Source: a virus. From it: DNA of 64,000 nucleotides. Numbering within the stretch: the stretch's first letter is position 1; every line of letters starts with the position of its first letter. Where the stretch lies: the IMG/VR virus record IMGVR_UViG_3300025789_000028, positions 28,060 through 92,059 of that record; one strand, given 5' to 3'. The notes beneath the pieces are model-generated. The model saw only the letters and a program-made list of their open reading frames with translations, was not told where the DNA came from and searched no databases. The translations under genes and the position numbers were made by a program. Shown piece after piece: positions 1 to 64,000 of this stretch.

Positions 1-279
1 GAGGCTGCTAAATTGGGCATCGATTTAGAACAAGAAACCACTGAAGAAGAATTAGAATCGTTGCCTCCCCGTTGCGTAATTGAAAAGCACGGTGATCAAC
101 TATATCTATACGACAAAGACACAAACGATTTTTATTGCCAAGCACGTAATCTAGAATCATTAGCAGAAGCATTATATAACAACCGCAAGATCGACCTTGC
201 TCATGTGGTTAACAATAACGATAAGATGTGGTTTGTTAAAGGTAAGATTAGTCAATCGGTAGTAATCAATGAAGGTTAA
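1..279 (+). CDS. Hypothetical protein, 5' truncated by the window edge
   Basis: The frame is open from base 1 to a TAA at 277-279, so the start lies upstream. The visible 92 or so residues are acidic at the N-terminus and mixed alpha/beta in composition. No domain was recognised. The gene overlaps the next one by 11 bases, so it belongs to the same rightward operon. Confidence 0.7.
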   Translation, partial: EAAKLGIDLEQETTEEELESLPPRCVIEKHGDQLYLYDKDTNDFYCQARNLESLAEALYNNRKIDLAHVVNNNDKMWFVKGKISQSVVINEG

Positions 280-805
280 TTTAGGCAAATTCCCTAAAAC
301 ACAAGGGGCAAGAAAAATTGATATTGAGATTGAAAGTCATGACACATGGAGTCTTGACCACAGTTTAGCATACATTATTCTTCCTGCACTTATTCAATTA
401 AAAGAAACTAAACATGGAATCCCCGGCGAGTTTGCTGACGTAGGTGGAGAAGATTGGACTGACCAACAACCTCTTGACTTTTATAAAGAATCATATGCAG
501 AAGCATTTGAAGAAGGATGTAAGCGTTGGGATGAAGTGTTAGATAAAATGATCTGGAGCTTTCAACAACTTGCATTGGAAGACTATGATCAACTTTATCA
601 TCATGGCAAGGTTGAACTTGATTGGGAAAAAACTGATAAAACATTTCCTAATCCCGTAACAGGAGTTGATGAAGCTACGTATAGAATGGTAGATAAGAAT
701 CCCGATGAACATTGGTATGATAGTGTGGGTCATAAATTACATGAAGAACGCATCCAAGAAGGCATTGATTTGTTTGCAAAATATTACCGCAGTCTTTGGG
801 ATTGA
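269..805 (+). CDS. Conserved phage protein of unknown function (178 aa)
   Basis: The gene starts at ATG 269 inside the end of the previous gene and stops at TGA 803-805. The protein is soluble, acidic and rich in Trp, His and Tyr, with no signal peptide or membrane segment. The N-terminal part (about residues 18-60) looks like a conserved phage core, with a SLDHSLAYIILPALIQLK stretch followed by a Gly/Asp-rich turn. I recall similar proteins from other large phages but know no function for them. Confidence 0.75.
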   Translation: MKVNLGKFPKTQGARKIDIEIESHDTWSLDHSLAYIILPALIQLKETKHGIPGEFADVGGEDWTDQQPLDFYKESYAEAFEEGCKRWDEVLDKMIWSFQQLALEDYDQLYHHGKVELDWEKTDKTFPNPVTGVDEATYRMVDKNPDEHWYDSVGHKLHEERIQEGIDLFAKYYRSLWD

Positions 806-806
806 T

Positions 807-1079
807 ATGTTTAATACCATTGCTAAACAATTAGAATTACAGTCATTGGGTAAACATACTATTGATCAATCTGTTTCTACAGAAGAGTACGACCAATTTT
901 GCAAAGAATACATCTTTGATATGCTTAAAGACAACGAAGAAACGTTTGGTGAAGCGTTTTGTAAAAGATTTAATATACATAATTATGTACTAAGTACATT
1001 GCAAAGCAGAGAATCCGCAGATAAACACATAAAGAAATTTTATATAAATGACACACGTAGTAACAGAAAATTGCATTAA
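807..1079 (+). CDS. Small hypothetical protein (90 aa)
   Basis: ATG 807 follows the previous stop by one base and is preferred to longer alternatives that run back into that gene. The product is helical and charged ([12 protein letters not shown] start), with no recognised domain. Its 3' end overlaps the ferredoxin gene by 32 bases, suggesting coupled translation. Confidence 0.65.
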
Positions 1080-1374
1080 ATGTAAGCACACTGATTGTGT
1101 TAAGGTTTGCCCTGTAGATTGTTTCTACGAGGGCCCCAACTTTTTAGCAATCAATCCAGACGAATGTATTGACTGTGGGGTGTGTATTCCCGAATGCCCC
1201 ATTGATGCTATTGTAGTAGATAATGACAAGACTGTACCTAATCTACAGTTTTGGATTGACTTGAATGGTGAATTAGCAAGTAAGTGGCCCAATATCACTA
1301 AGCAAAAGCCTCCATTGCCCGATGCGGCTGAGTGGAAAAACAAGCCAAACAAAATTGATTTGCTAGAACGATGA
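1048..1374 (+). CDS. fdxA: FdxA-type 7Fe ferredoxin
   Basis: This 108-residue protein is a seven-iron ferredoxin carrying a [3Fe-4S] and a [4Fe-4S] cluster, a soluble electron carrier. Cysteines sit at 9, 12, 17, 21, 25, 40, 43, 46 and 50, exactly where I recall them in Azotobacter vinelandii ferredoxin I. The [12 protein letters not shown] segment and the C-terminal WPNIT and LER tail are also shared. Length matches the family (about 107). It overlaps the dCMP deaminase by ATGA. The close match to bacterial FdxA suggests acquisition from a host. The electron donor and acceptor in infection are unknown; supplying a redox enzyme or Fe-S pathway is an inference. Confidence 0.95.
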
Positions 1375-1859
1375 AACAAAAGTTTATTGACTACTTCATG
1401 AAGGTCGCAACTTTAACTAGTAATCTTAGTTATGCAAAGCGACTTCAAGTAGGTGCTGTTATTGTTAAGGGTGATAAAATCTTGGCAACGGGCTACAATG
1501 GTATGCCTACTGGTTGGGAAAACAATTGCGAAGATACTCAAACTACTTTTGATGAACGTGATACTTATAATTCCACAGACTGGAAGTATGATGAGATAAA
1601 GAAACAATACTATAGGTTAAAGACTAAACCAGAAGTATTGCACGCCGAAAGTAACGCAATCGCTAAAGTGTCCAGGTCTACTGAAAGTAGCGAAGGAGCC
1701 ACACTATTTTGCACTCATGCACCTTGTAGAGACTGTGCCAAACTGATTTATCAAGCAGGCATATCCAAAGTCTATTACAAAGAAAAATACAGGGACGACA
1801 GAGGTCTAAACTTTTTGCGTTTAGGTGAGGTCGAAGTAATTGAGTACGACAAGTTATAA
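1371..1859 (+). CDS. dCMP deaminase (deoxycytidylate deaminase)
   Basis: The enzyme converts dCMP to dUMP, feeding phage dTTP synthesis. The zinc-dependent deaminase motifs are present: H91-A-E93 (zinc His and catalytic Glu) and P-C119-R-D-C122 (zinc cysteines). Length, 162 residues, fits phage dCMP deaminases. [10 protein letters not shown] substrate loop is visible near residues 41-49. The start overlaps the ferredoxin stop (ATGA). The insert between the GYNG and HAE motifs (about residues 53-88) is typical of phage and eukaryotic deoxycytidylate deaminases. Confidence 0.93.
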
Positions 1860-2037
1860 TACTTCAATTGAAATTCCTTGGGGGCACTTGCGTGAAATCA
1901 TTGACTGGTGCGAAACCAATTGTGAATTAGATTGGCATTTTCAAGTAATCAATGCTGCAGGAACAACCCCGGGTAGATATTCTTTTATGTTTGATTCGGA
2001 AAAAGATTATGTTAATTTTTTGATTTGGAAGAAATAA
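1840..2037 (+). CDS. Small hypothetical protein (65 aa, TTG start likely)
   Basis: No ATG exists in this frame ahead of the conserved-looking core (IPWGHLREIIDWCETNCELDWH). TTG 1840, overlapping the deaminase end by 20 bases, is the only plausible start. The protein is small, soluble and rich in aromatic residues. It is directly followed by the next ATG at 2038. Function is unknown. Confidence 0.6.
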   Translation: MSTTSYNTSIEIPWGHLREIIDWCETNCELDWHFQVINAAGTTPGRYSFMFDSEKDYVNFLIWKK

Positions 2038-2304
2038 ATGAAAACATTCATGTTTAAAAGAGAGTCAGACGACTTCAAGGATATATTGAATGACAAGAAT
2101 GTTAAAAAGTACATAAAGACTAAGATATCTTTTTACCAACATCTTATTATTCAAGTAGAAGAAAAAGATGTTACTAAGGTTGAAGCATATATCTTGTTAA
2201 TGTACGGGGACGAGTTGCAAAACTTTAACAAACTCATCCCTGATCGTAGTCCAGTAATGTACAAAGATTACTGGCCTAATAAGCCTAAAAAGATTGTGCA
2301 TTAA
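2038..2304 (+). CDS. Small hypothetical protein (88 aa)
   Basis: ATG 2038 directly abuts the previous stop codon. The product is basic and Lys-rich, predicted alpha/beta, with no recognised motif. It ends four bases inside the convergent membrane-protein gene, so it is the last gene of the rightward group that began upstream of the window. Confidence 0.65.
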   Translation: MKTFMFKRESDDFKDILNDKNVKKYIKTKISFYQHLIIQVEEKDVTKVEAYILLMYGDELQNFNKLIPDRSPVMYKDYWPNKPKKIVH

Positions 2305-2891
2305 AACCAGAGGAACAATCCTTGGCTTGCTAGTAATACGCCAATAGCCGCAACTACAAAACTACCCCAGAACATACTCATGCTAACTGCCAAGATACTA
2401 GCAGACAATATTACAATGCTTAATTGGAATGCTGTGCTTGCATAACTAATCCATGGGCTACGAGTTTTGGCATCATTACGTGCATCTTCTAATTTATGAG
2501 CCTTAGCCAATAATTCTTTTTTACCTTCACCAGTTGCAGGATCGCTTTCATAACGTTGAATCTTTGCTTGCAACTTTTCAATCTTTGCTGTATCTTTACG
2601 TAGAACTGCATCATCCAAACTTTGTTCTGCTAGTGTTTGCTTGATTGATTTTGCTTGATAGAAACTATAAGTGTCGCTGGCTTGAATAGTATTAGTCAAT
2701 ACAGTACCGCTTAATTTACCAGCATACCATGAATTTAGTGCAAGCAACAATGCAAATACGTTAATTACCATACCAGCTTTGTCTTTAATCTTTGCTTCAC
2801 GTTCACTACGACTGCCCGGTGCAGGTTTAGGTGCGCTAGGGTCTTTAGGTTGTTTTGTAATTAAGTTTAGTACTGAGTCTAATAACGCCAT
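2301..2891 (-). CDS. DUF4337-like membrane protein
   Basis: The 196-residue protein has a basic, Pro-rich cytoplasmic N-terminus, a hydrophobic segment near residues 40-55, a long charged coiled-coil region (about 85-140), and two C-terminal hydrophobic segments (about 150-172 and 175-196). This matches the architecture I know for DUF4337 proteins; function is unknown. A TAGGAG ribosome site lies upstream of ATG 2891, behind a CATAAATA late-promoter-like box at 2921-2928. It is convergent with the preceding gene. Confidence 0.75.
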   Translation of the reverse strand: MALLDSVLNLITKQPKDPSAPKPAPGSRSEREAKIKDKAGMVINVFALLLALNSWYAGKLSGTVLTNTIQASDTYSFYQAKSIKQTLAEQSLDDAVLRKDTAKIEKLQAKIQRYESDPATGEGKKELLAKAHKLEDARNDAKTRSPWISYASTAFQLSIVILSASILAVSMSMFWGSFVVAAIGVLLASQGLFLWF

Positions 2892-2920
2892 GATGTTCTC
2901 CTAATATTGTTGTTATTTTG

Positions 2921-2928
2921 TATTTATG
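2921..2928 (-). promoter_or_regulatory. Candidate T4-type late promoter box (CATAAATA)
   Basis: The box reads CATAAATA on the minus strand, 29 bases upstream of ATG 2891, with a ribosome site between. It matches the TATAAATA family repeated upstream of many genes in this window. Confidence 0.5.
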
Positions 2929-2929
2929 C

Positions 2930-2958
2930 TTGACACCGTCATTAACATCTGCTATAAT
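2930..2958 (+). promoter_or_regulatory. Sigma70-type promoter, perfect consensus
   Basis: TTGACA (2930-2935) and TATAAT (2953-2958) are separated by exactly 17 bases. The predicted start, near 2965, lies only about 8 bases before ATG 2973. A GATAAATA late-type box (2959-2966) follows directly, so one gene may be served by early and late signals. Confidence 0.85.
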
Positions 2959-2972
2959 GATAAATATAAACT

Positions 2973-3527
2973 ATGAAGATAACTGAAGTATTAATGGAAG
3001 AAACTACCAACAAAAAGCCACACTTGTACCTAGACATGGATGGTGTGCAAGCCGATTTTTTTGGGCGTTGGGCTGAGATTGAGGGTGTGCCTCATTACTC
3101 ACATATCAATGACCACGAAGCAGCCATTGGTAGACTTGCCAAAGCAGGGCCCGAAAAAGTATATGACTTCTTTAAAAACTTAGAACCACTACAAGGTGGA
3201 CTAAAAATCATTAGCTGGTTGCATCAACATCATATTCCTTTTACTGTGTTAAGCGCACCATTAAGAATGGAAGGTGCAGCAAGCATCAAGGGCAAACGTG
3301 AATGGTTGGACAAATACAATCCGGGCACTAGTGGAAATGCAATTTTTACATCAGCCAAATACAAATATGCTACTGACAAAGACGGAAACCCCAATGTGTT
3401 AGTAGACGATTACGGCAAATATCTTAATGCCTGGCGTGATCATGGTGGTATTGCTATCAAGCATGAAGATGGTAATACCGAACATACTATCCGTGAATTA
3501 GAAAAGATTTACCTAAAAGATAAATAA
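2973..3527 (+). CDS. HAD-superfamily 5'(3')-deoxyribonucleotidase-like phosphatase
   Basis: The DxDGV nucleophile loop of HAD phosphatases appears as YLDMDGVQADFF near residues 20-31. Motif II-like VLSAP is near residue 92, and the acidic motif IV appears as VLVDDYGKYLNAW near residues 149-161. This layout and length (184 aa) fit NT5C-type deoxyribonucleotidases, which dephosphorylate nucleoside monophosphates. A role in host nucleotide salvage is inferred. No Shine-Dalgarno is visible; the ATG lies close to both a perfect sigma70 promoter and a GATAAATA box, so the mRNA is probably nearly leaderless. Confidence 0.85.
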   Translation: MKITEVLMEETTNKKPHLYLDMDGVQADFFGRWAEIEGVPHYSHINDHEAAIGRLAKAGPEKVYDFFKNLEPLQGGLKIISWLHQHHIPFTVLSAPLRMEGAASIKGKREWLDKYNPGTSGNAIFTSAKYKYATDKDGNPNVLVDDYGKYLNAWRDHGGIAIKHEDGNTEHTIRELEKIYLKDK

Positions 3528-3531
3528 TAGT

Positions 3532-3978
3532 ATGAGTAATATACAACAATTAATGGAAAGTTTGGATCGTCTTAGTGACGAAGCCACATTGGCTATTCAA
3601 CTACACGACAGTTTTGATATTGAACTGGGCGAACATTTTGTTATTGAAACAGGTGTTGTAGGATTTACTGATGACGGTATCATCTTAGAATCTGACGATG
3701 ATATGCTAGAATACTTGTCATTGCATGACATGCTCACAGAAGCAGAATATCAGGGACGCAAAGTTCCATTAGGCAAGCCTATGCAAGGCGATGTCAAAAA
3801 GAGCAAAGTATATGTGCGCAAGCCAAATGGCAAAGTAGTCAAAGTTAACTTTGGCGACAAGAACATGCGTATCAAAAAGAACAGTCCGGGCCATCGTAAA
3901 TCATTTCGTGCCCGTCATCACTGTGAAAATCCCGGGCCACGTTGGAAGGCACGTTATTGGTCATGCCGCGCTTGGTGA
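3532..3978 (+). CDS. Conserved phage protein with basic Cys/His-rich C-terminus
   Basis: The 148-residue protein has an acidic N-terminal half (about 1-80) and a strongly basic C-terminal half. The latter contains VYVRKPNGKVVKVNFGD followed by KSFRARHHCENPGPRWKARY and a final Cys-Arg-Ala-Trp. I recall this C-terminal signature from other large phages, where it is unassigned. Two Cys and paired His could bind metal or nucleic acid, but this is a guess. It starts four bases after the phosphatase gene. Confidence 0.75.
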   Translation: MSNIQQLMESLDRLSDEATLAIQLHDSFDIELGEHFVIETGVVGFTDDGIILESDDDMLEYLSLHDMLTEAEYQGRKVPLGKPMQGDVKKSKVYVRKPNGKVVKVNFGDKNMRIKKNSPGHRKSFRARHHCENPGPRWKARYWSCRAW

Positions 3979-4031
3979 TCAGTTTACCCGTTATCATTGA
4001 CCTTAGTCACCACACTCTATAAAATATAAGC

Positions 4032-4214
4032 ATGGCAACTAAACCAGGTCAAGATCAAACACGCTACGAAGTTATTACCCAAGAAGATAATGAATCGGGG
4101 GATATGATTATCCCTCTTCCCATGGTCCTATTAGAACAATTAGGCTGGAAAGAAGGCGATAACTTAGAGATCGGTTTTGACAAAGACGGCCAAATTTTCT
4201 TAAAAAAGGGATAA
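4032..4214 (+). CDS. AbrB/MazE-like swapped-hairpin protein
   Basis: The last 40 residues (DMIIPLPMVLLEQLGWKEGD, then IGFDKDGQIFLKKG) match the swapped-hairpin AbrB/MazE DNA-binding fold. At 60 residues it is a single domain, so a transcriptional regulator or antitoxin-like dimer is possible; no toxin gene is adjacent. A TATAAAATA box lies at 4018-4026, five bases before ATG. A related domain forms the N-terminus of the protein at 24377-24835. Confidence 0.75.
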   Translation: MATKPGQDQTRYEVITQEDNESGDMIIPLPMVLLEQLGWKEGDNLEIGFDKDGQIFLKKG

Positions 4215-4218
4215 CAAA

Positions 4219-4821
4219 ATGAACGACAACGATACAATTACAATTACCTCGGCCTTATCAGCGGATGACCTATATGGATCAACAGGCGCTATGGGTGCTA
4301 CTGTTAGTGTGACAGATCACTGGGGTTATGGTAACTTAACAAGTCTTACTCCTGCAAGTATTCCTCCCCTTACTACACAATCAATTGCAAGTTTGTCTAC
4401 TACATTAGGAAATGTGTCCAATGTTACCGGTGGGTTAACTGCTAGTACAACTGTAACCGGGGCATCACCCTATTATTATGGTAATTTGTCTAACGTAGGT
4501 CAATCAGGACAAGTTCTTACGACAAATGGTACTGGTAACTATGGTTGGAACTATGCTAATGTAACATTAAACCCAAACACATACTTAAACGGACATTCAC
4601 TAAAGGTAGCTGGCAATGCTGACTTTGATGGTGATGTAACTGTCAAGGGTAAAAGTTTAATGCAGACATTAGAAAAGATTGAACAAAAATTAGCAATCTT
4701 TAAACAGAATCCTGAACTTGAAGAAAAGTGGGATGAATTGCGTGAACTTGCAGAAAAATACAAGGCACTAGAAAAAGACATCATTGAAAAGGAAAAGATG
4801 TGGGATATACTAAAGAAATGA
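4219..4821 (+). CDS. Phage structural-type protein with C-terminal coiled coil
   Basis: Residues 1-135 are Ser/Thr/Gly/Asn-rich, like the fibre proteins further along. They lead into a SLKVAGNADFDGDVTVKGKS stretch typical of fibre shafts, then a charged coiled coil (about 145-200) rich in Glu and Lys. The likely role is a small virion or fibre-associated protein. It starts four bases after the AbrB-like gene. Confidence 0.65.
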   Translation: MNDNDTITITSALSADDLYGSTGAMGATVSVTDHWGYGNLTSLTPASIPPLTTQSIASLSTTLGNVSNVTGGLTASTTVTGASPYYYGNLSNVGQSGQVLTTNGTGNYGWNYANVTLNPNTYLNGHSLKVAGNADFDGDVTVKGKSLMQTLEKIEQKLAIFKQNPELEEKWDELRELAEKYKALEKDIIEKEKMWDILKK

Positions 4822-4837
4822 TTGAGCAATAAGTTAT

Positions 4838-5053
4838 ATGGCTAAAGAAACAGGTATTAAAATAGAAGGGCAGGTAGTTGACGTTCAAAGGAACGCCGTC
4901 TTTACTGTGAAACTAGATACAGGGCATACTGTGATAGGACATGTTTCTGGCAAAATGCGTCAGCACGAAATTCGCATATTGTTAGGCGACAAAGTAGAAA
5001 TGGAAATGAGTCCTTACGACATGAGTAAGGGCAGAATCGTAAGAAGAAAATAA
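4838..5053 (+). CDS. infA: Translation initiation factor IF-1 homologue
   Basis: The 71-residue protein has the length and signature of bacterial IF-1, the OB-fold factor that occupies the ribosomal A site with IF-2 and IF-3 during initiation. Shared features recalled from E. coli IF-1 include the MAKE start, ENGH-like turn (DTGHTVIGH), [17 protein letters not shown] core and the [13 protein letters not shown] end. It is followed by an overlapping TAATG start. An IF-1 in a phage is unusual. It may adjust initiation on phage mRNAs, many of which here appear to lack a leader, but that link is inferred. Confidence 0.92.
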
Positions 5054-5703
5054 TGGAATTAATTAAACCATTTGGTCCTGAAATAGGACATACTCAAATT
5101 AGTGACGAAGACAACAATACTCTACTAGAGATAATTGAAAAAAATAAAGATGACCCGACGAAAAGGACCACCAATCTAGTATCAGGGTACATTGATTGGG
5201 TATTCACAATTAGAGATTCACTACCCCCTAAATTTGTAAACACTATTGCAAAATTAGTCGCAGAATATGCTAATAATGCTACATCATTGTATTCGCCGGA
5301 TATACGAATAAATTCTCAAGAATTAACTTGTGTCTCCGCTTGGTGCAACATACAAGAATCAAGTGAATTTCACCTCATACATACTCATCCCATTAATGAT
5401 TTAGTTTGTGTTATATACCCCAAAGTAGATATCCCTCACAAAAAATCAATATATGATGAGGCTCTTGGGTCTGATGTTCTTAAGCCTGGCAGCATTGTGT
5501 TTCAACACGGTGCGACAGTAAACAATTTTGGTTCTAGTATGCATACTGTTTTTCCTAAAACAAAGGATGTTTACATATTCCCTTCTGACATGCCACATTA
5601 TACTATTCCGGTATGGGATGAAAATTATTCTAGACTTTCTGTGAGTTTTAATTTTGTATTCAATGACCTATTTTATCAAAGAAGAAAACTTCACGGGTAT
5701 TGA
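5053..5703 (+). CDS. Putative 2-oxoglutarate/Fe(II) oxygenase (2OG-FeII_Oxy_5-like)
   Basis: The 216-residue protein contains FHLIHTHPINDLVCVIYP (about residues 104-121), resembling the metal-binding strand of the 2OG-FeII_Oxy_5 group. A distal His (MPHYTIPV, near 183) is followed by SRLSVSFNF, where the 2-oxoglutarate-binding Arg would lie. The first Asp ligand of the usual HxD is replaced by His, as in some members. Substrate is unknown. It is translationally coupled to IF-1 (TAATG). Confidence 0.6.
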   Translation: MELIKPFGPEIGHTQISDEDNNTLLEIIEKNKDDPTKRTTNLVSGYIDWVFTIRDSLPPKFVNTIAKLVAEYANNATSLYSPDIRINSQELTCVSAWCNIQESSEFHLIHTHPINDLVCVIYPKVDIPHKKSIYDEALGSDVLKPGSIVFQHGATVNNFGSSMHTVFPKTKDVYIFPSDMPHYTIPVWDENYSRLSVSFNFVFNDLFYQRRKLHGY

Positions 5704-5705
5704 TA

Positions 5706-6329
5706 ATGCAATTTGTTGATGGCTTAATGGGCAACGATCCTGACACGGGTCTATATAATTCTAATGGACATAGATGCAAAGAGTTGTCAGAATTAAACCT
5801 ACAAAATTATATATTGTTTGTAGGTGATAACGCTAATCTTGCACTAGACTTACCCATTGAAAAAACATATCCATATCTGATAGCAAATGAACTAAAATCT
5901 GACTATTACAATCTCAGCGTATTCAATGGTGGCATGGACAGTATACGATATAACTTAGTATCTTGGTATTTTAAGTTTAAACAACGACCCAAAGCAATTA
6001 TTGCAGGATGTGAATTTTTAAATTCAATAATAGTTAGTGATACTGATAACACCTATTTTAAATCAGCAGACTACAATGATGATGCAATCCAAGAACTATC
6101 TCATAACGGAAATATATGTGGATTTTTTAACGGAAGAAACGAACTAGCAAACAATATCTTTTATCACTTGATATACACACCGATTTATCAAATTAGGTTT
6201 AAAGAAAAACTACCAATTTTTACCTCTGAAAAAGTTATTGATATTAAATGTGAATTTAATGATCAAGTTGGCATAGCAACATCTATTTCAAACGAAATAA
6301 AAAAACGTTCAACACAAGCAAGACCATAA
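5706..6329 (+). CDS. SGNH-hydrolase-like protein, probably inactive paralogue
   Basis: ATG 5706 is chosen over TTG 5700. The 207-residue protein aligns by eye with its downstream neighbour: LQNYILFVGDNANLALDLPIEKTYPYLIANEL here versus LDNYILFTGCSHTEGVGLELEKTYPYQVAQKL there. The nucleophile loop GCSHTEG is replaced by GDNANLA, so the catalytic Ser is missing. The C-terminal half is also shorter. An inactive binding or partner protein is more likely than an esterase. It overlaps the next gene by TAATG. Confidence 0.65.
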   Translation: MQFVDGLMGNDPDTGLYNSNGHRCKELSELNLQNYILFVGDNANLALDLPIEKTYPYLIANELKSDYYNLSVFNGGMDSIRYNLVSWYFKFKQRPKAIIAGCEFLNSIIVSDTDNTYFKSADYNDDAIQELSHNGNICGFFNGRNELANNIFYHLIYTPIYQIRFKEKLPIFTSEKVIDIKCEFNDQVGIATSISNEIKKRSTQARP

Positions 6330-7072
6330 TGCAATTTAATAAAAATTTTATAGGTAATCCTTGGCCCAATAAAATTATGAATTTTTTGTGGGGTACTGAT
6401 AGTCAAGAACTGTATTTAAAAAATGCAGAGACTCAACCAACCGACTGGTATTACAGGGATCGTGAACTTATATATTCTTATAATGAATATGGACATCGAA
6501 GTAAAAACATAAGTGATATAGATTTAGACAATTACATATTATTTACCGGATGTAGTCATACCGAAGGTGTAGGTTTAGAATTAGAAAAAACTTACCCCTA
6601 TCAAGTGGCACAAAAGTTAGGGTGCGATTATTATAATCTTGGATTAGGTGGCACTGGCATAGATGTAGTTGAGCATAATTTAATACAATGGTTTTTAACT
6701 GTGCAAAAGAAACCTAAACACTTGTTTATTCAATGGCCTGATCATAGTAGATTTATATCTCAAAATAACAATCCTAGATATACCAATCTAGTAGAAGAAG
6801 GAACTTGGGCCAAACCTAATAGTGAAACTTTTAGATTTATCGTCGGTGCTGAGGAATCTGGATTTAATTTTGCTAGAAAAGAATTATACAAACGTCTTAT
6901 ATTAGAAATAGCTAACTGCCCTGTAACAACAGTGGGGGCATCATCCAACATGCCATATGATTCGTCTAGTATCTACTTATTTCAAAAAGATTTAGCCAGA
7001 GACTTATCACATTTTGGTAATATATCTCATCGTGCATTAGCAGATGATATTTTGAGTTCTATTATTGTATAA
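6329..7072 (+). CDS. SGNH/GDSL-hydrolase-like protein
   Basis: The 247-residue protein has a block I-like nucleophile motif, ILFTGCSHTEGVGL (about residues 70-83), then YYNLGLGGTG (block II-like Gly), and later a HLFIQWPDHSRF strand where block III would lie. These place it near SGNH hydrolases, which deacylate lipids or glycans. It is a paralogue of the previous gene and distantly like the gene at 54909-55679. Context suggests a glycan or capsule modification role, which is inferred. Confidence 0.65.
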   Translation: MQFNKNFIGNPWPNKIMNFLWGTDSQELYLKNAETQPTDWYYRDRELIYSYNEYGHRSKNISDIDLDNYILFTGCSHTEGVGLELEKTYPYQVAQKLGCDYYNLGLGGTGIDVVEHNLIQWFLTVQKKPKHLFIQWPDHSRFISQNNNPRYTNLVEEGTWAKPNSETFRFIVGAEESGFNFARKELYKRLILEIANCPVTTVGASSNMPYDSSSIYLFQKDLARDLSHFGNISHRALADDILSSIIV

Positions 7073-7075
7073 ATA
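7068..7075 (+). promoter_or_regulatory. Late promoter box TATAAATA, four bases before an ATG
   Basis: A perfect T4 late consensus lies four bases upstream of the superoxide dismutase ATG (7080), with no Shine-Dalgarno between. If the box occupies -13 to -6, transcription starts at the ATG itself. Confidence 0.65.
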
Positions 7076-7079
7076 CAAT

Positions 7080-7634
7080 ATGCGTGATATTATTACATTA
7101 CTTGAGGAAAAAGCTAAGCCTCAAGACATAGAAATCATCCCACTCAATTTCACACCCAATGAAGTTGAACCCATAATGGGCAAGGATACCCTTGAATTGC
7201 ACTATGACAAACTTGCTAAGGGCTACGCAAAACGATTTAACGACAAAGAGGGTGATCCTACATTCAACTATGCAGGAGCATTTTTACATAACATGTGGTT
7301 CCCACAGTTCCGTGAAGTTCGTACTAATAATAAACCAAACGGCCCTATGTTAGGTTTTATCAACAAACATTTCAAGAGTTACGACCAATTCAAAAATGAG
7401 TTTGAAACTCTAGCAATGACAATTCAAGGCTCAGGTTGGGTCTATCTAGCATATGATGGTAAACTAAAAACTATCAAAAACCATGAAGTACGTGATGACA
7501 TACTATTGCTTGTAGACTGGTGGGAACATGCCTGGATATTAGACTACGGCAGTGATAAGAAAAAGTATCTAAAAGAACTTTGGAAGATTATTAATTGGAA
7601 CGTTATTAACACACGATGGGGTAAAAGTTTATGA
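7080..7634 (+). CDS. Fe/Mn superoxide dismutase
   Basis: The 184-residue protein dismutates superoxide to hydrogen peroxide and oxygen. All four metal ligands are visible: His41 (LELHYDK), His70 (AFLHNMWF), Asp146 and His150 (VDWWEHAW). The conserved Tyr49 is also present. The first helical hairpin is shortened compared with E. coli SodB. At the second-sphere site that is Gln in Mn enzymes, the alignment suggests His135, a state I recall from some archaeal and cambialistic enzymes. ATG 7080 is chosen because TATAAATA lies just upstream. It overlaps the Fe-S carrier gene by ATGA, and peroxide from this enzyme could be handled by AhpC/AhpD further along. Confidence 0.9.
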   Translation: MRDIITLLEEKAKPQDIEIIPLNFTPNEVEPIMGKDTLELHYDKLAKGYAKRFNDKEGDPTFNYAGAFLHNMWFPQFREVRTNNKPNGPMLGFINKHFKSYDQFKNEFETLAMTIQGSGWVYLAYDGKLKTIKNHEVRDDILLLVDWWEHAWILDYGSDKKKYLKELWKIINWNVINTRWGKSL

Positions 7635-7954
7635 TTACAGTAACCGAATCAGCACAAGAAAAAATTAAACAAGTTTTGTCAGAGGAAGGCCCTACAGCCA
7701 AACTACGAATGTTCATTCAAGGTGGCGGATGCGCTGGCTTTAGTTATGGATTTGCAATTGAAGACGATCAAAACGATGATGATTTTGTAGTTCCTGCAGG
7801 CCCGTCAACTATTTTAATAGATGCAATGTCTATTGAATATCTAAGAGGTGCAACCGTAGACTTTAAAGATGACCTAGAAGGTTCACGTTTCGCAATTGTT
7901 AATCCTCAGGCGACAAGCACATGCGGATGTGGCTCAAGTTTCTCAGCTGGATAA
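7631..7954 (+). CDS. A-type Fe-S carrier protein (ErpA/IscA family)
   Basis: This 107-residue protein carries or delivers Fe-S clusters to apo-proteins. The three ligand cysteines are C34 (QGGGCAGFSYG), C98 and C100 (TSTCGCGSSFS). EGSRFAIVNP precedes the last pair as in ErpA. Length fits the family. It is translationally coupled to superoxide dismutase. Together with IscU at 47445-47828 and ferredoxin at 1048-1374 it gives the phage three parts of an Isc pathway, though no cysteine desulfurase is in the window. Confidence 0.92.
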   Translation: MITVTESAQEKIKQVLSEEGPTAKLRMFIQGGGCAGFSYGFAIEDDQNDDDFVVPAGPSTILIDAMSIEYLRGATVDFKDDLEGSRFAIVNPQATSTCGCGSSFSAG

Positions 7955-8322
7955 TACTTGTATTGGCATTTAATAGTGCCTATGCTCAGTCACGTTCTTG
8001 GACTGATGAAGAAATATTATGGGGCGCGGCTGCAGGTTCTGCTCTAGTAATTGATTATAGCCAAACAACATGGGCTGCAAAACATAATTGGGGTCCAACT
8101 GCGCAACACCATAATGGTATTCATGAAAATAACTTTTTATTAGGAAAAAGTCCGTCAACTGCCAAAGTTAATAATTATTTTGCAACAGTTACTCCATTAT
8201 TATTCTTTGCGGCAGACCGTTGTCCAGAGTATCGTAAGCCAATTTTAATAGCAATAACTGTGCTAGAAAGCGTAGTTATTGTTAACAACAACATAAATGT
8301 GGGAATGCAATTTAGTTTCTGA
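7921..8322 (+). CDS. Putative exported protein with signal peptide (133 aa)
   Basis: The N-terminus (MRMWLKFLSWIILVLAFNSAYAQ) is a clear signal peptide with an AYA-Q cleavage site. The mature part has a conserved HNGIHENNFLLGKSPS stretch and two weakly hydrophobic segments (about 80-97 and 103-122), so it may be periplasmic or membrane-associated. It overlaps the Fe-S carrier gene by 34 bases; a start at 7927 is also possible. Function is unknown. Confidence 0.65.
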   Translation: MRMWLKFLSWIILVLAFNSAYAQSRSWTDEEILWGAAAGSALVIDYSQTTWAAKHNWGPTAQHHNGIHENNFLLGKSPSTAKVNNYFATVTPLLFFAADRCPEYRKPILIAITVLESVVIVNNNINVGMQFSF

Positions 8323-8324
8323 CT

Positions 8325-8332
8325 GATAAATA
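8325..8332 (+). promoter_or_regulatory. Candidate late promoter box (GATAAATA)
   Basis: GATAAATA lies 17 bases upstream of ATG 8350 of the first fibre gene. This is the leadered version of the late box; an AAGGG element sits between box and start. Confidence 0.55.
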
Positions 8333-8349
8333 CAGTATAAGGGCTAAAA

Positions 8350-9456
8350 ATGAGCATACCAAATCAACAGAACATTAATATTGGGCTTCCAAACGAATCT
8401 ATCGGAAGCGATTCATTATTCACGGCATTTACAAAAACACAAGACAACTTCAGTCAGTTATTTTCTTGTGCTAGTCCATACGTATCATTCATAGGTAACA
8501 CCGGCATCAATACCAGTGCTAATGTTAGCAACGGATCAATTACTATTACTAACACCGGTGTCACAGAATTAGTTGCTGGTACAGGGGTTACATTGTCAGG
8601 AAACACCGGGGTCGTTACTATTTCTAGTAGCGGTGGTGGTAATGGCGGCGGCGGAACCGTAACAAGCATAGCTGTAATTCCAGTGTCAAACACACGACTA
8701 ACTGTGTCAGGAAGTCCTATCGTATCAGAAGGCAATATATATGTAGATTTAGCGACAAGCAATGTTAGTGCTGGTACATATACAAATCCAACAGTTACAG
8801 TAGATGCATATGGAAGAATCACTAGTGCTTCAAACAACACAGTATCAGGTACTGTTACGAGCATTGGATTGACTCCTGGACCGGGCATACAAATCAACGG
8901 TGGACCAATCACAAGCAATGGTAACATTACTGTTACTAACACAGGTGTTACAAGATTAAATCAAGGTCCTGGTATTGCATTGTCAGGTGGCAACGGTAAC
9001 GTTACTATTAGTGCAACTACATTAGGTGGAACAGTAACAGGTGTAAGCGTAGCAAGTAACGCATTAGTGGTTACAGGAAGTCCAGTAACTACATCAGGTA
9101 CTATCACAGTTGATTTGCCAGCAAATGTTCCTGTGACAGGACAACTATTACTAAGTGGTAGTGATAATTTAGGTAACGGTGCTGCCGCAAACTTAAATGT
9201 AACAGCAAGTTATTTCTCAACATCAGGTGGTCCTTATACAGCAACATTAGCCGCAGGTACAACAGGACAAATCAAAACATTTATGTGTGCAAGTCATGCG
9301 TTGGGATATGACATGGTAATCACAGTTACTAACGCAGGATGGAAATCAAGCGGTACCGGAACAATCACATTTACTGCTACAGGACAAGGATGCACTCTTC
9401 AATATATTAATAGTAAGTGGTTCTGTATTGGCAACAACGGCACAACATTCGCATAA
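8350..9456 (+). CDS. Tail fibre/adhesin-like protein (368 aa)
   Basis: The N-terminal 45 residues (NQQNINIGLPNESIGSDSLF) look like a virion-attachment segment. The rest is Gly/Ser/Thr/Asn/Val beta-repeat sequence with recurring TNTGVT, VTSIG and ITVDL units. The C-terminus (about 290-368) is a compact Gly-rich domain ending in QYINSKWFCIGNNG. A structural role is inferred from composition and position at the head of the fibre cluster. Confidence 0.75.
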   Translation: MSIPNQQNINIGLPNESIGSDSLFTAFTKTQDNFSQLFSCASPYVSFIGNTGINTSANVSNGSITITNTGVTELVAGTGVTLSGNTGVVTISSSGGGNGGGGTVTSIAVIPVSNTRLTVSGSPIVSEGNIYVDLATSNVSAGTYTNPTVTVDAYGRITSASNNTVSGTVTSIGLTPGPGIQINGGPITSNGNITVTNTGVTRLNQGPGIALSGGNGNVTISATTLGGTVTGVSVASNALVVTGSPVTTSGTITVDLPANVPVTGQLLLSGSDNLGNGAAANLNVTASYFSTSGGPYTATLAAGTTGQIKTFMCASHALGYDMVITVTNAGWKSSGTGTITFTATGQGCTLQYINSKWFCIGNNGTTFA

Positions 9457-9480
9457 TAAGAATAATAGGAATTATAGACC

Positions 9481-10029
9481 ATGGCAAATATTGGAAACAT
9501 AGACAGTATTAAAATCACACAGTTAACGAGTATAGGAGCTAATATTGCTGCCAATACACTAATCCCTGTGGTTAACATGGCTAACTTGAGCAATCCTATT
9601 ACTCAGAAAAGCACATTACAAAATGCTGCCAATTATATATTAAACAATGCAGGTACTGCTACATTTCCCCCTGCATTGCAATCAAATCTTGCACTATCTG
9701 TTGCAAACGCTGCACAACCAAACATTACTAGTGTAGGTACATTACAATCATTAACTGTTGCAGGTAATACAGTATTACCTGATGTTAGTTTAGTAAAAAT
9801 TCAAGGTGGCAACAACGGACAGTTCTTACAGACAAACGGCAATGGCGTATTAGATTGGGCTATTCCACCTAGTGGTAATGTTACTAACTATCCAGGTGGT
9901 GCCAATACTCAGATACAATTTAACACTAGTGGCACATTTGCAGGTAGTGATGCATTTACGTTTGACGGTAATAATGTTGCTATCACAGGTGCTAATTTTA
10001 TAGCCAATCCAGGTGCATATATATTATAA
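9481..10029 (+). CDS. N-terminal part of a split fibre gene (182 aa)
   Basis: The reading frame ends at TAA 10027-10029 and then continues in the same frame through the next gene. The residues before the stop (NFIANPGAYIL) recur inside that gene, where the paralogous repeat reads NPGAYILEVYG and the stop position is GAA. A single G-to-T change in the first codon base would create this TAA. The product is either a short fibre protein, a truncated one, or the N-terminus of a readthrough product of about 1,472 residues. Confidence 0.75.
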   Translation: MANIGNIDSIKITQLTSIGANIAANTLIPVVNMANLSNPITQKSTLQNAANYILNNAGTATFPPALQSNLALSVANAAQPNITSVGTLQSLTVAGNTVLPDVSLVKIQGGNNGQFLQTNGNGVLDWAIPPSGNVTNYPGGANTQIQFNTSGTFAGSDAFTFDGNNVAITGANFIANPGAYIL

Positions 10030-10050
10030 GTATACGGTGACAGTGCATAC

Positions 10051-13000
10051 ATGGGTTCACTAACAGACGGTGGTGTTTTAGTACAAACTGCTAACACAAC
10101 TATTAATACTGATAACACAACAATTGGTTCTAGTAATGTATGGAATTTCAATAGTACTACAGGCAATTTAACATTACCAGGTAACACATTTGCAGTTAAC
10201 TATGCCAATGGTGATCAAGTATCATTAGGTGGCACTTCAAACACTATTCAAGAGGGCCCGTCACTAGCATACATTGATGGCGTTGGTGGTAATTTTGTTG
10301 TTAGTATTAGCGACTCTGATTCAGTATGGACATTTGGTGTAGGTGGTGACATTACATTCCCTGGCGGAGGTGTTCAACATGGTGCATACGGTGGTCCTGA
10401 CTTCCCATCAGTAACTGGTAACAGTAGCAAATACTTATATACTGACGGCACTCAACTACTTTGGGAAACTGTGTCAGGCGGCAATGGTTCACCTGGTGGC
10501 AACACAACAGAGATTCAATACAACAGTAATGGTGCATTTGCAGGCAGTGATGCATTTACTTTTGATGGTGGTAATATTACAATCACCGGTGCAAACTTTG
10601 TAGCCAATCCTGGTGCATACATATTAGAAGTCTATGGTGCTAATGCATTCATGGGTTCATTTACTGATGGTGGTGTTTTGGTCGAAAATGCCACTACAAC
10701 AATCAATACAGGCAACACAGTTATTGGTAGTACAGGAAGTACTTGGACATTTGATAACACCGGTAATTTAACATTGCCCGGAAATACATTTACTATTAAT
10801 TATGCCAATGGTGCGCAAGCACAATTAGGTGGTTATATTGCTAACTTTATATTCCCTACACCAAGTAGTAACACAAGCACAATAGGTGTCAATGACGGTA
10901 GTGATATTGTTATTAATCCAACATATGGTGGTAGTAGCCCAGCATATATCAATGTTCCCGGTAGCATCAATGGACCAACCACTGAAGCACTTCAAATTTA
11001 TAATGGCTATTCTTTAGGTAATGGTAGTGCCGCCGCAGTATCAATTGGTGCTAGTGCAATTGATGGTATCACTATATTTGGTGATGGTAGCGTTGTAACA
11101 TCAAACACATTAACTGTGCCAGCTAGTGACAATGGTAGTATCATATTCAGCGACAACGGCACAGACAATAACGGTAGTTTAAAGGTAGACGGCGGTCTTA
11201 ACATGACATTAAGTGCTAATAGCAACTTCTATGTTAAACAAGCAGGACAAGACAGACTTGCTATAACAGATGGCAATACTGATTTAATGGGAAGTACCAA
11301 TGTTGTTATTCATTCAAACAAGGCAGGTACTGAATATAACTGGGTATTTAGTAATACAGGTAGTTTAGCAGTTCCTGGCAATATTACCAATGCTAATGTT
11401 ATTTCTGCAAACGTAGTTAATACTGCAAATGTGAATACTGATTTTATATATGCAAATAATGGGTTGCAATTATCAGGAGTAAGTGCAAACATATTAATGA
11501 ACGGTGGTTACATCCTTGGTGCTAGTGAAATTCAAATTGGCAATACAGATGCGTTACTGCTAGGTCAAAATGCAGTATTACTTATGACTGGTAATAGTGC
11601 AAATTATGTCGAAGCCGCATTAATTAATCAAAATTCAAACTCATCAGGAGACTTTACTGTATACGCTGACAACGGCAACGCTGATGCAGGTTATGTCGAT
11701 ATGGGTATTACAGGATCTGCATACAATGTACCTAACACAGGATTGACACAACCCGGTGATGGATATTTCATTGTTTCTGGCGTACCAACTTCAGGTGGTA
11801 ATTTAATTATCGCAACTGCAGGTACAGGCTCAAACAATGACATTGTATTTGGTAACGGATATGACACCGGTAATGAAGTAATGCGTTTTGAAAACACATT
11901 GCAAACATTCCAAATTAAACCTAATACAGTTTCAAGTAATACAACAACTGGTGCATTAACAGTAGCAGGTGGTGTAGGTATCGGTGGTGATCTAAACATA
12001 GGTGGCAACTTAACACTTCCAAACAATAGTGTTATCAATGAAACTACTATAGTAGTTAGTGGCGCCAACACAACTGCAATCACATTAACCCCGGCGACTG
12101 GATCGAATGCAGATCAAAAATTATTAGTCTATCCTACAATATTAAGTGACAACAATCATCTACACTTAACATCAGGCAACTTATATAACACTGAGTTATA
12201 TTTTGGTAATGATGACTTGTATGTGAAATTAGCAAATACAGGTAACATCATTATCAACAGTAACAATGGTAATGGAAATAGCGGTCAATGGGAATTCGGA
12301 GTTGATGCTACATATGGTTTTGGATTGTTGAAGGGAACCGGTAATGGCGGTGGTTTGTATACAGATGGAGATTTTGTAGGCGTATATGCTGAGGATCTAA
12401 ATCACAATGGTATTGAGATGTTTGCAAACTCTCATACAACCATTCAAGGTGTTAGTAATGTAGCCATCCACACAAACACCGGTACATCTCCATTACAATC
12501 TTGGATTTTTGATGACACAGGTAATCTAACATTACCGGGTAACACGTTTGCTATCAACTATGCTAATGGACAACAAGTACCAATCAGTGGCGGTGGTGGT
12601 AGTTATGGTGATAGTAATGTTGTAACACTATTAGCAAGTTATGGTAGCAATACTATTACTACAACAGGTAATGTTACAACCGGTAATGCTAACATCGGTG
12701 GTAATTTAATATTAGCAAGTTCATCAGTTATTACATCAGTTTCAGGCAGTAACGCTAACATAAATATTGACCCAGATGGTACCGGTGCAGTAGTTATTAA
12801 TGGCAACATTGTTGCAAACGGTGTTTACGCTAATATCACCAATCCAACTTCTGGTGGAACATTAACAATAGCATCTAACGCAGGACCAACTTCAACCACA
12901 AGAATTTATAGTAGTGCGTCAACTGTAATCTATAATAATGTCAGCGGTGTTCCTGTACAGGCATTGGCTATTACAGCGGCCGGTATCGGAACATATGCTA

Positions 13001-13899
13001 ACATATCACCAGGCGGTAATATTGTAATGGCTGCTGGTAAAAATATTAGTTCTACAAACGGTAGTAACGCTAACATTAATATTGATCCAGATGGTACAGG
13101 TAATGTTAATATTGTAGGCAATGCCAATGTAAGTGCTAATATCAGTGCTAACTACTTTATAGGTAACGGTAGTCAGTTAACAGGTGTCAATGTAAGTTTG
13201 ATTGGCAATGTAACAGGTACGACTCCTAATGTAACATTAGTTGCAGGTAGTTATAACTATGTGTTTGACAATACCGGTAACTTCACATTACCTACAAACG
13301 GTGACTTAATATTCTCTGCTAATACTACATTAGGTAGTGTTGCTGGTTCAAACGGTAACATCACAATTAATCCTGATGGTACAGGTCAACTTATAGTTAC
13401 AAGCACGACACCTGCTGTTTTTGGTAATACGTTGAATGTCAGCGGTAATATAACCGCTAGCGGTTCTGCAGGTGTCATTACTCCTAATCGTCCGGCGTTT
13501 AGAGTATACGGCAGTAGTGGAACAATTTGGAGCACTACAACCAATACTAATGGTATATTAAATGCTAACAATTGGACTGTTGATTACAATCAAGGTGGAT
13601 ACTTAAATTCAAGTACAGGGGTTTTCACTGCGCCTGTTGCAGGATTATATCAATTAAATCTTGTTTGTCGTGTGGCAAATAATACTTCACTTAGTGCACA
13701 GGCAATCGTTATCAAAAACTATGGTTCAGGTAATGTAAATCAAGTTATGTGGGAATCGGCTAATAACCCTACTATTAATCACTTTGGTGTAAGTACAGTA
13801 TCAAAACTTGCGGCTGGAGACACGCTTACACTTAAAGTAACTGTTGGTTCACTTATTTTTGATGGTAATGACAACTGGTCAGTAGCGTACTTAGGATAA
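10051..13899 (+). CDS. Long repetitive tail fibre with C1q-like tip (1,282 aa)
   Basis: ATG 10051 is the first in-frame start after the TAA at 10027 but has no strong ribosome site, so this may be the distal part of one gene from 9481. The shaft carries repeats: GNLTLPGNTF followed by NYANG (at least three copies) and NINIDPDGTG-type units (three copies). The last 135 residues (RPAFRVYGSSGTIW, then VFTAPVAGLYQLNLVCRVANN, ending WSVAYLG) resemble a C1q/TNF-like trimeric tip. Host-receptor binding is the inferred role. Confidence 0.8.
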   Translation: MGSLTDGGVLVQTANTTINTDNTTIGSSNVWNFNSTTGNLTLPGNTFAVNYANGDQVSLGGTSNTIQEGPSLAYIDGVGGNFVVSISDSDSVWTFGVGGDITFPGGGVQHGAYGGPDFPSVTGNSSKYLYTDGTQLLWETVSGGNGSPGGNTTEIQYNSNGAFAGSDAFTFDGGNITITGANFVANPGAYILEVYGANAFMGSFTDGGVLVENATTTINTGNTVIGSTGSTWTFDNTGNLTLPGNTFTINYANGAQAQLGGYIANFIFPTPSSNTSTIGVNDGSDIVINPTYGGSSPAYINVPGSINGPTTEALQIYNGYSLGNGSAAAVSIGASAIDGITIFGDGSVVTSNTLTVPASDNGSIIFSDNGTDNNGSLKVDGGLNMTLSANSNFYVKQAGQDRLAITDGNTDLMGSTNVVIHSNKAGTEYNWVFSNTGSLAVPGNITNANVISANVVNTANVNTDFIYANNGLQLSGVSANILMNGGYILGASEIQIGNTDALLLGQNAVLLMTGNSANYVEAALINQNSNSSGDFTVYADNGNADAGYVDMGITGSAYNVPNTGLTQPGDGYFIVSGVPTSGGNLIIATAGTGSNNDIVFGNGYDTGNEVMRFENTLQTFQIKPNTVSSNTTTGALTVAGGVGIGGDLNIGGNLTLPNNSVINETTIVVSGANTTAITLTPATGSNADQKLLVYPTILSDNNHLHLTSGNLYNTELYFGNDDLYVKLANTGNIIINSNNGNGNSGQWEFGVDATYGFGLLKGTGNGGGLYTDGDFVGVYAEDLNHNGIEMFANSHTTIQGVSNVAIHTNTGTSPLQSWIFDDTGNLTLPGNTFAINYANGQQVPISGGGGSYGDSNVVTLLASYGSNTITTTGNVTTGNANIGGNLILASSSVITSVSGSNANINIDPDGTGAVVINGNIVANGVYANITNPTSGGTLTIASNAGPTSTTRIYSSASTVIYNNVSGVPVQALAITAAGIGTYANISPGGNIVMAAGKNISSTNGSNANINIDPDGTGNVNIVGNANVSANISANYFIGNGSQLTGVNVSLIGNVTGTTPNVTLVAGSYNYVFDNTGNFTLPTNGDLIFSANTTLGSVAGSNGNITINPDGTGQLIVTSTTPAVFGNTLNVSGNITASGSAGVITPNRPAFRVYGSSGTIWSTTTNTNGILNANNWTVDYNQGGYLNSSTGVFTAPVAGLYQLNLVCRVANNTSLSAQAIVIKNYGSGNVNQVMWESANNPTINHFGVSTVSKLAAGDTLTLKVTVGSLIFDGNDNWSVAYLG

Positions 13900-13901
13900 T
13901 C

Positions 13902-14618
13902 ATGATTGTACAGGGTATCACATTAAACGGCGGAACTGTAATTGATGCAGGTATCCCAACATCAAATAGCATGTTACTATATCTTGATGCGGGTAATTCA
14001 AGTAGTTATCCCGGCAGTGGCACAACATGGTATGACATAAGCGGTAACAATAATAATACTACAGGCACATCAAATACTGTATACAACAGTGGCAATGGTG
14101 GTTATTTTAATTTTACTGATCCAGGATATTTTACTACTGCTAGTTCAAAATACAATATAACATACACTGGTAAAAGTATGTTCATGGCCGGTAAGTTAAC
14201 TGGTGCTATGGCTAATTATACATATCGCTGTTTGTTTGGAAGTAACAACGGTAATAGAAATTTTAACTTATATTTCTATTACAATGGTAGTTCATATCAA
14301 TTACACTTTGCAAATGGCCCCGCCGGCGGTAGCGGTGGTATAAGTAACAATTTAACTTATACATTTGGTAATTGGTTTACTTGCGGAGTCACAATGACTA
14401 CTGGTGGCGCAATGATTTATTACTTCAACGGACAACCCGTTGGCACATCAACAGGTACATTCTATCAATACCTATCAAATACTACAGAAAATGTGGGGGC
14501 CGCTGATAACTATTGGAGTGGCCCAATTTCAATTGCTTGTATCTATGGTTCTGTATTGACAGGACAACAGATGCTACAAGCACATAATTCAGTTAGAACA
14601 AGATATGGCTTATCATGA
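13902..14618 (+). CDS. LamG/concanavalin-like virion protein (238 aa)
   Basis: After a short attachment segment, the pattern LLYLDAGNSSSYPGSGTTWYDISGNNN at about residues 26-52 marks a LamG/ConA-like lectin jelly roll. It continues through SMFMAGKL and ends in IACIYGSVLTGQQMLQAHN, the usual closing strand. Such domains bind carbohydrate, so this is probably an adhesin subunit. It begins two bases after the long fibre gene. Confidence 0.75.
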   Translation: MIVQGITLNGGTVIDAGIPTSNSMLLYLDAGNSSSYPGSGTTWYDISGNNNNTTGTSNTVYNSGNGGYFNFTDPGYFTTASSKYNITYTGKSMFMAGKLTGAMANYTYRCLFGSNNGNRNFNLYFYYNGSSYQLHFANGPAGGSGGISNNLTYTFGNWFTCGVTMTTGGAMIYYFNGQPVGTSTGTFYQYLSNTTENVGAADNYWSGPISIACIYGSVLTGQQMLQAHNSVRTRYGLS

Positions 14619-14632
14619 TAGTGGTGGGTAAG

Positions 14633-14640
14633 CATAAATA
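14633..14640 (+). promoter_or_regulatory. Candidate late promoter box (CATAAATA)
   Basis: CATAAATA is 21 bases upstream of ATG 14662, with an AAAAGGA ribosome site in between. The arrangement suits a leadered late transcript of the large adhesin gene. Confidence 0.55.
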
Positions 14641-14661
14641 CTATATAAAAGGATATTAATC

Positions 14662-17600
14662 ATGATTATAGGACCAGGTGTAGTAATTGGCTCAGGAGCA
14701 ACAATGGGTGCAGGTAATGCAGGCCCAACCGGAAACATTATTTTTGAGTATGCAATGGGCAATAGCGCAAGTTATAACGGCCAAGGACTTGATTTAAGTC
14801 GTAATGGATTTCTTGGTCCAGTTGGCAGTACAGTAGGCACTAATTTTATGTTCGATATTTCAGCAGATTATGCAAATGGCGCTGTTGGTAATATTGGACA
14901 ATATTTTAACGGTTACGGTGGCAATAGTGGCAGCGGTAATGCTTTTATTACTCACGGCCCAATGAGTTATCTAAGTTTTGATGGCAATGCCGCTGATCAA
15001 TATGTTGATAGCAACTATGTCAATGGTTATAACATTCCATCAGGTAGCAGTTACTCAATTTTTGCTGTTGTAAGATTGAAGGGTTTTACTGGTTCCGGTG
15101 GTACATTTAACGGTGGCGGTATAGTAGGTGGAGATAATATGTATTTTCAATTTGTTCCACCGGGACTCCTTGGAAATCCTTATCCAGTGTTATGTGCAAA
15201 CAATACCAACACCTATCCAGCAGTTGCTGATTTTGACACACAATATCAACTCAATACATGGTATGCTGTAGCACTTACATATGATTCTGTATCTCAAACA
15301 ATGAGACTGTATGTTAACGGACAAGCAATCGGTGGTAGTGGTGTTTCAACAAGTGTTATGCCTATCAGTGGCAATGAACCATTATATTGGGGTACACTAG
15401 AAGGTCAAAATTATTTGAACGGTGACCTTGGTGTTATGACAGCATGGAACTATGCATTAAGTCCTAGCGAGATTGCTAGTTATACTACTGATTATGGATA
15501 TCAATATGGTATTCAAATAGCTAAACAAGACAACGATATGCCTGCACAATCATATAGTCAATTGTTCTCAGTACCAGGTCAATATACATTCCAAGTGCCA
15601 CAAGGTGTAAGTAATGTTAGTATGGTGGCAGTTGGTGCAGGTGGCGGTGGTACTTATGCTGGTTACAGCCCTCCAGGTGGTGACAGTTATGTTTATTCTC
15701 AGTGGTCTCATTTCAATGTAAACATGAACACAAATGCTGGCTATAGTGGCGCGCCATTCATTACATTTGATTGTACTACTGGTAATAATAATGCGTTATT
15801 GGGTAATGTTGCCCCAGGTTGGTTGTTTACTAGTATTGACTTAAACAATTATTATCCCAACAGAGCATTAATTGAAGGCAATGTATACGGTATTGTCTTA
15901 GCAGTAGATAGTACTGATACAGCAAACGTTGTATTGACTATTTCTCCTAGTGTAGATTCGGTCAGTGGTAACGTTTATAATTTCTTGGGTCAAACTATTG
16001 TTGGTGCACAAGGTGCACTTGAAATAAATAATAGCCAATATTATACTAACAACAATGGTACTCCTGGACCACGTGCTAAACCATTATGGGGTGACAGCGG
16101 AGGTAAGGGTGGTGTAGTTGATTCACTAGGTTCTTGGCCAATCGGTGGCGCTGGGGCTGGTGGTTATGGTACGAATGATGCTGTTGTAGCATTCGATCCT
16201 ACACAAACTTATGTATATGATGGCGGTGGTAACTATGGTACTGGTGAACCAAATATTATATTAGGTCTATCTAACTATAACTTGTCAGTTGAAGCAACAG
16301 CAAACAACAGTAGTTATCCTGGTATCGCTACTGGTACATACGATATTACATTTGGTCAAAAAGTAATGTTCAGTTTAACTGTAGATACATCTGCTAGTTC
16401 AGGCAGTCAATGCATTGGATTTGGTGGTAGTGGTGCTGAATTACAAAGTTATGTGGGCGGTACTACAGATAGTGGTGGATTCTATAATGATGGTGGTTTT
16501 TATTCAAACGGCGCGCCAGCTTATTCAGGTTATCCAACATTTACTACAGGTGATGTAGTTGATATTGCTATTGATAACTCCAATGCATTAGGTCAATTAA
16601 CATGGGTTAGAGTTAACGGCGGTGATTGGATGGGAGATCCAGTGGCTAATCCAGCAACAGGTACTAATGGTATAACAATTTCTGTGAACACAGAAGATGG
16701 ATCAATTTACTTGATGACTACACAAGGAGATGCCGGTGATATCGGTAAGTGGAGTATCAATACAAGCAATACATATTCAACTCCAAGCGGATATACATTT
16801 GTTGCTGGACTAGCTAATGCAGGATCAAATGGTGGCGGTGGTTCTAATCAAGAATTACCAACTTATACAGATGGTCAAGGTACCGGTAGTATCGGTGGTT
16901 CAGGTGGCGGAGGCGGCGGACTATATAGTGACATAGGCTCCGGTGGTGGTGGAGTAGGTGTTTATGGTGTAGGTAATCCAGGCACTCATGGTGGCTGGGT
17001 AGACAGCGACACATATGGTGGCAATAATCCTTATTCAGAGTGGCAAGCTCAAGCGGTTGGCGGTCGCGGCGGTAGTCGAATAGGCAGCTCAGGTACACAA
17101 GGCGGCATGGCAAGTGCATGGGCAGGTGGTGCAGGTGGTTGGCCAGGTGGTGGTGGCGGTAGCGCACCAAGTCTATGGGACGGTGGTAACGGTGGTGCAT
17201 TAGCATACAAGAATAACGTAACTACTGATCCAGGTACACCGGGCAATGCAGGTACTGTACTACAAGTTATTGTAGGTCAAGGTGGCTGGGGCGGTGGATT
17301 TACTGGTGAAAATTATTATGGTGGTGGTAAGGGCGGTGACGGTGCAGTACGTATTGTTTGGCCCGGTGATACTAGACAATTCCCTGACACAAGCGTAGGA
17401 ATAGATGCACTAGTAACTTCACTTACTATTAATCCGGGTGATTTTGTATTTGGCGGTGGCTCACCTGCTAACTCAATCACAGTAGGTTCAGGATCGATAG
17501 GAAATAATTATGTAACTATATATTCAGCAAATGATGTTGTAGCACAAAATATTTTTGCTTTCTTTAGATCAGTTGGTGTTTATACTCAGAATTCACTGAA

Positions 17601-17883
17601 CAGCAATAATTCATATGATCCAAATAATTTCAATGCATACATCTTTGAAGTAACATGGGGCGCAGGTAGTACTGTACCAAATGGCTTAGTAAGAATGGGT
17701 TATAACGGTACCACTGGTCAACTAAATATTACTACAGTAGATCCAACTAATACAGCATACGAAACTGCAAATCCTGCTAATCAAGATCCAGGTGGCGCAA
17801 CAATACCGGGAACATTCAATTTCTCTGCAACATTTACATTACGCACTCCTGCAATTCAATCAGGTGGATTATACTGGTGCTAA
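14662..17883 (+). CDS. Large Gly-rich adhesin with LamG domain (1,073 aa)
   Basis: Residues about 20-285 form a LamG-like lectin domain (AVVRLKGF, LNTWYAVALTYDSVSQTMRLYVNG, closing MTAWNYALSPSEIASY). A middle region has a second beta domain. A long Gly-rich segment (about 720-915) resembles Gly-rich phage tip domains. The last 150 residues (from SLTINPGDFVFGGG) form a module ending GGLYWC that resembles the whole protein at 19438-19941. A receptor-binding role is inferred. Confidence 0.75.
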   Translation: MIIGPGVVIGSGATMGAGNAGPTGNIIFEYAMGNSASYNGQGLDLSRNGFLGPVGSTVGTNFMFDISADYANGAVGNIGQYFNGYGGNSGSGNAFITHGPMSYLSFDGNAADQYVDSNYVNGYNIPSGSSYSIFAVVRLKGFTGSGGTFNGGGIVGGDNMYFQFVPPGLLGNPYPVLCANNTNTYPAVADFDTQYQLNTWYAVALTYDSVSQTMRLYVNGQAIGGSGVSTSVMPISGNEPLYWGTLEGQNYLNGDLGVMTAWNYALSPSEIASYTTDYGYQYGIQIAKQDNDMPAQSYSQLFSVPGQYTFQVPQGVSNVSMVAVGAGGGGTYAGYSPPGGDSYVYSQWSHFNVNMNTNAGYSGAPFITFDCTTGNNNALLGNVAPGWLFTSIDLNNYYPNRALIEGNVYGIVLAVDSTDTANVVLTISPSVDSVSGNVYNFLGQTIVGAQGALEINNSQYYTNNNGTPGPRAKPLWGDSGGKGGVVDSLGSWPIGGAGAGGYGTNDAVVAFDPTQTYVYDGGGNYGTGEPNIILGLSNYNLSVEATANNSSYPGIATGTYDITFGQKVMFSLTVDTSASSGSQCIGFGGSGAELQSYVGGTTDSGGFYNDGGFYSNGAPAYSGYPTFTTGDVVDIAIDNSNALGQLTWVRVNGGDWMGDPVANPATGTNGITISVNTEDGSIYLMTTQGDAGDIGKWSINTSNTYSTPSGYTFVAGLANAGSNGGGGSNQELPTYTDGQGTGSIGGSGGGGGGLYSDIGSGGGGVGVYGVGNPGTHGGWVDSDTYGGNNPYSEWQAQAVGGRGGSRIGSSGTQGGMASAWAGGAGGWPGGGGGSAPSLWDGGNGGALAYKNNVTTDPGTPGNAGTVLQVIVGQGGWGGGFTGENYYGGGKGGDGAVRIVWPGDTRQFPDTSVGIDALVTSLTINPGDFVFGGGSPANSITVGSGSIGNNYVTIYSANDVVAQNIFAFFRSVGVYTQNSLNSNNSYDPNNFNAYIFEVTWGAGSTVPNGLVRMGYNGTTGQLNITTVDPTNTAYETANPANQDPGGATIPGTFNFSATFTLRTPAIQSGGLYWC

Positions 17884-17906
17884 AAATTAATTATAAGGAA
17901 CATACT

Positions 17907-18773
17907 ATGGCAAAGCAACCTAGCATTAACGAAACAAACGATCCAGGAGTATCACGTATTCCTGTACAACAAAAAATTGTTAAGTCTGTTAGTAACTCAT
18001 TACCTAAATATCATTGGGTAAGAGACCCTTCATATGCTCTTGCTGAACAATTTGTTCCACAATTGTCAGAAAGCAGTATTGCCGCAACTGTTGATTTACG
18101 TCAATATTGCAGTCCAATCGATGATCAAGGAAACTTAGGTAGTTGTACTGGTAATGCTATTGCAGGTGCAATTGATTTGTTAGATAGAAAAACACATAAC
18201 TTGCAAACACGTGTTAGCAGATTATTCATTTACTACTATGAACGTGTTCTTGAGAATGATGTAAATTATGATAACGGTGCATATATTAGTGACGGTATCA
18301 GAGCAACATCTACATACGGTGCACCGCAAGAAACATTATGGCCATACAACATTAATATGTTTAGAACCAGACCTAGTTCTGCCGCAATCGCTGATGCAGT
18401 AAAACGCAAAGTTACATCAAGCCAAGCGGCAGCAAATTTCACAGCAGTACAAAGTGCATTAGCAAGTGGTTATCCTGTTATTGTAGGCTTTGATGTATAT
18501 TCAAGTTTCGAAGGTGCATGGGGTAATATACCTCATGGTCAAACAGGATCAGGTATGATGCCTTATCCTAACACAAGAACAGAATCATTGTTGGGCGGAC
18601 ATGCTGTTTGTCTAGTGGGATATAACAACAATACAAATCGTTTTATTGCAAGAAATAGTTGGGGGACAAGTTGGGGTGACAATGGTTACTTCTATATGCC
18701 ATATCAAGTGATTCAGAATTCTAGCATGAGCAGTGACTTTTGGGTTATTAAAACAGTAAATGACCCCGCATAA
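17907..18773 (+). CDS. Papain-like (C1) cysteine peptidase
   Basis: ATG 17907 follows an AAGGAA ribosome site; an in-frame upstream TTG is rejected. The 288-residue protein has the full papain-type active site: Gln74 and Cys80 (DQGNLGSCTGNA), His232 (GGHAVCLVGY) and Asn250 (ARNSWGTSWGDNGYFY). There is no export signal, and a propeptide of about 55 residues precedes the mature-like start. It lies among adhesin genes, so it may be virion-carried, cutting host surface proteins or maturing fibres. Target is unknown. Confidence 0.88.
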   Translation: MAKQPSINETNDPGVSRIPVQQKIVKSVSNSLPKYHWVRDPSYALAEQFVPQLSESSIAATVDLRQYCSPIDDQGNLGSCTGNAIAGAIDLLDRKTHNLQTRVSRLFIYYYERVLENDVNYDNGAYISDGIRATSTYGAPQETLWPYNINMFRTRPSSAAIADAVKRKVTSSQAAANFTAVQSALASGYPVIVGFDVYSSFEGAWGNIPHGQTGSGMMPYPNTRTESLLGGHAVCLVGYNNNTNRFIARNSWGTSWGDNGYFYMPYQVIQNSSMSSDFWVIKTVNDPA

Positions 18774-18792
18774 ATAAATCAAAGGAAATACA

Positions 18793-19335
18793 ATGTCATT
18801 ATCAGGAATACAAATTACAGGCGGTTCAGGTGGAATAACAATTTCAGGTGGTGGAGTTGTTTTTGGTGACGGTGGTTCTCCTCCCCCTCCACCTCCCCCA
18901 GGAACATTAACATTTACATATGGTCAAATCATTGCAAGTCAAGACCAATCACCTGGAGCAGGTGGTAATGGTACAGGGGTTGTAATTATTAATCCGGTAC
19001 CGGGGGGAAGTCCTACTCCTGGTGGTCCAGGTATTGCACTTTCAACTACGTCAAGTCAAGAAACTTATATAGCAGGATTAACCCCTGTTCCAGGATATAG
19101 CACTGGTTTTGGCACTTATAATGGTACTCCATTACAATATACCGCAACATGGAGTGCAGGTAGTACGTACACAACAACGCCGGTAGAAGTACAATACTAT
19201 CCAACTTTTGCAGGTACACCTGATGCTTGGGTAATTTATGTTTTAAATCCTAGTGCTACTGCAGGACAAGCAGGAACATTTAACTTCCCGGTTACTTTTA
19301 CAGCAACACCTAATACACCAATTACATTATTCTAA
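18793..19335 (+). CDS. Small adhesin-like protein with polyproline hinge (180 aa)
   Basis: Residues 1-30 are Gly-rich, then a run of eight prolines with one Gly (about 31-38) forms a hinge. A beta domain follows (LTFTYGQI to PVTFTATPNTPITLF). It shares ATWSAGS and a closing FNFPVTFT strand with the C-terminal modules of the proteins at 14662 and 19438. The N-terminal GIQITGGSGGITISGGG pattern recurs in 19438-19941. It probably belongs to a set of exchangeable tips. Confidence 0.65.
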   Translation: MSLSGIQITGGSGGITISGGGVVFGDGGSPPPPPPPGTLTFTYGQIIASQDQSPGAGGNGTGVVIINPVPGGSPTPGGPGIALSTTSSQETYIAGLTPVPGYSTGFGTYNGTPLQYTATWSAGSTYTTTPVEVQYYPTFAGTPDAWVIYVLNPSATAGQAGTFNFPVTFTATPNTPITLF

Positions 19336-19345
19336 GGAAATAAAC

Positions 19346-19435
19346 ATGTCACAACAAACACCACAACCAATCGGCGATAAAGATTTTTTTAAGAATCTAC
19401 AAAATAGAACTCCACAACCAACACCAGGGAAATAA
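19346..19435 (+). CDS. Very small protein (29 aa)
   Basis: ATG 19346 is preceded by a good TAAGGAAA ribosome site and the ORF ends at TAA 19433-19435, three bases before the next ATG. The peptide (MSQQTPQPIGDKDFFKNLQN and a Pro-rich tail) is short and hydrophilic. Its position between two adhesin genes with its own ribosome site suggests it is real. Function is unknown. Confidence 0.5.
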   Translation: MSQQTPQPIGDKDFFKNLQNRTPQPTPGK

Positions 19436-19437
19436 TT

Positions 19438-19941
19438 ATGTCATCAATAGGAATAACAATCGAAGGTGGGATTAACGTAGGCGGTGGAATTAATGTTGGT
19501 AGTCTACCAACAATTACTATTACTTCAAGTGATTTTACTTACGGTGGCGGGGCTGGAGGAACTACTGAATATATAACAAATAGCGGTGGGGATTTGATTT
19601 GCCCATTCTATTATCTGAATACCCCCACTGGTTCCATAGGGACACAAATCGTGAACTTCTTTGCCGCATGTGGATACGATATCAATACTTCATATGTGTT
19701 TCGTGCAACTTTTGCAAGTGCTACACCATTGGGAGGTAGTTTAACTACTCCATATAATTGTTTAGTTCGTGCAAGTTGGGGTAGCGGACAACTTAATTTG
19801 GTTGTAATTGACCAAAGCAATCCAAATTGGAATACTGGAAATCCAAATCAAGGTACTCAATTACAAGGAACATTTACTTTACCATTAACACTTACGCCGT
19901 ACTCTCCTACTGTAAGTATGGGTGCAATCAACTGGTGTTAA
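19438..19941 (+). CDS. Small adhesin-tip-like protein (167 aa)
   Basis: After a Gly-rich N-terminus (GIEGGINVGGGINVG-type), residues 30-167 form a beta domain that parallels the last 150 residues of the protein at 14662-17883. Shared features are an SDFTYGGG versus GDFVFGGG opening, an ASWGSGQLNLVVIDQSNP versus TWGAG/GQLNITTVDPTNT middle, and a closing Trp-Cys. It is probably a stand-alone copy of a fibre-tip module. Confidence 0.65.
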   Translation: MSSIGITIEGGINVGGGINVGSLPTITITSSDFTYGGGAGGTTEYITNSGGDLICPFYYLNTPTGSIGTQIVNFFAACGYDINTSYVFRATFASATPLGGSLTTPYNCLVRASWGSGQLNLVVIDQSNPNWNTGNPNQGTQLQGTFTLPLTLTPYSPTVSMGAINWC

Positions 19942-20613
19942 ATGATAATACATAGACCTGCAAGTACTAGGGGAAACCCCAGAGCAGATTTTATAAACAG
20001 TTATAGAACTTTTAGTTTCCCTAGTTACTATGATAGTCGCTATATGAATTTTAGCGACCTTCAAACAATTAATGATGACCGTGTGCAGTATGCTTGGCAA
20101 GTGCCATGGCATGAACATAAAAATATGGAAATCTTTGGTTATGTAGTTGAAGGTTCTAGTCATCATGTAGACAGTTTAGGTAATGATGTAGAAGTACCTG
20201 CAGGGGCAGTTCAGCGTATGAGTAGTGGACGTGGCATAAGTCACACAGAGGGTAACACAGCAGATACACCCAATCGTTATCTACAGTTATGGATTAGACC
20301 TAATGAGTTTGATACTGAACCTAGACATGATTGGCATCAATTTACACGTGAAGATAAACTAAACAAGTTTTGCAACATCACAGAGAAGTTACCAATCAAA
20401 CAAGATGCACGACTACTAGCAGGTATCTTTACAAGTGATTTTACACACAACCTGGACACTTTGCGAAAATACTATTTGTATGTAGTAACTGGTACACTAT
20501 CAGTTAACAACATAGATTTGATTGAAGGTGATGGATTAAGTTTTGTTGATGAATCAGTTATCAACATAACCAATGCAACTGACTCAGAAATAATTTTGTT
20601 TGATTTACGATAA
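19942..20613 (+). CDS. Pirin-family protein
   Basis: The 223-residue bicupin has the pirin signature FSFPSYYD and metal ligands His57, His59 (WHEHKNMEIFGYVVEG), His101 and Glu103 (GISHTEG). These are the positions I recall for the E. coli pirin YhhW, which has quercetinase activity. The C-terminal cupin half is present but diverged. Phage pirins are rarely noted. It abuts the preceding adhesin gene and overlaps the next by TAATG. Substrate or regulatory partner is unknown. Confidence 0.88.
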   Translation: MIIHRPASTRGNPRADFINSYRTFSFPSYYDSRYMNFSDLQTINDDRVQYAWQVPWHEHKNMEIFGYVVEGSSHHVDSLGNDVEVPAGAVQRMSSGRGISHTEGNTADTPNRYLQLWIRPNEFDTEPRHDWHQFTREDKLNKFCNITEKLPIKQDARLLAGIFTSDFTHNLDTLRKYYLYVVTGTLSVNNIDLIEGDGLSFVDESVINITNATDSEIILFDLR

Positions 20614-21317
20614 TGAATTTTAAATACCCGTCAAATTTAAATGCTGATGCTTTGATTGATAAAAGCAATGCATCATCGATGCAAGATTTATTTGTTGTAG
20701 CAATGTTTAACGGCAAGCATAACGGCACTTTCTTAGAAATTGGCGCAAACCATCCTGTTGTTGATAGTAACTGTTATTTGTTAGAATCAGAATTCAATTA
20801 CTCGGGTACCAGCATAGACTTATATGATACATTTGAAAGATTTACAGAACCTTTTTCTTGGAAAGAACTAAGACCTAACACTAACTTTGTGAAGTCTGAT
20901 GCCAGTACATTTGATTATACATCAATACCCAACTATGTTGATTACTTACAAATTGACTTAGATCAACCTAAAATAACCTTTGATGTACTAGAAAGAATTA
21001 CTAACTCAATAACGTTCGGAGTACTGACACTTGAACACAATCTATGGAGGGGTAACTACCTTAACCAAGTGTTACCAAAGAACAAAAATTTATGCGCCGA
21101 CATTTATAATTACAAGAACAAATGTGCTAGTTTATTAAAAAAATTAGGTTACACAGTGTTGGTAAACAATGTAGGTTTTGATCAAGATGGGATTTTTCAT
21201 AGTTATGAAGATTGGTATATAAATCTAAACATTGTTTCTAAAGAAATTATTGATGCTTACAAATGGATTACATGTGATCATAACGCTAAAGATTTTAAAA
21301 AAGTACTGTTTAACTAA
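20613..21317 (+). CDS. FkbM-like SAM-dependent methyltransferase
   Basis: The 234-residue protein has a Rossmann-type SAM motif, GTFLEIGANHPVVDSNCYLLE (about residues 38-58), an acidic post-motif (GTSIDLYD) and VDYLQIDLDQP (about 109-119). This order matches FkbM-type methyltransferases acting on sugars or small molecules. It may modify a glycan on the virion or host surface. It is coupled to the pirin gene by TAATG. Confidence 0.7.
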   Translation: MNFKYPSNLNADALIDKSNASSMQDLFVVAMFNGKHNGTFLEIGANHPVVDSNCYLLESEFNYSGTSIDLYDTFERFTEPFSWKELRPNTNFVKSDASTFDYTSIPNYVDYLQIDLDQPKITFDVLERITNSITFGVLTLEHNLWRGNYLNQVLPKNKNLCADIYNYKNKCASLLKKLGYTVLVNNVGFDQDGIFHSYEDWYINLNIVSKEIIDAYKWITCDHNAKDFKKVLFN

Positions 21318-21326
21318 CGTTGCAAA

Positions 21327-21334
21327 CATAAATA
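21327..21334 (+). promoter_or_regulatory. Candidate late promoter box (CATAAATA)
   Basis: CATAAATA lies 20 bases before ATG 21355, with an ATAGGAATAA ribosome site between. Confidence 0.5.
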
Positions 21335-21354
21335 TATAATATAGGAATAAAATC

Positions 21355-21531
21355 ATGCAAACTTTTCATTTAAACACACCCGAGTCTCAGGCAGTAAGAC
21401 ATACATTCAAGGTAGCTGCACAAGAAAAAAGAATGGCTCTTAAAAATGCTCCTAAAGTTGCTAGACTGTCAAAGCCTGCAGGAGTAAGTAACAGTACTCC
21501 TAGAACGCCTTTTAAGGGTGCAGGCAAATAA
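21355..21531 (+). CDS. Small basic hypothetical protein (58 aa)
   Basis: ATG 21355 has a late box and ribosome site upstream. The 58-residue product is rich in Lys, Ala, Pro and Ser (VAAQEKRMALKNAPKVARLS) with no membrane segment. A small basic virion or nucleic-acid-binding protein is possible. No homologue was recognised. Confidence 0.6.
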   Translation: MQTFHLNTPESQAVRHTFKVAAQEKRMALKNAPKVARLSKPAGVSNSTPRTPFKGAGK

Positions 21532-21544
21532 GTAAAAACCTACT

Positions 21545-22180
21545 GTGAGATTAAACGAATTTGACTGTACTGGTGAAAAGCCAATAACTGTTTTTTATAC
21601 GGATGACTCAAACGGCGGAGGTATGACTTTTGCTCAAGACTTCATACCCACTATAAAAAGATTGTACCCGAACAGAAAATTTGGTAAAGCATTTGACTGG
21701 TGTTCTGGAGCAGGATTCATAGGTTTTTCTTTACTATCGCACGGGCTATGTGATAGTTTATGTTTAAATGATTTGTTTAGTCCCGATATATATGCAATAA
21801 AACAAACCATTGAACACCCAAGTAATAAATTTACAGATAATGTTTCTGTTTATTTGTTGAATGATATAGCAAATTTACCAATCAAAGAAATGTTTGATTT
21901 AGTGGTGGCAAATCCTCCTCACTATAAATCTTATATTAGTACCGGGCATAATTGGAATAGAATAGGTACTGATTTAGATTGGAAAGCGCATAAAAGTTTT
22001 TTTAAAAGTATCAAGTCGCACCTAAATCCCAATGCAGTTATATTATTATTGGAAAGCATAGATGATTCTTCAATAAAAGAATTTGAACCTATGATCAATG
22101 ATGCGGGATTAAGAATAGTAAATATCCATGATAGCACAGGTGGGTTGTGTTTCATTGAGATACAGGAAAGCCCCAATTAA
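21545..22180 (+). CDS. N6-adenine/PrmC-class methyltransferase
   Basis: The 211-residue protein shows a SAM-binding FDWCSGAGFIGFSLLSHG motif (about residues 48-65) and the NPPH catalytic tetrapeptide (LVVANPPHY, about 119-127). NPPY/H methyltransferases act on amide or exocyclic amino groups in DNA, RNA or proteins such as release factors. Size and layout are nearer PrmC/RsmC than DNA methylases. The start is GTG 21545. The stop codon lies in the loop of a terminator-like hairpin. Confidence 0.75.
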   Translation: MRLNEFDCTGEKPITVFYTDDSNGGGMTFAQDFIPTIKRLYPNRKFGKAFDWCSGAGFIGFSLLSHGLCDSLCLNDLFSPDIYAIKQTIEHPSNKFTDNVSVYLLNDIANLPIKEMFDLVVANPPHYKSYISTGHNWNRIGTDLDWKAHKSFFKSIKSHLNPNAVILLLESIDDSSIKEFEPMINDAGLRIVNIHDSTGGLCFIEIQESPN

Positions 22181-22185
22181 GGGGC
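22170..22185. terminator. Possible bidirectional terminator hairpin between convergent genes
   Basis: GCCCC and GGGGC form a 5-bp stem around AATTAA. It lies between the end of the methyltransferase gene (+) and the gene ending at 22207 (-). The minus-strand side is followed by TTTCC and the plus side by a weak T-rich stretch, so termination strength is uncertain. Confidence 0.45.
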
Positions 22186-22206
22186 CTTACTATTTGCAAC
22201 ATTAAT

Positions 22207-22587
22207 TTAGAATGGTGCGGGTTCGGTAGCTTTAAGAATATCTTCAACTGTAGTTGTTGCCTTCTTAGCACGAGCCTTGATAGCTTCCATGCTGGGCTTA
22301 GCCTTAGACTTAACTTTAACAGTACCTTTGTTTGCTTCTTTGACACGATCCTCAATAGCATCGTTAATGGTTGCTTGATCTTCGGCTGAAGCAAATTCAG
22401 CACATGTCAACATGTGTTTAAGAGCCTCGATCTTAGTCATCTCACTGGGCAATTCAATAAATTCACAACGAGTAGCCCCGCCCTTTGTGAATTGCTTAAC
22501 ACGTCGGACCATGTCATCAGTAAAACGAACCTTCGCATTACCATTGTGAACAGTGATACCAACAACCTTAAACGTCTGTGCAGTCAT
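22207..22587 (-). CDS. Hypothetical protein with Lys/Ala-rich C-terminus (126 aa)
   Basis: ATG 22587 follows a TTGGAGA ribosome site and a sigma70-type promoter. The N-terminal 60 residues look folded (FKVVGITVHNGNAKVRFTDD); the C-terminal half is Lys/Ala-rich and probably helical or disordered. It is the last gene of the leftward small-gene cluster. A nucleic-acid-binding host-takeover protein is plausible but unproven. Confidence 0.65.
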   Translation of the reverse strand: MTAQTFKVVGITVHNGNAKVRFTDDMVRRVKQFTKGGATRCEFIELPSEMTKIEALKHMLTCAEFASAEDQATINDAIEDRVKEANKGTVKVKSKAKPSMEAIKARAKKATTTVEDILKATEPAPF

Positions 22588-22638
22588 AAAATAAAATCTC
22601 CAAGAGAGTTAAACAAATGTGCGATATTGCACGATATA

Positions 22639-22667
22639 ATGATAACAGAAACGGAATTTATTGTCAA
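22639..22667 (-). promoter_or_regulatory. Sigma70-type promoter (TTGACA-17-TATCAT)
   Basis: The -35 box is 22667-22662 and the -10 box 22644-22639, spacer 17. TTGACA is followed by ATAAAT as in five other promoters here. It drives the gene starting at 22587. Confidence 0.7.
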
Positions 22668-22687
22668 CCACTTCTGTTACCAAAATC

Positions 22688-22834
22688 TTAAATAAGATTA
22701 GCCGATTCGCTAATCATGCTTGAGCCGTACATAGCACGGGCCATTTGATATGCTTGATGGGGGTTGGGAGCCTGAATAGTGATTCGCATGGTACCACCGG
22801 CATCATTTCGAACAAGCATCCAATAAGTATACAT
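22688..22834 (-). CDS. Small conserved-looking protein (48 aa)
   Basis: ATG 22834 follows a TGAGGAAAT ribosome site. The 48-residue protein (MYTYWMLVRNDAGGTMRITI, then AYQMARAMYGSS) looks like a single compact alpha/beta domain and resembles small proteins seen in related large phages. Its role is unknown. It lies directly downstream of a micro-membrane-protein gene. Confidence 0.6.
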   Translation of the reverse strand: MYTYWMLVRNDAGGTMRITIQAPNPHQAYQMARAMYGSSMISESANLI

Positions 22835-22843
22835 GATATTTCC

Positions 22844-22954
22844 TCAAGCAGTCAAATAAATTACGTAGATACCAAACAGAAAAAGAATAACAAATGTCAA
22901 CAATTCTAATTCTGAAATATGAGTATACACCCAAACTTTTAATTTGTCAAGCAT
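22844..22954 (-). CDS. Micro membrane protein (36 aa)
   Basis: ATG 22954 has an AAAGG ribosome site 6 bases upstream. The peptide has one hydrophobic helix (about residues 17-35: LELLTFVILFLFGIYVIYL) after an amphipathic N-terminus. A single-pass inner-membrane peptide is likely. A promoter-like sequence lies inside the coding region. Confidence 0.5.
   Translation of the reverse strand: MLDKLKVWVYTHISELELLTFVILFLFGIYVIYLTA
22922..22950 (-). promoter_or_regulatory. Possible internal promoter (TTGACA-17-TATACT)
   Basis: The -35 box is 22950-22945 and the -10 box 22927-22922, spacer 17. It sits within the 36-codon gene and would serve the gene at 22834. It may be coincidental, since the box also encodes residues. 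Confidence 0.4.
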
Positions 22955-22965
22955 TTTTTTACCTT

Positions 22966-23391
22966 TTATGCAACAATGTAGGGCTTGTTCCAAGAACCAA
23001 TGTTGATGTCAACATAGTATGCGGTGTGAAAATAATCCACTTGTGCATCAGATTCATCGAACCAGTCGGCCGACTTCAATGCCTTCATAGCTTCAGTCAA
23101 GAATTCTTTAGCAACACCCGAATAATGTTCATGGAACCAGTAAGGGTTAATATCCATCGATTGATTCTTGCGAATGTATTCAATTTGATCGGCACGCAAC
23201 TTGTTGCCATAAATTGTGTTCTTATCGGTTTCGATATAGTTTTCAATGAAATCAATTGCACCGCTCTTGATGTTCAATGAAATTGTAGAATGATTGCGAA
23301 CACTAAGGGTACCTTTAACCTTGTACTTTGCAAGAATGGGTTTCAATGCGATTGCAATCTTAGCCTTTTTGTCTTGATTCATATAAGCCAT
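22966..23391 (-). CDS. Hypothetical phage protein (141 aa)
   Basis: ATG 23391 follows an AAAAGGAGTT ribosome site and a consensus promoter. The 141-residue protein starts MAYMNQDKKAKIAIALKPIL, then KGTLSVRNHSTISLNIKSG and a C-terminal WNKPYIVA. I recall similar proteins in other large phages but no function. A start at 23382 (second Met) is less likely. Confidence 0.7.
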   Translation of the reverse strand: MAYMNQDKKAKIAIALKPILAKYKVKGTLSVRNHSTISLNIKSGAIDFIENYIETDKNTIYGNKLRADQIEYIRKNQSMDINPYWFHEHYSGVAKEFLTEAMKALKSADWFDESDAQVDYFHTAYYVDINIGSWNKPYIVA

Positions 23392-23423
23392 TTGTTAACT
23401 CCTTTTAATCATTCAATACAAGT

Positions 23424-23452
23424 ATTATATCGCCAAACCGATTTATTGTCAA
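23424..23452 (-). promoter_or_regulatory. Sigma70-type promoter (TTGACA-17-TATAAT)
   Basis: Both hexamers are perfect: -35 at 23452-23447, -10 at 23429-23424. TTGACAATAAATC is the extended block shared with several promoters in the window. It drives the gene at 23391. Confidence 0.85.
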
Positions 23453-23457
23453 CCTTT

Positions 23458-23622
23458 TTACTTATTCTTTTCCGATTCTTCAGCCATTTTGCTGATGCCG
23501 AGGATCATGACAATAATACCAATAAAACTGAACAGCAAAATTTGTGTAACGGTGAGACCTGCATTGTCACTGCCACTAGCAGTAACAAAAAGAATAAAAA
23601 ATCCAACTAGAAATAACGGCAT
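23458..23622 (-). CDS. Small membrane protein (54 aa)
   Basis: ATG 23622 lies after a GAAAGG ribosome site; an upstream TTG at 23640 is rejected. Two hydrophobic helices (about 2-17 and 23-45) are separated by a short polar loop (GSDNAGLT). The C-terminus is charged. It is probably an inner-membrane protein; function unknown. Confidence 0.6.
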   Translation of the reverse strand: MPLFLVGFFILFVTASGSDNAGLTVTQILLFSFIGIIVMILGISKMAEESEKNK

Positions 23623-23652
23623 AGTATACCTTTCAATCAATTTATAAGATAT

Positions 23653-23681
23653 ATTATATAGCCAAATTGATTTATTGTCAA
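23653..23681 (-). promoter_or_regulatory. Sigma70-type promoter (TTGACA-17-TATAAT)
   Basis: -35 at 23681-23676, -10 at 23658-23653. The -35 box overlaps the stop codon of the upstream 50-codon gene, so that gene ends inside its neighbour's promoter. Confidence 0.8.
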
Positions 23682-23830
23682 GCCAAATCTATTGGTTTTT
23701 TGTGCTTGGGCTTGCGTTTGTAAGCAAGTTTGTTTTCAACAATTTTGGGCTTAAAGGGGCTGTTGTTGTCAAACAACATTTTATGTGCCCTATGTTTGGG
23801 GCGTTCTATCTTAAATGATAAAGTTTTCAT
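23678..23830 (-). CDS. Small basic protein (50 aa)
   Basis: ATG 23830 begins a Lys/Arg/His-rich 50-residue protein (MKTLSFKIERPKHRAHKMLF, later KRKPKHKKP). High basic charge suggests nucleic-acid or ribosome binding, but no family is recognised. The start lies about 9 bases after a TACAAT -10 box, so the 5' leader is very short. It ends within the next gene's promoter. Confidence 0.55.
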   Translation of the reverse strand: MKTLSFKIERPKHRAHKMLFDNNSPFKPKIVENKLAYKRKPKHKKPIDLA

Positions 23831-23839
23831 AATACCCTT

Positions 23840-23868
23840 ATTGTATACCCAAATTTATTTTTTGTCAA
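23840..23868 (-). promoter_or_regulatory. Sigma70-type promoter (TTGACA-17-TACAAT)
   Basis: -35 at 23868-23863, -10 at 23845-23840. The start site would fall near 23833, only about 3 bases before ATG 23830. The promoter overlaps the 3' end of the upstream gene. Confidence 0.7.
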
Positions 23869-24076
23869 CCTTTTTAAATTCTTTGTTGACGTAATATTTA
23901 ATCAATTCACGTTGCATCATGGTGATCAAGTCGCCATGATCGTTGTCAATGACAAACCGTACAGGGCAATCACCCCATGACCTAGATTCATTAAAACGTG
24001 CGAACCACTGCCGATGGTCTTTGTTAGATGGATTGAACACTACGTAGGGTCGACCATAAAGAGCAAGTTTAGACAT
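23855..24076 (-). CDS. Hypothetical protein (73 aa)
   Basis: ATG 24076 follows the previous stop by a few bases. The 73-residue product starts MSKLALYGRPYVVFNPSNKD and contains FVIDNDHGDLITMMQRELIK, with a Lys-rich tail. No family is recognised. It is part of the leftward run of small genes. Confidence 0.6.
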   Translation of the reverse strand: MSKLALYGRPYVVFNPSNKDHRQWFARFNESRSWGDCPVRFVIDNDHGDLITMMQRELIKYYVNKEFKKVDKK

Positions 24077-24084
24077 ATGTATCC

Positions 24085-24390
24085 TTAAATTTTAAATGAA
24101 ACGTTTTTGACAGATTTAATTGTAAAACTACGCCACTCATTCTTTTCCAAGTCAAACACACGCATACTGGTAGTACTTTCCTTGCGAGGTGTTGCATCTT
24201 CTTTTAGTTCTACTTTTGGTAGTTTGCTTTCTTCAAGTGTGCATTCCATAACACGTTCAGTACCATCCTTCTTAGTAAAGGTTACCGTTGCTGGGCCTAC
24301 CTTTAACATTGACTTAAGCCATGGACCAAACTGTTCCCAATCACTATCAGTCATGTTTGGTTTTAGTTGAGGATTTTCACTTACTTTCAT
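24085..24390 (-). CDS. Small phage protein, DUF2693-like beta domain (101 aa)
   Basis: ATG 24390 is preferred because it overlaps the end of the upstream gene by 14 bases and gives a compact protein. The C-terminal half (VTFTKKDGTERVMECTLEES, then MRVFDLEKNEWRSFTIKSV) resembles the small SH3-like DUF2693 domain known from phages. Function is unknown. Confidence 0.6.
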   Translation of the reverse strand: MKVSENPQLKPNMTDSDWEQFGPWLKSMLKVGPATVTFTKKDGTERVMECTLEESKLPKVELKEDATPRKESTTSMRVFDLEKNEWRSFTIKSVKNVSFKI

Positions 24391-24835
24391 TTTGCTCACT
24401 CCATGTTGTAAAAAAGTTTTTGATTTTTGTTTCTTCATCCCACTCACTACCATATTCATTGCGTTCATCACACAATTTCAATGCCTCTTCTTTAGACACC
24501 GTACGGTGATTGAGGATAATATCAGTTGGGCGCAAATGCTCTTGACTGAATTCTTTTGCTTGTTCCATTGTTACTGTGTCTAATGCATACTCAGTTTTAC
24601 CTGCAGGCACTTCAACCATGTATGTAACTTTGAATTGACTTAGTGCTTCAACCAATACCCATTCTGTTTTTTCTTTTTTAGTCAAACTATAACTCCCATC
24701 ACCGAGGTCTGTCCAAACAATATCGTCTCCTTCAGCCCATCCTGTTTCTTTTAAAAGATCATCAGGAAATTGAATGATTGCATCTCCTGTTTTAGGATCT
24801 TCCTCTACATCTAGTGTCCAAGATTTTTTACTCAT
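24377..24835 (-). CDS. AbrB-like N-terminal domain protein (152 aa)
   Basis: Residues 1-55 (TGDAIIQFPDDLLKETGWAE, then DGSYSLTKKE) match a swapped-hairpin AbrB/MazE domain, similar to the stand-alone protein at 4032-4214. The C-terminal region (about 60-152) is mixed alpha/beta and of unknown role. A DNA-binding regulator is possible. The start overlaps the preceding membrane-protein gene by ATGA. Confidence 0.7.
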   Translation of the reverse strand: MSKKSWTLDVEEDPKTGDAIIQFPDDLLKETGWAEGDDIVWTDLGDGSYSLTKKEKTEWVLVEALSQFKVTYMVEVPAGKTEYALDTVTMEQAKEFSQEHLRPTDIILNHRTVSKEEALKLCDERNEYGSEWDEETKIKNFFTTWSEQNESK

Positions 24836-25122
24836 TGTGTTAGCATCCTAAATAAACCAATGCTGTCAATAGTTACTAAAAGGCCGTAGTTAGCCAACAT
24901 GCCAAACGATTTCCTGCTATAAGCGCACCAACCGTACATAGCACAACCAGTAATCCACACAGGATAAAGAATAATGAGAGGGGGATTGGGTGCAGTGGCG
25001 GCCATCGTAATACTACAGCCAACGCTGATACCCCAAGCCAATACTTCGACAAAAAACCTAAACGGATGCGTTTTGTAATCATCTTTAATCCAGCTAAAAA
25101 TTCCATATAATAAATCATTCAT
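24832..25122 (-). CDS. Small membrane protein (96 aa)
   Basis: ATG 25122 is chosen over an upstream TTG. The product has three hydrophobic segments: about residues 25-43, 46-63 and 73-90. The N-terminal 22 residues are amphipathic with Lys-Thr-His. A multi-pass inner-membrane protein of unknown role is likely. It overlaps the previous gene by 8 bases. Confidence 0.6.
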   Translation of the reverse strand: MNDLLYGIFSWIKDDYKTHPFRFFVEVLAWGISVGCSITMAATAPNPPLIILYPVWITGCAMYGWCAYSRKSFGMLANYGLLVTIDSIGLFRMLTQ

Positions 25123-25621
25123 GTTTGTCAATCATTGTTTGTAGAATATCTTCTACAAGTTGGTTTACTGTGATATCACGTTTGTGAGCCTCTTTAAACA
25201 AATCCAACAATAAATCATCTTCAAGGTCTAATTCAATTTGAACACGGTTGTCAAATGTTTTGCCGTTCATAATAGCCCTAGCCTTTTCAAAAAAATCTTG
25301 TTTAACTTCAAGGTCTACAAACTCAACATCATCATAGGCAACACGATATTTGTGATTGCGTTCTACAGCTTCCTTTAAATATGCGTCAAAGTATTCAACA
25401 TTGAACCAACGATAGGGTCTAGATTTAGAATCACCTAACTCTCTTACCCACACTTCTGCCTCATATACTGTTTGATCCAATGTGTCAAAAACAATACTAC
25501 CGCTACCGTATTCAGTTTCAAATTCTAAAAAACGTGCGTGATCACCATAGCAGTGCCATAGATAATCTGCGCCACCGGTAATCTTGTATTCAAATGCTTC
25601 AATAACTTCTTGTAGGGTCAT
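25115..25621 (-). CDS. Hypothetical protein with C-terminal ribbon-helix-helix-like domain (168 aa)
   Basis: ATG 25621 is preceded by GGAGC at proper spacing, so it is preferred to the TTG at 25633. The last 45 residues (NRVQIELDLEDDLLLDLFKE, then DITVNQLVEDILQTMI) fit a ribbon-helix-helix DNA-binding fold. The acidic N-terminal region is unassigned. It could be a transcriptional repressor of early genes, which is inferred. Confidence 0.65.
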   Translation of the reverse strand: MTLQEVIEAFEYKITGGADYLWHCYGDHARFLEFETEYGSGSIVFDTLDQTVYEAEVWVRELGDSKSRPYRWFNVEYFDAYLKEAVERNHKYRVAYDDVEFVDLEVKQDFFEKARAIMNGKTFDNRVQIELDLEDDLLLDLFKEAHKRDITVNQLVEDILQTMIDKHE

Positions 25622-25644
25622 GCTATGCTCCAATTAATATGTAC

Positions 25645-25673
25645 AGTATACTATGGGTTTGATTTTAGCACAA
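25645..25673 (-). promoter_or_regulatory. Possible promoter (TTGTGC-17-TATACT)
   Basis: -35 at 25673-25668, -10 at 25650-25645, spacer 17. It is weaker than its neighbours, and the predicted start is near 25638 for the gene at 25621. Confidence 0.5.
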
Positions 25674-25682
25674 TAGAAACGG

Positions 25683-26285
25683 TCACATTGTAGGACCGTT
25701 TCCATTCTTAAAGCCCACAGTTCCACCTTCTGCCTCGATGCGCTTGATCACATCCTCAAATAAGATGGGCGTAAAGTCGGTTTGTTCCACGCATACGCAA
25801 TGATAACGTGTGTCAATTTCATCACTATATAAGATAGAACCAGTTTTAGCATCTACACCACGTGCCTTCTTTACACGACCACTGTGTAAGTGACCATGGA
25901 TGTTGACACCAAAACGCCCTAAACTTGCCTCATGTAATGGGATATGACTTAAAATCATACCGTTCATGACATGATAGGCACGTAATTCACGGAAGTGTTC
26001 ACGATATTCCTCATCACGGAAGATATCATGGTTACCGCGGATTAAGACCTTGTCACCGTTTAATCTGTGCAAGATGCTTAATGACTTGCGGTTGATAACA
26101 ACATCGCCTAAGTGATAAACTTTATCGTTAGGCCTAACTCGGTCGTTCCAACGCTTGACCATTTCTTCATCCATTTCATCTGGATCAGTCCATGGCCTAA
26201 TCTTAGTGACTCCGTCACTTTCTGTGAATTTACACACTCCGGCATGACCGAAATGTGTGTCACTTGTTAAAAATACACTTGGCAT
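25683..26285 (-). CDS. Calcineurin-like metallophosphoesterase (200 aa)
   Basis: All five metal motifs are intact: D9-T-H11 (FLTSDTHFGHAG), GD (VYHLGDVV), GNHD (VLIRGNHDIF), His in MILSHIPLH, and GHLH (NIHGHLHSG). The WNDRVRPNDKVYHLGDV stretch is common in phage phosphoesterases. Phosphodiester or phosphomonoester hydrolysis is expected; substrate is unknown. Compare the degenerate homologue at 28285-29109, which has lost these residues. Confidence 0.9.
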   Translation of the reverse strand: MPSVFLTSDTHFGHAGVCKFTESDGVTKIRPWTDPDEMDEEMVKRWNDRVRPNDKVYHLGDVVINRKSLSILHRLNGDKVLIRGNHDIFRDEEYREHFRELRAYHVMNGMILSHIPLHEASLGRFGVNIHGHLHSGRVKKARGVDAKTGSILYSDEIDTRYHCVCVEQTDFTPILFEDVIKRIEAEGGTVGFKNGNGPTM

Positions 26286-26288
26286 ATT

Positions 26289-26630
26289 TTATCCTTTCTT
26301 GCAAAATGTGTTAAGTGCAGGCTTCAATGTGTTGATTAAATACGTTTCACGCTGATGAGCCTCAGCCTTACCACGTACAACTTCAACGATACTATAGGTA
26401 AACGATTCAACGCCATGCTCTCTAATAGAACGGCTCAAGCCCCAATCCTTATCCTCAGCATACGCACGTTGAATGTGCTTTTGAACTCTACGGTGTGCTG
26501 TACGACGGGCATTACCTCCGTAACTCAATACAGTTAATCCAATGTACTCTTGACCGGTCACGATATTACGCAACAAGTAAATTACTTGATTACGATCTGA
26601 CCTACGTTTACGTGTACTTTTCGAATTCAT
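26289..26630 (-). CDS. GIY-YIG-type endonuclease
   Basis: The N-terminal region (VIYLLRNIVTGQEYIGLTV, about residues 16-34) is a GIY-YIG-like core with YLL and YIG elements. An Arg-rich helix (ARRTAHRRVQKHIQRA) and an AHQRETYLINTLKPALN segment with a catalytic-type Glu follow. At 113 residues it is a bare nuclease domain without a DNA-binding tail. The TATAAT box ends six bases before ATG, implying a leaderless mRNA. Confidence 0.75.
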   Translation of the reverse strand: MNSKSTRKRRSDRNQVIYLLRNIVTGQEYIGLTVLSYGGNARRTAHRRVQKHIQRAYAEDKDWGLSRSIREHGVESFTYSIVEVVRGKAEAHQRETYLINTLKPALNTFCKKG

Positions 26631-26636
26631 ACATGT

Positions 26637-26665
26637 ATTATATGCCCAAAACCATTTAAAGTCAA
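26637..26665 (-). promoter_or_regulatory. Sigma70-type promoter with start at the ATG (TTGACT-17-TATAAT)
   Basis: -35 at 26665-26660 and -10 at 26642-26637. Seven bases downstream of the -10 box is the A of ATG 26630, so the transcript should be leaderless. Confidence 0.75.
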
Positions 26666-26701
26666 CCTACTTTTGTTGTTTTTTTGCAACAATTTTCTCG
26701 C

Positions 26702-26709
26702 TATAAATA
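26702..26709 (+). promoter_or_regulatory. Late promoter box TATAAATA, five bases before an ATG
   Basis: The perfect late box ends at 26709 and ATG begins at 26715. With the box at -13 to -6, +1 is exactly the A of ATG. No Shine-Dalgarno is present. Confidence 0.65.
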
Positions 26710-26714
26710 TCAGT

Positions 26715-27350
26715 ATGGCATCATTAACCGATTTTATCACGCATTGGGGAGAAATAGTTGAACTAGATTTTCCTAAAATGGATTTGAATAAAGTAAAAGA
26801 CATACTAGACAAGCATCCAGGTTGGAAATATTATCAGCCACATAAACCGGGATATAATCGTTATGGATTAAGTGTTACCAGTTTAGATGGCAATTTCTCA
26901 GGGGAACCTGATTTATTTAGTTTACGTGAATATCAAAAGATGACAGGTAAATCATATAATGAAATTGATTTTAAAAACAGAACTAACTTAGTACAGTTTA
27001 TTCCTGAATTAAATGATTTTCTAGATTTTTGGGAACCCAATTTAGGTCGTACACATTTCTTAAGATTAGATAAAGGTGGATTCTTTCCACCGCATCGTGA
27101 TAATGGTGCAATAGTTAATGTACCTACATTTAGAATATTAGTACCTATATATAATTTTGGTATTAATGATATGAAATGGATTCAGGAAGAGAAAGTAATT
27201 CGGTTTGATTTAGGTGCTACTTACTTTGTTAATACTAGTAGACTACATAGTCTATTCAGTTTTGTTGACAATTGTTTAATGCTCGTATTAAATGTAAATG
27301 TCAATGATTATATTTTAGATAAAATGGTTAAGAAAATTGTCGCACTTTAA
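26715..27350 (+). CDS. Fe(II)/2-oxoglutarate or aspartyl-hydroxylase-like oxygenase
   Basis: ATG 26715 is chosen because the late box lies just upstream; a TTG at 26673 is rejected. The 211-residue protein has an HxD metal motif (FFPPHRDNG, about residues 127-135), preceded by RLDKGG, and a distal His (NTSRLHSLFSF). This pattern fits cupin-fold 2OG oxygenases. It overlaps the following PP-loop gene by 14 bases, so they may act together. Substrate is unknown. Confidence 0.65.
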   Translation: MASLTDFITHWGEIVELDFPKMDLNKVKDILDKHPGWKYYQPHKPGYNRYGLSVTSLDGNFSGEPDLFSLREYQKMTGKSYNEIDFKNRTNLVQFIPELNDFLDFWEPNLGRTHFLRLDKGGFFPPHRDNGAIVNVPTFRILVPIYNFGINDMKWIQEEKVIRFDLGATYFVNTSRLHSLFSFVDNCLMLVLNVNVNDYILDKMVKKIVAL

Positions 27351-28317
27351 AGCATTTTATAATGACTGGTTAGATTGTTCAGGCTTAATCAATGGCACCG
27401 ACGTAGATCATATAGTCAATCTTGATCCTGAGTTTTTTACTAACTTAAAATTTGATAATGAATCATTAAGACAATATCGCATAGATGCGGCTATTAAATG
27501 TAGTGAAACACTAGGAGATAATCCTGCATTATGTTTAAGTGGGGGCATAGATAGTCAAGCAATGGTACAAGCATGGCATGAGGCTAACTTAAAATTTACA
27601 ACTGTTATAATGGTGTTCAAAGATGGATTAAACAAACAAGATAGTGACCATGCTAAAATGTTTTGCGAAAAAAATAACTATCCTTATATAGAATTACCAT
27701 TTGATATAGTAAACTTTTTATCCAGAGACAATTATTCAACCAGTGAAAAATACAAATCGATAAGTCCGCATTTCAATACACACTATCGCATGGCAGAATT
27801 ATTACGTAATATGGGATATACCGGTGTCTGTTGCGGTGGATGTACTCCTTATAATGACAAAGGCGGATATGGTTATAATTTTGAAAAGGCTTCGTTTGAT
27901 TTTATAAGAATACAAGATATTTTAGGTATAGCCTTTCAGGGTAGTTTTTTAAGTTTTTACCCTGAACTATCTTGGTCAATAGCTTTTCTAACAGACCCCA
28001 TTGATGCGAATACTGAATTGAATGATACATGGGAAGATTACTTATTTTCCAATCATGAACGATATTTAAAAAAAGTAAAATCATATCAACGTGCAGGTTT
28101 TGAAATTATCCCTCAGGAAACTAAGTATACTGGTTTTGAATTAGTTAAAAAATATTTTGAGAATTTAACGGGCGATGGATGGACATTCGAACGCAAATTT
28201 AGAGTCCCCATCGCAGCTAAATTTGATAAAAATCCTCACGTATATAAATTTAATCTTAGTGAAAAACAATTAAAAGCAATTCAACTAAGTTATCTCAATG
28301 CATTCGGCACGAACTGA
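27337..28317 (+). CDS. PP-loop ATPase related to asparagine synthetase C-domain
   Basis: The 326-residue protein has a PP-loop (ALCLSGGIDSQAM, about residues 62-74), followed by KFTTVIMVFKDGLNKQDSDHA, where asparagine synthetases bind substrate. Such enzymes adenylate a carboxylate or carbonyl and exchange it for an amine. There is no N-terminal glutaminase domain. The gene starts with TTG 27337 inside the preceding oxygenase gene. Its 3' end overlaps the convergent gene by 33 bases. A peptide or sugar amidation role is possible. Confidence 0.75.
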   Translation: MSHFKAFYNDWLDCSGLINGTDVDHIVNLDPEFFTNLKFDNESLRQYRIDAAIKCSETLGDNPALCLSGGIDSQAMVQAWHEANLKFTTVIMVFKDGLNKQDSDHAKMFCEKNNYPYIELPFDIVNFLSRDNYSTSEKYKSISPHFNTHYRMAELLRNMGYTGVCCGGCTPYNDKGGYGYNFEKASFDFIRIQDILGIAFQGSFLSFYPELSWSIAFLTDPIDANTELNDTWEDYLFSNHERYLKKVKSYQRAGFEIIPQETKYTGFELVKKYFENLTGDGWTFERKFRVPIAAKFDKNPHVYKFNLSEKQLKAIQLSYLNAFGTN

Positions 28318-29109
28318 TTCTCCCCTTCCAGGATTAGAATACAACCTACCACCTAAATAGTTTATATTTTTAACACGTGTGTTTGATGTTATCCAAGTAC
28401 CATTATTTAAGTGAAATAAGTAGGGTGATACAGTGCAATTAACAAATCTAGTATCATTAAAGGGATTTAAATGCGTAACTAGTATAGGACAGTGTTTTAA
28501 ACTTAATTCCCAATTTTTAACCATGGCTGCTTCGTCTGAATGTTTCTTATTTATCCAATCTTGTGTAGCCCAAACAGGTACCAAACCGTGAGACACATCG
28601 GATGTGTCATTGGGTTTTTCTTTGAATTCGTTAATGTTTTCTTTATGCACTTGTAAAGTAGACATTGGATAGTTTTGAAACCAATATGTGTCTTCCCAAT
28701 CACCGGTGTATCTATGTATTTTAGGAAATCCATAAGTAGTAAACACACTAACTGTATAACCATTACGCAATTGAATCGGCATTCCGTTTGGATCGGTAGA
28801 GTGCTTCCAATGTAGATTTTTAGGCCAATTAACATCATTTTTCATTCGTAGTAAAATGTTGTCTTCTAGTTCGTTTTCATATTTGCTTATTTCAAAATAG
28901 TACATTTCTTCACCCAAATTATACACAAATTGTACGTCAGGATGACTTTCTGCTAATGCATAAGCATACATAAAACCTCGTTTTAACCATGCTGTAGAAA
29001 TGTTACCATTCAGAACTACAATATCGGCTTCAGTCGGTATTGTGTAAGGTTCATAGGGCTCATTGGGATGATAATTTGTATCACTTATAACATGTAATTT
29101 GAAGGGCAT
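28285..29109 (-). CDS. Degenerate calcineurin-like phosphoesterase, probable pseudoenzyme
   Basis: ATG 29109 is preferred over TTG 29136 because TATAAATA lies four bases upstream. The 274-residue protein keeps the fold landmarks but not the metal ligands. LHVISDTNYH replaces the usual DLH; ADIVVLNGNIS replaces GD; VYNLGEEMYY replaces GNHE; ILVTHLNPF keeps one His; TWITSNTR replaces the GHTH-type motif. All four ligand blocks around that His have changed, so hydrolysis is unlikely. A binding, decoy or inhibitory role is inferred. Confidence 0.7.
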   Translation of the reverse strand: MPFKLHVISDTNYHPNEPYEPYTIPTEADIVVLNGNISTAWLKRGFMYAYALAESHPDVQFVYNLGEEMYYFEISKYENELEDNILLRMKNDVNWPKNLHWKHSTDPNGMPIQLRNGYTVSVFTTYGFPKIHRYTGDWEDTYWFQNYPMSTLQVHKENINEFKEKPNDTSDVSHGLVPVWATQDWINKKHSDEAAMVKNWELSLKHCPILVTHLNPFNDTRFVNCTVSPYLFHLNNGTWITSNTRVKNINYLGGRLYSNPGRGESVRAECIEIT

Positions 29110-29113
29110 TTGA

Positions 29114-29121
29114 TATTTATA
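29114..29121 (-). promoter_or_regulatory. Late promoter box TATAAATA, four bases before an ATG
   Basis: On the minus strand the box reads TATAAATATCAAATG through the ATG at 29109. It would give a leaderless mRNA for the degenerate phosphoesterase. Confidence 0.6.
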
Positions 29122-29158
29122 TACCGGATGATTCAATTTTTTAATTATTTCTGAAAAA

Positions 29159-29166
29159 GATAAATA
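29159..29166 (+). promoter_or_regulatory. Candidate late promoter box (GATAAATA)
   Basis: GATAAATA lies 25 bases upstream of ATG 29192 of the subtilase, with an ACGGAG ribosome site between. It is divergent with the late box at 29114-29121. Confidence 0.55.
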
Positions 29167-29191
29167 CTACATACAACGGAGCATTCATACC

Positions 29192-30955
29192 ATGGATATT
29201 AGAGTTAAATTTAACACACTTGACAGTCAGGCAGCATTTGCAAAAAAATGGGCGGTAGACGTTACACCGGATATGGTCGATCATTTGGACATTTCTTGGC
29301 ACCTATTGCAACATGCACTTAGTGCTGAAAGTAATGTTACAGATTTTGTCCAATTAGACACTACCACCGAGCATGAATTTTTAGTATCTAGTGCTGATGG
29401 AAACTTTGGTGATTTAGCAATAAGTTCTACACCGATGAAAAATATGGCTGGATGGTATCATGTTGTTAGTACCCAAGGTCTTGCATTAGGTAAAATTGTA
29501 AAGTCAATTGACATTACTAGTATCCCAATGACATTCTTAGATAATGTCAGTACTATTAATAGTATTAATGTAACACCTGCTACTGTTGATCCTACTAGCA
29601 GTGCTGGTCAGTGGGCAAGAATTCGTGTTGCTAGTCAATATCGTCCATTGCTAACTTCGTTTGCTACACATGACGTTAATTACTTGAGCAAGCCTGAACT
29701 ATACATTTTAGACTCTGGTATTAATTTTGAGCACCAAGAACTTAATTATGACGGCCTTGACAAAGTAAATTTCTACACATTACCCCAATTCAGTGGTAAT
29801 TTTGCCGACGACATTGGTCACGGCACTGGTGTTGCAAGTATGGCGGTAGGTAAGAATTTAGGTATATGTTCTTATGTTAAGTTAATGAATGTTAAAATTG
29901 GTGGCATGGTTAACGGAGAACAATATAATGCAAACTTGTTAGATGTTGGTCAAGCAATCGATGCTATCATGAATGCCATTGTAGCAGATCCTACAGTTAC
30001 TAGAGTTATTAACATGTCTTGGGGTATTCCTCGTAGTGCATGGCTAGATGCTAAAGTGCAATCATTAATAGATGCCGGTGCATTTGTTGTATGTGCGGCT
30101 GGTAACGGACATATTGACGTTGATCAAATTTCACCTGCCGGAATGAACACAGTAATGACAGTTGGTGCAATCGATCAATACGACATTCCAGCCGGTTTCA
30201 ATAATATTGCACCAAGTGATTCAGGTTTAACAACCAGTATTGGTTTGGGATTAGATATTTTTGCTCCTGGTGATAACGTAATGGTTGCAGACGGCATTTC
30301 AGGTACTACAAGTTATCATGTAACATCTGGTACATCTTTCTCAGCTCCTTTAGTGTCAGGTGTTGCGTGTGTAATTGCATCAATGAATTCAAATCCATTG
30401 TTTTATTCTGACTTAGTTAAATTAATTGTTAACACTGCCACTGAACATGCATTACTATTTGAAGATTCATCGTTCTCAGAAAATCAAAATAGACTAGTTT
30501 ATTTGGCTACCGCAGATATGGCAGCATCATACAAAGAAACTAATGCTGTTAGTTATTTGGGTGTCCACGATAAAGAAGATGTTATTGTTGCTGACATTAA
30601 CTCAAACTTAGACACATCACAAATTGAAAAATTAGCTCCTACTGATCCTGTAGTTTTTTCTGTAGAAATGGCTGATGATTCTAAAGACTATGCACAATTT
30701 TTAGTTTGCGATCCTGTTACAGGTGTTATTACTATTACAAAACCTAATCTTCAATTGCCAGAAGAAACCCGTTTAAAAATGGTAAACTTTATCGGAGTTG
30801 CAAAGAATTCATCTATTACTATGAAAACAAATATCTTGTTCTTCTTTGTTAATAATCCATTATACAAAGACACATTAGAATCTGATATTACATTGGCACT
30901 TACTGACGTTAACAGTATCAGTTTCTTCGCTACTTGGAAACAAAGTATCAAGTAA
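29192..30955 (+). CDS. Subtilisin-like (S8) serine peptidase
   Basis: The 587-residue protein has the subtilase triad Asp174 (YILDSGIN), His210 (GHGTGVASMA) and Ser382 (TSGTSFSAPLVSG), plus the oxyanion Asn304 (CAAGNG). About 150 residues precede the domain and about 180 follow it; the tail ends in a compact beta-rich domain. There is no signal peptide, so a virion-carried or intracellular peptidase is more likely than a secreted one. It could process virion proteins. Confidence 0.9.
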   Translation: MDIRVKFNTLDSQAAFAKKWAVDVTPDMVDHLDISWHLLQHALSAESNVTDFVQLDTTTEHEFLVSSADGNFGDLAISSTPMKNMAGWYHVVSTQGLALGKIVKSIDITSIPMTFLDNVSTINSINVTPATVDPTSSAGQWARIRVASQYRPLLTSFATHDVNYLSKPELYILDSGINFEHQELNYDGLDKVNFYTLPQFSGNFADDIGHGTGVASMAVGKNLGICSYVKLMNVKIGGMVNGEQYNANLLDVGQAIDAIMNAIVADPTVTRVINMSWGIPRSAWLDAKVQSLIDAGAFVVCAAGNGHIDVDQISPAGMNTVMTVGAIDQYDIPAGFNNIAPSDSGLTTSIGLGLDIFAPGDNVMVADGISGTTSYHVTSGTSFSAPLVSGVACVIASMNSNPLFYSDLVKLIVNTATEHALLFEDSSFSENQNRLVYLATADMAASYKETNAVSYLGVHDKEDVIVADINSNLDTSQIEKLAPTDPVVFSVEMADDSKDYAQFLVCDPVTGVITITKPNLQLPEETRLKMVNFIGVAKNSSITMKTNILFFFVNNPLYKDTLESDITLALTDVNSISFFATWKQSIK

Positions 30956-30961
30956 TATTTG

Positions 30962-31723
30962 ATGTCATATCAATCATTAGATTTCAATGTTCCATCAAAA
31001 CATTGGGGTAAGCAAACGTTAAATGGTTGGATTTACAATGATGTGTTTGAAGACAGATTTTTTGAACAATTAAAATCTACATCCGAACACATCATACACA
31101 AAAGAAATCATTCGACCTACGCCACACATAGAACTAATTTTAATTTTGGTGGAAAAAATCATAAAATTGTTTCTCATAAACAAAACGATAGAGAACAAGA
31201 AGTAATATTTGATTTGACGTTTGAAAAAGATTGGTGGTATCAAACATCTGATACTATAAAATCTTGGGCAGATACTCAAATAATGACTACACAAAGCCCG
31301 ATATTATACAAGGCTATCAAAACAATAGAAAAATATCCACCGTTCTGTGATGAGCCTAATAGTTGGATATGCTATCGTTGGCATATGAATTTTTTGGCGT
31401 ATAATAAATTTCTAGCATTACATCTTGATGCAAACCACCAATATTACAATGTATCAGTGTTTGATGCTAGAATGAGAAGCGTTACCTTTTATTTTGATGA
31501 TCATATTGAAGGCAACGGTGGAGAGTTTTGGACTGATACAGGATTTGTATATAAACCAAAAAGAAACTCAGCAATCAACATCAACGGTGGACAAGTAGTA
31601 CACGGAGTTACTACTAATATGAATCCAGAACCAAGACTGGCATTTACACTACGCTTTGCACACAAAGACGATTTGTATTTACCCGGTAGCCCTGATAAGT
31701 CAATATATAAATTAGAGTTTTAA
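30962..31723 (+). CDS. Prolyl-4-hydroxylase-like 2-oxoglutarate/Fe(II) oxygenase
   Basis: The 253-residue protein shows an HxD motif (FLALHLDANHQYYNVSVF, about residues 157-174), then RSVTFYFDD and EGNGGEFWTD, and a distal His with the 2-oxoglutarate Arg (GGQVVHGVTTNMNPEPRLAFTL). These fit the P4H-like family. It starts seven bases after the subtilase and ends one base before the GNAT gene, so the three form an operon. Confidence 0.8.
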   Translation: MSYQSLDFNVPSKHWGKQTLNGWIYNDVFEDRFFEQLKSTSEHIIHKRNHSTYATHRTNFNFGGKNHKIVSHKQNDREQEVIFDLTFEKDWWYQTSDTIKSWADTQIMTTQSPILYKAIKTIEKYPPFCDEPNSWICYRWHMNFLAYNKFLALHLDANHQYYNVSVFDARMRSVTFYFDDHIEGNGGEFWTDTGFVYKPKRNSAININGGQVVHGVTTNMNPEPRLAFTLRFAHKDDLYLPGSPDKSIYKLEF

Positions 31724-32170
31724 ATGAATCATAGAATTACAACTATAGAATTTGATGAGATTTTTCCGATATGGAAACGGCTATGGCCCGATAGAACAAG
31801 TCCTATCGAGCCAAATAGTGCAATGTGTTATCTAAACGGATATGATATGTATAACATGAACACTAATCCTACATTTTTTGTATACATAGTTAATGATGAA
31901 ATTGTAGGTGTTAACAGTGGTCACATGTGTAAAGACAATCAATATCGTTCACGTGGATTATATGTTGATCCTAAGTTCAGAGGATTAAACATAGCAAAAA
32001 AACTATTGATTAAAACCATAGAACAAGGTAAAAAAGAGAATGCAGTAATGTGTTGGAGTTACCCTAGAAAAGACAGTTGGATGACATACAACAGTGTAGG
32101 GTTTTATTTAGATAGCGATTTCCACCAAAGTGAGACTGGTAAAAATGCTTATTGTAGTATGAAGATATAG
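31724..32170 (+). CDS. GNAT-family acetyltransferase
   Basis: The 148-residue protein has the GNAT acetyl-CoA site: a GLYVDPKFRGLNIAKKLL pattern (about residues 85-102) corresponding to the V-x-P-x-xRGxGIGxxL motif. YNSVGFYLDSDF follows near the C-terminus. Acetyl transfer to an amine is expected; the target is unknown. The ATG abuts the preceding oxygenase stop. Confidence 0.8.
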   Translation: MNHRITTIEFDEIFPIWKRLWPDRTSPIEPNSAMCYLNGYDMYNMNTNPTFFVYIVNDEIVGVNSGHMCKDNQYRSRGLYVDPKFRGLNIAKKLLIKTIEQGKKENAVMCWSYPRKDSWMTYNSVGFYLDSDFHQSETGKNAYCSMKI

Positions 32171-32179
32171 TGATATAGT

Positions 32180-32253
32180 TGGAGCGGGATACCAGAATCG
32201 AACTGGTCACTAAACCTTGGCAAGGTTTCGTTTTACCGATAAACTAATCCCGC
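32180..32253 (-). tRNA. tRNA-Gly (GCC)
   Basis: A full cloverleaf with GCGGGAT acceptor, anticodon loop CTTGCCA (GCC) and encoded CCA. It is the last tRNA of the leftward array. Confidence 0.9.
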
Positions 32254-32262
32254 ATTATTTTC

Positions 32263-32652
32263 TCAATATAGAGGTAAGCCTTGCGCTTTTCTTCCTCTAC
32301 CTTTATTTGCACCGCCTAAAAATTCAGTTTGACTATGACAATTAGGACATATCAATCTTAAATTATCAGGACTATCATTTCCCGGATCACCGTTTACATG
32401 ATCTACATGAAGTACTAGCTTTTTGTTTTGCCATTCACTTACACCGCATACTTCACATTTATAACCTCTGTCTTCTGCTAAATATCTCCTAGCAGTTGAC
32501 CTTTCAATTCTTTTCAAATTACCGTTATACCATTCTTTTTTATGTAAAAAAGATTTATGCAATCCGTTACATACATTAGAACAATATTTTCCTGTTTTAT
32601 GATGAGGATTAAATTCAAAATCCTTATTACAATTTACACAATTTGCTTTCAT
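32263..32652 (-). CDS. HNH endonuclease with zinc-finger N-terminus
   Basis: The 129-residue protein has a Cys-rich N-terminal finger (CVNCNKDFEF, YCSNVC) and an HNH core: CEVCGVSEW, HVDHVNGD, NLRLICPNCHSQT. These are free-standing homing endonucleases common in phage genomes and often placed beside tRNA genes. A TATAAATA box (32673-32680) and AAGGAG ribosome site precede ATG 32652. It is paralogous to 44157-44501. Confidence 0.88.
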   Translation of the reverse strand: MKANCVNCNKDFEFNPHHKTGKYCSNVCNGLHKSFLHKKEWYNGNLKRIERSTARRYLAEDRGYKCEVCGVSEWQNKKLVLHVDHVNGDPGNDSPDNLRLICPNCHSQTEFLGGANKGRGRKAQGLPLY

Positions 32653-32672
32653 AGTAGAGTTCTCCTTTAGAG

Positions 32673-32680
32673 TATTTATA
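32673..32680 (-). promoter_or_regulatory. Late promoter box TATAAATA
   Basis: The box is 20 bases upstream of the HNH gene ATG 32652, with AAGGAG in between. Confidence 0.6.
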
Positions 32681-32708
32681 CTCTACCGCTAAAAACGCAT
32701 AATTTTAT

Positions 32709-32891
32709 TTAGCTTCCTGTTAAGCTATATAAAATAATTGTGTTAAACGTTTCACCCTCAAGATTCAAATTAAGTGTGATTTGATCATTGTTAATTCCAT
32801 ACATATCAGGTTCAATAGCATATGACAATGTAAGATTGTCTTTTAAATACTGCTTAATTTGTGCTTGTAGTGTCGGGTCTAATGGATCCAT
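32709..32891 (-). CDS. Small hypothetical protein (60 aa)
   Basis: ATG 32891 follows an AGGAAAT ribosome site. The 60-residue product starts MDPLDPTLQAQIKQYLKDNL and has a beta-rich second half (DQITLNLNLEGETFNTIILY). It is probably a small conserved phage protein; function unknown. Confidence 0.6.
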   Translation of the reverse strand: MDPLDPTLQAQIKQYLKDNLTLSYAIEPDMYGINNDQITLNLNLEGETFNTIILYSLTGS

Positions 32892-32908
32892 GATATTTCC
32901 TATGTAAT

Positions 32909-32982
32909 TGGATGCGGGTGACAGATTCGAACTGCCGATGCACCTGGCTTATGAGACCGGTGTGGTGACCACCCTACCCGCG
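32909..32982 (-). tRNA. tRNA-Met (CAT), initiator-like
   Basis: Anticodon loop CTCATAA. The first acceptor position is C facing A (CGCGGGT against ACCCGCA), the unpaired 1-72 feature typical of bacterial initiator tRNA. CCA is encoded. Confidence 0.8.
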
Positions 32983-32990
32983 TAATTTAT

Positions 32991-33173
32991 TTATTCATCT
33001 TTGACAGTATCTTTAACTGCCCGAACGTTTTCTTTTTCTTCTACGACCTCTTCCGGTAACGGTGGAGGTACGTATCTTGGTTTAGGTTCTTTCTTTCCAA
33101 AGATAGCATCCATTCTATCATCGAATTCAGACAGAGGAATGCTCATTGGTCTTGGCCTATCACCCTTACTCAT
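32991..33173 (-). CDS. Small charged Pro-rich protein (60 aa)
   Basis: ATG 33173 overlaps the stop of the isomerase gene (TAATG). The product has a basic start (MSKGDRPRPMSIPLSEFDDR), a Pro-rich middle (YVPPPLPEE) and an acidic-basic tail. It is probably disordered. Function unknown. Confidence 0.55.
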   Translation of the reverse strand: MSKGDRPRPMSIPLSEFDDRMDAIFGKKEPKPRYVPPPLPEEVVEEKENVRAVKDTVKDE

Positions 33174-33442
33174 TATGCAGTCCTCTTGACCAAATGATAA
33201 CCAAACTGTGTTTGAACCGGTCCAACAACAACACCTACCGGGTTATTGAATGCTGCCTCTTCAAAAGGTTTTACCATTTGTCCTCGACCAAATAATCCTA
33301 AATCGCCACCTTGACGACCACTTGGGCACTTGCTATGTTGACTTGCTAATATAGCAAAATCAGCGCCGGACTTGATTTGCTCTTGTAAGTTAACTGCTTC
33401 TGCTAAAGAAGGTACTAAAATGTGACTTGCTCTTACCTGCAT
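33173..33442 (-). CDS. Parvulin-type peptidyl-prolyl isomerase
   Basis: The 89-residue protein is a single rotamase domain: RASHILVPSLAEA start, FAILASQHSKCPSGRQGGDLG core, FGRGQMVKPFEEAAF and a GPVQTQFGYHLVKR end. These match PpiC-type parvulins, which isomerise Xaa-Pro bonds. A role in folding virion proteins, such as Pro- and Gly-rich fibres, is inferred. It overlaps the next gene by TAATG. Confidence 0.9.
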   Translation of the reverse strand: MQVRASHILVPSLAEAVNLQEQIKSGADFAILASQHSKCPSGRQGGDLGLFGRGQMVKPFEEAAFNNPVGVVVGPVQTQFGYHLVKRTA

Positions 33443-33451
33443 AAATTTCCT

Positions 33452-33595
33452 TTATTCTGCTTCTACGTTAGTTGTATTGCCTGCACGTCCGCCGCCTGTT
33501 TGTTGCTCTGGTTGTGCTGTTGGGCTTTTTTTGTTTTGTGTGTATAAGAAAGCGCCGATGATAATTGCTACGATTAATGCTCCAATGATAAACAT
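33452..33595 (-). CDS. Small single-pass membrane protein (47 aa)
   Basis: ATG 33595 follows AAAGGAG and a GATAAATA late box (33622-33629). The first 19 residues (MFIIGALIVAIIIGAFLYT) are a membrane anchor. The rest is a polar, Gly/Gln-rich cytoplasmic or periplasmic tail. It starts an operon with the parvulin gene. Function unknown. Confidence 0.6.
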   Translation of the reverse strand: MFIIGALIVAIIIGAFLYTQNKKSPTAQPEQQTGGGRAGNTTNVEAE

Positions 33596-33621
33596 AATAA
33601 TCTCCTTTGTGTTGAGACTAA

Positions 33622-33629
33622 TATTTATC
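33622..33629 (-). promoter_or_regulatory. Candidate late promoter box (GATAAATA)
   Basis: The box lies 26 bases upstream of ATG 33595, with AAAGGAG in between. Confidence 0.55.
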
Positions 33630-33656
33630 ATAATTCTATAGCATAAAAAATATGAA

Positions 33657-33732
33657 TGGTAGAAGTGGTGAGACTCGAACTCACGATAAACACCGTATGA
33701 AGGTGGCGCATTAGCCGCTATGCTACACTTCT
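33657..33732 (-). tRNA. tRNA with CAT anticodon (Met or lysidine-type Ile)
   Basis: Full cloverleaf with AGAAGTG acceptor, TTCATAC anticodon loop and encoded CCA. Bodies of the CAT tRNAs differ; this one could be the Ile-2 tRNA that reads AUA, but identity cannot be settled by eye. Confidence 0.8.
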
Positions 33733-33738
33733 ATTGTT

Positions 33739-33813
33739 TGGTGCGACCTACTGGATTCGAACCAGTCCCGTAAGAATTATGAGTTCTCGGCACTACCTCT
33801 ATGCTAAAGTCGC
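33739..33813 (-). tRNA. tRNA-Met (CAT)
   Basis: Cloverleaf with GCGACTT acceptor, CTCATAA anticodon loop on a GAGAA/TTCTT stem, and encoded CCA. One of four CAT tRNAs in the array. Confidence 0.85.
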
Positions 33814-33836
33814 ATAATATTTGGTGGACTGTGTAG

Positions 33837-33858
33837 AAACCTATGAATTCATAGGTTT
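33837..33858. repeat. Perfect 22-base palindrome
   Basis: An exact self-complementary sequence centred on GAATTC lies between a tRNA gene and the gene ending at 33875. Either strand could form a hairpin of up to 9 bp. A T-run follows only on the plus strand, where no gene is transcribed. Confidence 0.6.
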
Positions 33859-33874
33859 TTATGTATAATACAGA

Positions 33875-34066
33875 TTAAGCGTAAGATTCTTGGCCAGCAA
33901 TCTGCAAAACACAAAGTAATGTGGTAGCCTCATTAAAGATTTTAGATTGTAAACCTAAAGCCTGTTGTTCTGACGCATATTCATGCGCCTGCGCTAGTGT
34001 TTCAAATTCAGTATAATTTACTGAAAGAACATCATCGATCCAATTTTGTACTGATACTGTAAACAT
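33875..34066 (-). CDS. Small hypothetical protein (63 aa), paralogue of the next
   Basis: The product has EFETLAQAHEYASEQQALGLQSKIFNEATTLL, which parallels EFDSRDEAVAHATEHHGRGF and following residues in the next gene; both end in Tyr-Ala. A recent or ancient small-gene duplication is likely. Function unknown. Confidence 0.6.
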   Translation of the reverse strand: MFTVSVQNWIDDVLSVNYTEFETLAQAHEYASEQQALGLQSKIFNEATTLLCVLQIAGQESYA

Positions 34067-34068
34067 GA

Positions 34069-34278
34069 TTATGCGTATGTGTTAATTTCTGCGTCAACAA
34101 AGAATTCATATAACAAGTGATAATACTCATCATATACCTTTGTACTGAACCCACGTCCGTGATGTTCTGTTGCGTGTGCAACTGCTTCATCTCTTGAATC
34201 AAATTCAAAAGCCTGTACATTCAATGCGCCATCGTCTCCGTAACTATGAATGTGTGAAATGTGTTTTCTACCGTGCAT
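34069..34278 (-). CDS. Small His-rich hypothetical protein (69 aa)
   Basis: ATG 34278 begins MHGRKHISHIHSYGDDGALN. The C-terminal 45 residues align with the gene at 33875-34066. His clusters near the N-terminus could bind metal. It lies three bases upstream of its paralogue. Confidence 0.6.
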   Translation of the reverse strand: MHGRKHISHIHSYGDDGALNVQAFEFDSRDEAVAHATEHHGRGFSTKVYDEYYHLLYEFFVDAEINTYA

Positions 34279-34289
34279 GTTATTCTCCG

Positions 34290-35339
34290 TTATTTAAATC
34301 TTTTGTACCATATCTCGGCACTCTTATTAGTATATTTAGTCAAACTAAACTGATTTAGTCTAACATTGATAGCAGGAAAGTTATATGCACGATTCAATGC
34401 TTTAGTAATATCTGCGCTATCAGTAGGGTCAGAACACCCTGTTGCTAACCACGGAATTTCTGTTGTGCCAACTAAAGGGATACCCTCACTAATCAAATCT
34501 GCACCAACAATATTAAATGTTTCACTGAAATTACATTGCATGCCTATGTCCATATCAGAACACAAATGCAAAAATTCTTCATGGGGTGCCCAATCATGTC
34601 TAATTAATCTATGCCCTGCACTATAAAGATGTGCAAAGAAGCCCTCTAGATTATGTAGTACAGGTTGACCTTTCATTTCAACACGACCTGCATTGATATG
34701 AAAATGCAATTTTTTACCTTGTTGAGTAGCAAAGTCAAGTGCGGCTACTGCTTGAACCATGTGATTCTTTAATGGTCTAACAGCACCAAAACATCCTACA
34801 TCAATATGGTCCTTAGTCTTATAAATTTTTCTTGGTGGACTAAATTTCTGTGGATAGTAATTGGGTAGATAAAAGACTTTCTTCAATGTTTCACTATCAC
34901 TCCAACGATTAACAGTTTGTAAGTAAGTTCTAATTTCACGCAACATTCTAGGTGCGTTTACACCAATACTAATGTTTTCAAAATGACTATAGTCACCGAT
35001 CCAATTCATTGCCATGCCTTCGCCAGCCATGAAAGGCATCTCACTATGAATGCGAACAATCCACTTTACATTAGGATGTAATTTACAAAGTGATGTGAAC
35101 TTACTGGGAACAACCCATAATGCTTCAATAATAACATAGTCTGGATTGTGTTTAGTAACTAGTCTGTCAATACAATTATTATCGATTGCAACTTCCATGA
35201 CTGATTTAATACCAACTTTATTCAGCATTCTATTAACAAATGATGCAGAATTGTATAGACCTGTAGTCAATCCAATTTTAGTATCTACTTTTTCACTATA
35301 ATTTTCTCTGCGTTTGAGAATGAATAAAATTTTCGACAT
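34290..35339 (-). CDS. GT-B (family 4-like) glycosyltransferase
   Basis: ATG 35339 is chosen over an upstream TTG; a GATAAATA box is at 35368-35375. The 349-residue protein has two Rossmann halves. The second begins near IDVGCFGAVRPLKNHMVQAVAALDFA (about residues 177-202), and SETFNIVGADLISEGIPLVGTTEIPWL near residues 283-309 is the nucleotide-sugar EX7E-like region. Transfer of a sugar to DNA, virion or host glycan is possible. Confidence 0.75.
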   Translation of the reverse strand: MSKILFILKRRENYSEKVDTKIGLTTGLYNSASFVNRMLNKVGIKSVMEVAIDNNCIDRLVTKHNPDYVIIEALWVVPSKFTSLCKLHPNVKWIVRIHSEMPFMAGEGMAMNWIGDYSHFENISIGVNAPRMLREIRTYLQTVNRWSDSETLKKVFYLPNYYPQKFSPPRKIYKTKDHIDVGCFGAVRPLKNHMVQAVAALDFATQQGKKLHFHINAGRVEMKGQPVLHNLEGFFAHLYSAGHRLIRHDWAPHEEFLHLCSDMDIGMQCNFSETFNIVGADLISEGIPLVGTTEIPWLATGCSDPTDSADITKALNRAYNFPAINVRLNQFSLTKYTNKSAEIWYKRFK

Positions 35340-35367
35340 GTATGGTGTATTGCTTTCGTTAGTCAAA

Positions 35368-35375
35368 TATTTATC
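35368..35375 (-). promoter_or_regulatory. Candidate late promoter box (GATAAATA)
   Basis: The box is 28 bases upstream of ATG 35339. Confidence 0.5.
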
Positions 35376-35413
35376 GGAATAAACTACGACTGTATATTAA
35401 GTTAATGTGACAA

Positions 35414-35487
35414 TGGTACCCAGTAGAGGTAACGCTCCTCTGTCGCACGATTATCAGTCGTGTGCTCTACTTTTGAGCTAACCGGGT
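35414..35487 (-). tRNA. tRNA-Ile (GAT)
   Basis: ACCCGGT acceptor, CTGATAA anticodon loop (GAT), encoded CCA. Confidence 0.9.
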
Positions 35488-35493
35488 AAATTT

Positions 35494-35571
35494 TGGAGGT
35501 GCGAGTCAGATTTGAACTGACGGTTTTACGGATTTGCAATCCGTTGCATTGGACCACTCTGCCACCGCACC
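35494..35571 (-). tRNA. tRNA-Cys (GCA)
   Basis: GGTGCGG acceptor, TTGCAAA anticodon loop on an ACGGA/TCCGT stem, encoded CCA. The D arm is long. Confidence 0.88.
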
Positions 35572-35766
35572 GTGTTAATGATTTAGTTTTGCTATTGCGC
35601 CCAAAACACAATGAATGTCTAAATGCAGTCTATGAGCAATTTCAGTTGCGTCTAGATGCCTATCTAATAACTCTTTAACTTGCATTACGATGTATGACAT
35701 AGAATCTCCCGTCTATACATATATAACGCCTCAGAAGTCATTCCTGTTGACATGTTTTGGGTATCT

Positions 35767-35856
35767 TGGTGGAGAGCCAGGGAGTCGAACCCTGTGACCG
35801 TATTACTACGGTCTACGGATTAGCAATCCGCTGCATTACCATCCTGCCCGCTCTCC
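35767..35856 (-). tRNA. tRNA-Ser (GCT)
   Basis: Class II tRNA with long variable arm, GGAGAGC acceptor, anticodon GCT and encoded CCA. Confidence 0.9.
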
Positions 35857-35863
35857 ATTATCT

Positions 35864-35951
35864 TGGAGGAAGATGTGAGATTCGAACTCACGGGACCTTT
35901 CGGACCTCTAGTTTTCAAGACTAGTGCAATCGACCACTCTGCCAATCTTCC
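35864..35951 (-). tRNA. tRNA-Ser (TGA)
   Basis: Class II tRNA with GGAAGAT acceptor, CTTGAAA anticodon loop (TGA), long variable arm, encoded CCA. Confidence 0.9.
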
Positions 35952-36305
35952 GTATACTATATTTAACTATAAAAAATTACATTGTTGAATTTGTAAGTTG
36001 TGCCACCATCGTTATTGACACCATTCACCCGTGTAATTAAGCCGGCCGGGACTCGGTACGTTACTTGGGCTCCATCCAGATGATACTCATTGTATGCCGA
36101 TCCCACTCAAGCGATCAGCCGGGTAACGACCCCGCAACCTTCTACTAACTTAGTCCTTCGAAGAAACCTCATTAGCGTGACTTTACTTGCTAACACTTAC
36201 AAAACTTGGCGTATGAAGCTGGCCTTGCACCCTGCTATCACCATACCTCACTTTTCAGGAAGGTTTTACTGGCACCATCACTCTTCTGGCTTTCATACAT
36301 AATAT
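35952..36305 (-). other. Unassigned 354-base interval inside the tRNA array
   Basis: No convincing coding region or canonical tRNA is visible. The central part is GC-richer than the surroundings and contains TTTGTAAGT and ACTTACAAA as a 9-bp inverted repeat (near 35989 and 36193). Several short hairpins are possible on the minus strand. A structured non-coding RNA or tRNA relics are possible. Confidence 0.4.
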
Positions 36306-36390
36306 TGGTGGAGATGGTTGGACTTGAACCAACAATGCCAGGGGCGGCTGATTTACAGTCAGCTGGGGTTACCAATTTTCCTACATCTCC
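36306..36390 (-). tRNA. tRNA-Tyr (GTA)
   Basis: Class II tRNA with GGAGATG acceptor, CTGTAAA anticodon loop (GTA) and encoded CCA. Confidence 0.9.
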
Positions 36391-36454
36391 ATTAATTTGA
36401 ATGGTTATTACTAACTCAAGCAAGGGCGTGTGACCGTTGTACTTGAATTAGAAA

Positions 36455-36518
36455 ACCATATAGAAACACACTATGCCACGCTCTGAACCTGGACTCTTAG
36501 TAATGTGTTTTTATATGG
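36455..36518 (-). ncRNA. Long-stem hairpin H1 of the CCATATA family
   Basis: Arms CCATATAGAAACACA and TGTGTTTTTATATGG pair over 15 positions with one wobble or mismatch. The core is about 32 bases and contains AGGTTCAGAG, like a T arm. On the minus strand the 5' arm begins with CCA. A partly overlapping inverted repeat lies at 36401-36459. Confidence 0.6.
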
Positions 36519-36636
36519 CGTATCAACAATGCCGTATGCATCCACCATTGCGTCTGTAATTAGTATCCGAGATTCCGAGCCTCGATATCTATCCCGTAGG
36601 TAGCAGTCCCGTGTATGACTTACTAAAAACTGATAT
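36519..36636 (-). other. Spacer between hairpins H1 and H2, tRNA-like features
   Basis: On the minus strand TTAGTA and TACTAA enclose a GC-rich core with a CGAGGCTCGGAATCTCG hairpin. The minus-strand 3' end runs into the CCA of hairpin H1. No canonical cloverleaf was found. Confidence 0.35.
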
Positions 36637-36637
36637 A

Positions 36638-36734
36638 CCATATAGAAACACACTATGGGATTCGAACCCTTCGTTCAGCATCAGAACTTCAAACCTACCC
36701 ACCTGCTAGTAGGAGTTAATGTGTTTTTATATGG
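36638..36734 (-). ncRNA. Long-stem hairpin H2, encloses a tRNA-like relic
   Basis: The same 15-bp arms as H1 enclose about 67 bases. On the minus strand the core has a D-arm-like CCTAC/GTAGG stem, a GTTCTGATGCTGAAC stem-loop and an intact T arm (GGGTTCGAATCCC). The anticodon-like loop lacks U33 and there is no variable loop, so it is not a normal tRNA. The 5' arm begins with CCA. Confidence 0.6.
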
Positions 36735-36862
36735 AATCCATTGTGTGTAGGGCATCGAAACCTACATTAAGCCCCATAACGGGCCTTTATTACCACTTAT
36801 AAGAACACGGATTCTTGGGGTCATGACTCCCCAATATGGACAGGTTAATTACTCCTGTTTTT
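36735..36862 (-). other. Spacer between hairpins H2 and H3, tRNA-like features
   Basis: On the minus strand ATCCGTG and AATGGAT can pair, a TGTAGG/CCTACA stem carries TTTCGATGC, and the segment ends GGATT followed by the CCA of hairpin H2. Loop sizes do not match a canonical tRNA. Confidence 0.35.
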
Positions 36863-36934
36863 ACCATATAGAAACACACTACTCTCTTTATAGTCGAAGC
36901 CCCGGACGCTTCTCGTAATGTGTTTTTATATGGT
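36863..36934 (-). ncRNA. Long-stem hairpin H3 overlapping the tRNA-Met CCA end
   Basis: Arms are ACCATATAGAAACACA and TGTGTTTTTATATGGT. The core holds GGGGCTTCGACT, like a T arm. On the minus strand the 5' arm starts within the ACCA of tRNA-Met (36931-37005). Confidence 0.6.
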
Positions 36935-37005
36935 GGTTATAGAAGGTAACGATCCTTCCTATGAGGCTTATGAGACCCCTGCATATCCGTCTATGCTATA
37001 TCACC
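36931..37005 (-). tRNA. tRNA-Met (CAT)
   Basis: GGTGATA acceptor with one mismatch, CTCATAA anticodon loop and encoded CCA. The CCA is also the first part of hairpin H3. Confidence 0.8.
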
Positions 37006-37009
37006 AAAT

Positions 37010-37087
37010 TGGCTCCCCATCTAGGTGACGCTCCTAGCTAATCTCGGATTAACAGTCCGCCGCCTACACCTAGTTTGCTTAAGGGGA
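37010..37087 (-). tRNA. tRNA-Asn (GTT)
   Basis: CTGTTAA anticodon loop on a CGGA-type stem, TCCCCTT acceptor with one mismatch, CCA encoded. A second Asn tRNA is at 40547. Confidence 0.85.
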
Positions 37088-37098
37088 ATAAAACTTGT

Positions 37099-37174
37099 TC
37101 GGAGTAGTAGGATTCGAACCTACGACCTCCTTGCTCTTAAAGCAGGTGCACTACCCAGGCTGTGCTACACTCCG
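37099..37174 (-). tRNA. Pro-type tRNA body with TAA anticodon
   Basis: The body (CGGAGTG acceptor with C1-G72 and A73, GTAGCACAGCCTGG D arm, CCTGC anticodon stem) closely matches tRNA-Pro, including the array's own tRNA-Pro at 40266. The loop reads TTTAAGA in place of TTTGGGA. That gives anticodon TAA, which would read the Leu codon UUA. The anticodon stem has a C-A mismatch, and ACA stands where CCA is encoded in the others. It may be a decayed or re-assigned tRNA. Confidence 0.7.
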
Positions 37175-37179
37175 AAAAA

Positions 37180-37245
37180 TGGAGCAGTCATTACGATTCC
37201 CACGTAAATGTTAGGTGGACCCCAACACGGTTACTATCCGACTGC
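37180..37245 (-). tRNA. Minimal 66-base tRNA-like RNA
   Basis: GCAGTCG and TGACTGC form a 7-bp acceptor stem followed by T and encoded CCA. A GTTGG/CTAAC stem carries a 7-base loop GGTCCAC, and TTACG/CGTAA carries a 7-base loop TGGGAAT. Only a 3-bp D-arm-like element is possible. The T loop lacks TTC and position 33 is G, so ordinary decoding is doubtful. Confidence 0.5.
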
Positions 37246-37252
37246 AAAAAGA

Positions 37253-37335
37253 TGGTGCCCCAAGCGAGACTCGAACTCGCACGCCTAAGCACTGGCTTCT
37301 AAGACCAGCGTGTCTACCAATTCCACCATCGGGGC
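37253..37335 (-). tRNA. tRNA-Leu (TAG)
   Basis: Class II tRNA, GCCCCGA acceptor, CTTAGAA anticodon loop (TAG), encoded CCA. Confidence 0.9.
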
Positions 37336-37342
37336 ATAACTT

Positions 37343-37416
37343 TGGAGCGGGGTAAGAGAATCGAACTCTCAGCATTAGCTTGGAAGGCTAAGGTATTACC
37401 ACTATACGAACCCCGC
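37343..37416 (-). tRNA. tRNA-Gly (TCC)
   Basis: GCGGGGT acceptor, CTTCCAA anticodon loop (TCC), encoded CCA. Confidence 0.9.
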
Positions 37417-37464
37417 AAAATTGATTATGTATTTATATAGGAGGCTATGCCTCCAAAATTCTTA

Positions 37465-37547
37465 TACCATATAGAAACACACTTGATATAGTAAATTACT
37501 TTATCACGGATGAACCCGAATTTAGTCAAATGTGTTTCTATATGGTA
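37465..37547 (-). ncRNA. Long-stem hairpin H4 overlapping the tRNA-Lys CCA end
   Basis: This copy has a perfect 17-bp stem (TACCATATAGAAACACA with its exact complement), extended by TTGA/TCAA after one wobble. The core includes CGGGTTCATCCG. On the minus strand the 5' arm starts in the T-ACCA end of tRNA-Lys (37543-37619). Confidence 0.65.
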
Positions 37548-37619
37548 GAAGCACAGGGACTTGAACCCTGAACCTACCGGTTAAAAGCCGGTTGCTCTAG
37601 CCAGTTGAGCTATACTTCC
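37543..37619 (-). tRNA. tRNA-Lys (TTT)
   Basis: GGAAGTA acceptor, CTTTTAA anticodon loop, encoded CCA shared with the arm of hairpin H4. Confidence 0.9.
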
Positions 37620-37625
37620 ATAATA

Positions 37626-37700
37626 TGGTCCCTCCGGTCAGAGTCGAACTGACGCTTGTCGGATTAAGAGTCCGCTATGCTACCATAACATCTCGAAGGG
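37626..37700 (-). tRNA. tRNA-Lys (CTT)
   Basis: CCCTTCG acceptor, CTCTTAA anticodon loop (CTT), encoded CCA. Confidence 0.9.
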
Positions 37701-37812
37701 ATAGTACGTATTAATTTGTCTTTTACGTGCCATCCCTAGACCATACATGGAAGTCTAAAGATGACACTATCGTTTACCTGAACGTTTCATGTCATTTCCT
37801 TTATTAAAAACT
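37701..37812 (-). other. Spacer with two predicted hairpins
   Basis: On the minus strand ATGACA...TGTCAT encloses a CGTT/AACG inner stem, and TAGAC...GTCTA encloses CCAT/ATGG. No ORF or tRNA is visible. A small structured RNA or processing spacer is possible. Confidence 0.35.
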
Positions 37813-37889
37813 TGGCGCACCGTAGGGGACTCGAACCCCTGGCCTCAACAGTGACAGTGTTGCGATCTAACCAACTGATCTAACGGTGC
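37813..37889 (-). tRNA. tRNA-Asp (GTC)
   Basis: GCACCGT acceptor, CTGTCAC anticodon loop (GTC), discriminator G and encoded CCA. Confidence 0.92.
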
Positions 37890-37897
37890 AAATTCTT

Positions 37898-37972
37898 TGG
37901 TACTGGGTACGGGAATCGAACCCGTCTTACAAACGTGAAAGGCTTGTGTCCTAACCGATAGACGAACCCAGC
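37898..37972 (-). tRNA. tRNA-Glu (TTC)
   Basis: GCTGGGT acceptor, CTTTCAC anticodon loop (TTC), encoded CCA. Confidence 0.9.
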
Positions 37973-37976
37973 AATT

Positions 37977-38208
37977 AATCACTATATGTAAGTATACTAA
38001 AGGAACCATTGTACATCTATCTCTACCACCAAGTAACGTCTACTTGGGGCCTGTACGGTCATTACATCCTATATTATCCGTCATGCTCGGTCACATATGT
38101 ACTCATGCACTTCATGAACTCTGACTATTGGGCGTAGCCGTCACTACTGTCCCCGCACAAAGCTCCTAACGGTATAGGTAACCTTTATAATACTTACATA
38201 TAGTGATT
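37977..38208 (-). ncRNA. Structured RNA of about 230 bases with a 27-position terminal stem
   Basis: The first 27 bases (37977-38003) pair with the last 27 (38182-38208) at 25 positions. The 178-base core is GC-richer, has no ORF or canonical tRNA, and lies between a boxA-type leader and tRNA-Glu. I do not recognise tmRNA, RNase P or 6S signatures. It is transcribed leftward from the promoter at 38277. Confidence 0.6.
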
Positions 38209-38237
38209 GCTTCACAGCAATGTATATGATGGTTTAA

Positions 38238-38266
38238 TTTTTAAAGAACGTTGTTGATTTCTCAAC
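38238..38266 (-). promoter_or_regulatory. boxB/boxA-like antitermination leader (copy 1)
   Basis: On the minus strand GTTGAGAAATCAAC (38266-38253) forms a 5-bp hairpin with a GAAA loop. Three bases later GTTCTTTAAAAA (38249-38238) follows. The latter matches the boxA of proteobacterial rRNA leaders. It starts about 4 bases after the predicted transcription start. Confidence 0.65.
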
Positions 38267-38276
38267 TCATGCTATG

Positions 38277-38305
38277 ATTGTATCACAGCAACGAATTATT
38301 GTCAA
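38277..38305 (-). promoter_or_regulatory. Sigma70-type promoter for the tRNA array (TTGACA-17-TACAAT)
   Basis: -35 at 38305-38300, -10 at 38282-38277. It drives the structured RNA and the tRNA run from Glu leftward. Confidence 0.75.
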
Positions 38306-38312
38306 CCTTTTT

Positions 38313-38511
38313 GTAATGTAGTTTAGGCTGATACCTGATAAATGATAGTAGGATTCGAACCTACACGCTGTTTCCAACAGGGACCGGATATGGCCCCTAT
38401 GTCTACCAATTTCATCATATCAACTCCCTTCTATTCGCTCGGCAAAGCTACTGTCAGGGGTCAAGTTTCAGACTGCTTTCAGATTGCCGTCATCAGCCTA
38501 AACTACACTAC
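38313..38511 (-). ncRNA. Long-stem element enclosing a class II tRNA-like
   Basis: TGTAGTTTAGGCTGAT (38317-38332) is the exact inverted repeat of 38492-38507, and three more pairs extend it. The element encloses the tRNA-like at 38340-38424 and about 65 bases of unassigned sequence. It resembles the 37977-38208 element in plan. Confidence 0.55.
38340..38424 (-). tRNA. Class II tRNA-like with abnormal anticodon arm
   Basis: The D arm (GATGAAATTGGTAGACAT) and T arm (GTAGGTTCGAATCCTAC) resemble tRNA-Leu, and CTGTT/AACAG forms the variable arm. The anticodon loop reads CATATCC (TAT, no U33) on a mismatched stem. The end lacks encoded CCA. It is probably a decayed or specialised tRNA. Confidence 0.5.
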
Positions 38512-38515
38512 AAAA

Positions 38516-38557
38516 TTTTAAAGAACCTTGTTGAGTAGTACGATCACTTTTCTCAAC
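38516..38557 (-). promoter_or_regulatory. boxB/boxA-like antitermination leader (copy 2)
   Basis: GTTGAG and CTCAAC (38557-38530) form a hairpin with a larger loop, followed by GTTCTTTAAAA (38526-38516). The order matches copies 1 and 3. Confidence 0.55.
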
Positions 38558-38567
38558 TCATGAATGT

Positions 38568-38596
38568 ATTATAGCACCGAATCGATTTATTGTCAA
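38568..38596 (-). promoter_or_regulatory. Perfect sigma70-type promoter (TTGACA-17-TATAAT)
   Basis: -35 at 38596-38591, -10 at 38573-38568, with the TTGACAATAAATC extended block. It precedes leader copy 2. Confidence 0.85.
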
Positions 38597-38614
38597 ATTC
38601 TTGTTTGTACTACT

Positions 38615-39235
38615 TTATGCTACAAATTCCTCACACTCCTTTAGGGTAGTGATAATTTTCAAATTAGGAATCTGTCTTTTAATCACATCTAATTTTTCTT
38701 TTTGGACCAATACCGCATGCGGATTCTTGGGGTCAAGATACAAGTCCTGAATGGGTAAATAGAAGTCAGGAAAATAGTTATGAGTCTTACCTGATCTGTC
38801 AACCCATTTAATAGGTTCAGTAGGCCTTATCCAAACAACACCTAGACTGTCTAATCTCCTCGCAAGACTTTCTTCCCACGAAGAATCTAATAACACTTGA
38901 GTTCCGTCAACTTGAGTATAATACCTAGTTGATTTGACTAGTCTTCGGTGTCCCGAAGCTAGTGCTTTGTCTCTTATTTTTTCCAAAGATTCAGGAGTAT
39001 GTTTATAGTCTTTTCGGGTACTAGCTTTCCCCTTCATACTAGAAACGATTATTCTTCCTTCATCTTTTGCTTTTACAAACTGATTTCTAGGATTTTTAAT
39101 ACATTCCCTAGCTGAAACTAATTTTTCAGCATATTCAATTCGCTTAGGATTCTCATTACACCATCTACTATGGTTTGCTTTATTAGCAGGTGACAATCCC
39201 TCAAATTCTTTTTTACAATGCTTACATATAAACAT
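38615..39235 (-). CDS. Free-standing VSR-like (PD-(D/E)xK) homing endonuclease
   Basis: ATG 39235 is preferred; a longer frame would run into tRNA-Arg. The 206-residue protein has a Cys-rich N-terminal finger (CKHCKKEF, then HSRWC), a NUMOD3-like KHTPESLEKIRDKALASG helix, and a nuclease core (SSWEESLARRL, HNYFPDFYLP). The acidic DFYLP and later Lys-Glu-Lys suit a PD-(D/E)xK site. It is located between tRNA-Arg and tRNA leader promoters, a typical homing site. Confidence 0.75.
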   Translation of the reverse strand: MFICKHCKKEFEGLSPANKANHSRWCNENPKRIEYAEKLVSARECIKNPRNQFVKAKDEGRIIVSSMKGKASTRKDYKHTPESLEKIRDKALASGHRRLVKSTRYYTQVDGTQVLLDSSWEESLARRLDSLGVVWIRPTEPIKWVDRSGKTHNYFPDFYLPIQDLYLDPKNPHAVLVQKEKLDVIKRQIPNLKIITTLKECEEFVA

Positions 39236-39248
39236 ATATACCCTTAAA

Positions 39249-39324
39249 TGGCGCGACCGGAGAGATTCGAACTCCCGACAGACCGGGTAGAAGCCGGTTA
39301 CTCTATCCACTGAGTTACGGTCGC
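39249..39324 (-). tRNA. tRNA-Arg (TCT)
   Basis: GCGACCG acceptor, CTTCTAC anticodon loop (TCT), discriminator G, encoded CCA. Confidence 0.9.
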
Positions 39325-39387
39325 ATATATCTATTTATATATAAATGAAGTTTTTTGTACTATCCGTTGAACGAACGCCAGAATAAA

Positions 39388-39474
39388 TGGTGCCCGGAGC
39401 CGGAATCGAACCGGCACGCTCTTTCAAGCGAGAGATTTTAAGTCTCTTGTGTCTACCTATTTCACCATCCGGGC
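39388..39474 (-). tRNA. tRNA-Leu (TAA)
   Basis: Class II tRNA, GCCCGGA acceptor, CTTAAAA anticodon loop (TAA), encoded CCA. It begins four bases after leader copy 3. Confidence 0.92.
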
Positions 39475-39478
39475 TAAT

Positions 39479-39507
39479 TTTTTAAAGAACGTTGTTGATT
39501 TCTCAAC
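39479..39507 (-). promoter_or_regulatory. boxB/boxA-like antitermination leader (copy 3)
   Basis: GTTGAGAAATCAAC (39507-39494) and GTTCTTTAAAAA (39490-39479) have the same sequence and spacing as copy 1. Confidence 0.65.
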
Positions 39508-39517
39508 TCATGCTATG

Positions 39518-39546
39518 ATTGTAGCACCGACTTGATTTATTGTCAA
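39518..39546 (-). promoter_or_regulatory. Sigma70-type promoter (TTGACA-17-TACAAT)
   Basis: -35 at 39546-39541, -10 at 39523-39518, extended block TTGACAATAAATC. It drives tRNA-Leu and tRNA-Arg through leader copy 3. Confidence 0.8.
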
Positions 39547-39565
39547 CAACTTTTTAAATTAATTT

Positions 39566-39639
39566 TGGCATCCCCCCAGGGACTCGAACCCCGACCAACA
39601 GTTTTGGAGACTGGTATGCTGCCATTACACTAGGGAGAT
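39566..39639 (-). tRNA. tRNA-Trp (CCA)
   Basis: ATCTCCC acceptor with one or two non-canonical pairs, CTCCAAA anticodon loop (CCA), encoded CCA. Its 5' end overlaps the end of the upstream protein gene by 10 bases. Confidence 0.9.
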
Positions 39640-40166
39640 AATTTATACTTTTCTTCTAATTCTGGAGTAACAAAGTTATCAAAACAGAAAAATGCGTTTT
39701 TTCTAGTTTTAGAATTTTTGCTTACAACTCTATGCAGTAAAGTTACATCCACTAAGTATGCTTTTCCATATACCATGCTAGGAGTTTCAATTATCGCCGA
39801 ATCAATAGATTCTTTTAATTGAAAAACTGCATCATTGTTGTTTAATGGAATATGTATTCTAGGATACACGTGTGGCTCATGCCACTCTACATTAAAAGGA
39901 GCCATCAATAATGAAAATCTAAATCTAAAAATCTTAGAAACATATTGGCTGAAAAAATCATCGACTATTTTAAAGTCATTGTCTTTCCATACATTTTCAT
40001 TGGGATTTTCAGTTATTACATTTTCTATTTGATTTTGCCATTGCATGTAACCTTTTGATCCGTTTGTTGATATTTGAGATTTTTTAATTATATCAAATTT
40101 ATAATTTAGAAAATCTAAAATTTCATCAGGAACATCACACAGTTCTGCAAAAGATTTATAACTCAT
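39630..40166 (-). CDS. Aspartyl/asparaginyl-hydroxylase-like oxygenase
   Basis: The 178-residue protein contains EWHEPHVYPRIHIPLNNND and a distal LLHRVVSKNSKTRKNAFFCF, matching the strand order and the His/Arg pair of aspartyl/asparaginyl beta-hydroxylases. ATG 40166 lies four bases after a TATAAATA box with no Shine-Dalgarno. The last codons overlap the tRNA-Trp gene. A peptide or small-molecule hydroxylase is plausible. Confidence 0.6.
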   Translation of the reverse strand: MSYKSFAELCDVPDEILDFLNYKFDIIKKSQISTNGSKGYMQWQNQIENVITENPNENVWKDNDFKIVDDFFSQYVSKIFRFRFSLLMAPFNVEWHEPHVYPRIHIPLNNNDAVFQLKESIDSAIIETPSMVYGKAYLVDVTLLHRVVSKNSKTRKNAFFCFDNFVTPELEEKYKLSP

Positions 40167-40170
40167 CTTT

Positions 40171-40178
40171 TATTTATA
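40171..40178 (-). promoter_or_regulatory. Late promoter box TATAAATA, four bases before an ATG
   Basis: TATAAATA-AAAG-ATG on the minus strand. Predicted +1 is within one base of the A of ATG 40166. Confidence 0.6.
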
Positions 40179-40185
40179 AAGAATT

Positions 40186-40260
40186 TGGTACCTGGACACG
40201 GTTTCGAACCGCGGACCCTCTCCGTGTAAAGGAGACGCTCTACCCCTGAGCTATCCAGGC
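40186..40260 (-). tRNA. tRNA-Val (TAC)
   Basis: GCCTGGA acceptor, TTTACAC anticodon loop (TAC), encoded CCA. Confidence 0.92.
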
Positions 40261-40265
40261 AATAT

Positions 40266-40343
40266 TGGTCTCGATGGTAGGATTCAAACCTACGACCCTC
40301 TGCTCCCAAAGCAGATGCGCTAATCAGACTGCGCTACACCGAG
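40266..40343 (-). tRNA. tRNA-Pro (TGG)
   Basis: CTCGGTG acceptor, TTTGGGA anticodon loop (TGG), encoded CCA. It is the intact counterpart of the TAA variant at 37099. Confidence 0.92.
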
Positions 40344-40349
40344 ATATCT

Positions 40350-40424
40350 TGGTGGACCGACGGGGATTCGAACCCCGGACTCTAGAATGCAAATCTAGTG
40401 CGTTCCCAATTACGCCATCAGCCC
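40350..40424 (-). tRNA. tRNA-Ala (TGC)
   Basis: GGGCTGA acceptor, TTTGCAT anticodon loop (TGC), encoded CCA. Confidence 0.9.
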
Positions 40425-40465
40425 AACTAATCTTACTTATCTTTATTTTACTTAACTAAAAACTT

Positions 40466-40540
40466 TGGTGCCCCCACCATGATTTGAACACGGGACCTAC
40501 CGCTTACAAGGCGGGTGCTCTACCACTGAGCTATAAGGGC
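40466..40540 (-). tRNA. tRNA-Thr (TGT)
   Basis: GCCCTTA acceptor with G-U pairs, CTTGTAA anticodon loop (TGT), encoded CCA. Confidence 0.9.
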
Positions 40541-40546
40541 TTTGTA

Positions 40547-40622
40547 TGGCTCCTCGACCTGGGCTCGAACCAGGGACCAACGGATTAACAGTCCGGCACT
40601 CTACCAACTGAGCTATCGAGGA
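40547..40622 (-). tRNA. tRNA-Asn (GTT)
   Basis: TCCTCGA acceptor, CTGTTAA anticodon loop, discriminator G, encoded CCA. Second Asn tRNA of the array. Confidence 0.92.
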
Positions 40623-40643
40623 ATACATCTTTATTTAATATGA

Positions 40644-40672
40644 ATTATACATGACCTAACTTTTTATGTCAA
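40644..40672 (-). promoter_or_regulatory. Perfect sigma70-type promoter (TTGACA-17-TATAAT)
   Basis: -35 at 40672-40667, -10 at 40649-40644. It drives Asn-Thr-Ala-Pro-Val. No boxA-type leader follows this promoter. Confidence 0.85.
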
Positions 40673-40673
40673 G

Positions 40674-41234
40674 TTAAATCTGTATAATTCTACTATGCTT
40701 TGGAACACCTGATAACAAATAATCCATTTGATCTGCAAGTATAGTGCGGTTCTGTAGGATCATGTTTTCATAGTGATTAGGTGCATAAGGTACATATAGC
40801 AATTCAAGTCGTGCTTCTTTAAGAGTTAGACAACCTTTCTTTTGATTACATACTTTACATGCAGTAACCACGTTTGTCCATTCATCCAAACCACCTTTGA
40901 ATCTAGGCATGATATGATCACGACTTAGATGTGAGAAGTTGGGGAAGTGTCCCCCACAATATGCACAAACATGTCGGTCTCTAGCAAACAATGTTCTGTT
41001 TGTCAATGCCACTTTACTGTGCTTAGTAAGGTTAAATCCTGAACCTCTAACTGCTATAATGCTAGTAGTTTCTAAATAACTATCAACACCATTCTTTTGT
41101 GTTCCACCGTGATATCTTGCAACTGTTTCACCTAAACTCCAGGCTACTTGATTCTTTGCATGATAACAGATGGCTTCATCATAGTTAACCCATGCTCGGG
41201 GTATACCTGATATGTCTAGGGCTAGTACTGCCAT
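40674..41234 (-). CDS. HNH endonuclease (186 aa)
   Basis: The protein has a zinc-binding HNH core: CAYCGG near residue 106, LSRDHIMPRFKGG near 121-133, and NVVTACKVCNQKKG near 139-152. The N-terminal 90 residues are typical of the phage-type HNH family and may recognise DNA. An AAGGAGA ribosome site precedes ATG 41234. It lies between two tRNA transcription units and overlaps no tRNA. Confidence 0.88.
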   Translation of the reverse strand: MAVLALDISGIPRAWVNYDEAICYHAKNQVAWSLGETVARYHGGTQKNGVDSYLETTSIIAVRGSGFNLTKHSKVALTNRTLFARDRHVCAYCGGHFPNFSHLSRDHIMPRFKGGLDEWTNVVTACKVCNQKKGCLTLKEARLELLYVPYAPNHYENMILQNRTILADQMDYLLSGVPKHSRIIQI

Positions 41235-41292
41235 GATATCTCCTTACATATATTTAGACATTAAAAATATTTTCTTGTTAAAAAAATATGAC

Positions 41293-41384
41293 TGGTACCA
41301 GCGGAGGGGATCGAACCCTCTCAAGAACGCTAATCTGGCGCTAAAAGGCTTATAAGACCTCCCTGACTTCCAAGTCTCGCTGGC
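41293..41384 (-). tRNA. Class II tRNA with TAT anticodon
   Basis: GCCAGCG acceptor, CTTATAA anticodon loop with U33 (anticodon TAT, codon AUA), encoded CCA, and a variable region of about 25 bases. tRNA-Ile is normally class I, so the long variable arm is unusual. Charging identity is uncertain. Confidence 0.7.
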
Positions 41385-41390
41385 ATTGTT

Positions 41391-41471
41391 TGGTACCCTA
41401 CCCCGGAGTCGAACCGGGATTAAAACTCTTCCTTTTGAGAGAAGCGACTTTGCCAATTTGTCTAGTAGGGC
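41391..41471 (-). tRNA. tRNA-Leu (CAA)
   Basis: GCCCTAC acceptor, CTCAAAA anticodon loop (CAA), moderately long variable arm, encoded CCA. Confidence 0.85.
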
Positions 41472-41480
41472 GTACATTTT

Positions 41481-41556
41481 TGGTACCAACGACTGGAATT
41501 GAACCAGTGACACACGGATTTTCAATCCGTTGCTCTACCGACTGAGCTACATTGGT
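41481..41556 (-). tRNA. tRNA-Phe (GAA)
   Basis: ACCAATG acceptor, TTGAAAA anticodon loop (GAA), encoded CCA. Confidence 0.92.
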
Positions 41557-41562
41557 ATTGTT

Positions 41563-41638
41563 TGGGGTGCTGGATGGGACTCGAACCCACAACAACAGGA
41601 ATCACAATCCTGGACTCTACCATTGAGCTACCAACACC
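41563..41638 (-). tRNA. tRNA-His (GTG)
   Basis: GTGTTGG acceptor with the extra 5' G opposite C73, TTGTGAT anticodon loop (GTG), encoded CCA. Confidence 0.92.
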
Positions 41639-41643
41639 ATATA

Positions 41644-41721
41644 TGGAGCGCCCAGAAGGATTCGAACCTCCGACCCTAACGTTCGTAGCGTTATGCTCTA
41701 GTCCAACTGAGCTATGGGCGC
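41644..41721 (-). tRNA. tRNA-Arg (ACG)
   Basis: GCGCCCA acceptor, CTACGAA anticodon loop (ACG, inosine-type), encoded CCA. Confidence 0.92.
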
Positions 41722-41726
41722 AATTT

Positions 41727-41802
41727 TGGCAGGGGAGATGAGATTCGAACTCATGATACTGATTTCAAAGACCAGTGCCTTAGGCCTCTAGGCGACACCC
41801 CA
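41727..41802 (-). tRNA. tRNA-Gln (TTG)
   Basis: TGGGGTG acceptor with U1 as in bacterial Gln tRNA, CTTTGAA anticodon loop (TTG), encoded CCA. First tRNA of the array. Confidence 0.9.
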
Positions 41803-41863
41803 ACAAATTAATAAACACTGAATGCCATTCACACTGTCATAGAGTGGGGGCGATTTTCTTCAT

Positions 41864-41967
41864 ATGCTATTCTAAAACACACATAGTCCACTCCAGTCAA
41901 TTGAGTGTGCCGCACAGGCTATTATGTTCATCCATATGTGTTTTAGAATAGCATCTTTCGATGCTAT
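41864..41967 (-). ncRNA. Two mutually exclusive hairpins ahead of the tRNA array (H5)
   Basis: On the minus strand an ATAGCATC-GAAA-GATGCTAT hairpin (41967-41948) shares its 3' half with the 5' arm of a perfect 18-bp stem: 41954-41937 pairs with 41881-41864 (ATGCTATTCTAAAACACA). The inner arm ends TGTGTTTT as in hairpins H1-H4. Only one of the two can form at a time. Confidence 0.55.
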
Positions 41968-42096
41968 GTTAGGGTCAATGCCCCAACCAGTGATTTTACA
42001 GTCTGCGTTATCGCCACAGATTTCATCCTACTGTCCGCCCATTCGATACATTTTGCGCTGTATTCCGGCTCTCGTTGCCTGTTCACGCTAAGTTGC
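41968..42096 (-). other. Leader between the first array promoter and the H5 switch
   Basis: No ORF or complete tRNA is seen. It contains AGACTGTAAAATC, like a Tyr anticodon arm, and TGGTTGGGGCATTGACCC, so a tRNA relic is possible. Confidence 0.35.
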
Positions 42097-42125
42097 AGTT
42101 TAGTACAACTTTGATTTATTGTCAA
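42097..42125 (-). promoter_or_regulatory. Sigma70-type promoter of the tRNA array (TTGACA-17-TAAACT)
   Basis: -35 at 42125-42120, -10 at 42102-42097, extended block TTGACAATAAATC. It is the first promoter after the terminator at 42146-42180. Confidence 0.7.
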
Positions 42126-42145
42126 GACTTATGTAACACATAAGC

Positions 42146-42180
42146 AAAAACCCCTGAGACTTTTTAGTTTCCCAGGGGTT
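42146..42180 (-). terminator. Rho-independent terminator
   Basis: On the minus strand AACCCCTG pairs with CAGGGGTT, followed by TTTTT. It separates the 58-residue gene from the tRNA array promoter. A palindrome (CTTATGT/ACATAAG) at 42128-42144 lies next to it. Confidence 0.85.
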
Positions 42181-42203
42181 TCATAAAACTTGTTAAGTTT
42201 CAG

Positions 42204-42380
42204 TTACTTTGAACCTACTCCTCGATCTATGAAACTCCCCGGTAATCTTGTATCATAATTAAACTCTGATCCACGAATACTAGGTGTCATTGTTAAGCCA
42301 ACATTCGCCCATACTGGTTGCTGTGGTGCTATAGACCATAGTCCGGTATGTTTGGAAGTTTGACACATAATGTTTTTCAT
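42204..42380 (-). CDS. Small hypothetical protein (58 aa)
   Basis: ATG 42380 gives a 58-residue product (MKNIMCQTSKHTGLWSIAPQ, then PVWANVGLTMTPSIRGSEFN). A promoter at 42458-42486 and a terminator at 42146-42180 frame it as a single-gene unit. The leader is about 70 bases. No family is recognised. Confidence 0.6.
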   Translation of the reverse strand: MKNIMCQTSKHTGLWSIAPQQPVWANVGLTMTPSIRGSEFNYDTRLPGSFIDRGVGSK

Positions 42381-42457
42381 AGTATGTTTATTTAGTCCTG
42401 GTTAAAAAAATCGTCAATTTAATAGTGTTTTTCTTCACTTTTTCAATCTATGTATGC

Positions 42458-42486
42458 ATTGTAGCGCCACATTGTTTATTTGTCAA
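42458..42486 (-). promoter_or_regulatory. Sigma70-type promoter (TTGACA-17-TACAAT)
   Basis: -35 at 42486-42481, -10 at 42463-42458. TTGACAAATAAAC is a variant of the extended block. It drives the 58-residue protein. Confidence 0.75.
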
Positions 42487-42499
42487 GTGTTTGTTACCC

Positions 42500-42507
42500 A
42501 ATAAATA
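42500..42507 (+). promoter_or_regulatory. Late-type box AATAAATA, five bases before an ATG
   Basis: AATAAATA is followed by AAAAC and ATG 42513, with no Shine-Dalgarno. Predicted +1 is the A of ATG. Confidence 0.55.
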
Positions 42508-42512
42508 AAAAC

Positions 42513-43067
42513 ATGAACTATCACGCCTTTTCTCATGGTCAGACTCAAAGTAAAATTTGGCTATGCGAATCTCTAGAACCCTACATACCTGATCAAGCAA
42601 TTGTTGCTATCTTAGGCAGTTGGTACAACGTTCTAGGTTTTATGATGTTAACACGAAATCGTAATAAGTATCAATCTATTTTGGGCATAGACATTGATAC
42701 TCAAGCAATTGAGATTTCTAGTAAAGTAAATGCAGGCTGGATGATCGGTGATAGTCCCAAGATGAACAACATCGTTGCTGACGCAAACACTTATAACTAT
42801 CAAGGATTCACACTAGTCATCAACTGTAGCCCTGAACATATGCCAAATGATAGTTGGTTTGACAACATAACACCCGGCACACTGGTGTGCATACAAACAA
42901 GTGACATTGATATCAACGATGAGGTGTGGAAGGTCGTGAACCCTTGTAGGTCTATGAAAGAGTTGGCAAAAAAATATCCCCTTTCACACACCATCTTGCT
43001 AGACACACAAGACATTACATATAGTGATTGGGGATATAAAAGATTTATGTTGATTGGTGTAAAATAA
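42513..43067 (+). CDS. Class I SAM-dependent methyltransferase-like protein
   Basis: ATG 42513 is chosen over an upstream alternative. The 184-residue protein has a SAM-like loop (VAILGSWYNVLGFMML, about residues 31-46), an acidic end of strand 2 (ILGIDIDTQAIE) and a motif-IV-like LVINCSPEHMP. The fold class is clear but the catalytic motif is not one I can assign. It is divergent from the 42458 promoter. Confidence 0.6.
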   Translation: MNYHAFSHGQTQSKIWLCESLEPYIPDQAIVAILGSWYNVLGFMMLTRNRNKYQSILGIDIDTQAIEISSKVNAGWMIGDSPKMNNIVADANTYNYQGFTLVINCSPEHMPNDSWFDNITPGTLVCIQTSDIDINDEVWKVVNPCRSMKELAKKYPLSHTILLDTQDITYSDWGYKRFMLIGVK

Positions 43068-43589
43068 TTACAATGCTACTTTTCCAACTGCATTGATTAC
43101 ACTTGCAATCTTGGCAACTGCTTGCAACTCAGTAACTGTCATACCTTCTTTGCGTAAGTTGTCATAGTGATTCTTTACACAGAAGTTACATTTACCAACA
43201 ATGCTTGCAGCCAATGCATACATCTCAAATTTCTTTTTGCTTACACCGCCGTGATTAGCATATGCATTCATACGCAAGCCGGGGGGTAGGCCCTTAAGAT
43301 CAGGGTCTTCAGTCATTTCAACAAATGGGTAGTACATGTTGTTCATACCCATAAGTGCTGCCGCAGTTTTAGCTGCCTTTGCTTCATCACTATCTTTCAA
43401 TGGACTTTGTGGGTCATTGTCGATATGGTATGCCAAGTCACCGTTGCCGGCTGCAACTGCTGCCACAAATGCACATGCATGTGCATCAATTGGATCAAGT
43501 CCACTGCGATTCATAACCGCATCTAAGTTTAACTTAATATCCTTAGCGTGGTCAGGGATACTTTCCTTGACTCTATCTACCCAACTCAT
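43068..43589 (-). CDS. ahpD: AhpD-like alkyl hydroperoxidase
   Basis: ATG 43589 overlaps the peroxiredoxin stop by ATGA. The 173-residue protein carries the CxxC-x3-H active site of AhpD (GKCNFCVKNHYDNL) in an all-helical carboxymuconolactone-type fold. In Mycobacterium, AhpD reduces AhpC using lipoamide. The order ahpC-ahpD and tight coupling suggest the same partnership here. Confidence 0.88.
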   Translation of the reverse strand: MSWVDRVKESIPDHAKDIKLNLDAVMNRSGLDPIDAHACAFVAAVAAGNGDLAYHIDNDPQSPLKDSDEAKAAKTAAALMGMNNMYYPFVEMTEDPDLKGLPPGLRMNAYANHGGVSKKKFEMYALAASIVGKCNFCVKNHYDNLRKEGMTVTELQAVAKIASVINAVGKVAL

Positions 43590-44131
43590 AGTGTGTCTCC
43601 ACCGATTGGACGACTGCATGGGCACAATTCGCCAGTTTGCAATGCGTCAAGAATACGCAATGTTTCATCTGGATTACGACCAACATCCAAGTTATTTACT
43701 GTAACGTGTTGAATAACATTGTCAGGGTCAACAATGAATGTTGCACGAAGTGCCGCACCTGCTGGACCATAGAAGATACCCAATTGTTCTGCCAATGAAT
43801 TTTCATCACGTGCTACGTCTGCGAAACTCCATGAAGTTGTTTTCTTCAAATCCTCATGTGCATTACGCCATGCTAATTTGCAGAACTCATTGTCTGTTGA
43901 ACCGATTAATAATACTGCATCACGGTCTTCAAAGTCTTGACGTAGCTTGTCATATGCAACGATTTCAGTTGGGCAAACAAATGTGAAGTCTTTTGGATAG
44001 TAAACGATGATCTTCCATTTACCTTCAAAACTTTGATCTGTGATTGTTTCAAATGCATTGTCTGGTGTCAACGCTCCTGGCTTAACGCCTGTGACTGCAA
44101 AACTTGTGATTTTATCGCCGATTGTTTTCAT
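43586..44131 (-). CDS. ahpC: AhpC-type 2-Cys peroxiredoxin
   Basis: The 181-residue protein reduces hydrogen peroxide and organic peroxides. The peroxidatic Cys53 lies in DFTFVCPTE, and the Arg of LRATFIVDP is present. The C-terminus has Cys170 and Cys172 (LCPC), where the resolving cysteine is expected. The gene is followed by ahpD, which could recycle it. With the superoxide dismutase at 7080 it completes a superoxide-to-water route. Confidence 0.93.
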   Translation of the reverse strand: MKTIGDKITSFAVTGVKPGALTPDNAFETITDQSFEGKWKIIVYYPKDFTFVCPTEIVAYDKLRQDFEDRDAVLLIGSTDNEFCKLAWRNAHEDLKKTTSWSFADVARDENSLAEQLGIFYGPAGAALRATFIVDPDNVIQHVTVNNLDVGRNPDETLRILDALQTGELCPCSRPIGGDTL

Positions 44132-44156
44132 ATTTTTCTCCTTGTGTGTAATGAAA

Positions 44157-44501
44157 TTATTTTTGTGCCCTACAATTAGGACAAATTAAAAGTAAATTAG
44201 TTTCTTCGTTGTTATGTGTATTGTTATCCTTGTGTACTACAACTAATGGTGCATCTTGATTTTGCCATTTTTCTATACCGCATGATTCACATTTGTGACC
44301 TCGGGAAGAAATCAAATATTTCTTAACATAATCAGGAACCTGTCTCCATGCTGTTGATTTTTCATTCTCTTTCCATTGACTAACAAGTTGTCTACTGCGG
44401 TGTTCTGCCTGACACTTGTTATTGCAATACTTGTAGGTATACACTTCGCCTTTTCTAGGGTTGACTCTACCACAATTTAAACAAGTGAAACAATTATTCA
44501 T
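44157..44501 (-). CDS. HNH-like endonuclease, probably degenerate
   Basis: The 114-residue protein is a paralogue of 32263-32652, with a Cys-rich finger (CFTCLNCGRV, YCNNKC) and CESCGIEKW. At the catalytic site LVVVHKDNNTH replaces HVDHVNGD, and the protein ends shortly after LICPNC. Loss of the second catalytic His and of the C-terminus suggests reduced or lost activity. Confidence 0.65.
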   Translation of the reverse strand: MNNCFTCLNCGRVNPRKGEVYTYKYCNNKCQAEHRSRQLVSQWKENEKSTAWRQVPDYVKKYLISSRGHKCESCGIEKWQNQDAPLVVVHKDNNTHNNEETNLLLICPNCRAQK

Positions 44502-44599
44502 ACCTTCTTGAAAACCTCATAATATTACTTAGTGCTTTTAAGTTAGGATTATATACTACTATATAGCAAAACTATAGTATATTGGGTATATTGAATATG

Positions 44600-45310
44600 T
44601 TAATTCCAATACTTTGATGAATCTAAACGGTCCCAGTATTGTTTATTATTGCGATTAATAAAATTCGTAATTAGATATTTTCCCATACCAAAATATCCCA
44701 TCCTCTTAAATCTACGACTATCTTGTCCAAAGTGATGTTTGATTATTTTAAACTTCTTTGGACTGTACTTTCTAGACAGAAAATAGTCCTCGGATGTTGA
44801 AAACTGTTCGGGGAATCCACCATACTCCTCAAACTTATCTTTACGAGTTAACATGAATGCCCCAACAGCAAAAGGACTAAAATGTTTTAGTGTGTGGTTT
44901 ATTGTGTTAAAGAGAGCAAATCCAAATTTTGCTCTTGGGTCTTTGTCATAGCATTTAATGTTTAATCCAATAAGGTCTAGCTTTTTAGATTCCATTTCAT
45001 TGACTGCATCACGGATAACTGTGCTCTTAAAAAAACGAACATCGGCATCAATGAACAATATATACGGAGTATTGACTAATTTAGCGCCGTTGTTTTTGGC
45101 AATACTTACAGGGCCACCGTCAATGATTTCCACATTTAGATTTCCTTTTGTTGCTTTAATAACTTCTCTAGTATTGTCAGTCGAACAGTCTGCAATAATA
45201 ATTCTAGTACTACCTATCATTTGATTGCGTAGATGTGTTAGTAAATAAGGAATATAGTTTTCTTCATTCTTGCAAGGAACTACAATGGTAATTTTTTCAC
45301 TAAGATTCAT
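44600..45310 (-). CDS. GT-A family 2 glycosyltransferase
   Basis: ATG 45310 overlaps the preceding stop by ATGA. The 236-residue protein has ITIVVPCKNEENYIPYLL (about 7-24), the IIADCSTDN substrate loop, the DxD metal motif (ILFIDADVRFF, about 85-95) and SEDYFLSRKY. Transfer of a sugar from a nucleotide donor is expected. Target is probably a surface glycan. Confidence 0.88.
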   Translation of the reverse strand: MNLSEKITIVVPCKNEENYIPYLLTHLRNQMIGSTRIIIADCSTDNTREVIKATKGNLNVEIIDGGPVSIAKNNGAKLVNTPYILFIDADVRFFKSTVIRDAVNEMESKKLDLIGLNIKCYDKDPRAKFGFALFNTINHTLKHFSPFAVGAFMLTRKDKFEEYGGFPEQFSTSEDYFLSRKYSPKKFKIIKHHFGQDSRRFKRMGYFGMGKYLITNFINRNNKQYWDRLDSSKYWN

Positions 45311-45477
45311 TTTTTTACGCACCTTCCTTCAATTTTAAATTGATTGAATTTCAACCAATATGTCATACTTTGTAGACTTTGCTCACATGATACTTTATCT
45401 TGAAATATCAATTCAATACGCCCCGGAACATCTTTTGGATCGTTCACATGTACTGCTAGTAGTATCATTAACCACAT
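45307..45477 (-). CDS. Small protein with hydrophobic N-terminus (56 aa)
   Basis: ATG 45477 starts MWLMILLAVHVNDPKDVPG, a short hydrophobic leader, followed by IELIFQDKVSCEQSLQSMTYWLK. It ends by overlapping the glycosyltransferase start (ATGA). It may be a small exported or membrane protein. Function unknown. Confidence 0.55.
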   Translation of the reverse strand: MWLMILLAVHVNDPKDVPGRIELIFQDKVSCEQSLQSMTYWLKFNQFKIEGRCVKK

Positions 45478-45479
45478 TG

Positions 45480-46367
45480 CTATTGATTTAATCTAAATCT
45501 TATATACTCTGTTATATGATCTGCAACATCGATTTGACAATACTTTTCAAATCCACTAAAACCTGGATTACTGTTTGCTTCACATACTACAAACCCATGT
45601 TCACTAAACAACAAGTCTATGCCTGCAATGTTTAGTTCCAACACTCTTGCTGTTTCTCTAGCAAGATATTCAATTTCAGGTGTTATTTCATAATTGCTAC
45701 CAGTGCCGCCGCCAGTAATATTTGCTCTAAAGTCTCCCTCAGGAGCTGTTCTACGCATAGCACCAATAACTTTACCGCCAACAACAAACACACGCAAATC
45801 TTCACCGGGTTTGGCTCCCATGTATTCTTGCACAATCATTGTTTTCTTTGCGCCGAGTGTATCAATGAACTCCATTAACTTTTTATAGTCACGTTTCTTT
45901 TCGCACAGATAAACACCTTCACCATAACTACCAGTAACAAGTTTAACTACACAAGGGAAACCAATATGTTTTTCTACTAAACCATCATCAATGGGATAGC
46001 GCACCATCATTGTCTTTGGAATTGCAATTTTATTTGCAGCAAGAATTTGACCTGTTCTTAATTTGTCTCTAACAATGTTAATTGGTTTACTTGGATTAAC
46101 ACAAGGTACTCCCATTTCTTCAAATTGACGAATGATTGCTAACTGAAAGGGCAATATACCTGCACCTATTCTAGTCAATACTAAGTCAGGCTTGTCAAAG
46201 TCTTGTCCTTTATACTTAACTGATTGAGTTAAATCTTGACTGACAACAATGTCAAAGTCGTCAGGATGTCCTACCACTGCTTGAATATTTTTATTTGCAA
46301 AACTTTCAACCAATCGGTTAGTTTCGTATTCGTTTCGTTCTACTTTAGATAGTATTAATACTGTCAT
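45480..46367 (-). CDS. RimK-like ATP-grasp ligase
   Basis: The 295-residue protein has the ATP-grasp layout of RimK, which adds glutamates to ribosomal protein S6. Features are FPCVVKLVTGSYGEGV (about residues 138-153), IVQEYMGAKPGEDLRVFVVG (174-193), RANITGGG and VCEANSNPGFSGFEK (metal-binding Glu/Asn). The length is close to bacterial RimK (about 300). Poly-glutamylation of a host ribosomal protein would fit the translation theme. Other ATP-grasp ligases cannot be excluded. Confidence 0.85.
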   Translation of the reverse strand: MTVLILSKVERNEYETNRLVESFANKNIQAVVGHPDDFDIVVSQDLTQSVKYKGQDFDKPDLVLTRIGAGILPFQLAIIRQFEEMGVPCVNPSKPINIVRDKLRTGQILAANKIAIPKTMMVRYPIDDGLVEKHIGFPCVVKLVTGSYGEGVYLCEKKRDYKKLMEFIDTLGAKKTMIVQEYMGAKPGEDLRVFVVGGKVIGAMRRTAPEGDFRANITGGGTGSNYEITPEIEYLARETARVLELNIAGIDLLFSEHGFVVCEANSNPGFSGFEKYCQIDVADHITEYIRFRLNQ

Positions 46368-47118
46368 CTTTCTCTTTCGTCCAAGTTACTATTTCCCAAT
46401 TACCATTGTGATGCTCAACTAGGGCGGTCATACTTTCAACCCAATCACCATCGTTCATATACACTATATTATCTACTGTTTTTATTTCAGCATGATGAAT
46501 ATGTCCACAAATTACTCCGTCATATCCACGTTTCTTACAATAGGCTACTAGATTTTTTTCAAATTGAAAAATAAAGTCTACTGCTTTCTTTACTCTTCCT
46601 TTGAGATATTTACTAAGACTAAAGTACCCAAAGCCCATACGATGACGTATCCAATTGTATTTACTATTAAACGAAAGAATGAAATCATATGCCTTATCTC
46701 CTAAAAATGCTAGCCAAGGGGCTAATCTAGTGATGCCGTCAAACATATCACCATGAACAACCAAATAATGTTTATTGTCTATACCTATGTGTTCAGTTTG
46801 GTTAACTATTTCAATCATACCAAAACCAATACCATACGGTATTAACGGTCTCAAGAATTCATCATGATTACCAGCAACATATATAACACGTGTGCCACGC
46901 TTTGCATGACCCATTACTCTACGCACTACGTTGGTGTGGCTTTGTTTCCAACGCCATTTGTTTTGTTGTATGCGCCAGGCATCAATGATATCACCCACCA
47001 TATACAATGTATCGCAGGTGTTATGCTTCAAGAAATTGTTTAGTGCGTCTGCTTTACAATCTTTTGTACCCAAATGGACATCTGAGATGAAAATGGCGCG
47101 ATATGTATGCTTTGACAT
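46345..47118 (-). CDS. LpxH-like metallophosphoesterase
   Basis: The 257-residue protein has intact motifs DVHLG, GDIIDAW, AGNHDEFLR, VVHGDMFDG and GHIHHAE. The overall pattern (NKWRWKQSHTNVVRRVM, IPYGIGFGM) is close to UDP-2,3-diacylglucosamine pyrophosphatase-like proteins, which act in lipid A synthesis. It overlaps the RimK-like gene. An envelope role is inferred. Confidence 0.88.
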   Translation of the reverse strand: MSKHTYRAIFISDVHLGTKDCKADALNNFLKHNTCDTLYMVGDIIDAWRIQQNKWRWKQSHTNVVRRVMGHAKRGTRVIYVAGNHDEFLRPLIPYGIGFGMIEIVNQTEHIGIDNKHYLVVHGDMFDGITRLAPWLAFLGDKAYDFILSFNSKYNWIRHRMGFGYFSLSKYLKGRVKKAVDFIFQFEKNLVAYCKKRGYDGVICGHIHHAEIKTVDNIVYMNDGDWVESMTALVEHHNGNWEIVTWTKEKDDSINTI

Positions 47119-47123
47119 ACATA

Positions 47124-47131
47124 TATTTATT
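47124..47131 (-). promoter_or_regulatory. Late-type box AATAAATA, five bases before an ATG
   Basis: AATAAATA-TATGT-ATG on the minus strand, with no Shine-Dalgarno before ATG 47118. Predicted +1 is the A of ATG. Confidence 0.55.
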
Positions 47132-47155
47132 GAAAGTTATGTGACTTTTATATGA

Positions 47156-47452
47156 CTATTCGCTAGGAGGCAGACCATTACTATGACGGTCGGTGACTTT
47201 ATCAGTGTCTTGATAAAATCTTTTTTCTTGTGTAGTCAGTTTGTCTTTGTGTGTCTTGCGAGGATTACCGCACAGCATACAGCCTGGTTGACCGCAATCC
47301 ATTGCATGATGCTTTACTAATCGATGGGGTTGTTTTAACTTTTTATCATTAGCCGATGCATGTGACTTTGCAATCTTCAATTGTTTTTTTATTGTTAATT
47401 CGTCACGGAAACGGCGAATGCTATTTAAGTATTTTGCTAAATCATTAGCCAT
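47156..47452 (-). CDS. Small basic protein with CGxPxCxLCGNPRK motif
   Basis: The 98-residue protein has a basic N-terminus and a conserved-looking HHAMDCGQPGCMLCGNPRKTH motif (about residues 48-68). Three cysteines could bind zinc or an Fe-S cluster. It overlaps the iscU end by 8 bases, so a link with Fe-S assembly is possible but unproven. Confidence 0.65.
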   Translation of the reverse strand: MANDLAKYLNSIRRFRDELTIKKQLKIAKSHASANDKKLKQPHRLVKHHAMDCGQPGCMLCGNPRKTHKDKLTTQEKRFYQDTDKVTDRHSNGLPPSE

Positions 47453-47828
47453 TGTTTTTCTTTCGGTAATCTTCTATCGCGGCTTTGATTGCGTCTTCTG
47501 CGAGGATTGAGCAATGTATTTTGACTGGGGGGAGAGACAATTCTTCTGCGATTGCTGAGTTCTTGATATTTGCTGCTTCATCCAAGGTGCGCCCCTTAAC
47601 CCACTCTGTGATAAGACTGCTTGAAGCAATTGCTGACCCGCACCCATACGTTTTAAATTTAGCATCTTCGATAACTCCCTGTTCATTTACTTTGATTTGA
47701 AGTTTCATTACATCGCCACATGCAGGGGCACCTACCATACCTGTACCAATGTTAGTATCATCTTTACTAAAGCTACCAACGTTTCTTGGGTTTTCGTAAT
47801 GATCAATTACTTGTTGACTGTATGCCAT
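47445..47828 (-). CDS. iscU: Fe-S cluster scaffold protein IscU
   Basis: The 127-residue protein assembles [2Fe-2S] clusters for transfer to other proteins. Ligands Cys37, Asp39, Cys63, His105 and Cys106 are all present, as is the HscA-binding LPPVK (99-103). Most of the sequence recalled from E. coli IscU matches (MAYSxxVIDHYENPRNVGSF, GAPACGDVMKLQIKV, YGCGSAIASSSL). This suggests a recent or strongly conserved host acquisition. A GATAAATA box and AGAAGGA ribosome site precede ATG 47828. No iscS is in the window. Confidence 0.95.
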   Translation of the reverse strand: MAYSQQVIDHYENPRNVGSFSKDDTNIGTGMVGAPACGDVMKLQIKVNEQGVIEDAKFKTYGCGSAIASSSLITEWVKGRTLDEAANIKNSAIAEELSLPPVKIHCSILAEDAIKAAIEDYRKKNNG

Positions 47829-47845
47829 AATTAGTCCTTCTTGTA

Positions 47846-48385
47846 CTATTTATCATAATTTTGTTCGTCAACAACTAACCATCCCAACTTAAGCAAGTCT
47901 TCACGAATTTCTTCAGTTACTACGCTTTCGGGAACATAATCATTTGCTTGATGTGATGATAATCCGTAACCATCTTCTTTGCTACCTATACCTGAGCAGT
48001 ACCAATCGATGTAATCTCCTTGCTGTCTCATATCTGCAATGATGCCACCAGCATGTCTCCAACTACAACTCCAAGTTTCTTCTTTAAGAATAGGCCAAAC
48101 ATCATTTCGCATGAAGTCGTTGTTACACATCGCCGCATATAAGTGTTGAGCATAACTTTCCGAACTACGAACTTTTTCTAATATCCAATCAGTAGTTCTC
48201 AAATCATATTCTAAGTTATTAGTTTGCCATTGAAGGTCTGCTTCTTTTTTAATATCATCTTCTTTGTAACTTGTGTATAGATCGATGTAGTCAGTTCTAG
48301 GTTCTACGGCCTGACCTTCACAACGTTGTAAATATTTTTCTAAAAGAAAAGTATGACGCTCGGGGCTTTTAGATATCTCTGTCAT
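47846..48385 (-). CDS. Conserved hypothetical protein (179 aa)
   Basis: The product is acidic and rich in Trp, Tyr and Asp, with WSCSWRHAGGIIADMRQQGDYIDWYCSG near residues 112-139. I recall similar sequences from large phages and bacteria but no function. It overlaps the DUF2452 gene by 17 bases and carries the iscU promoter box at its 3' end. Confidence 0.7.
   Translation of the reverse strand: MTEISKSPERHTFLLEKYLQRCEGQAVEPRTDYIDLYTSYKEDDIKKEADLQWQTNNLEYDLRTTDWILEKVRSSESYAQHLYAAMCNNDFMRNDVWPILKEETWSCSWRHAGGIIADMRQQGDYIDWYCSGIGSKEDGYGLSSHQANDYVPESVVTEEIREDLLKLGWLVVDEQNYDK
47847..47854 (-). promoter_or_regulatory. Candidate late promoter box (GATAAATA)
   Basis: The box lies 18 bases before ATG 47828 of iscU, with AGAAGGA between, and at the extreme 3' end of the upstream gene. 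Confidence 0.55.
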
Positions 48386-48854
48386 CTGTTATCTCCATCC
48401 ATGTATGATCACCCATGTATTTAACTTGGGTCATATAATCATAGTTTTTTGGTTTGCCGGTTGACCAATCATTAGGTCCTAATGATACTAATAATGTTTT
48501 ATTCTTTCTGTTATCCCACACTAACCAATAAGACTGGCCCATTACAATTTGAAACTGATATTCTGCGGCGTAGACCATATCGGTTACATCTAGTCTACGC
48601 TTGATATCACTTGCTTGTTTTTGTAATACAGTAACTAACTCCATGATACGATCATATTCTTGCTGGGCATACATCCTAGCATGATTAATCATTATATCTT
48701 TTTGTTTAGTGACTGGCACTAAATCAAATTTAGGCCCCCCTGCTTCCGTAGGATAGGGGGTTACATTTCTGTTAAAAAAGTTAACTAAATTGTTGCCAAG
48801 GGTAGCATCATAGCTATCCTTGCCCTTGGCACTGTTACTCTTGGGTGTGTCCAT
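48369..48854 (-). CDS. DUF2452 protein (161 aa)
   Basis: ATG 48854 is chosen over a longer frame that would run far into metK. The core (NLVNFFNRNVTPYPTEAGGPKFDLVPV, then YQFQIVMGQSYWLVWDNR and GPNDWSTGKP) is the DUF2452 pattern. Function is unknown; a helical N-terminal region suggests nucleic-acid or protein binding. It overlaps metK by 20 bases. Confidence 0.78.
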   Translation of the reverse strand: MDTPKSNSAKGKDSYDATLGNNLVNFFNRNVTPYPTEAGGPKFDLVPVTKQKDIMINHARMYAQQEYDRIMELVTVLQKQASDIKRRLDVTDMVYAAEYQFQIVMGQSYWLVWDNRKNKTLLVSLGPNDWSTGKPKNYDYMTQVKYMGDHTWMEITDDRDI

Positions 48855-49956
48855 TGCACGAATCAAAGAGGTCAATCTTTTCCCACGGGAGATAGGACTT
48901 ACCAAAGTGTCCGTAGTTTGTAGTAGAACTATAAATAGGTCTAAACAAATCAAACTTATCAATGATACCCTTAGGAGTCAAATCAACATTTTTGATAAGC
49001 CAATCTGTCAAGTCTCTACTATTTTCACTGCTTTCAACATACACACTCATGGGCTGTGACATACCAATAGCATAACTCAATTGAACTGTTGCCCAATCAC
49101 TACGTCCTGATGCAACAATATTCTTAGCAAGATAACGTGCCATATATGCCGCACTACGGTCTACTTTAGTGGGGTCTTTTCCTGAGAATGCTCCTCCACC
49201 ATGTGGGCTATAACCACCGTAAGTATCAACAATAATTTTTCTGCCAGTAAGACCAGTGTCACCATCAGGCCCCCCAATAACAAAGCGACCGGTAGGGTTG
49301 ATAAAAAATTCTGTAGTGTCATCAACTAACTCCTTAGGTAAAATATCTCTAATGAAAGATTCTACATTTTGTCGTACAAAGTCAATAGTCACATCAGCCG
49401 AATGTTGTGTAGAGCAAACAACTTTAGCAACACGCTTAACGGTTGAATCATCATTATACTCCATTGTCACTTGGCTTTTAGCATCAGGACCCAACCAAGT
49501 TACGCCGTTTTTGCGTGTAGTTGACAATCCTTGAACAATCTTATGACTCCAATAAATTGCTGAAGGCATATAGTCTTCGGTTTCTTTACAAGCATAACCA
49601 AACATTAAACCTTGATCACCTGCACCAAATGTGTCAGTACCCAATGCAATATCAGCACTTTGCCCATGTAACAAGTTAGCAATATTTAACGTTTGCCAAT
49701 GAAAGCCTTCTTGTTCGTAGCCAATGTTCTTAACTACCTTTCTTACTAGATACTCTAAATCCAAGTCGTCCATAGTAGGACCTTTGTACTCTCCTGCTAC
49801 AACAACTTGATTAGTAGTAACTAGTGTTTCGCAAGCGCAACGAAATGCAGAATTGTTATGCGACATAAACGCATCTAAAACTGCATCACTAATTGCATCT
49901 GCTACCTTATCTGGGTGTCCCTCTGCGACACTCTCGCTTGTAAAATAATATGACAA
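48835..49956 (-). CDS. metK: S-adenosylmethionine synthetase
   Basis: The 373-residue enzyme makes SAM from ATP and methionine. Signature motifs are present: SVAEGHPDKVADAISDAVLD (about 8-27), GAGDQGLMFGYA and GGGAFSGKDPTKVDRS. Length is slightly below bacterial MetK (about 384). Several probable SAM-dependent methyltransferases in the window could use its product. Phage MetK is uncommon but known. Confidence 0.95.
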   Translation of the reverse strand: MSYYFTSESVAEGHPDKVADAISDAVLDAFMSHNNSAFRCACETLVTTNQVVVAGEYKGPTMDDLDLEYLVRKVVKNIGYEQEGFHWQTLNIANLLHGQSADIALGTDTFGAGDQGLMFGYACKETEDYMPSAIYWSHKIVQGLSTTRKNGVTWLGPDAKSQVTMEYNDDSTVKRVAKVVCSTQHSADVTIDFVRQNVESFIRDILPKELVDDTTEFFINPTGRFVIGGPDGDTGLTGRKIIVDTYGGYSPHGGGAFSGKDPTKVDRSAAYMARYLAKNIVASGRSDWATVQLSYAIGMSQPMSVYVESSENSRDLTDWLIKNVDLTPKGIIDKFDLFRPIYSSTTNYGHFGKSYLPWEKIDLFDSCNGHTQE

Positions 49957-49966
49957 AAAGTTTTCC

Positions 49967-50290
49967 TTACTTAAAAAATATCAGAGCCATGACAGCAGAC
50001 TGTGCCATGAACCCCAATCCGATTGTGATTAGATTTAAACTATCACGTTGAATGATTGCCTTCATAAAGAATAATCCCAATGCAGACCACACAATCAGTA
50101 CCATTTCGATAGGGGGCATAGTATCTGTAATGCCCAACATCAATCCAATTAGATTAGGTGCAGTGACTGCAAGCAAACACAACACTGCCATCCAATGGAT
50201 AGTTCCAGCAGAAAGATGTGTAATCTTTTCTTTGAAATCATGTCCTATATCTTTAAAATATTTCATAATATTTTCTTTAATGCTTGTCAT
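49967..50290 (-). CDS. Small membrane protein (107 aa)
   Basis: The protein has three hydrophobic segments (about residues 31-52, 62-78 and 85-106) after a charged N-terminus. It lies between metK and the lysin gene. Its size and topology could suit a holin-like role next to the lysin, but there is no specific motif. Confidence 0.6.
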   Translation of the reverse strand: MTSIKENIMKYFKDIGHDFKEKITHLSAGTIHWMAVLCLLAVTAPNLIGLMLGITDTMPPIEMVLIVWSALGLFFMKAIIQRDSLNLITIGLGFMAQSAVMALIFFK

Positions 50291-50293
50291 AAC

Positions 50294-50842
50294 TTAATCT
50301 CCTCTTTTTGGATCGTTGTAAAAAATATGTCTACCGATTTGTGTTGCTTTAGGATACTTCCAATTTGGATTAATGTAATCAGCATGATAGTATAATGCAT
50401 GATTTAATCCATCAAGTCTAAATCCTTCTAAATAAACCTTCTTAGCAACTGCATAACTTTCGTCATACGATTTTTGATTAGTTGGTTTAAACTTTGTAAC
50501 ACCATCGCAATACCATGAAAATTGACAAACTATTTTGTCCATAATGAAGTCTTTTTGATGGACTACACTACAAATGTCTTTGGGGAATCTAGGATCACTA
50601 ACACGATTTAATGTGACTTGTGCTACGCCTACTTTTCCTTCAAACGGTTCGTTTCCTGCTTCACGATAAATGTTCATTGCTAAACAATTTAATCTTTGCT
50701 CTACTACTTTTACAGACGGATTATCATAACTAACATCTTGGTCTTTATAAAAGTGCATCTTATAAGTTGTAATATGAGTTAATAAAAATGCAACTAGAAA
50801 TAATCCAATTACATGATATAACCAATTTATCGACTTTTCCAT
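50294..50842 (-). CDS. SleB/CwlJ-type cell-wall hydrolase with N-terminal anchor
   Basis: ATG 50842 follows an AGGAGA ribosome site. The 182-residue protein has one N-terminal transmembrane or signal-anchor segment (about 6-22) and a Hydrolase_2 domain: LAMNIYREAGNEPFEGKVGVAQVTLNRV (about 53-80) with the catalytic-type Glu, then FSWYCDG and NHALYYHADYINPNW. It is the probable endolysin, possibly exported and held at the membrane. Confidence 0.88.
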   Translation of the reverse strand: MEKSINWLYHVIGLFLVAFLLTHITTYKMHFYKDQDVSYDNPSVKVVEQRLNCLAMNIYREAGNEPFEGKVGVAQVTLNRVSDPRFPKDICSVVHQKDFIMDKIVCQFSWYCDGVTKFKPTNQKSYDESYAVAKKVYLEGFRLDGLNHALYYHADYINPNWKYPKATQIGRHIFYNDPKRGD

Positions 50843-50934
50843 TTCATTCTCCTTTCTGCCGATTGTTGATCGGTCATAGGTTAAACAACGATTACTGTAA
50901 CACAGGCTGGTATGCATTACAAGTAGTTTGGGTA

Positions 50935-53901
50935 TCAATGTACCCAGCAATCGCAGTTACATGCTATGACTTGCTCTATCGCAGCCGAAATACTAGGCGA
51001 TGCTGGTAATAACGTGCTACTTGTGTAGTTAGGATCCAAATTAGGGGGTAAATTATTTGGATTTAACTCTGACGGTACTTGTATGATCAATACAGGATTT
51101 ACTACTGGAGTTACTGTAGGACCTGACGGTACTAGGGGGTTTACAACAGGATTATTAGTCCCGTTGAGAATTGGGGTAATATCCCCGGGTTGAACTGATG
51201 TTGCATTGTTAGTTGGCGTAGTAACAGTAGGTAGAAAACCAGTGGTATTACTAGTCGGTGTGTATTTTACATTTGCATTAACAATACCCGTAGAAGGTAC
51301 ATAAACTCCTTTAGGTATCGGTACTGTATTACCTGTTGCTGAACTAGTAGAGCTATTAGTAGGCCATGAAGGATTAGTGTATGTATTACCGTTTGGACTT
51401 AGTATACCTACTCCTGACGTTGGTATTGTACCGTTAGTTGTTAATGTTTTTACATCTGACACACTCAATGTGTCAGGAATATTATTGTCAGGACCAATAC
51501 CCAATGATTGCATTCTTGCCTGATTGCGCTCTTGTCTTCCCTGTCCAATTAAACTTTGACCACCTGTTGTATTGGTGTTACTAATTGCTTCAAGTGTTTG
51601 CGCTGACATATGAGGTTTAGTGTCTTGTGCAAATGTAGGCACACTATCTACGAATGTATAAAGTGTTGTTGGGTAAACGTTTGTAAAATAATTTTTTGGA
51701 ACTTGTACTGGACTAAGTCCGGTATATCTTGCACGTTGTTCGGTTTTCAACTGCACCCCGGCTTGGTTGTAATAAGTGTTTAGATATACTGATGAATTGA
51801 TATTGTTTTGTTGAATAGTAGCAATTTCTGCATTTGCTTGGTCAATATAATTTTGCACGACCGAATTCATCGGACTAGACCAACCTGTTGTACCTGCACT
51901 GGTATTTGTTCCACCTGATGTTGACGTCGGTGGACATTCAATGGTTACTGTGGGCACTGAGGTAGTATCTGGTCCTGAACTAGTTAACGACACAGAAGTA
52001 ACTCTGCCGTATGATCCACCACCATTTGATTGTGCTTGACTATCATCAATACCAATGGTTGATACTGCGGTTCCTCCATTACTAATAGTAATAACTGGAG
52101 CAGGGGCATTACCTCTTCCATATCCGCCGCCAGGGTTAGTAAGTGTAACACCAGTTACGTGATAATACGTTAAAAAGTCTGGACTAGGCCCTGTGTATGT
52201 TGTATACTGAATTGTTACTGCGGCAGCTTGCCATGTTACTGCTAAGAATAATTGTTGATAGATATAACTTAGATTAGGAGTTGCAAGTTGATTAATTCTT
52301 TCTTGCATTAATTGCCAAGGATAAGGTAGACCTGACATGCATCCAAAGAAATCTGAATAAGTGTATGTACCATTTGGTCCTGTACCTAATGCACATATTC
52401 CTGTACCTGCATTTGCTAAACTTGTATTTGTTGGTAAACTAGTACCATTGGTCAAAGGTAAATCGTTTGTATTTTCAATACCCTGAACTACTCTGGCAAA
52501 CTTTTGAAAGTTAAAATACTGAATGTTTTTAATCTGTCTCATTGCAATACTAAACGCTCCACAGGCAACTGCTTGATCAGCAGGTATAATGTTATCTAAG
52601 TACGACCCAAAGCCAGTGGGCAATACGTTATAGTTATTAGGGTTAAGCGTTTTGTTTGTTGTTTGAGGAGTACCTGTTGGTAATTGTGTTCCTACATAAC
52701 TCTTGATAGCAGGAGTGTTCAATGCATTGTTGAGACTACCATTACTGTAAATCAAATAATATGTTTTACTATTAGTAGGCAAGCCTTGCTCTGCGTTATA
52801 TACGGGAACAGTCAATGATGTATAACTATTCGGGAATAAGTATACTGGATTCAATAAGTCTGCTAATGAATTAAATCCTGTAGTATTACATTGAAGCGGG
52901 GCTAATACATGTTGTAAGTTTTCACCAGTGATGATTAAAAATGCACCATATATCTGTTGCTCTTGCTGTGCTGAAATGTTTTGTGCAGGACCAGTAGTAA
53001 TTGCAGCAACATCAGTGCTAGATAATCCGGTGGCAATTAATGCCAAACTCAAGTCTTGCGTAACTGCATTGTTCTTACCTAAATTTCTTAATAAGTTACT
53101 AGGTAATCCAAACGTAGCAATATCATTAAGATTAATTACTTTACCTAAATTGATACAGTCTGTGCCAAAATAATAACATGATAGTGTGACCCCAGAAATG
53201 TCTGCACTAATCAAGTCATCCATGTTACTGTAAACACCATCTAAGAATGTTTTACTATTATTCATTGCTGTGATGGCTTGATTAGAATAATTAATAAAAC
53301 CACTTGCACTCATGAATGATGCACAAAATTCGTTGTATTGAGGTACAGATTGTGATACACTATTACCATTCCAATTAAATTCATTCCATGCTTGTAGTGC
53401 ATGTAATCTAATATAACCCCACTGAGTTACACTTTTGTTTGGATTAGTAGTATCATAAGGCAACCAACTAGCATCTTGCCCTTGATCTTGATTGCCATAT
53501 GAGACTGGATAGCCGGATGTTGCTGGGGCAGGCATTGCAGGGCTTACACCATTTGCGGTAGCAGTTGCAACTGCGGTAGTAGTCCAGACACCTGCAGGGT
53601 CTTCAACAATATATGTAGGTGGTTTACTATTACCCAATGCAGGTATTGTGTTTGCACCTATAGATACAAGATGGTTATATGTTGTGTCAGTTAGTAGCCC
53701 ACGCAAATAGCCATCATTGATGGCCCAAGTTAACATTCTTAATACTGTGGTTTGAACAATGCTACCAAAACTATAATCAGTATTGGTTTTGCTTGCGCCC
53801 ATGTAACTAGCAGCCACAGGATTAATAGTTAGGCCAGTATTTTGTAATACTGATCCTAATACATTAACTCCTAAGGGACTTTGTTTTCCTGTATCTGCCA
53901 T
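50935..53901 (-). CDS. Large virion structural protein (988 aa)
   Basis: The product is rich in Asn, Thr, Ser and Gln, has no signal peptide and begins MADTGKQSPLGVNVLGSVLQ. The N-terminal half looks globular (ASYMGASKTNTDYSFGSIVQ, WAINDGYLRGLL). A middle beta-rich segment (TGVTLTNPGGGYG) and a Pro/Thr/Asn-rich C-terminal half end in CNCDCWVH. It precedes the PAAR tip gene, so a baseplate or tail component is likely. Confidence 0.7.
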   Translation of the reverse strand: MADTGKQSPLGVNVLGSVLQNTGLTINPVAASYMGASKTNTDYSFGSIVQTTVLRMLTWAINDGYLRGLLTDTTYNHLVSIGANTIPALGNSKPPTYIVEDPAGVWTTTAVATATANGVSPAMPAPATSGYPVSYGNQDQGQDASWLPYDTTNPNKSVTQWGYIRLHALQAWNEFNWNGNSVSQSVPQYNEFCASFMSASGFINYSNQAITAMNNSKTFLDGVYSNMDDLISADISGVTLSCYYFGTDCINLGKVINLNDIATFGLPSNLLRNLGKNNAVTQDLSLALIATGLSSTDVAAITTGPAQNISAQQEQQIYGAFLIITGENLQHVLAPLQCNTTGFNSLADLLNPVYLFPNSYTSLTVPVYNAEQGLPTNSKTYYLIYSNGSLNNALNTPAIKSYVGTQLPTGTPQTTNKTLNPNNYNVLPTGFGSYLDNIIPADQAVACGAFSIAMRQIKNIQYFNFQKFARVVQGIENTNDLPLTNGTSLPTNTSLANAGTGICALGTGPNGTYTYSDFFGCMSGLPYPWQLMQERINQLATPNLSYIYQQLFLAVTWQAAAVTIQYTTYTGPSPDFLTYYHVTGVTLTNPGGGYGRGNAPAPVITISNGGTAVSTIGIDDSQAQSNGGGSYGRVTSVSLTSSGPDTTSVPTVTIECPPTSTSGGTNTSAGTTGWSSPMNSVVQNYIDQANAEIATIQQNNINSSVYLNTYYNQAGVQLKTEQRARYTGLSPVQVPKNYFTNVYPTTLYTFVDSVPTFAQDTKPHMSAQTLEAISNTNTTGGQSLIGQGRQERNQARMQSLGIGPDNNIPDTLSVSDVKTLTTNGTIPTSGVGILSPNGNTYTNPSWPTNSSTSSATGNTVPIPKGVYVPSTGIVNANVKYTPTSNTTGFLPTVTTPTNNATSVQPGDITPILNGTNNPVVNPLVPSGPTVTPVVNPVLIIQVPSELNPNNLPPNLDPNYTSSTLLPASPSISAAIEQVIACNCDCWVH

Positions 53902-53910
53902 ATATTCCTT

Positions 53911-54183
53911 TTATGGACAAACAACAGTTGAACTGCCTTGTACAATGTTATGTCCACATGTAGTAGAAGAGCCAACTCTTAAGACAGGAACGCCTTCAGC
54001 AAATACTGAAGGGCTACCTTCAGTAGTTTTTGCAGAATTATGCGGGCCTTTGTGATTAGGGTGTGGAGTGATATCACTCACATGCAATCCCACCGCAATA
54101 CTATCTGCAAATACTGTGCCGGCACCACGAATAATCTGTCCGCCAACAGCATTTTGATCACCTTTCCTACTCAACTGTGCCAT
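53911..54183 (-). CDS. PAAR-domain spike-tip protein
   Basis: The 90-residue protein has repeated Gly/His hairpins of the PAAR fold (GAGTVFADSIAVGLHVSDITPH, EGVPVLRVGSSTTCGHNIVQGS). His and Cys residues at loop ends can bind the zinc at the tip. PAAR proteins sharpen contractile-tail spikes, which supports a myovirus. The next gene begins just downstream. Confidence 0.88.
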   Translation of the reverse strand: MAQLSRKGDQNAVGGQIIRGAGTVFADSIAVGLHVSDITPHPNHKGPHNSAKTTEGSPSVFAEGVPVLRVGSSTTCGHNIVQGSSTVVCP

Positions 54184-54186
54184 GTT

Positions 54187-54489
54187 TTATCCTAAAATTA
54201 GTTTCTTGTCAGGCACTTTAATACCTGTAGTTGCTTCAATGTACTTCATTTTGACACTATCGTCAGTAAGTACAAAAATAGCAATGCTATTAGTATTTAG
54301 TCTATATTCATTCTTGGGGTCTGCGGTAAACAAGCTAGGGACTAATCCCAAACCTTGATTTGCAGGTGCAACACTAACTGGCTCTGATACAACAATGCAT
54401 CCAGCTTCGCTAGTGTCGATTACTTTGGCGATCAATTCTTCGCCTGAGTTTAATTTAAATGAATATACTGATCCGGTTGTTAAGTTCAT
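54187..54489 (-). CDS. Small beta-rich (Sm-like) phage protein
   Basis: The 100-residue product starts with TTGSVYSFKLNSGEELIAKVI, an Sm-fold-like strand pattern, and ends GIKVPDKKLILG. I recall similar proteins in many large phages, without function. A GATAAGTA variant box and AAAGGAA ribosome site precede ATG 54489. Confidence 0.65.
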   Translation of the reverse strand: MNLTTGSVYSFKLNSGEELIAKVIDTSEAGCIVVSEPVSVAPANQGLGLVPSLFTADPKNEYRLNTNSIAIFVLTDDSVKMKYIEATTGIKVPDKKLILG

Positions 54490-54541
54490 GTTTTGTTTCC
54501 TTTGTAATACTTATCATAGACTAGTACTACATAAACGAAAG

Positions 54542-54766
54542 TTATGCGGCCAAACGAACTTTCAACTGATCATATCCGCCCACAAGTTCTCCGTCTAAAA
54601 AGATTTGTGGCACAGTACGTGCTGTAGGAACTGCTTCAAGTAATTCTTCTTTTGTGTAGCCATCACCGATTTTCTTTTCTTCAAAATCGATACCTTTTTG
54701 TTTCAATAATGATTTTGCCATATCACAGTATTGGCAGTTGTATTTGCTCCAAACGATTGCTTTCAT
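54542..54766 (-). CDS. Glutaredoxin
   Basis: The 74-residue thioredoxin-fold protein has the dithiol site C11-Q-Y-C14 and the cis-Pro loop TVPQIFLDG, then GGYDQL. It can reduce disulfides, including those of ribonucleotide reductase, whose genes lie just upstream in the same direction. It overlaps the preceding small gene by ATGA. Confidence 0.92.
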   Translation of the reverse strand: MKAIVWSKYNCQYCDMAKSLLKQKGIDFEEKKIGDGYTKEELLEAVPTARTVPQIFLDGELVGGYDQLKVRLAA

Positions 54767-54912
54767 ATTTTTCTCCTTCTAATATATAATGGTATTGCTA
54801 ATGTTAGTATGTATCCTATAATGAAATATTCTAACGGATAGCATGGGTTAATATTCCAATTGACTATAAAAGCCAAAACATAGAATAATGTCACGTTTAA
54901 AAACCAATTCAT
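54763..54912 (-). CDS. Small membrane protein (49 aa)
   Basis: ATG 54912 overlaps the stop of the upstream gene by ATGA and this gene's own stop overlaps glutaredoxin the same way. Two hydrophobic helices (about 3-18 and 29-44) are separated by NINPCYPLE. It ends RRRKI. The tight coupling supports it as real. Function unknown. Confidence 0.6.
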   Translation of the reverse strand: MNWFLNVTLFYVLAFIVNWNINPCYPLEYFIIGYILTLAIPLYIRRRKI

Positions 54913-55679
54913 GATATTTTCCTTATATAATATTCTTCTTTGGGTTTGTTAAATTTAAAATCTGCGGGCAATTCCCAATCCCACAAACCTGTTTCAATGC
55001 GTTTCATAATTTTATCAAATATAATTTTGTTAAACTCGGGAGTAAAATGACCTGCCATTAATTCTTTGTTTTCTTCCCATATCATTTGTGAATAATCTTT
55101 AGGTAGTCCTAATAATTCAGTTTGCAAATATTGCATAGCCATCAATGACATAGGGTTTAATGTTGAATTATAACTTTTTGGAGTATCACCGAACCCTAAT
55201 CTAATAGATATTTCTTCTGACATAGAAAAACAAGGAATTATTAATACGTTGTTGTCCAACGATATAATTTTCTCTATCATCAATGATGCTACTGTTTGAT
55301 TAAACTCATCACATGATGCTAGAAACCATCCTTTAATATTATTTACTTGTTTGTCAGATATACTATTAGGTTGAGTTTTACAATATACTTCTAAACTAGA
55401 CAAACTAGGTAAAAAATTAATATGTCCATGATTTGAAACTACGGGTTTAATATATCTGCCAGGCTCTGTTACTAAGAAAACATTTAAATCATAATCAGTG
55501 TGATGTTTTATAAAATTGTTATAAGAAAAATATATCGATGATCCTGGCGCCCCGTAATTATATAATTCAGCATTATAATGCTTTTTTAATAAACTACTCC
55601 AGTGATAGTTATCCATGCCTTGATTACTTTTATCATATGCAGTATTCGCAAAACTATCACCGTATACGGCTATTTTCAT
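54909..55679 (-). CDS. SGNH-hydrolase-like protein
   Basis: The 256-residue protein has a block I motif VYGDSFAN (about residues 4-11) and NYGAPGSS (block II-like). The usual C-terminal DxxH is not obvious. It is distantly like the pair at 5706 and 6329. It lies between nrdB and glutaredoxin genes, with ATGA overlaps on both sides. Confidence 0.65.
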   Translation of the reverse strand: MKIAVYGDSFANTAYDKSNQGMDNYHWSSLLKKHYNAELYNYGAPGSSIYFSYNNFIKHHTDYDLNVFLVTEPGRYIKPVVSNHGHINFLPSLSSLEVYCKTQPNSISDKQVNNIKGWFLASCDEFNQTVASLMIEKIISLDNNVLIIPCFSMSEEISIRLGFGDTPKSYNSTLNPMSLMAMQYLQTELLGLPKDYSQMIWEENKELMAGHFTPEFNKIIFDKIMKRIETGLWDWELPADFKFNKPKEEYYIRKIS

Positions 55680-56776
55680 AACTCCGGCAACTCATCATAG
55701 TCAATAGTGTCACTCATTACACCAATAACATAATTTGTTGATTCGCTTTCTTGTAATGCAGTTTGTTTCTTGCTAGTGTCACTATGCTTATTGAACCACG
55801 GAATAGGACTATTCTTTGGTGCAGGATTTTGATACTTAATACCGATTTCTTTCAATGCACTTACTGCTGTATAATCAACAAAGTCTTTTAAGATGTTTGC
55901 ATTCAGTCCAATAACAGGACCTTTCTTAAACAAGTATTCAGCCCATTCTTTTTCTTCACGAATAACATCCATGTACAATTGATAGACTTCCTGTTCGCAT
56001 TCTTGTTTAATAGCAGCAAATCGGCTATCTTCTTTAACAACTTGATTAATTAAGAATGCTGTCCAGCCCTTGTGTAGTAACTCATCTTGTAAAATTAAAC
56101 TAATGATGTTGCCGTTACCAATAAAGATTTTATTCTCAACCATTGCAAGACTTGTAGCAAATGACACCATGAATCTAAATGCTTCCAATGCATAACTTGC
56201 ATGTAGTGCCATATAGATTGCCTTGATGTGATCTGCTTCTGCAATATATCCGTCTAATTCTTTGGCACAATTTAATCTGTGCAAATCATCATAGTACTTG
56301 CCTACACTACTAGCCATGTCAACAATCTCTTTGGTGTCATGAATAGTGTTAAACACATCTTTGGGTACATTATAGATGTTACGAATGATATGGCTGTAAC
56401 TACGACTATGAATGTTTGTTTCAAAGAACGACCAATTACTAATCAATGCTTCTAGTTCAGGAATAGATACAACTGGCCCAAATACTTGATTTGGCGCACG
56501 ACCTTGTAAACTGTCTAATGCAGTTTGTCTTAACAAGTTGCTAGTAAAGATATGCTTGACTGCATCGCTTGCATCTTTGAAATCACCAGCGTCCTTGGTT
56601 AGAGAAATTTCTTCTGGAACCCAAAAGAAACCACGGGCTGTTGTTTCAAAGTTTGCAATCTTTTGATACTTGACTTCTTCAAAACGTTGAATGGTAACTG
56701 GGCCTTCGGGGTCCAAGAACATTTTACGTGATAGATAGTCTGTTTTTGTTGTTAAGTTGTATTGTTGTTTGCTCAT
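55676..56776 (-). CDS. nrdB: Ribonucleotide reductase class Ia small subunit
   Basis: The 366-residue protein holds the diiron-tyrosyl radical cofactor that starts nucleotide reduction. Ligand motifs are visible: LDSLQGRAP (Asp), FFETNIHSRSY (Glu, His and radical Tyr), SYALEAFRF (Glu) and LILQDELLHKG (Glu and His). The first helix reads E-T-N-I-H, an ExxxH spacing, where E. coli has ETIH (ExxH). The C-terminus (DYDELPEL) is a large-subunit docking tail. It overlaps its neighbours by ATGA. Confidence 0.93.
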   Translation of the reverse strand: MSKQQYNLTTKTDYLSRKMFLDPEGPVTIQRFEEVKYQKIANFETTARGFFWVPEEISLTKDAGDFKDASDAVKHIFTSNLLRQTALDSLQGRAPNQVFGPVVSIPELEALISNWSFFETNIHSRSYSHIIRNIYNVPKDVFNTIHDTKEIVDMASSVGKYYDDLHRLNCAKELDGYIAEADHIKAIYMALHASYALEAFRFMVSFATSLAMVENKIFIGNGNIISLILQDELLHKGWTAFLINQVVKEDSRFAAIKQECEQEVYQLYMDVIREEKEWAEYLFKKGPVIGLNANILKDFVDYTAVSALKEIGIKYQNPAPKNSPIPWFNKHSDTSKKQTALQESESTNYVIGVMSDTIDYDELPEL

Positions 56777-57318
56777 AAATGTTTTTGTAAAAATTGTTTT
56801 AGTTCTGTGGGATCAACCAATTTACCGATGCTTAATATAAGTCTTGGTTTATTTCCTGATACTAACGTATGTCCATGTTTCCACATACTTGAGAGAATCA
56901 TCCAGGCTTCACCTTCTTCTATTTGATACTCTTTGTCGTCAACTATCGGCATGCCACCTTCTTCAGGTTTCAACAACATAAAATTCAATCTCAAATGATG
57001 TAATTTTTTATAGTTGTTATCAATAGTATCAATATGTATTTGGCAAAATCCTTCATTTTCAGACACATGTAATGAATCACCAAAATCTGGTTCTACTTCT
57101 GTGTTTATAAAACCCAATGATGTAAATAAACTGTTACTGAAATCATGCACTTCATCTGCTAAAGGAATGTCTAATTTATCAAATAAAATGTTTTTGTTAA
57201 TTACATACTTATGCGTTTGTACTCCGCGTTCGTTCCATGGCAATGATGATTTATTATAAAAATCAATTAATTTTGTTTTCAAATCTTCAGGAACACTATA
57301 AGGTATTTTAATGTTCAT
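56773..57318 (-). CDS. 2-oxoglutarate/Fe(II) oxygenase-like protein
   Basis: The 181-residue protein has an HxD motif (FCQIHIDTIDNNYKK, about 90-104) and a distal His/Arg pair (WKHGHTLVSGNKPRLILSIG). The size suits a single cupin domain. It sits between nrdB and another oxygenase inside the ribonucleotide reductase operon, with ATGA overlaps. Substrate is unknown. Confidence 0.65.
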   Translation of the reverse strand: MNIKIPYSVPEDLKTKLIDFYNKSSLPWNERGVQTHKYVINKNILFDKLDIPLADEVHDFSNSLFTSLGFINTEVEPDFGDSLHVSENEGFCQIHIDTIDNNYKKLHHLRLNFMLLKPEEGGMPIVDDKEYQIEEGEAWMILSSMWKHGHTLVSGNKPRLILSIGKLVDPTELKQFLQKHL

Positions 57319-57872
57319 GATTCATATCCAAATCTAATACCAAAGAAAGTTCTAACAGCATTTACATTTGGCTTGATCTCAGTTACCCAATGTGTTTCAT
57401 CTGTTGTGTAAATTACCAATCTGTTGGGAATAGGTAAGATTTTTATCCCATTGAAACATAATTCGCCGCCCCATTCTTCTTGCCATTCATCTCCGCAATA
57501 AAGAAATGCTTTGTAATTTCCTGCCATGTTAGTTAGATCAACCATATTTGATAGATTAGCAGTATGTAGAAAATCTATATGCGGCGGGATTACATAGCCT
57601 GAATAACAGTATTGAAAAAATATGTTTTCTATTGGATTTAAATTTTCAGTAAAATCATGTAGTGACGTTTTTATTTTTTCAATGATTGGAATTAACCCTG
57701 TGCCAGTACCGATCAATGCTCTAGTTAAATCACCATGTAAATCACTATACAGTATCATCATTGTATTGTCACTTACTTTTTTCCCATACTTTTTAGTTAG
57801 GTGTTGGGTAGCAGACCTTTGCATGAAGGCGAAATCTTCTTCATTTAAAAAATTGTCTACTACGTGATACAT
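57315..57872 (-). CDS. 2-oxoglutarate/Fe(II) oxygenase (P4H-like)
   Basis: The 185-residue protein has IPPHIDFLHT (HxD, about 94-103), EWGGELCFNG, and the distal THWVTEI with R in NAVRTFFGIRF. These fit the prolyl-4-hydroxylase-like group. It is coupled to nrdA upstream and the next oxygenase downstream. Hydroxylation of a protein or nucleotide is possible. Confidence 0.75.
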   Translation of the reverse strand: MYHVVDNFLNEEDFAFMQRSATQHLTKKYGKKVSDNTMMILYSDLHGDLTRALIGTGTGLIPIIEKIKTSLHDFTENLNPIENIFFQYCYSGYVIPPHIDFLHTANLSNMVDLTNMAGNYKAFLYCGDEWQEEWGGELCFNGIKILPIPNRLVIYTTDETHWVTEIKPNVNAVRTFFGIRFGYES

Positions 57873-60181
57873 TATAATTTACATGCTTCACAATCTTCTT
57901 GGTCATCAAAATTGATTGCTTCTAACGGTGCATCTTCAATTTCTTTACTACCTTGTTTGTTGATTAAGCTATAATAGAAAGTTTTGATACCCCACATATG
58001 ACTTTGCATTAAATTTTTAGCAATCAATGTAGTTGGAACTTTTCTATCAGTAAAGTGTGCAGGATTGTAGAATGTGTTAGTACTAATACTTTGATCGACA
58101 TAGGCTTGAATAACTGCGCTTGTCTTTAAGTATGCTTCACAGTCTGTTTGTTCCCACATCAATTGGTACTTGCTCTTTAGTTTATGATATTCAGGAACAA
58201 CTTGAACAAAACTTCCTGCTTTACTTTCTTTAACACTAATCAAACTCATAGGCATTTCAATACCGTTTGTTGAGTTGATTACTACTGAACTAGATTCTAC
58301 AGGAGCTACAGCCATTTGTGTAGCGTTACGGACACCGCAACTACGCATCATGCCACGCAGACCTTCCCAGTTTAGTTCAGGTGTGAAGTCTGCTAGTTCA
58401 TTAACACCCTTTGCTCTACGTTCCCAAGGGAATATACCTTGACCATAAAGTGTTTTATCACTATCTACGCAACGTCCGCGCTCTTGTGCTAATTCAACAC
58501 TAGATTCAGTCAAGTAGTATGCTTGATGTTCCATCCATGTCTTAACATCTTGTAGTGCGTCTTTGTCGCCATATTTGTAGTTGCGTTTGGCGTGCCAGTA
58601 TGCTAAGTTAGTGATGCCGATACCAATTGGTCGAATCTCATCATTGCTTAGTTTACTTTGGATACTTAGAAAATCTTGGTAATCCAAAATATTGTTAAGA
58701 CTACGATGCAGAATTCGGCAAGCACGGCGCATATCTTCAGGGTTACGGAATGCTCCCCAATTGATCGAACCAAGAGTACAGAGGGCAATACGCCCACTAT
58801 CATCATCAAGGCGTTTAAAAGATTTAGTAGGTAAAAGGATTTCACAGCAGAGATTACTTTGATAAATTGTATGATATTCAGGATCAAACGGACCTTGATT
58901 CATAACGTTGTCTATGAACACTAGATAGATACGGCCAGTGTCTGTACGTTCTTTTAAGATGCCGCCCTTGAATACATCTTCAGCAGCCATTACTTTTTTA
59001 CGCAAGTCTTTGCGTTTTTCGTATTTTACATATAGTTCTTCAAAACGTTGCGTGTTTTGATAAAATGCTTCATATAAATCAGGAACTTCGTTTGGATCAA
59101 AGAATGTAATGGTTTCTTTGTTCTTAAATCGTTTCCAAAAGAATGCACTCAATACAACACCATAGTCCATATGACGAACACGTGTTTCTTCAGTACCTTG
59201 ATTGTTTTTCAATACAATTAAATCGTCAAACTGATGATGCCATATAGGATAGAATACGGTTGCACTTGCATTACGAATACCACCTTGACTACAACTACGC
59301 AAGTCACCGAACCATTTCTTTAGGAATGGAATCATACCAGTGTGCATGATTTCGCCACCGCGAATAGGGCTACCTAATGGGCGCAATCTGCCGATCTCTA
59401 AACCAATGCCAGCACGTTTGCTGGCATACTTGGCCATCATCTCTCCACTAGCAAATATAGAATCAAGGTCGTCATCGCTACGGATAAGAACGCAACTGCT
59501 AAACTGTTTAGTTGGAGTGCCAAGCCCAGCCAACACAGGAGTAGCAAGAGTGAAAAGACCATCACTAGCAGCATTGTAGTACTCTTTGATATAGCGCATA
59601 CGAGCCGAGTTAGGTTCTTCTTTATGAAAGACTGTTGCGGCTGCAACCATGTAACGAATTTGTGGAGTTTCATATATTTCTTTTGTGCTACGGTTTTTGA
59701 CTAGATATTTTTCAATAAGTTGTTCAATGGCGGCATATGAATAAGTTTCATCTTTTTCATGGTCGATGAAGTCATTCATCTTGTTCCATTCTTCTTCGGT
59801 ATACCACTCTAATAATTCAGGTGTGTATAATCCGGTCTCGACATTCTTTTTAATAATTTCATACAATGGCGGAACTTCATAACTACCATATACATCTTTA
59901 CGCAACATACTTACACGTTGCTTTCCTGCTACATATTGATAGTTTGTGTGTCCAACATCTGGGTTGTTTTCTACGTCAATCAAATCCACAATAGCACGTA
60001 ATGTTAATTCATCAATTGCCTTTGTTGTGATTCCGTCATAGAAATGAGGCTGAGCCTTAATTTCTATCATTGATTGACTTACGTCTGCTATTCCGTTACA
60101 AATTTTCGCTACTTGTGCTTGCCATTTTTCTAATTCTAATGGCTCTGTTACACCTGATCTTTTTGTTACGTTTATCTTCAT
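57872..60181 (-). CDS. nrdA: Ribonucleotide reductase class Ia large subunit
   Basis: The 769-residue enzyme reduces ribonucleotides to deoxyribonucleotides. It has an N-terminal ATP-cone (VTKRSGVTEPLELEKWQAQV), active-site Cys in KQFSSCVLI, NLCCEI near the middle, and the C-terminal redox pair EDCEACKL. Length matches E. coli NrdA (761). Glutaredoxin at 54542 may be the reductant. It overlaps 60178-60621 by ATGA. Confidence 0.96.
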   Translation of the reverse strand: MKINVTKRSGVTEPLELEKWQAQVAKICNGIADVSQSMIEIKAQPHFYDGITTKAIDELTLRAIVDLIDVENNPDVGHTNYQYVAGKQRVSMLRKDVYGSYEVPPLYEIIKKNVETGLYTPELLEWYTEEEWNKMNDFIDHEKDETYSYAAIEQLIEKYLVKNRSTKEIYETPQIRYMVAAATVFHKEEPNSARMRYIKEYYNAASDGLFTLATPVLAGLGTPTKQFSSCVLIRSDDDLDSIFASGEMMAKYASKRAGIGLEIGRLRPLGSPIRGGEIMHTGMIPFLKKWFGDLRSCSQGGIRNASATVFYPIWHHQFDDLIVLKNNQGTEETRVRHMDYGVVLSAFFWKRFKNKETITFFDPNEVPDLYEAFYQNTQRFEELYVKYEKRKDLRKKVMAAEDVFKGGILKERTDTGRIYLVFIDNVMNQGPFDPEYHTIYQSNLCCEILLPTKSFKRLDDDSGRIALCTLGSINWGAFRNPEDMRRACRILHRSLNNILDYQDFLSIQSKLSNDEIRPIGIGITNLAYWHAKRNYKYGDKDALQDVKTWMEHQAYYLTESSVELAQERGRCVDSDKTLYGQGIFPWERRAKGVNELADFTPELNWEGLRGMMRSCGVRNATQMAVAPVESSSVVINSTNGIEMPMSLISVKESKAGSFVQVVPEYHKLKSKYQLMWEQTDCEAYLKTSAVIQAYVDQSISTNTFYNPAHFTDRKVPTTLIAKNLMQSHMWGIKTFYYSLINKQGSKEIEDAPLEAINFDDQEDCEACKL

Positions 60182-60621
60182 ACTTTACCTATTTTTTTAA
60201 TTATTGATTCGATATCAATCTTTTTATTGACCCTAAATTCTGATAGAGTAGTATTTACTACCGAGTTAGGCCAGTAATTCATTACATATTTTGCGCTGTC
60301 GACCAGGACTAAAACTACATCAACGTTATTATAATCGGTTGCTTCTACTAAGTCAACGTCTTTAATACCCAATAGCAAAAGAGTATATACCATTCCCAAA
60401 GCACGGGCATAGTAGCAGTAATCGTTGTCGTTGAGTAATTGCCATGGGTCAGGCCATATTTCTATGTCGTCTGGGTGAAGATAATGGGTACGCAGTGGAC
60501 ATCGTTGCCAAAATGCATCGATGTCAATGCATATGGTTTCAATGTCACTATTTGTTAGATTTGCTTTAAGTTCATGCCAAGCACGTAGCCTGGCATAGTA
60601 GTCTTGTTGGAAAACATTCAT
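60178..60621 (-). CDS. Conserved hypothetical protein (147 aa)
   Basis: The protein is mostly helical and rich in Tyr, Asp and Trp (IDIDAFWQRCPLRTHYLHPD, then WPDPWQLLNDNDYCYYARAL). A GATAAGTA box lies six bases before ATG 60621, with no ribosome site. It opens the nrdA operon. Function unknown. Confidence 0.65.
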   Translation of the reverse strand: MNVFQQDYYARLRAWHELKANLTNSDIETICIDIDAFWQRCPLRTHYLHPDDIEIWPDPWQLLNDNDYCYYARALGMVYTLLLLGIKDVDLVEATDYNNVDVVLVLVDSAKYVMNYWPNSVVNTTLSEFRVNKKIDIESIIKKIGKV

Positions 60622-60627
60622 CAGTAG

Positions 60628-60635
60628 TACTTATC
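60628..60635 (-). promoter_or_regulatory. Late-type box GATAAGTA, six bases before an ATG
   Basis: The variant box lies just upstream of ATG 60621. Predicted +1 is one base before the A of ATG. Confidence 0.45.
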
Positions 60636-60659
60636 AGCAGTTACGCTGATTAATACAAA

Positions 60660-63600
60660 TTAACATCTACCAACTAAGACTTCAATTACGCCATCTGTGC
60701 CACCATTGAATGACTGTAGAGCCTTACCAATGATAGTACCAGCACGTGCTTCGTTATTTGCTTTAGCATATCCAGGAACTTCAGAAGTAACCATTAAGTC
60801 ACCCTTAATAACTGGACCTTGAACCTTACATGGAACACGTCCCATCAATGCTAAGTCTACAACAAACTCACCAGCACATTCGCTGTTCATCAAGTAAGCA
60901 GGGTTAGTTGATACTACACCTGCAACTCTTGTGTTGTCTGCGGCACCCAATGCAGTAACTTCATTATCACCACCAAATACTAGAACAGTACCCGGTTCAT
61001 ATGCTTGGTCTGCAACATAACGTTCTGCCAAGTCAGCGTATGTAGCATTAAGTTTACTACCTGCGCTTAATGAGAAGTTACCAGTAATAGTACCTGCTGT
61101 TGTATTTGCACCAGTTGTCAATGTACCTAATGTTACTGCACCTGAACCAACTGACAAACTTGCGCCAGTAATACCGTTTGTTACTGCTAGTGAACTTAGT
61201 GTACCAACTGAAGTAATGTTAGGCTGAGCCGCTGTTGTTACTGTACCCGCAGTACCTGCTGAACCGCTTACAGAACCTGAAATTGTTGCAGTAACACTTA
61301 ATGAACTTAATGTACCAACTGATGTGATGTTAGGTTGTGCCGCAGTCGTTACAGTACCTGCGGTAGTTGCACTACCTGCGCTTGTTGCATATGTTGCATT
61401 TGCTACTGTACCTGTAACGTTTGCACCGGTAATTGCTGTTAAGCCACTACCAGAGCCGCTTGTTAATAGATAACTTGCTGCCGCGGTACCACCCAAGTAA
61501 CTTGCATTATTTGCTGTTGCTACTGTACCACTTACGTTAGCACCAGCTACAGCATTTGCAGTAGTTGCGTATGTAGCAAGACCAACAGCACCAGTAACGT
61601 TACCACCAACTAAGTTAGTTAAGCCAGCACCGTTACCAGAGAATATACCTGTGTTAGCAGTAAATGCTGAAGCAGTTACAGTACCACTTACACCTAATGA
61701 TGTCAATGTACCAACGCTTGTAATAGCAGTTTGAGCCGCGCTTGTCACAGTACCTGCTGTTGTTGCTGTAGCAACTGACAAGTTAGCAACTGTAGTAGTT
61801 GAAGTTACGACAAACGGTGCAGTACCTGTTGCTAATGTGCTTGTAATCTGACCGGTTGCACTAATTGTAGTAAATGCACCTGTATTTGCAGTAGTTGCAC
61901 CAACCGTACCGTTATGAGCACCAAATAGTGCCGCATTAACGTTACCTGCACCAATGTTACCTGTCACAGACAATGATGTTAATGTACCAACTGATGTGAT
62001 GTTAGGTTGTGCGTTTGTATATACAGTACCTGCAACTAGTGCATTACCGACTTGACCACTTACGTTAGCACCAGCTACCGAATTCGCTGTTGTTGCATAC
62101 GCTACAGCACCACTTACGTTAGCGCCAGCTACTGAGTTAGCAGTAGTTGCATATGCGACTGCACCGGTTACGTTTGCACCAGTGATAGCTGTTAAGCCAC
62201 TACCTGTACCGTTTGTTAATAGATAACTTGCTGCCGCGGTACCACCTAAATATGCTGAGTTATTTGCACTTGCTACAGTACCAGTAACGTTTGCACCTGC
62301 TACTGAGTTAGCAGTAGTTGCATATGCGACTGCGCCCGATACATTAGCACCTGCCACTGAGTTAGCAGTTGTTGCATAAGCGACTGCACCGGTTACGTTA
62401 GCACCTGCTACTGCGTTTGCTGTTGTTGCATAAGCAACTGCACCGGTTACGTTAGCACCTGCTACTGCGTTTGCTGTTGTTGCATAAGCAACTGCACCGG
62501 TTACGTTAGCACCAGTAATTGCACTCAGCGCAGCACCGTTACCGCTTACGTTAGAGAACACACCGTTTGTTGCACCAATATTACCAACGTTAGCATTACC
62601 TGTAGCATTGAACGTACCTGCTACGTTTGCACCTGTTGAAGTAACAACTAATACGTTAGCAGTACCAGTAGCACTTAAGTTGATGTTACCGTTAGCAACT
62701 ACGTTAACGTTACTATTACCATCTGCAAGTGTGCTGATACCAGCAATGCTTGATGCGGTCAATGTACCGTTAACTGTTAAGTTACCGATGTTTGCGTTAC
62801 CTGTATTAGCATACAAGTTACCTGCTGTTACTGAACCAGTTACAGCCAATGAAGTTAATGTACCAACACTTGTAATGTTAGGTTGTGCATTTGTATAAAC
62901 TGTACCAGCAATTAATGCGTTACCTACTTGACCTGTTACGTTAGCACCAGTTAAGTTGGTTAAGTTTGCACCGTTACCAGTAAACACACCTGTATTTGCT
63001 GTGATGTTGGCTGCTGTGATTGTACCACTTACACCCAGACTTGTTAGTGTACCAACGCTTGTAATGTTAGGCTGTGCACCTGTTGTTGCACCAATTGTAC
63101 CAACAAAGTAGTTTGCAGTTGCAACGTTACCTAAGTTAGCGTTAGCAGATGTTAAGTTACCACTGATATTAGCGATACCTGTTACTAACAAGTTACCACC
63201 GTTGTATATATTACCAGTAATGTTTGCAGTACCAGTAATGTTTGCACCAGTTGCAGTAACGACTAATACGTTAGCAGTACCGTTAACAGAAACGTTGACG
63301 TTACCGGCTGCGGTCGGGATACTGACGTTTGAATTACCATTAGCAAGAGTACCAATGATATTACCTGCAGTAATGTTACCTGTACCAGTAATAACACCTG
63401 AACCAAATCCTAAATTACCAACGTTAGCATTACCTGTAGTAGTAATTGTATTAGCTCCGGCTGCGATAGTACCAATAATGTTACCAGCAGTAATATTACC
63501 TGTACCAGTAATTACTCCACTACCAAAACCCAAGTTACCTACGTTAGCATTACCAGTTGTCGTAATTGCATTGCTACCTGCCGCAATCACACCAATAATG

Positions 63601-64000
63601 TTTCCACCTGTGATATTGCCTGTTGTAGTGATTGTGTTACTTCCGGCAGCGATAGTACCGATGATATTACCACCAGTAATATTACCTGTACCTGTGATAA
63701 CGCCTGAACCAAATCCTAAGTTACCTACGTTAGCGTTGCCACTAGCACTAATTGTACCATTACCAAATACGGTATTAGCAGTTGCATTACCAACTGTTAA
63801 GTTAGCTAGTAAGCCAACTTGAGTTAAACTTGATGTTACAATACTTGAATTTAATACTGTACCTGTTAAGTTGGCTGCGTTTGCTGTGATTGCTGTGTTA
63901 CTTGCCGCAGTCAATTGACCTTGACCATTAACTGTAAATGTTGCTACACGATCACCGTTACCATATGTACCTGCTGTAACAGCAGTATTAGTAATACTAA
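60660..64000 (-). CDS. Long repetitive tail fibre, 5' end beyond the window
   Basis: The frame stays open to the window edge, so the protein is longer than the 1,113 residues seen. The shaft has many GNIIGTIAAG, GNANVGNLGFGSGVITGTG and ANVTGAVAYATT repeats. The C-terminal 130 residues (YADLAERYVADQAYEPGTVL, RVAGVVSTNPAYLMN, GTIIGKALQ) match the Peptidase_G2/intramolecular-chaperone-like tip. It is a receptor-binding or long tail fibre. Confidence 0.85.
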   Translation of the reverse strand, partial: SITNTAVTAGTYGNGDRVATFTVNGQGQLTAASNTAITANAANLTGTVLNSSIVTSSLTQVGLLANLTVGNATANTVFGNGTISASGNANVGNLGFGSGVITGTGNITGGNIIGTIAAGSNTITTTGNITGGNIIGVIAAGSNAITTTGNANVGNLGFGSGVITGTGNITAGNIIGTIAAGANTITTTGNANVGNLGFGSGVITGTGNITAGNIIGTLANGNSNVSIPTAAGNVNVSVNGTANVLVVTATGANITGTANITGNIYNGGNLLVTGIANISGNLTSANANLGNVATANYFVGTIGATTGAQPNITSVGTLTSLGVSGTITAANITANTGVFTGNGANLTNLTGANVTGQVGNALIAGTVYTNAQPNITSVGTLTSLAVTGSVTAGNLYANTGNANIGNLTVNGTLTASSIAGISTLADGNSNVNVVANGNINLSATGTANVLVVTSTGANVAGTFNATGNANVGNIGATNGVFSNVSGNGAALSAITGANVTGAVAYATTANAVAGANVTGAVAYATTANAVAGANVTGAVAYATTANSVAGANVSGAVAYATTANSVAGANVTGTVASANNSAYLGGTAAASYLLTNGTGSGLTAITGANVTGAVAYATTANSVAGANVSGAVAYATTANSVAGANVSGQVGNALVAGTVYTNAQPNITSVGTLTSLSVTGNIGAGNVNAALFGAHNGTVGATTANTGAFTTISATGQITSTLATGTAPFVVTSTTTVANLSVATATTAGTVTSAAQTAITSVGTLTSLGVSGTVTASAFTANTGIFSGNGAGLTNLVGGNVTGAVGLATYATTANAVAGANVSGTVATANNASYLGGTAAASYLLTSGSGSGLTAITGANVTGTVANATYATSAGSATTAGTVTTAAQPNITSVGTLSSLSVTATISGSVSGSAGTAGTVTTAAQPNITSVGTLSSLAVTNGITGASLSVGSGAVTLGTLTTGANTTAGTITGNFSLSAGSKLNATYADLAERYVADQAYEPGTVLVFGGDNEVTALGAADNTRVAGVVSTNPAYLMNSECAGEFVVDLALMGRVPCKVQGPVIKGDLMVTSEVPGYAKANNEARAGTIIGKALQSFNGGTDGVIEVLVGRC
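62290..62525. repeat. Tandem 54-base repeats in the fibre gene
   Basis: Units beginning at 62368, 62422 and 62476 are spaced exactly 54 bases apart and encode the 18-residue unit ANAVAGANVTGAVAYATT. The second and third are almost identical. More diverged units extend on both sides. This is a site for length variation by recombination. Confidence 0.85.

Follow-up and report, generated by a model that had tools for sequence, protein, structure and literature searches.

Results

Three leaders of common design in a viral tRNA array

The window analysed here is a stretch of 64,000 nucleotides from a 92,059-base viral record. Its minus strand carries an array of 32 tRNA genes called by ARAGORN, running from 41802 to 32180, within which three leaders, A (39546-39480), B (38596-38516) and C (38305-38239), each head a different payload. 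The leaders, all on the minus strand, share the plan TTGACA-N17-TA[CT]AAT, 10 nt, hairpin, 3 nt, GTTCTTTAAAA. Spacing is constant throughout (17 nt between the promoter hexamers, 10 nt from the -10 to the hairpin, 3 nt from the hairpin to boxA), the hairpin precedes boxA in each leader and TG precedes the -10; the transcription start is predicted only. The features of the region are as follows.

42097..42125, minus strand: promoter before the first tRNA group, TTGACA-17-TAAACT, without boxA
40644..40672, minus strand: strong promoter before tRNA-Asn, TTGACA-17-TATAAT, without hairpin or boxA; an internal contrast
39518..39546, minus strand: promoter A, -35 at 39546-39541 and -10 at 39523-39518; TTGACA, 17 nt, TACAAT
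39494..39507, minus strand: 5' hairpin A, GTTGA-GAAA-TCAAC, boxB-like, with a GNRA loop
39480..39490, minus strand: boxA A, GTTCTTTAAAA
39249..39474, minus strand: payload unit A, tRNA-Leu(taa) and tRNA-Arg(tct)
38568..38596, minus strand: promoter B, -35 at 38596-38591 and -10 at 38573-38568; perfect TTGACA-17-TATAAT
38530..38557, minus strand: 5' hairpin B, GTTGAG, 16-nt loop, CTCAAC
38516..38526, minus strand: boxA B, GTTCTTTAAAA
38310..38515, minus strand: payload unit B, structured RNA (z -5.9) in which a long helix, TGTAGTGTAGTTTAGGCTGAT...ATCAGCCTAAACTACATTACA, closes around a weak tRNA Asp(atc)
38277..38305, minus strand: promoter C, -35 at 38305-38300 and -10 at 38282-38277; TTGACA, 17 nt, TACAAT
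38253..38266, minus strand: 5' hairpin C, GTTGA-GAAA-TCAAC, same as hairpin A
38239..38249, minus strand: boxA C, GTTCTTTAAAA
37975..38230, minus strand: first payload unit C, a conserved undescribed ncRNA with a long closing helix (z -4.5)
32180..37972, minus strand: remainder of the array downstream of unit C, with 17 tRNA genes in about 6 kb

An earlier note on this locus had claimed that three promoters are followed at near-constant spacing by a hairpin and then a boxA-like motif, and that two of the hairpins are identical with a GAAA loop. Both claims hold. The coordinates bear out the first, and the full promoter-to-boxA pattern, observed three times, is never seen in 200 local shuffles; as for the second, hairpin A equals hairpin C and hairpin B is longer. 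Promoter, hairpin and boxA, together with their order and spacing, are shown directly by the sequence. The exact GTTCTTTAAAA occurs three times in the whole record, always in these leaders, and fits the published consensus GYTCTTTAANA (PMC5725501). When up to two mismatches are allowed, the window contains 55 copies against 46.8 expected, which is no enrichment, and the evidence therefore depends on exact copies in context. The boxC sequence (TCTGTGTGGG) expected about 18 nt past boxA is absent behind all three copies. Upstream of promoter A lies an A-rich stretch (ATGCCAAAATTAATTTAAAAAGTTG). Of about six strong promoters on this strand in the neighbourhood of the array, only three have boxA; the three further ones (at 42486, 42125 and 40672) lack it, so that the signal is selective within the array.

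Payloads of the leaders

In unit A, tRNA-Leu(taa) starts 5 nt past boxA. The tRNA-Asp(atc) call in unit B (38339-38425, minus strand) scores 29.8 bits, barely at threshold, and is without CCA; it resembles a degenerate class II tRNA within the long helix. In one relative, a leader similar to leader B stands ahead of a tRNA-Leu called by ARAGORN. The unit C ncRNA shows, in order, the blocks GGTTACC..CCGTTAGG..GTAATGACCGT..AGACGTT..ATAGATG..CAATGGTTCC. It has no Rfam match at E<=5, and Rfam supplied no name for the other RNAs of the array. Behind unit C, no minus-strand promoter scoring 11/12 or better was found between 32180 and 37972, and there is no ORF of 100 aa or more from 35367 to 38614.

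RNAs of the unit C type (37990-38180, minus strand, in the window; also in several relatives) lie directly behind boxA leaders and have a long closing helix, with GGTTACCTA.ACCGTTAGG, GTAATGACCGT.CAGGC, AGACGTT and ATAGATG.ACAATGGTTCC as invariant blocks. This type follows 10 of 81 tRNA-linked leaders in total. The sequence signature of GOLLD (Rfam RF02032) is found behind 7 of the 81, and GOLLD itself lies downstream of boxA leaders in five relatives, in one of them after three tRNAs. Often located close to tRNA islands, GOLLD is a large RNA with no known function, and cryo-EM shows it forming cages (PMC12286853); boxA leaders are conceivably its promoter and leader in related phages. One of these relatives (L045, 754-1160) also has a permuted tmRNA match (RF04321, 98 bits) within its tRNA array.

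Repeated hairpins with arms like CCATATAAAAACACATTA / TAGTGTGTTTCTATATGG occur on the minus strand at about 36930-36470 and 37545-37460, some of them enclosing tRNA-like pieces, and relatives have small RNAs between their tRNAs with similar arms on either side. Further untranslated, apparently structured stretches lie at about 36300-35990 (minus strand), with terminal complementarity GTATGAAAGC/GCTTCATAC and TTTGTAAGT/ACTTACAAA. Between the tRNA genes sit HNH endonuclease ORFs (40674-41234; 32263-32652 and 38615-39310, both minus strand), which are probably homing endonucleases, along with a weak match to phage endonuclease I. Elsewhere on the minus strand of the window are genes probably for an S-adenosylmethionine synthetase (48835-49956), both subunits of a class I ribonucleotide reductase (57872-60181 and 55676-56776) and a RimK-like ATP-grasp protein (45480-46367).

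boxA leaders recur ahead of tRNA genes in uncultured phages

A scan of IMG/VR for a promoter followed by boxA yielded at least 110 distinct leaders, of which 110 were analysed. As these are only a sample of the matches, we compared real and permuted boxA by their association with tRNA genes and not by total count. A tRNA gene lies within 1 kb downstream on the same strand for 78 of the 110 leaders, as opposed to none of 66 obtained with permuted boxA letters; for 45 of the 110 the distance is 100 nt or less, most commonly 14-19 nt. The association with tRNA arrays is thus shown.

The hairpin recurs with it. Between the -10 and boxA, 52 of the 81 tRNA-linked leaders carry a hairpin with a GNRA loop and a stem of at least 4 bp, where shuffling predicts 0.8; the same hairpin is seen in one of 29 boxA matches without a tRNA and in one of 66 permuted controls. 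Covariation is shown by an alignment of 32 leaders, in which all five stem pairs change on both sides and 100% are paired, against 2-37% in slid controls. Because these leaders were picked for having a hairpin, some of the pairing follows from the selection, whereas the double changes do not. (Likewise, boxA is invariant in the alignment because the scan required it.) The hairpin ends 1-5 nt before boxA in nearly all leaders. Just upstream of the -35 the IMG/VR leaders are A-rich, a stretch that, judged by sequence alone, resembles UP elements.

Searching by hairpin, with boxA left unselected, gave 104 distinct leaders, 43 of which have the exact boxA; five more have GTTCTTTAACA and one has GCTCTTTAAAA, both within the published consensus (PMC5725501), and there are a few other near matches. 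Most of those lacking boxA belong to one other family (GTTGAGAAATCAACTGCGG...) or form the upstream half of a tandem promoter pair. The same hairpin without boxA occurs at several promoters, upstream members of tandem pairs among them (L343, L346, L367, L355, L368, L340). In three cases (L343, L346, L367) a tandem promoter pair precedes tRNAs; its upstream promoter has the hairpin but lacks boxA, and its downstream promoter has boxA or a boxA-like sequence, an arrangement that recalls rrn P1-P2. An unrelated leader family ahead of an ORF (L338, L351, L366, L393 and about 25 others), in which the promoter is followed by GTTGAGAAATCAACTGCGGTG...GGCGATA, was caught by this search and set aside. 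Separately, in five other viruses, promoter, hairpin and boxA stand 14-25 nt ahead of an ORF, from which a use of boxA on mRNAs might be inferred.

How general is the arrangement? Among tandem-tRNA viral arrays sampled irrespective of boxA, only 3 of 85 (about 4%) carry boxA no more than 200 nt ahead of a tRNA, where the background is about 0.05 per permuted 11-mer, or about 0.3 given the six boxA spellings allowed; boxA is therefore dispensable for such arrays generally. A covariance model, R1, trained on phage leaders alone (A and C in the training set, B not), recovers one or two sites per contig in 14 viral contigs that range from 45 to 465 kb. These contigs had been chosen for containing the motif, and the lone match in one of them is weak (E 0.08). 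Under stricter filters, R1 has no match in 14 phage records with or likely with tRNA genes (12 cultured, 2 environmental), among them KVP40, phiW-14, XacN1, GAP32 and T4. Given the few boxA copies among sampled arrays and the absence of R1 matches in these records, the boxA leader is a feature of certain groups of phages. When the array and one leader were compared with cultured phages by BLAST, only single tRNAs or chance short matches came back, and MetK as a marker reached no close cultured relative.

Likeness to bacterial rrn leaders

Leader B scores 33 bits (E 1.8e-5) under R1 even though it was outside the training set. Run on two overlapping proteobacterial samples (369 genomes of the class, 399 of the order), R1 matched nine genomes at E<=0.01, and in seven of these the match is an rrn or rrn-like leader or spacer. 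An adjacent 16S start or 23S identifies it as rrn in five genomes (leaders in three, a position before 23S in two), while two others have multi-copy rrn-like leaders at contig ends. The remaining two matches, with no rRNA seen, were taken as chance. R1 found nothing in 80 control loci.

Burkholderiales rrn leaders carry GTTCTTTAAAA or GCTCTTTAACA about 115-270 nt ahead of 16S. An exact scan for the phage hairpin plus boxA in genomes of 84,980 species returned six stretches, four of which are Parasutterella muris contig ends reading TTGACA...TAAAAT...CTTGA-GAAA-TCAAG...GTTCTTTAAAAATTTATCG; the other two have no promoter or tRNA context. The Parasutterella contigs stop short of 16S, and their reading as rrn leaders rests on four near-identical copies. 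boxC was not seen in the Parasutterella leader either, and may therefore mark only some rrn leaders. Bacterial rrn leaders have the GNRA hairpin less often than the phages do; most of them carry other hairpins, and a search of 274 proteobacterial genomes did not turn up the exact phage promoter-hairpin.

The likeness to rrn leaders is shown. That leaders A, B and C are of rrn type, with hairpin then boxA, is an inference in which we have high confidence, because boxA associates with tRNA genes where its permuted control does not, the hairpin covaries, and the credible bacterial matches of a model trained only on phages are rrn leaders or 16S-23S spacers. The earlier note's match to the boxA of proteobacterial rRNA operons accordingly stands, on both the consensus and the comparison with rrn leaders. 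The nut/rrn order it saw in hairpin-then-boxA is upheld in part, fitting E. coli rrnB P2 and not lambda nut. Its suggestion that the leaders were copied from rRNA is unsupported, since the host is unidentified, the exact promoter-hairpin is missing from those 274 genomes and the hairpins of most rrn leaders differ. The function it proposed, readthrough of long untranslated tRNA arrays without Rho termination, remains inferred, as the note itself stated.

Discussion

A model and its rivals

We think it likely that leaders A, B and C act as rrn-type antitermination leaders. This reading comes from sequence, without data on transcription or binding: recruitment of Nus factors and resistance to Rho are inferred by analogy with rrn operons, and any aid to folding of the RNA and the hairpin's role are inferred as well. 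Host sigma-70 RNA polymerase would start at the strong promoter, and the first transcribed bases would fold into a short hairpin at the position of rrn boxB, with boxA following 2-4 nt on. boxA RNA is known to bind NusB-S10 and is reported to be necessary and sufficient for formation of the rrn complex (PMC10250234); here it would bind the host's NusB-S10 and, with NusA, NusG and SuhB, yield a processive, Rho-resistant polymerase. Polymerase modified in this way could go on through untranslated tRNA and ncRNA units, a distance of up to about 6 kb in the case of leader C.

Several alternatives deserve consideration. The 5' hairpin might be an independent element for RNA stability or promoter escape, leaving boxA alone as the Nus signal, and we can hardly choose between this and a joint role. 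Promoters with the same hairpin and no boxA exist, as noted above, and the role of boxB in rrn operons has itself been called puzzling (PMC10250234). Against this speak the tight spacing between hairpin and boxA and an order common to rrn leaders.

Alternatively, a boxA complex may form whose main gain is co-transcriptional folding or processing of structured tRNA and ncRNA precursors, not Rho resistance. Deletion of boxA in E. coli cuts 30S activity about 3-fold while growth continues, with a leader-trailer helix following boxA (PMC10250234), and units B and C have long closing helices right after boxA. In about half of the tRNA-linked leaders, however, the tRNA begins 20 nt or less past boxA, which leaves no room for a leader-trailer helix between, and we regard this alternative as unlikely.

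Less plausible still is a nut-like system in which the GNRA hairpin would be the binding site of an N-like protein encoded by the phage. In lambda, N binds a boxB that is likewise a small stem-loop (PMC10250234), and the GNRA loop is strongly conserved. Yet hairpin-then-boxA is the reverse of the nut order, the same hairpin type occurs in the bacterial leader of Parasutterella, and none of the scanned proteins was recognised as an antiterminator, though a small, divergent N could escape, proteins of this kind being short and weakly conserved. Finally, chance or mere duplication, that is, A/T-rich promoter copies with a meaningless AT-rich 11-mer, might be invoked as leaders A and C are nearly identical, possibly duplicates, and weak boxA matches are common in the AT-rich DNA of the window, but this is contradicted by the permuted control, the covariation and the rrn matches and can be all but discounted.

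Why the leaders matter

How phages express kilobase untranslated tRNA arrays that should be exposed to Rho is rarely asked. Read as rrn-type antitermination signals, boxA leaders offer a concrete, testable answer, one that recurs in dozens of uncultured phages, would widen rrn-type antitermination to viral tRNA and ncRNA units and links boxA to GOLLD. The boxB-like hairpin, moreover, comes in many natural variants that covary, and these are material on what boxB does in rrn operons. Untranslated arrays led by boxA are known for rrn and CRISPR, and their use for phage tRNAs and ncRNAs is probably new: in the literature searched, which did not cover Stringer 2020, we found no report linking boxA to phage tRNA arrays or GOLLD. 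A bolder reading, which we offer only as a possibility, is that uncultured phages of a widespread group have a stable-RNA programme of their own, dedicated to tRNA arrays, GOLLD and other ncRNAs. Such a programme would imitate host rRNA transcription by its A-rich element upstream, promoters that are strong or in tandem, a hairpin like boxB, and boxA, and so would compete during infection with host rrn operons for Nus factors.

Comparison with known boxA systems

The closest known counterpart is the bacterial rrn antitermination leader (boxB-boxA-boxC, as in E. coli rrn P2). In E. coli rrnB P2, TTGACT...TATTAT is followed after about 10 nt by GCCGCT-loop-AGCGGC and, 2 nt on, by TGCTCTTTAACA; the elements stand in the order seen in the phage leaders, at nearly the same spacing. 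Both kinds have a strong sigma-70 promoter, a hairpin about 10 nt past the -10 and, after 2-4 nt, boxA; both are sometimes followed by a long leader-trailer helix, and tandem promoters occur in some relatives. Unlike rrn leaders, the phage leaders drive tRNA and ncRNA arrays instead of rRNA and lack a boxC sequence, and their hairpin is short with a GNRA loop, whereas that of E. coli rrn has a loop of 12 nt.

Lambda nut sites are likewise phage elements that place boxA and a hairpin early in the transcript. There, however, boxA comes before boxB and phage N is needed, whereas in leaders A, B and C the hairpin comes first and the transcript is largely untranslated. The boxA described for suhB (PMC5725501) resembles the phage boxA in lying outside rrn and in sharing the consensus, but it sits close ahead of an ORF, which it represses, while in the window an RNA gene follows boxA. 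In the boxA leaders of CRISPR arrays (Stringer 2020, cited in PMC7862264), boxA also heads a long untranslated array. The boxA of the Legionella Lens CRISPR array is identical to the phage 11-mer GTTCTTTAAAA, and it raises pre-crRNA about 10-fold and relieves polarity in a synthetic array (PMC7862264). Those leaders serve bacterial CRISPR arrays; what lies downstream of leaders A, B and C is not CRISPR repeats but tRNA genes and structured RNA.
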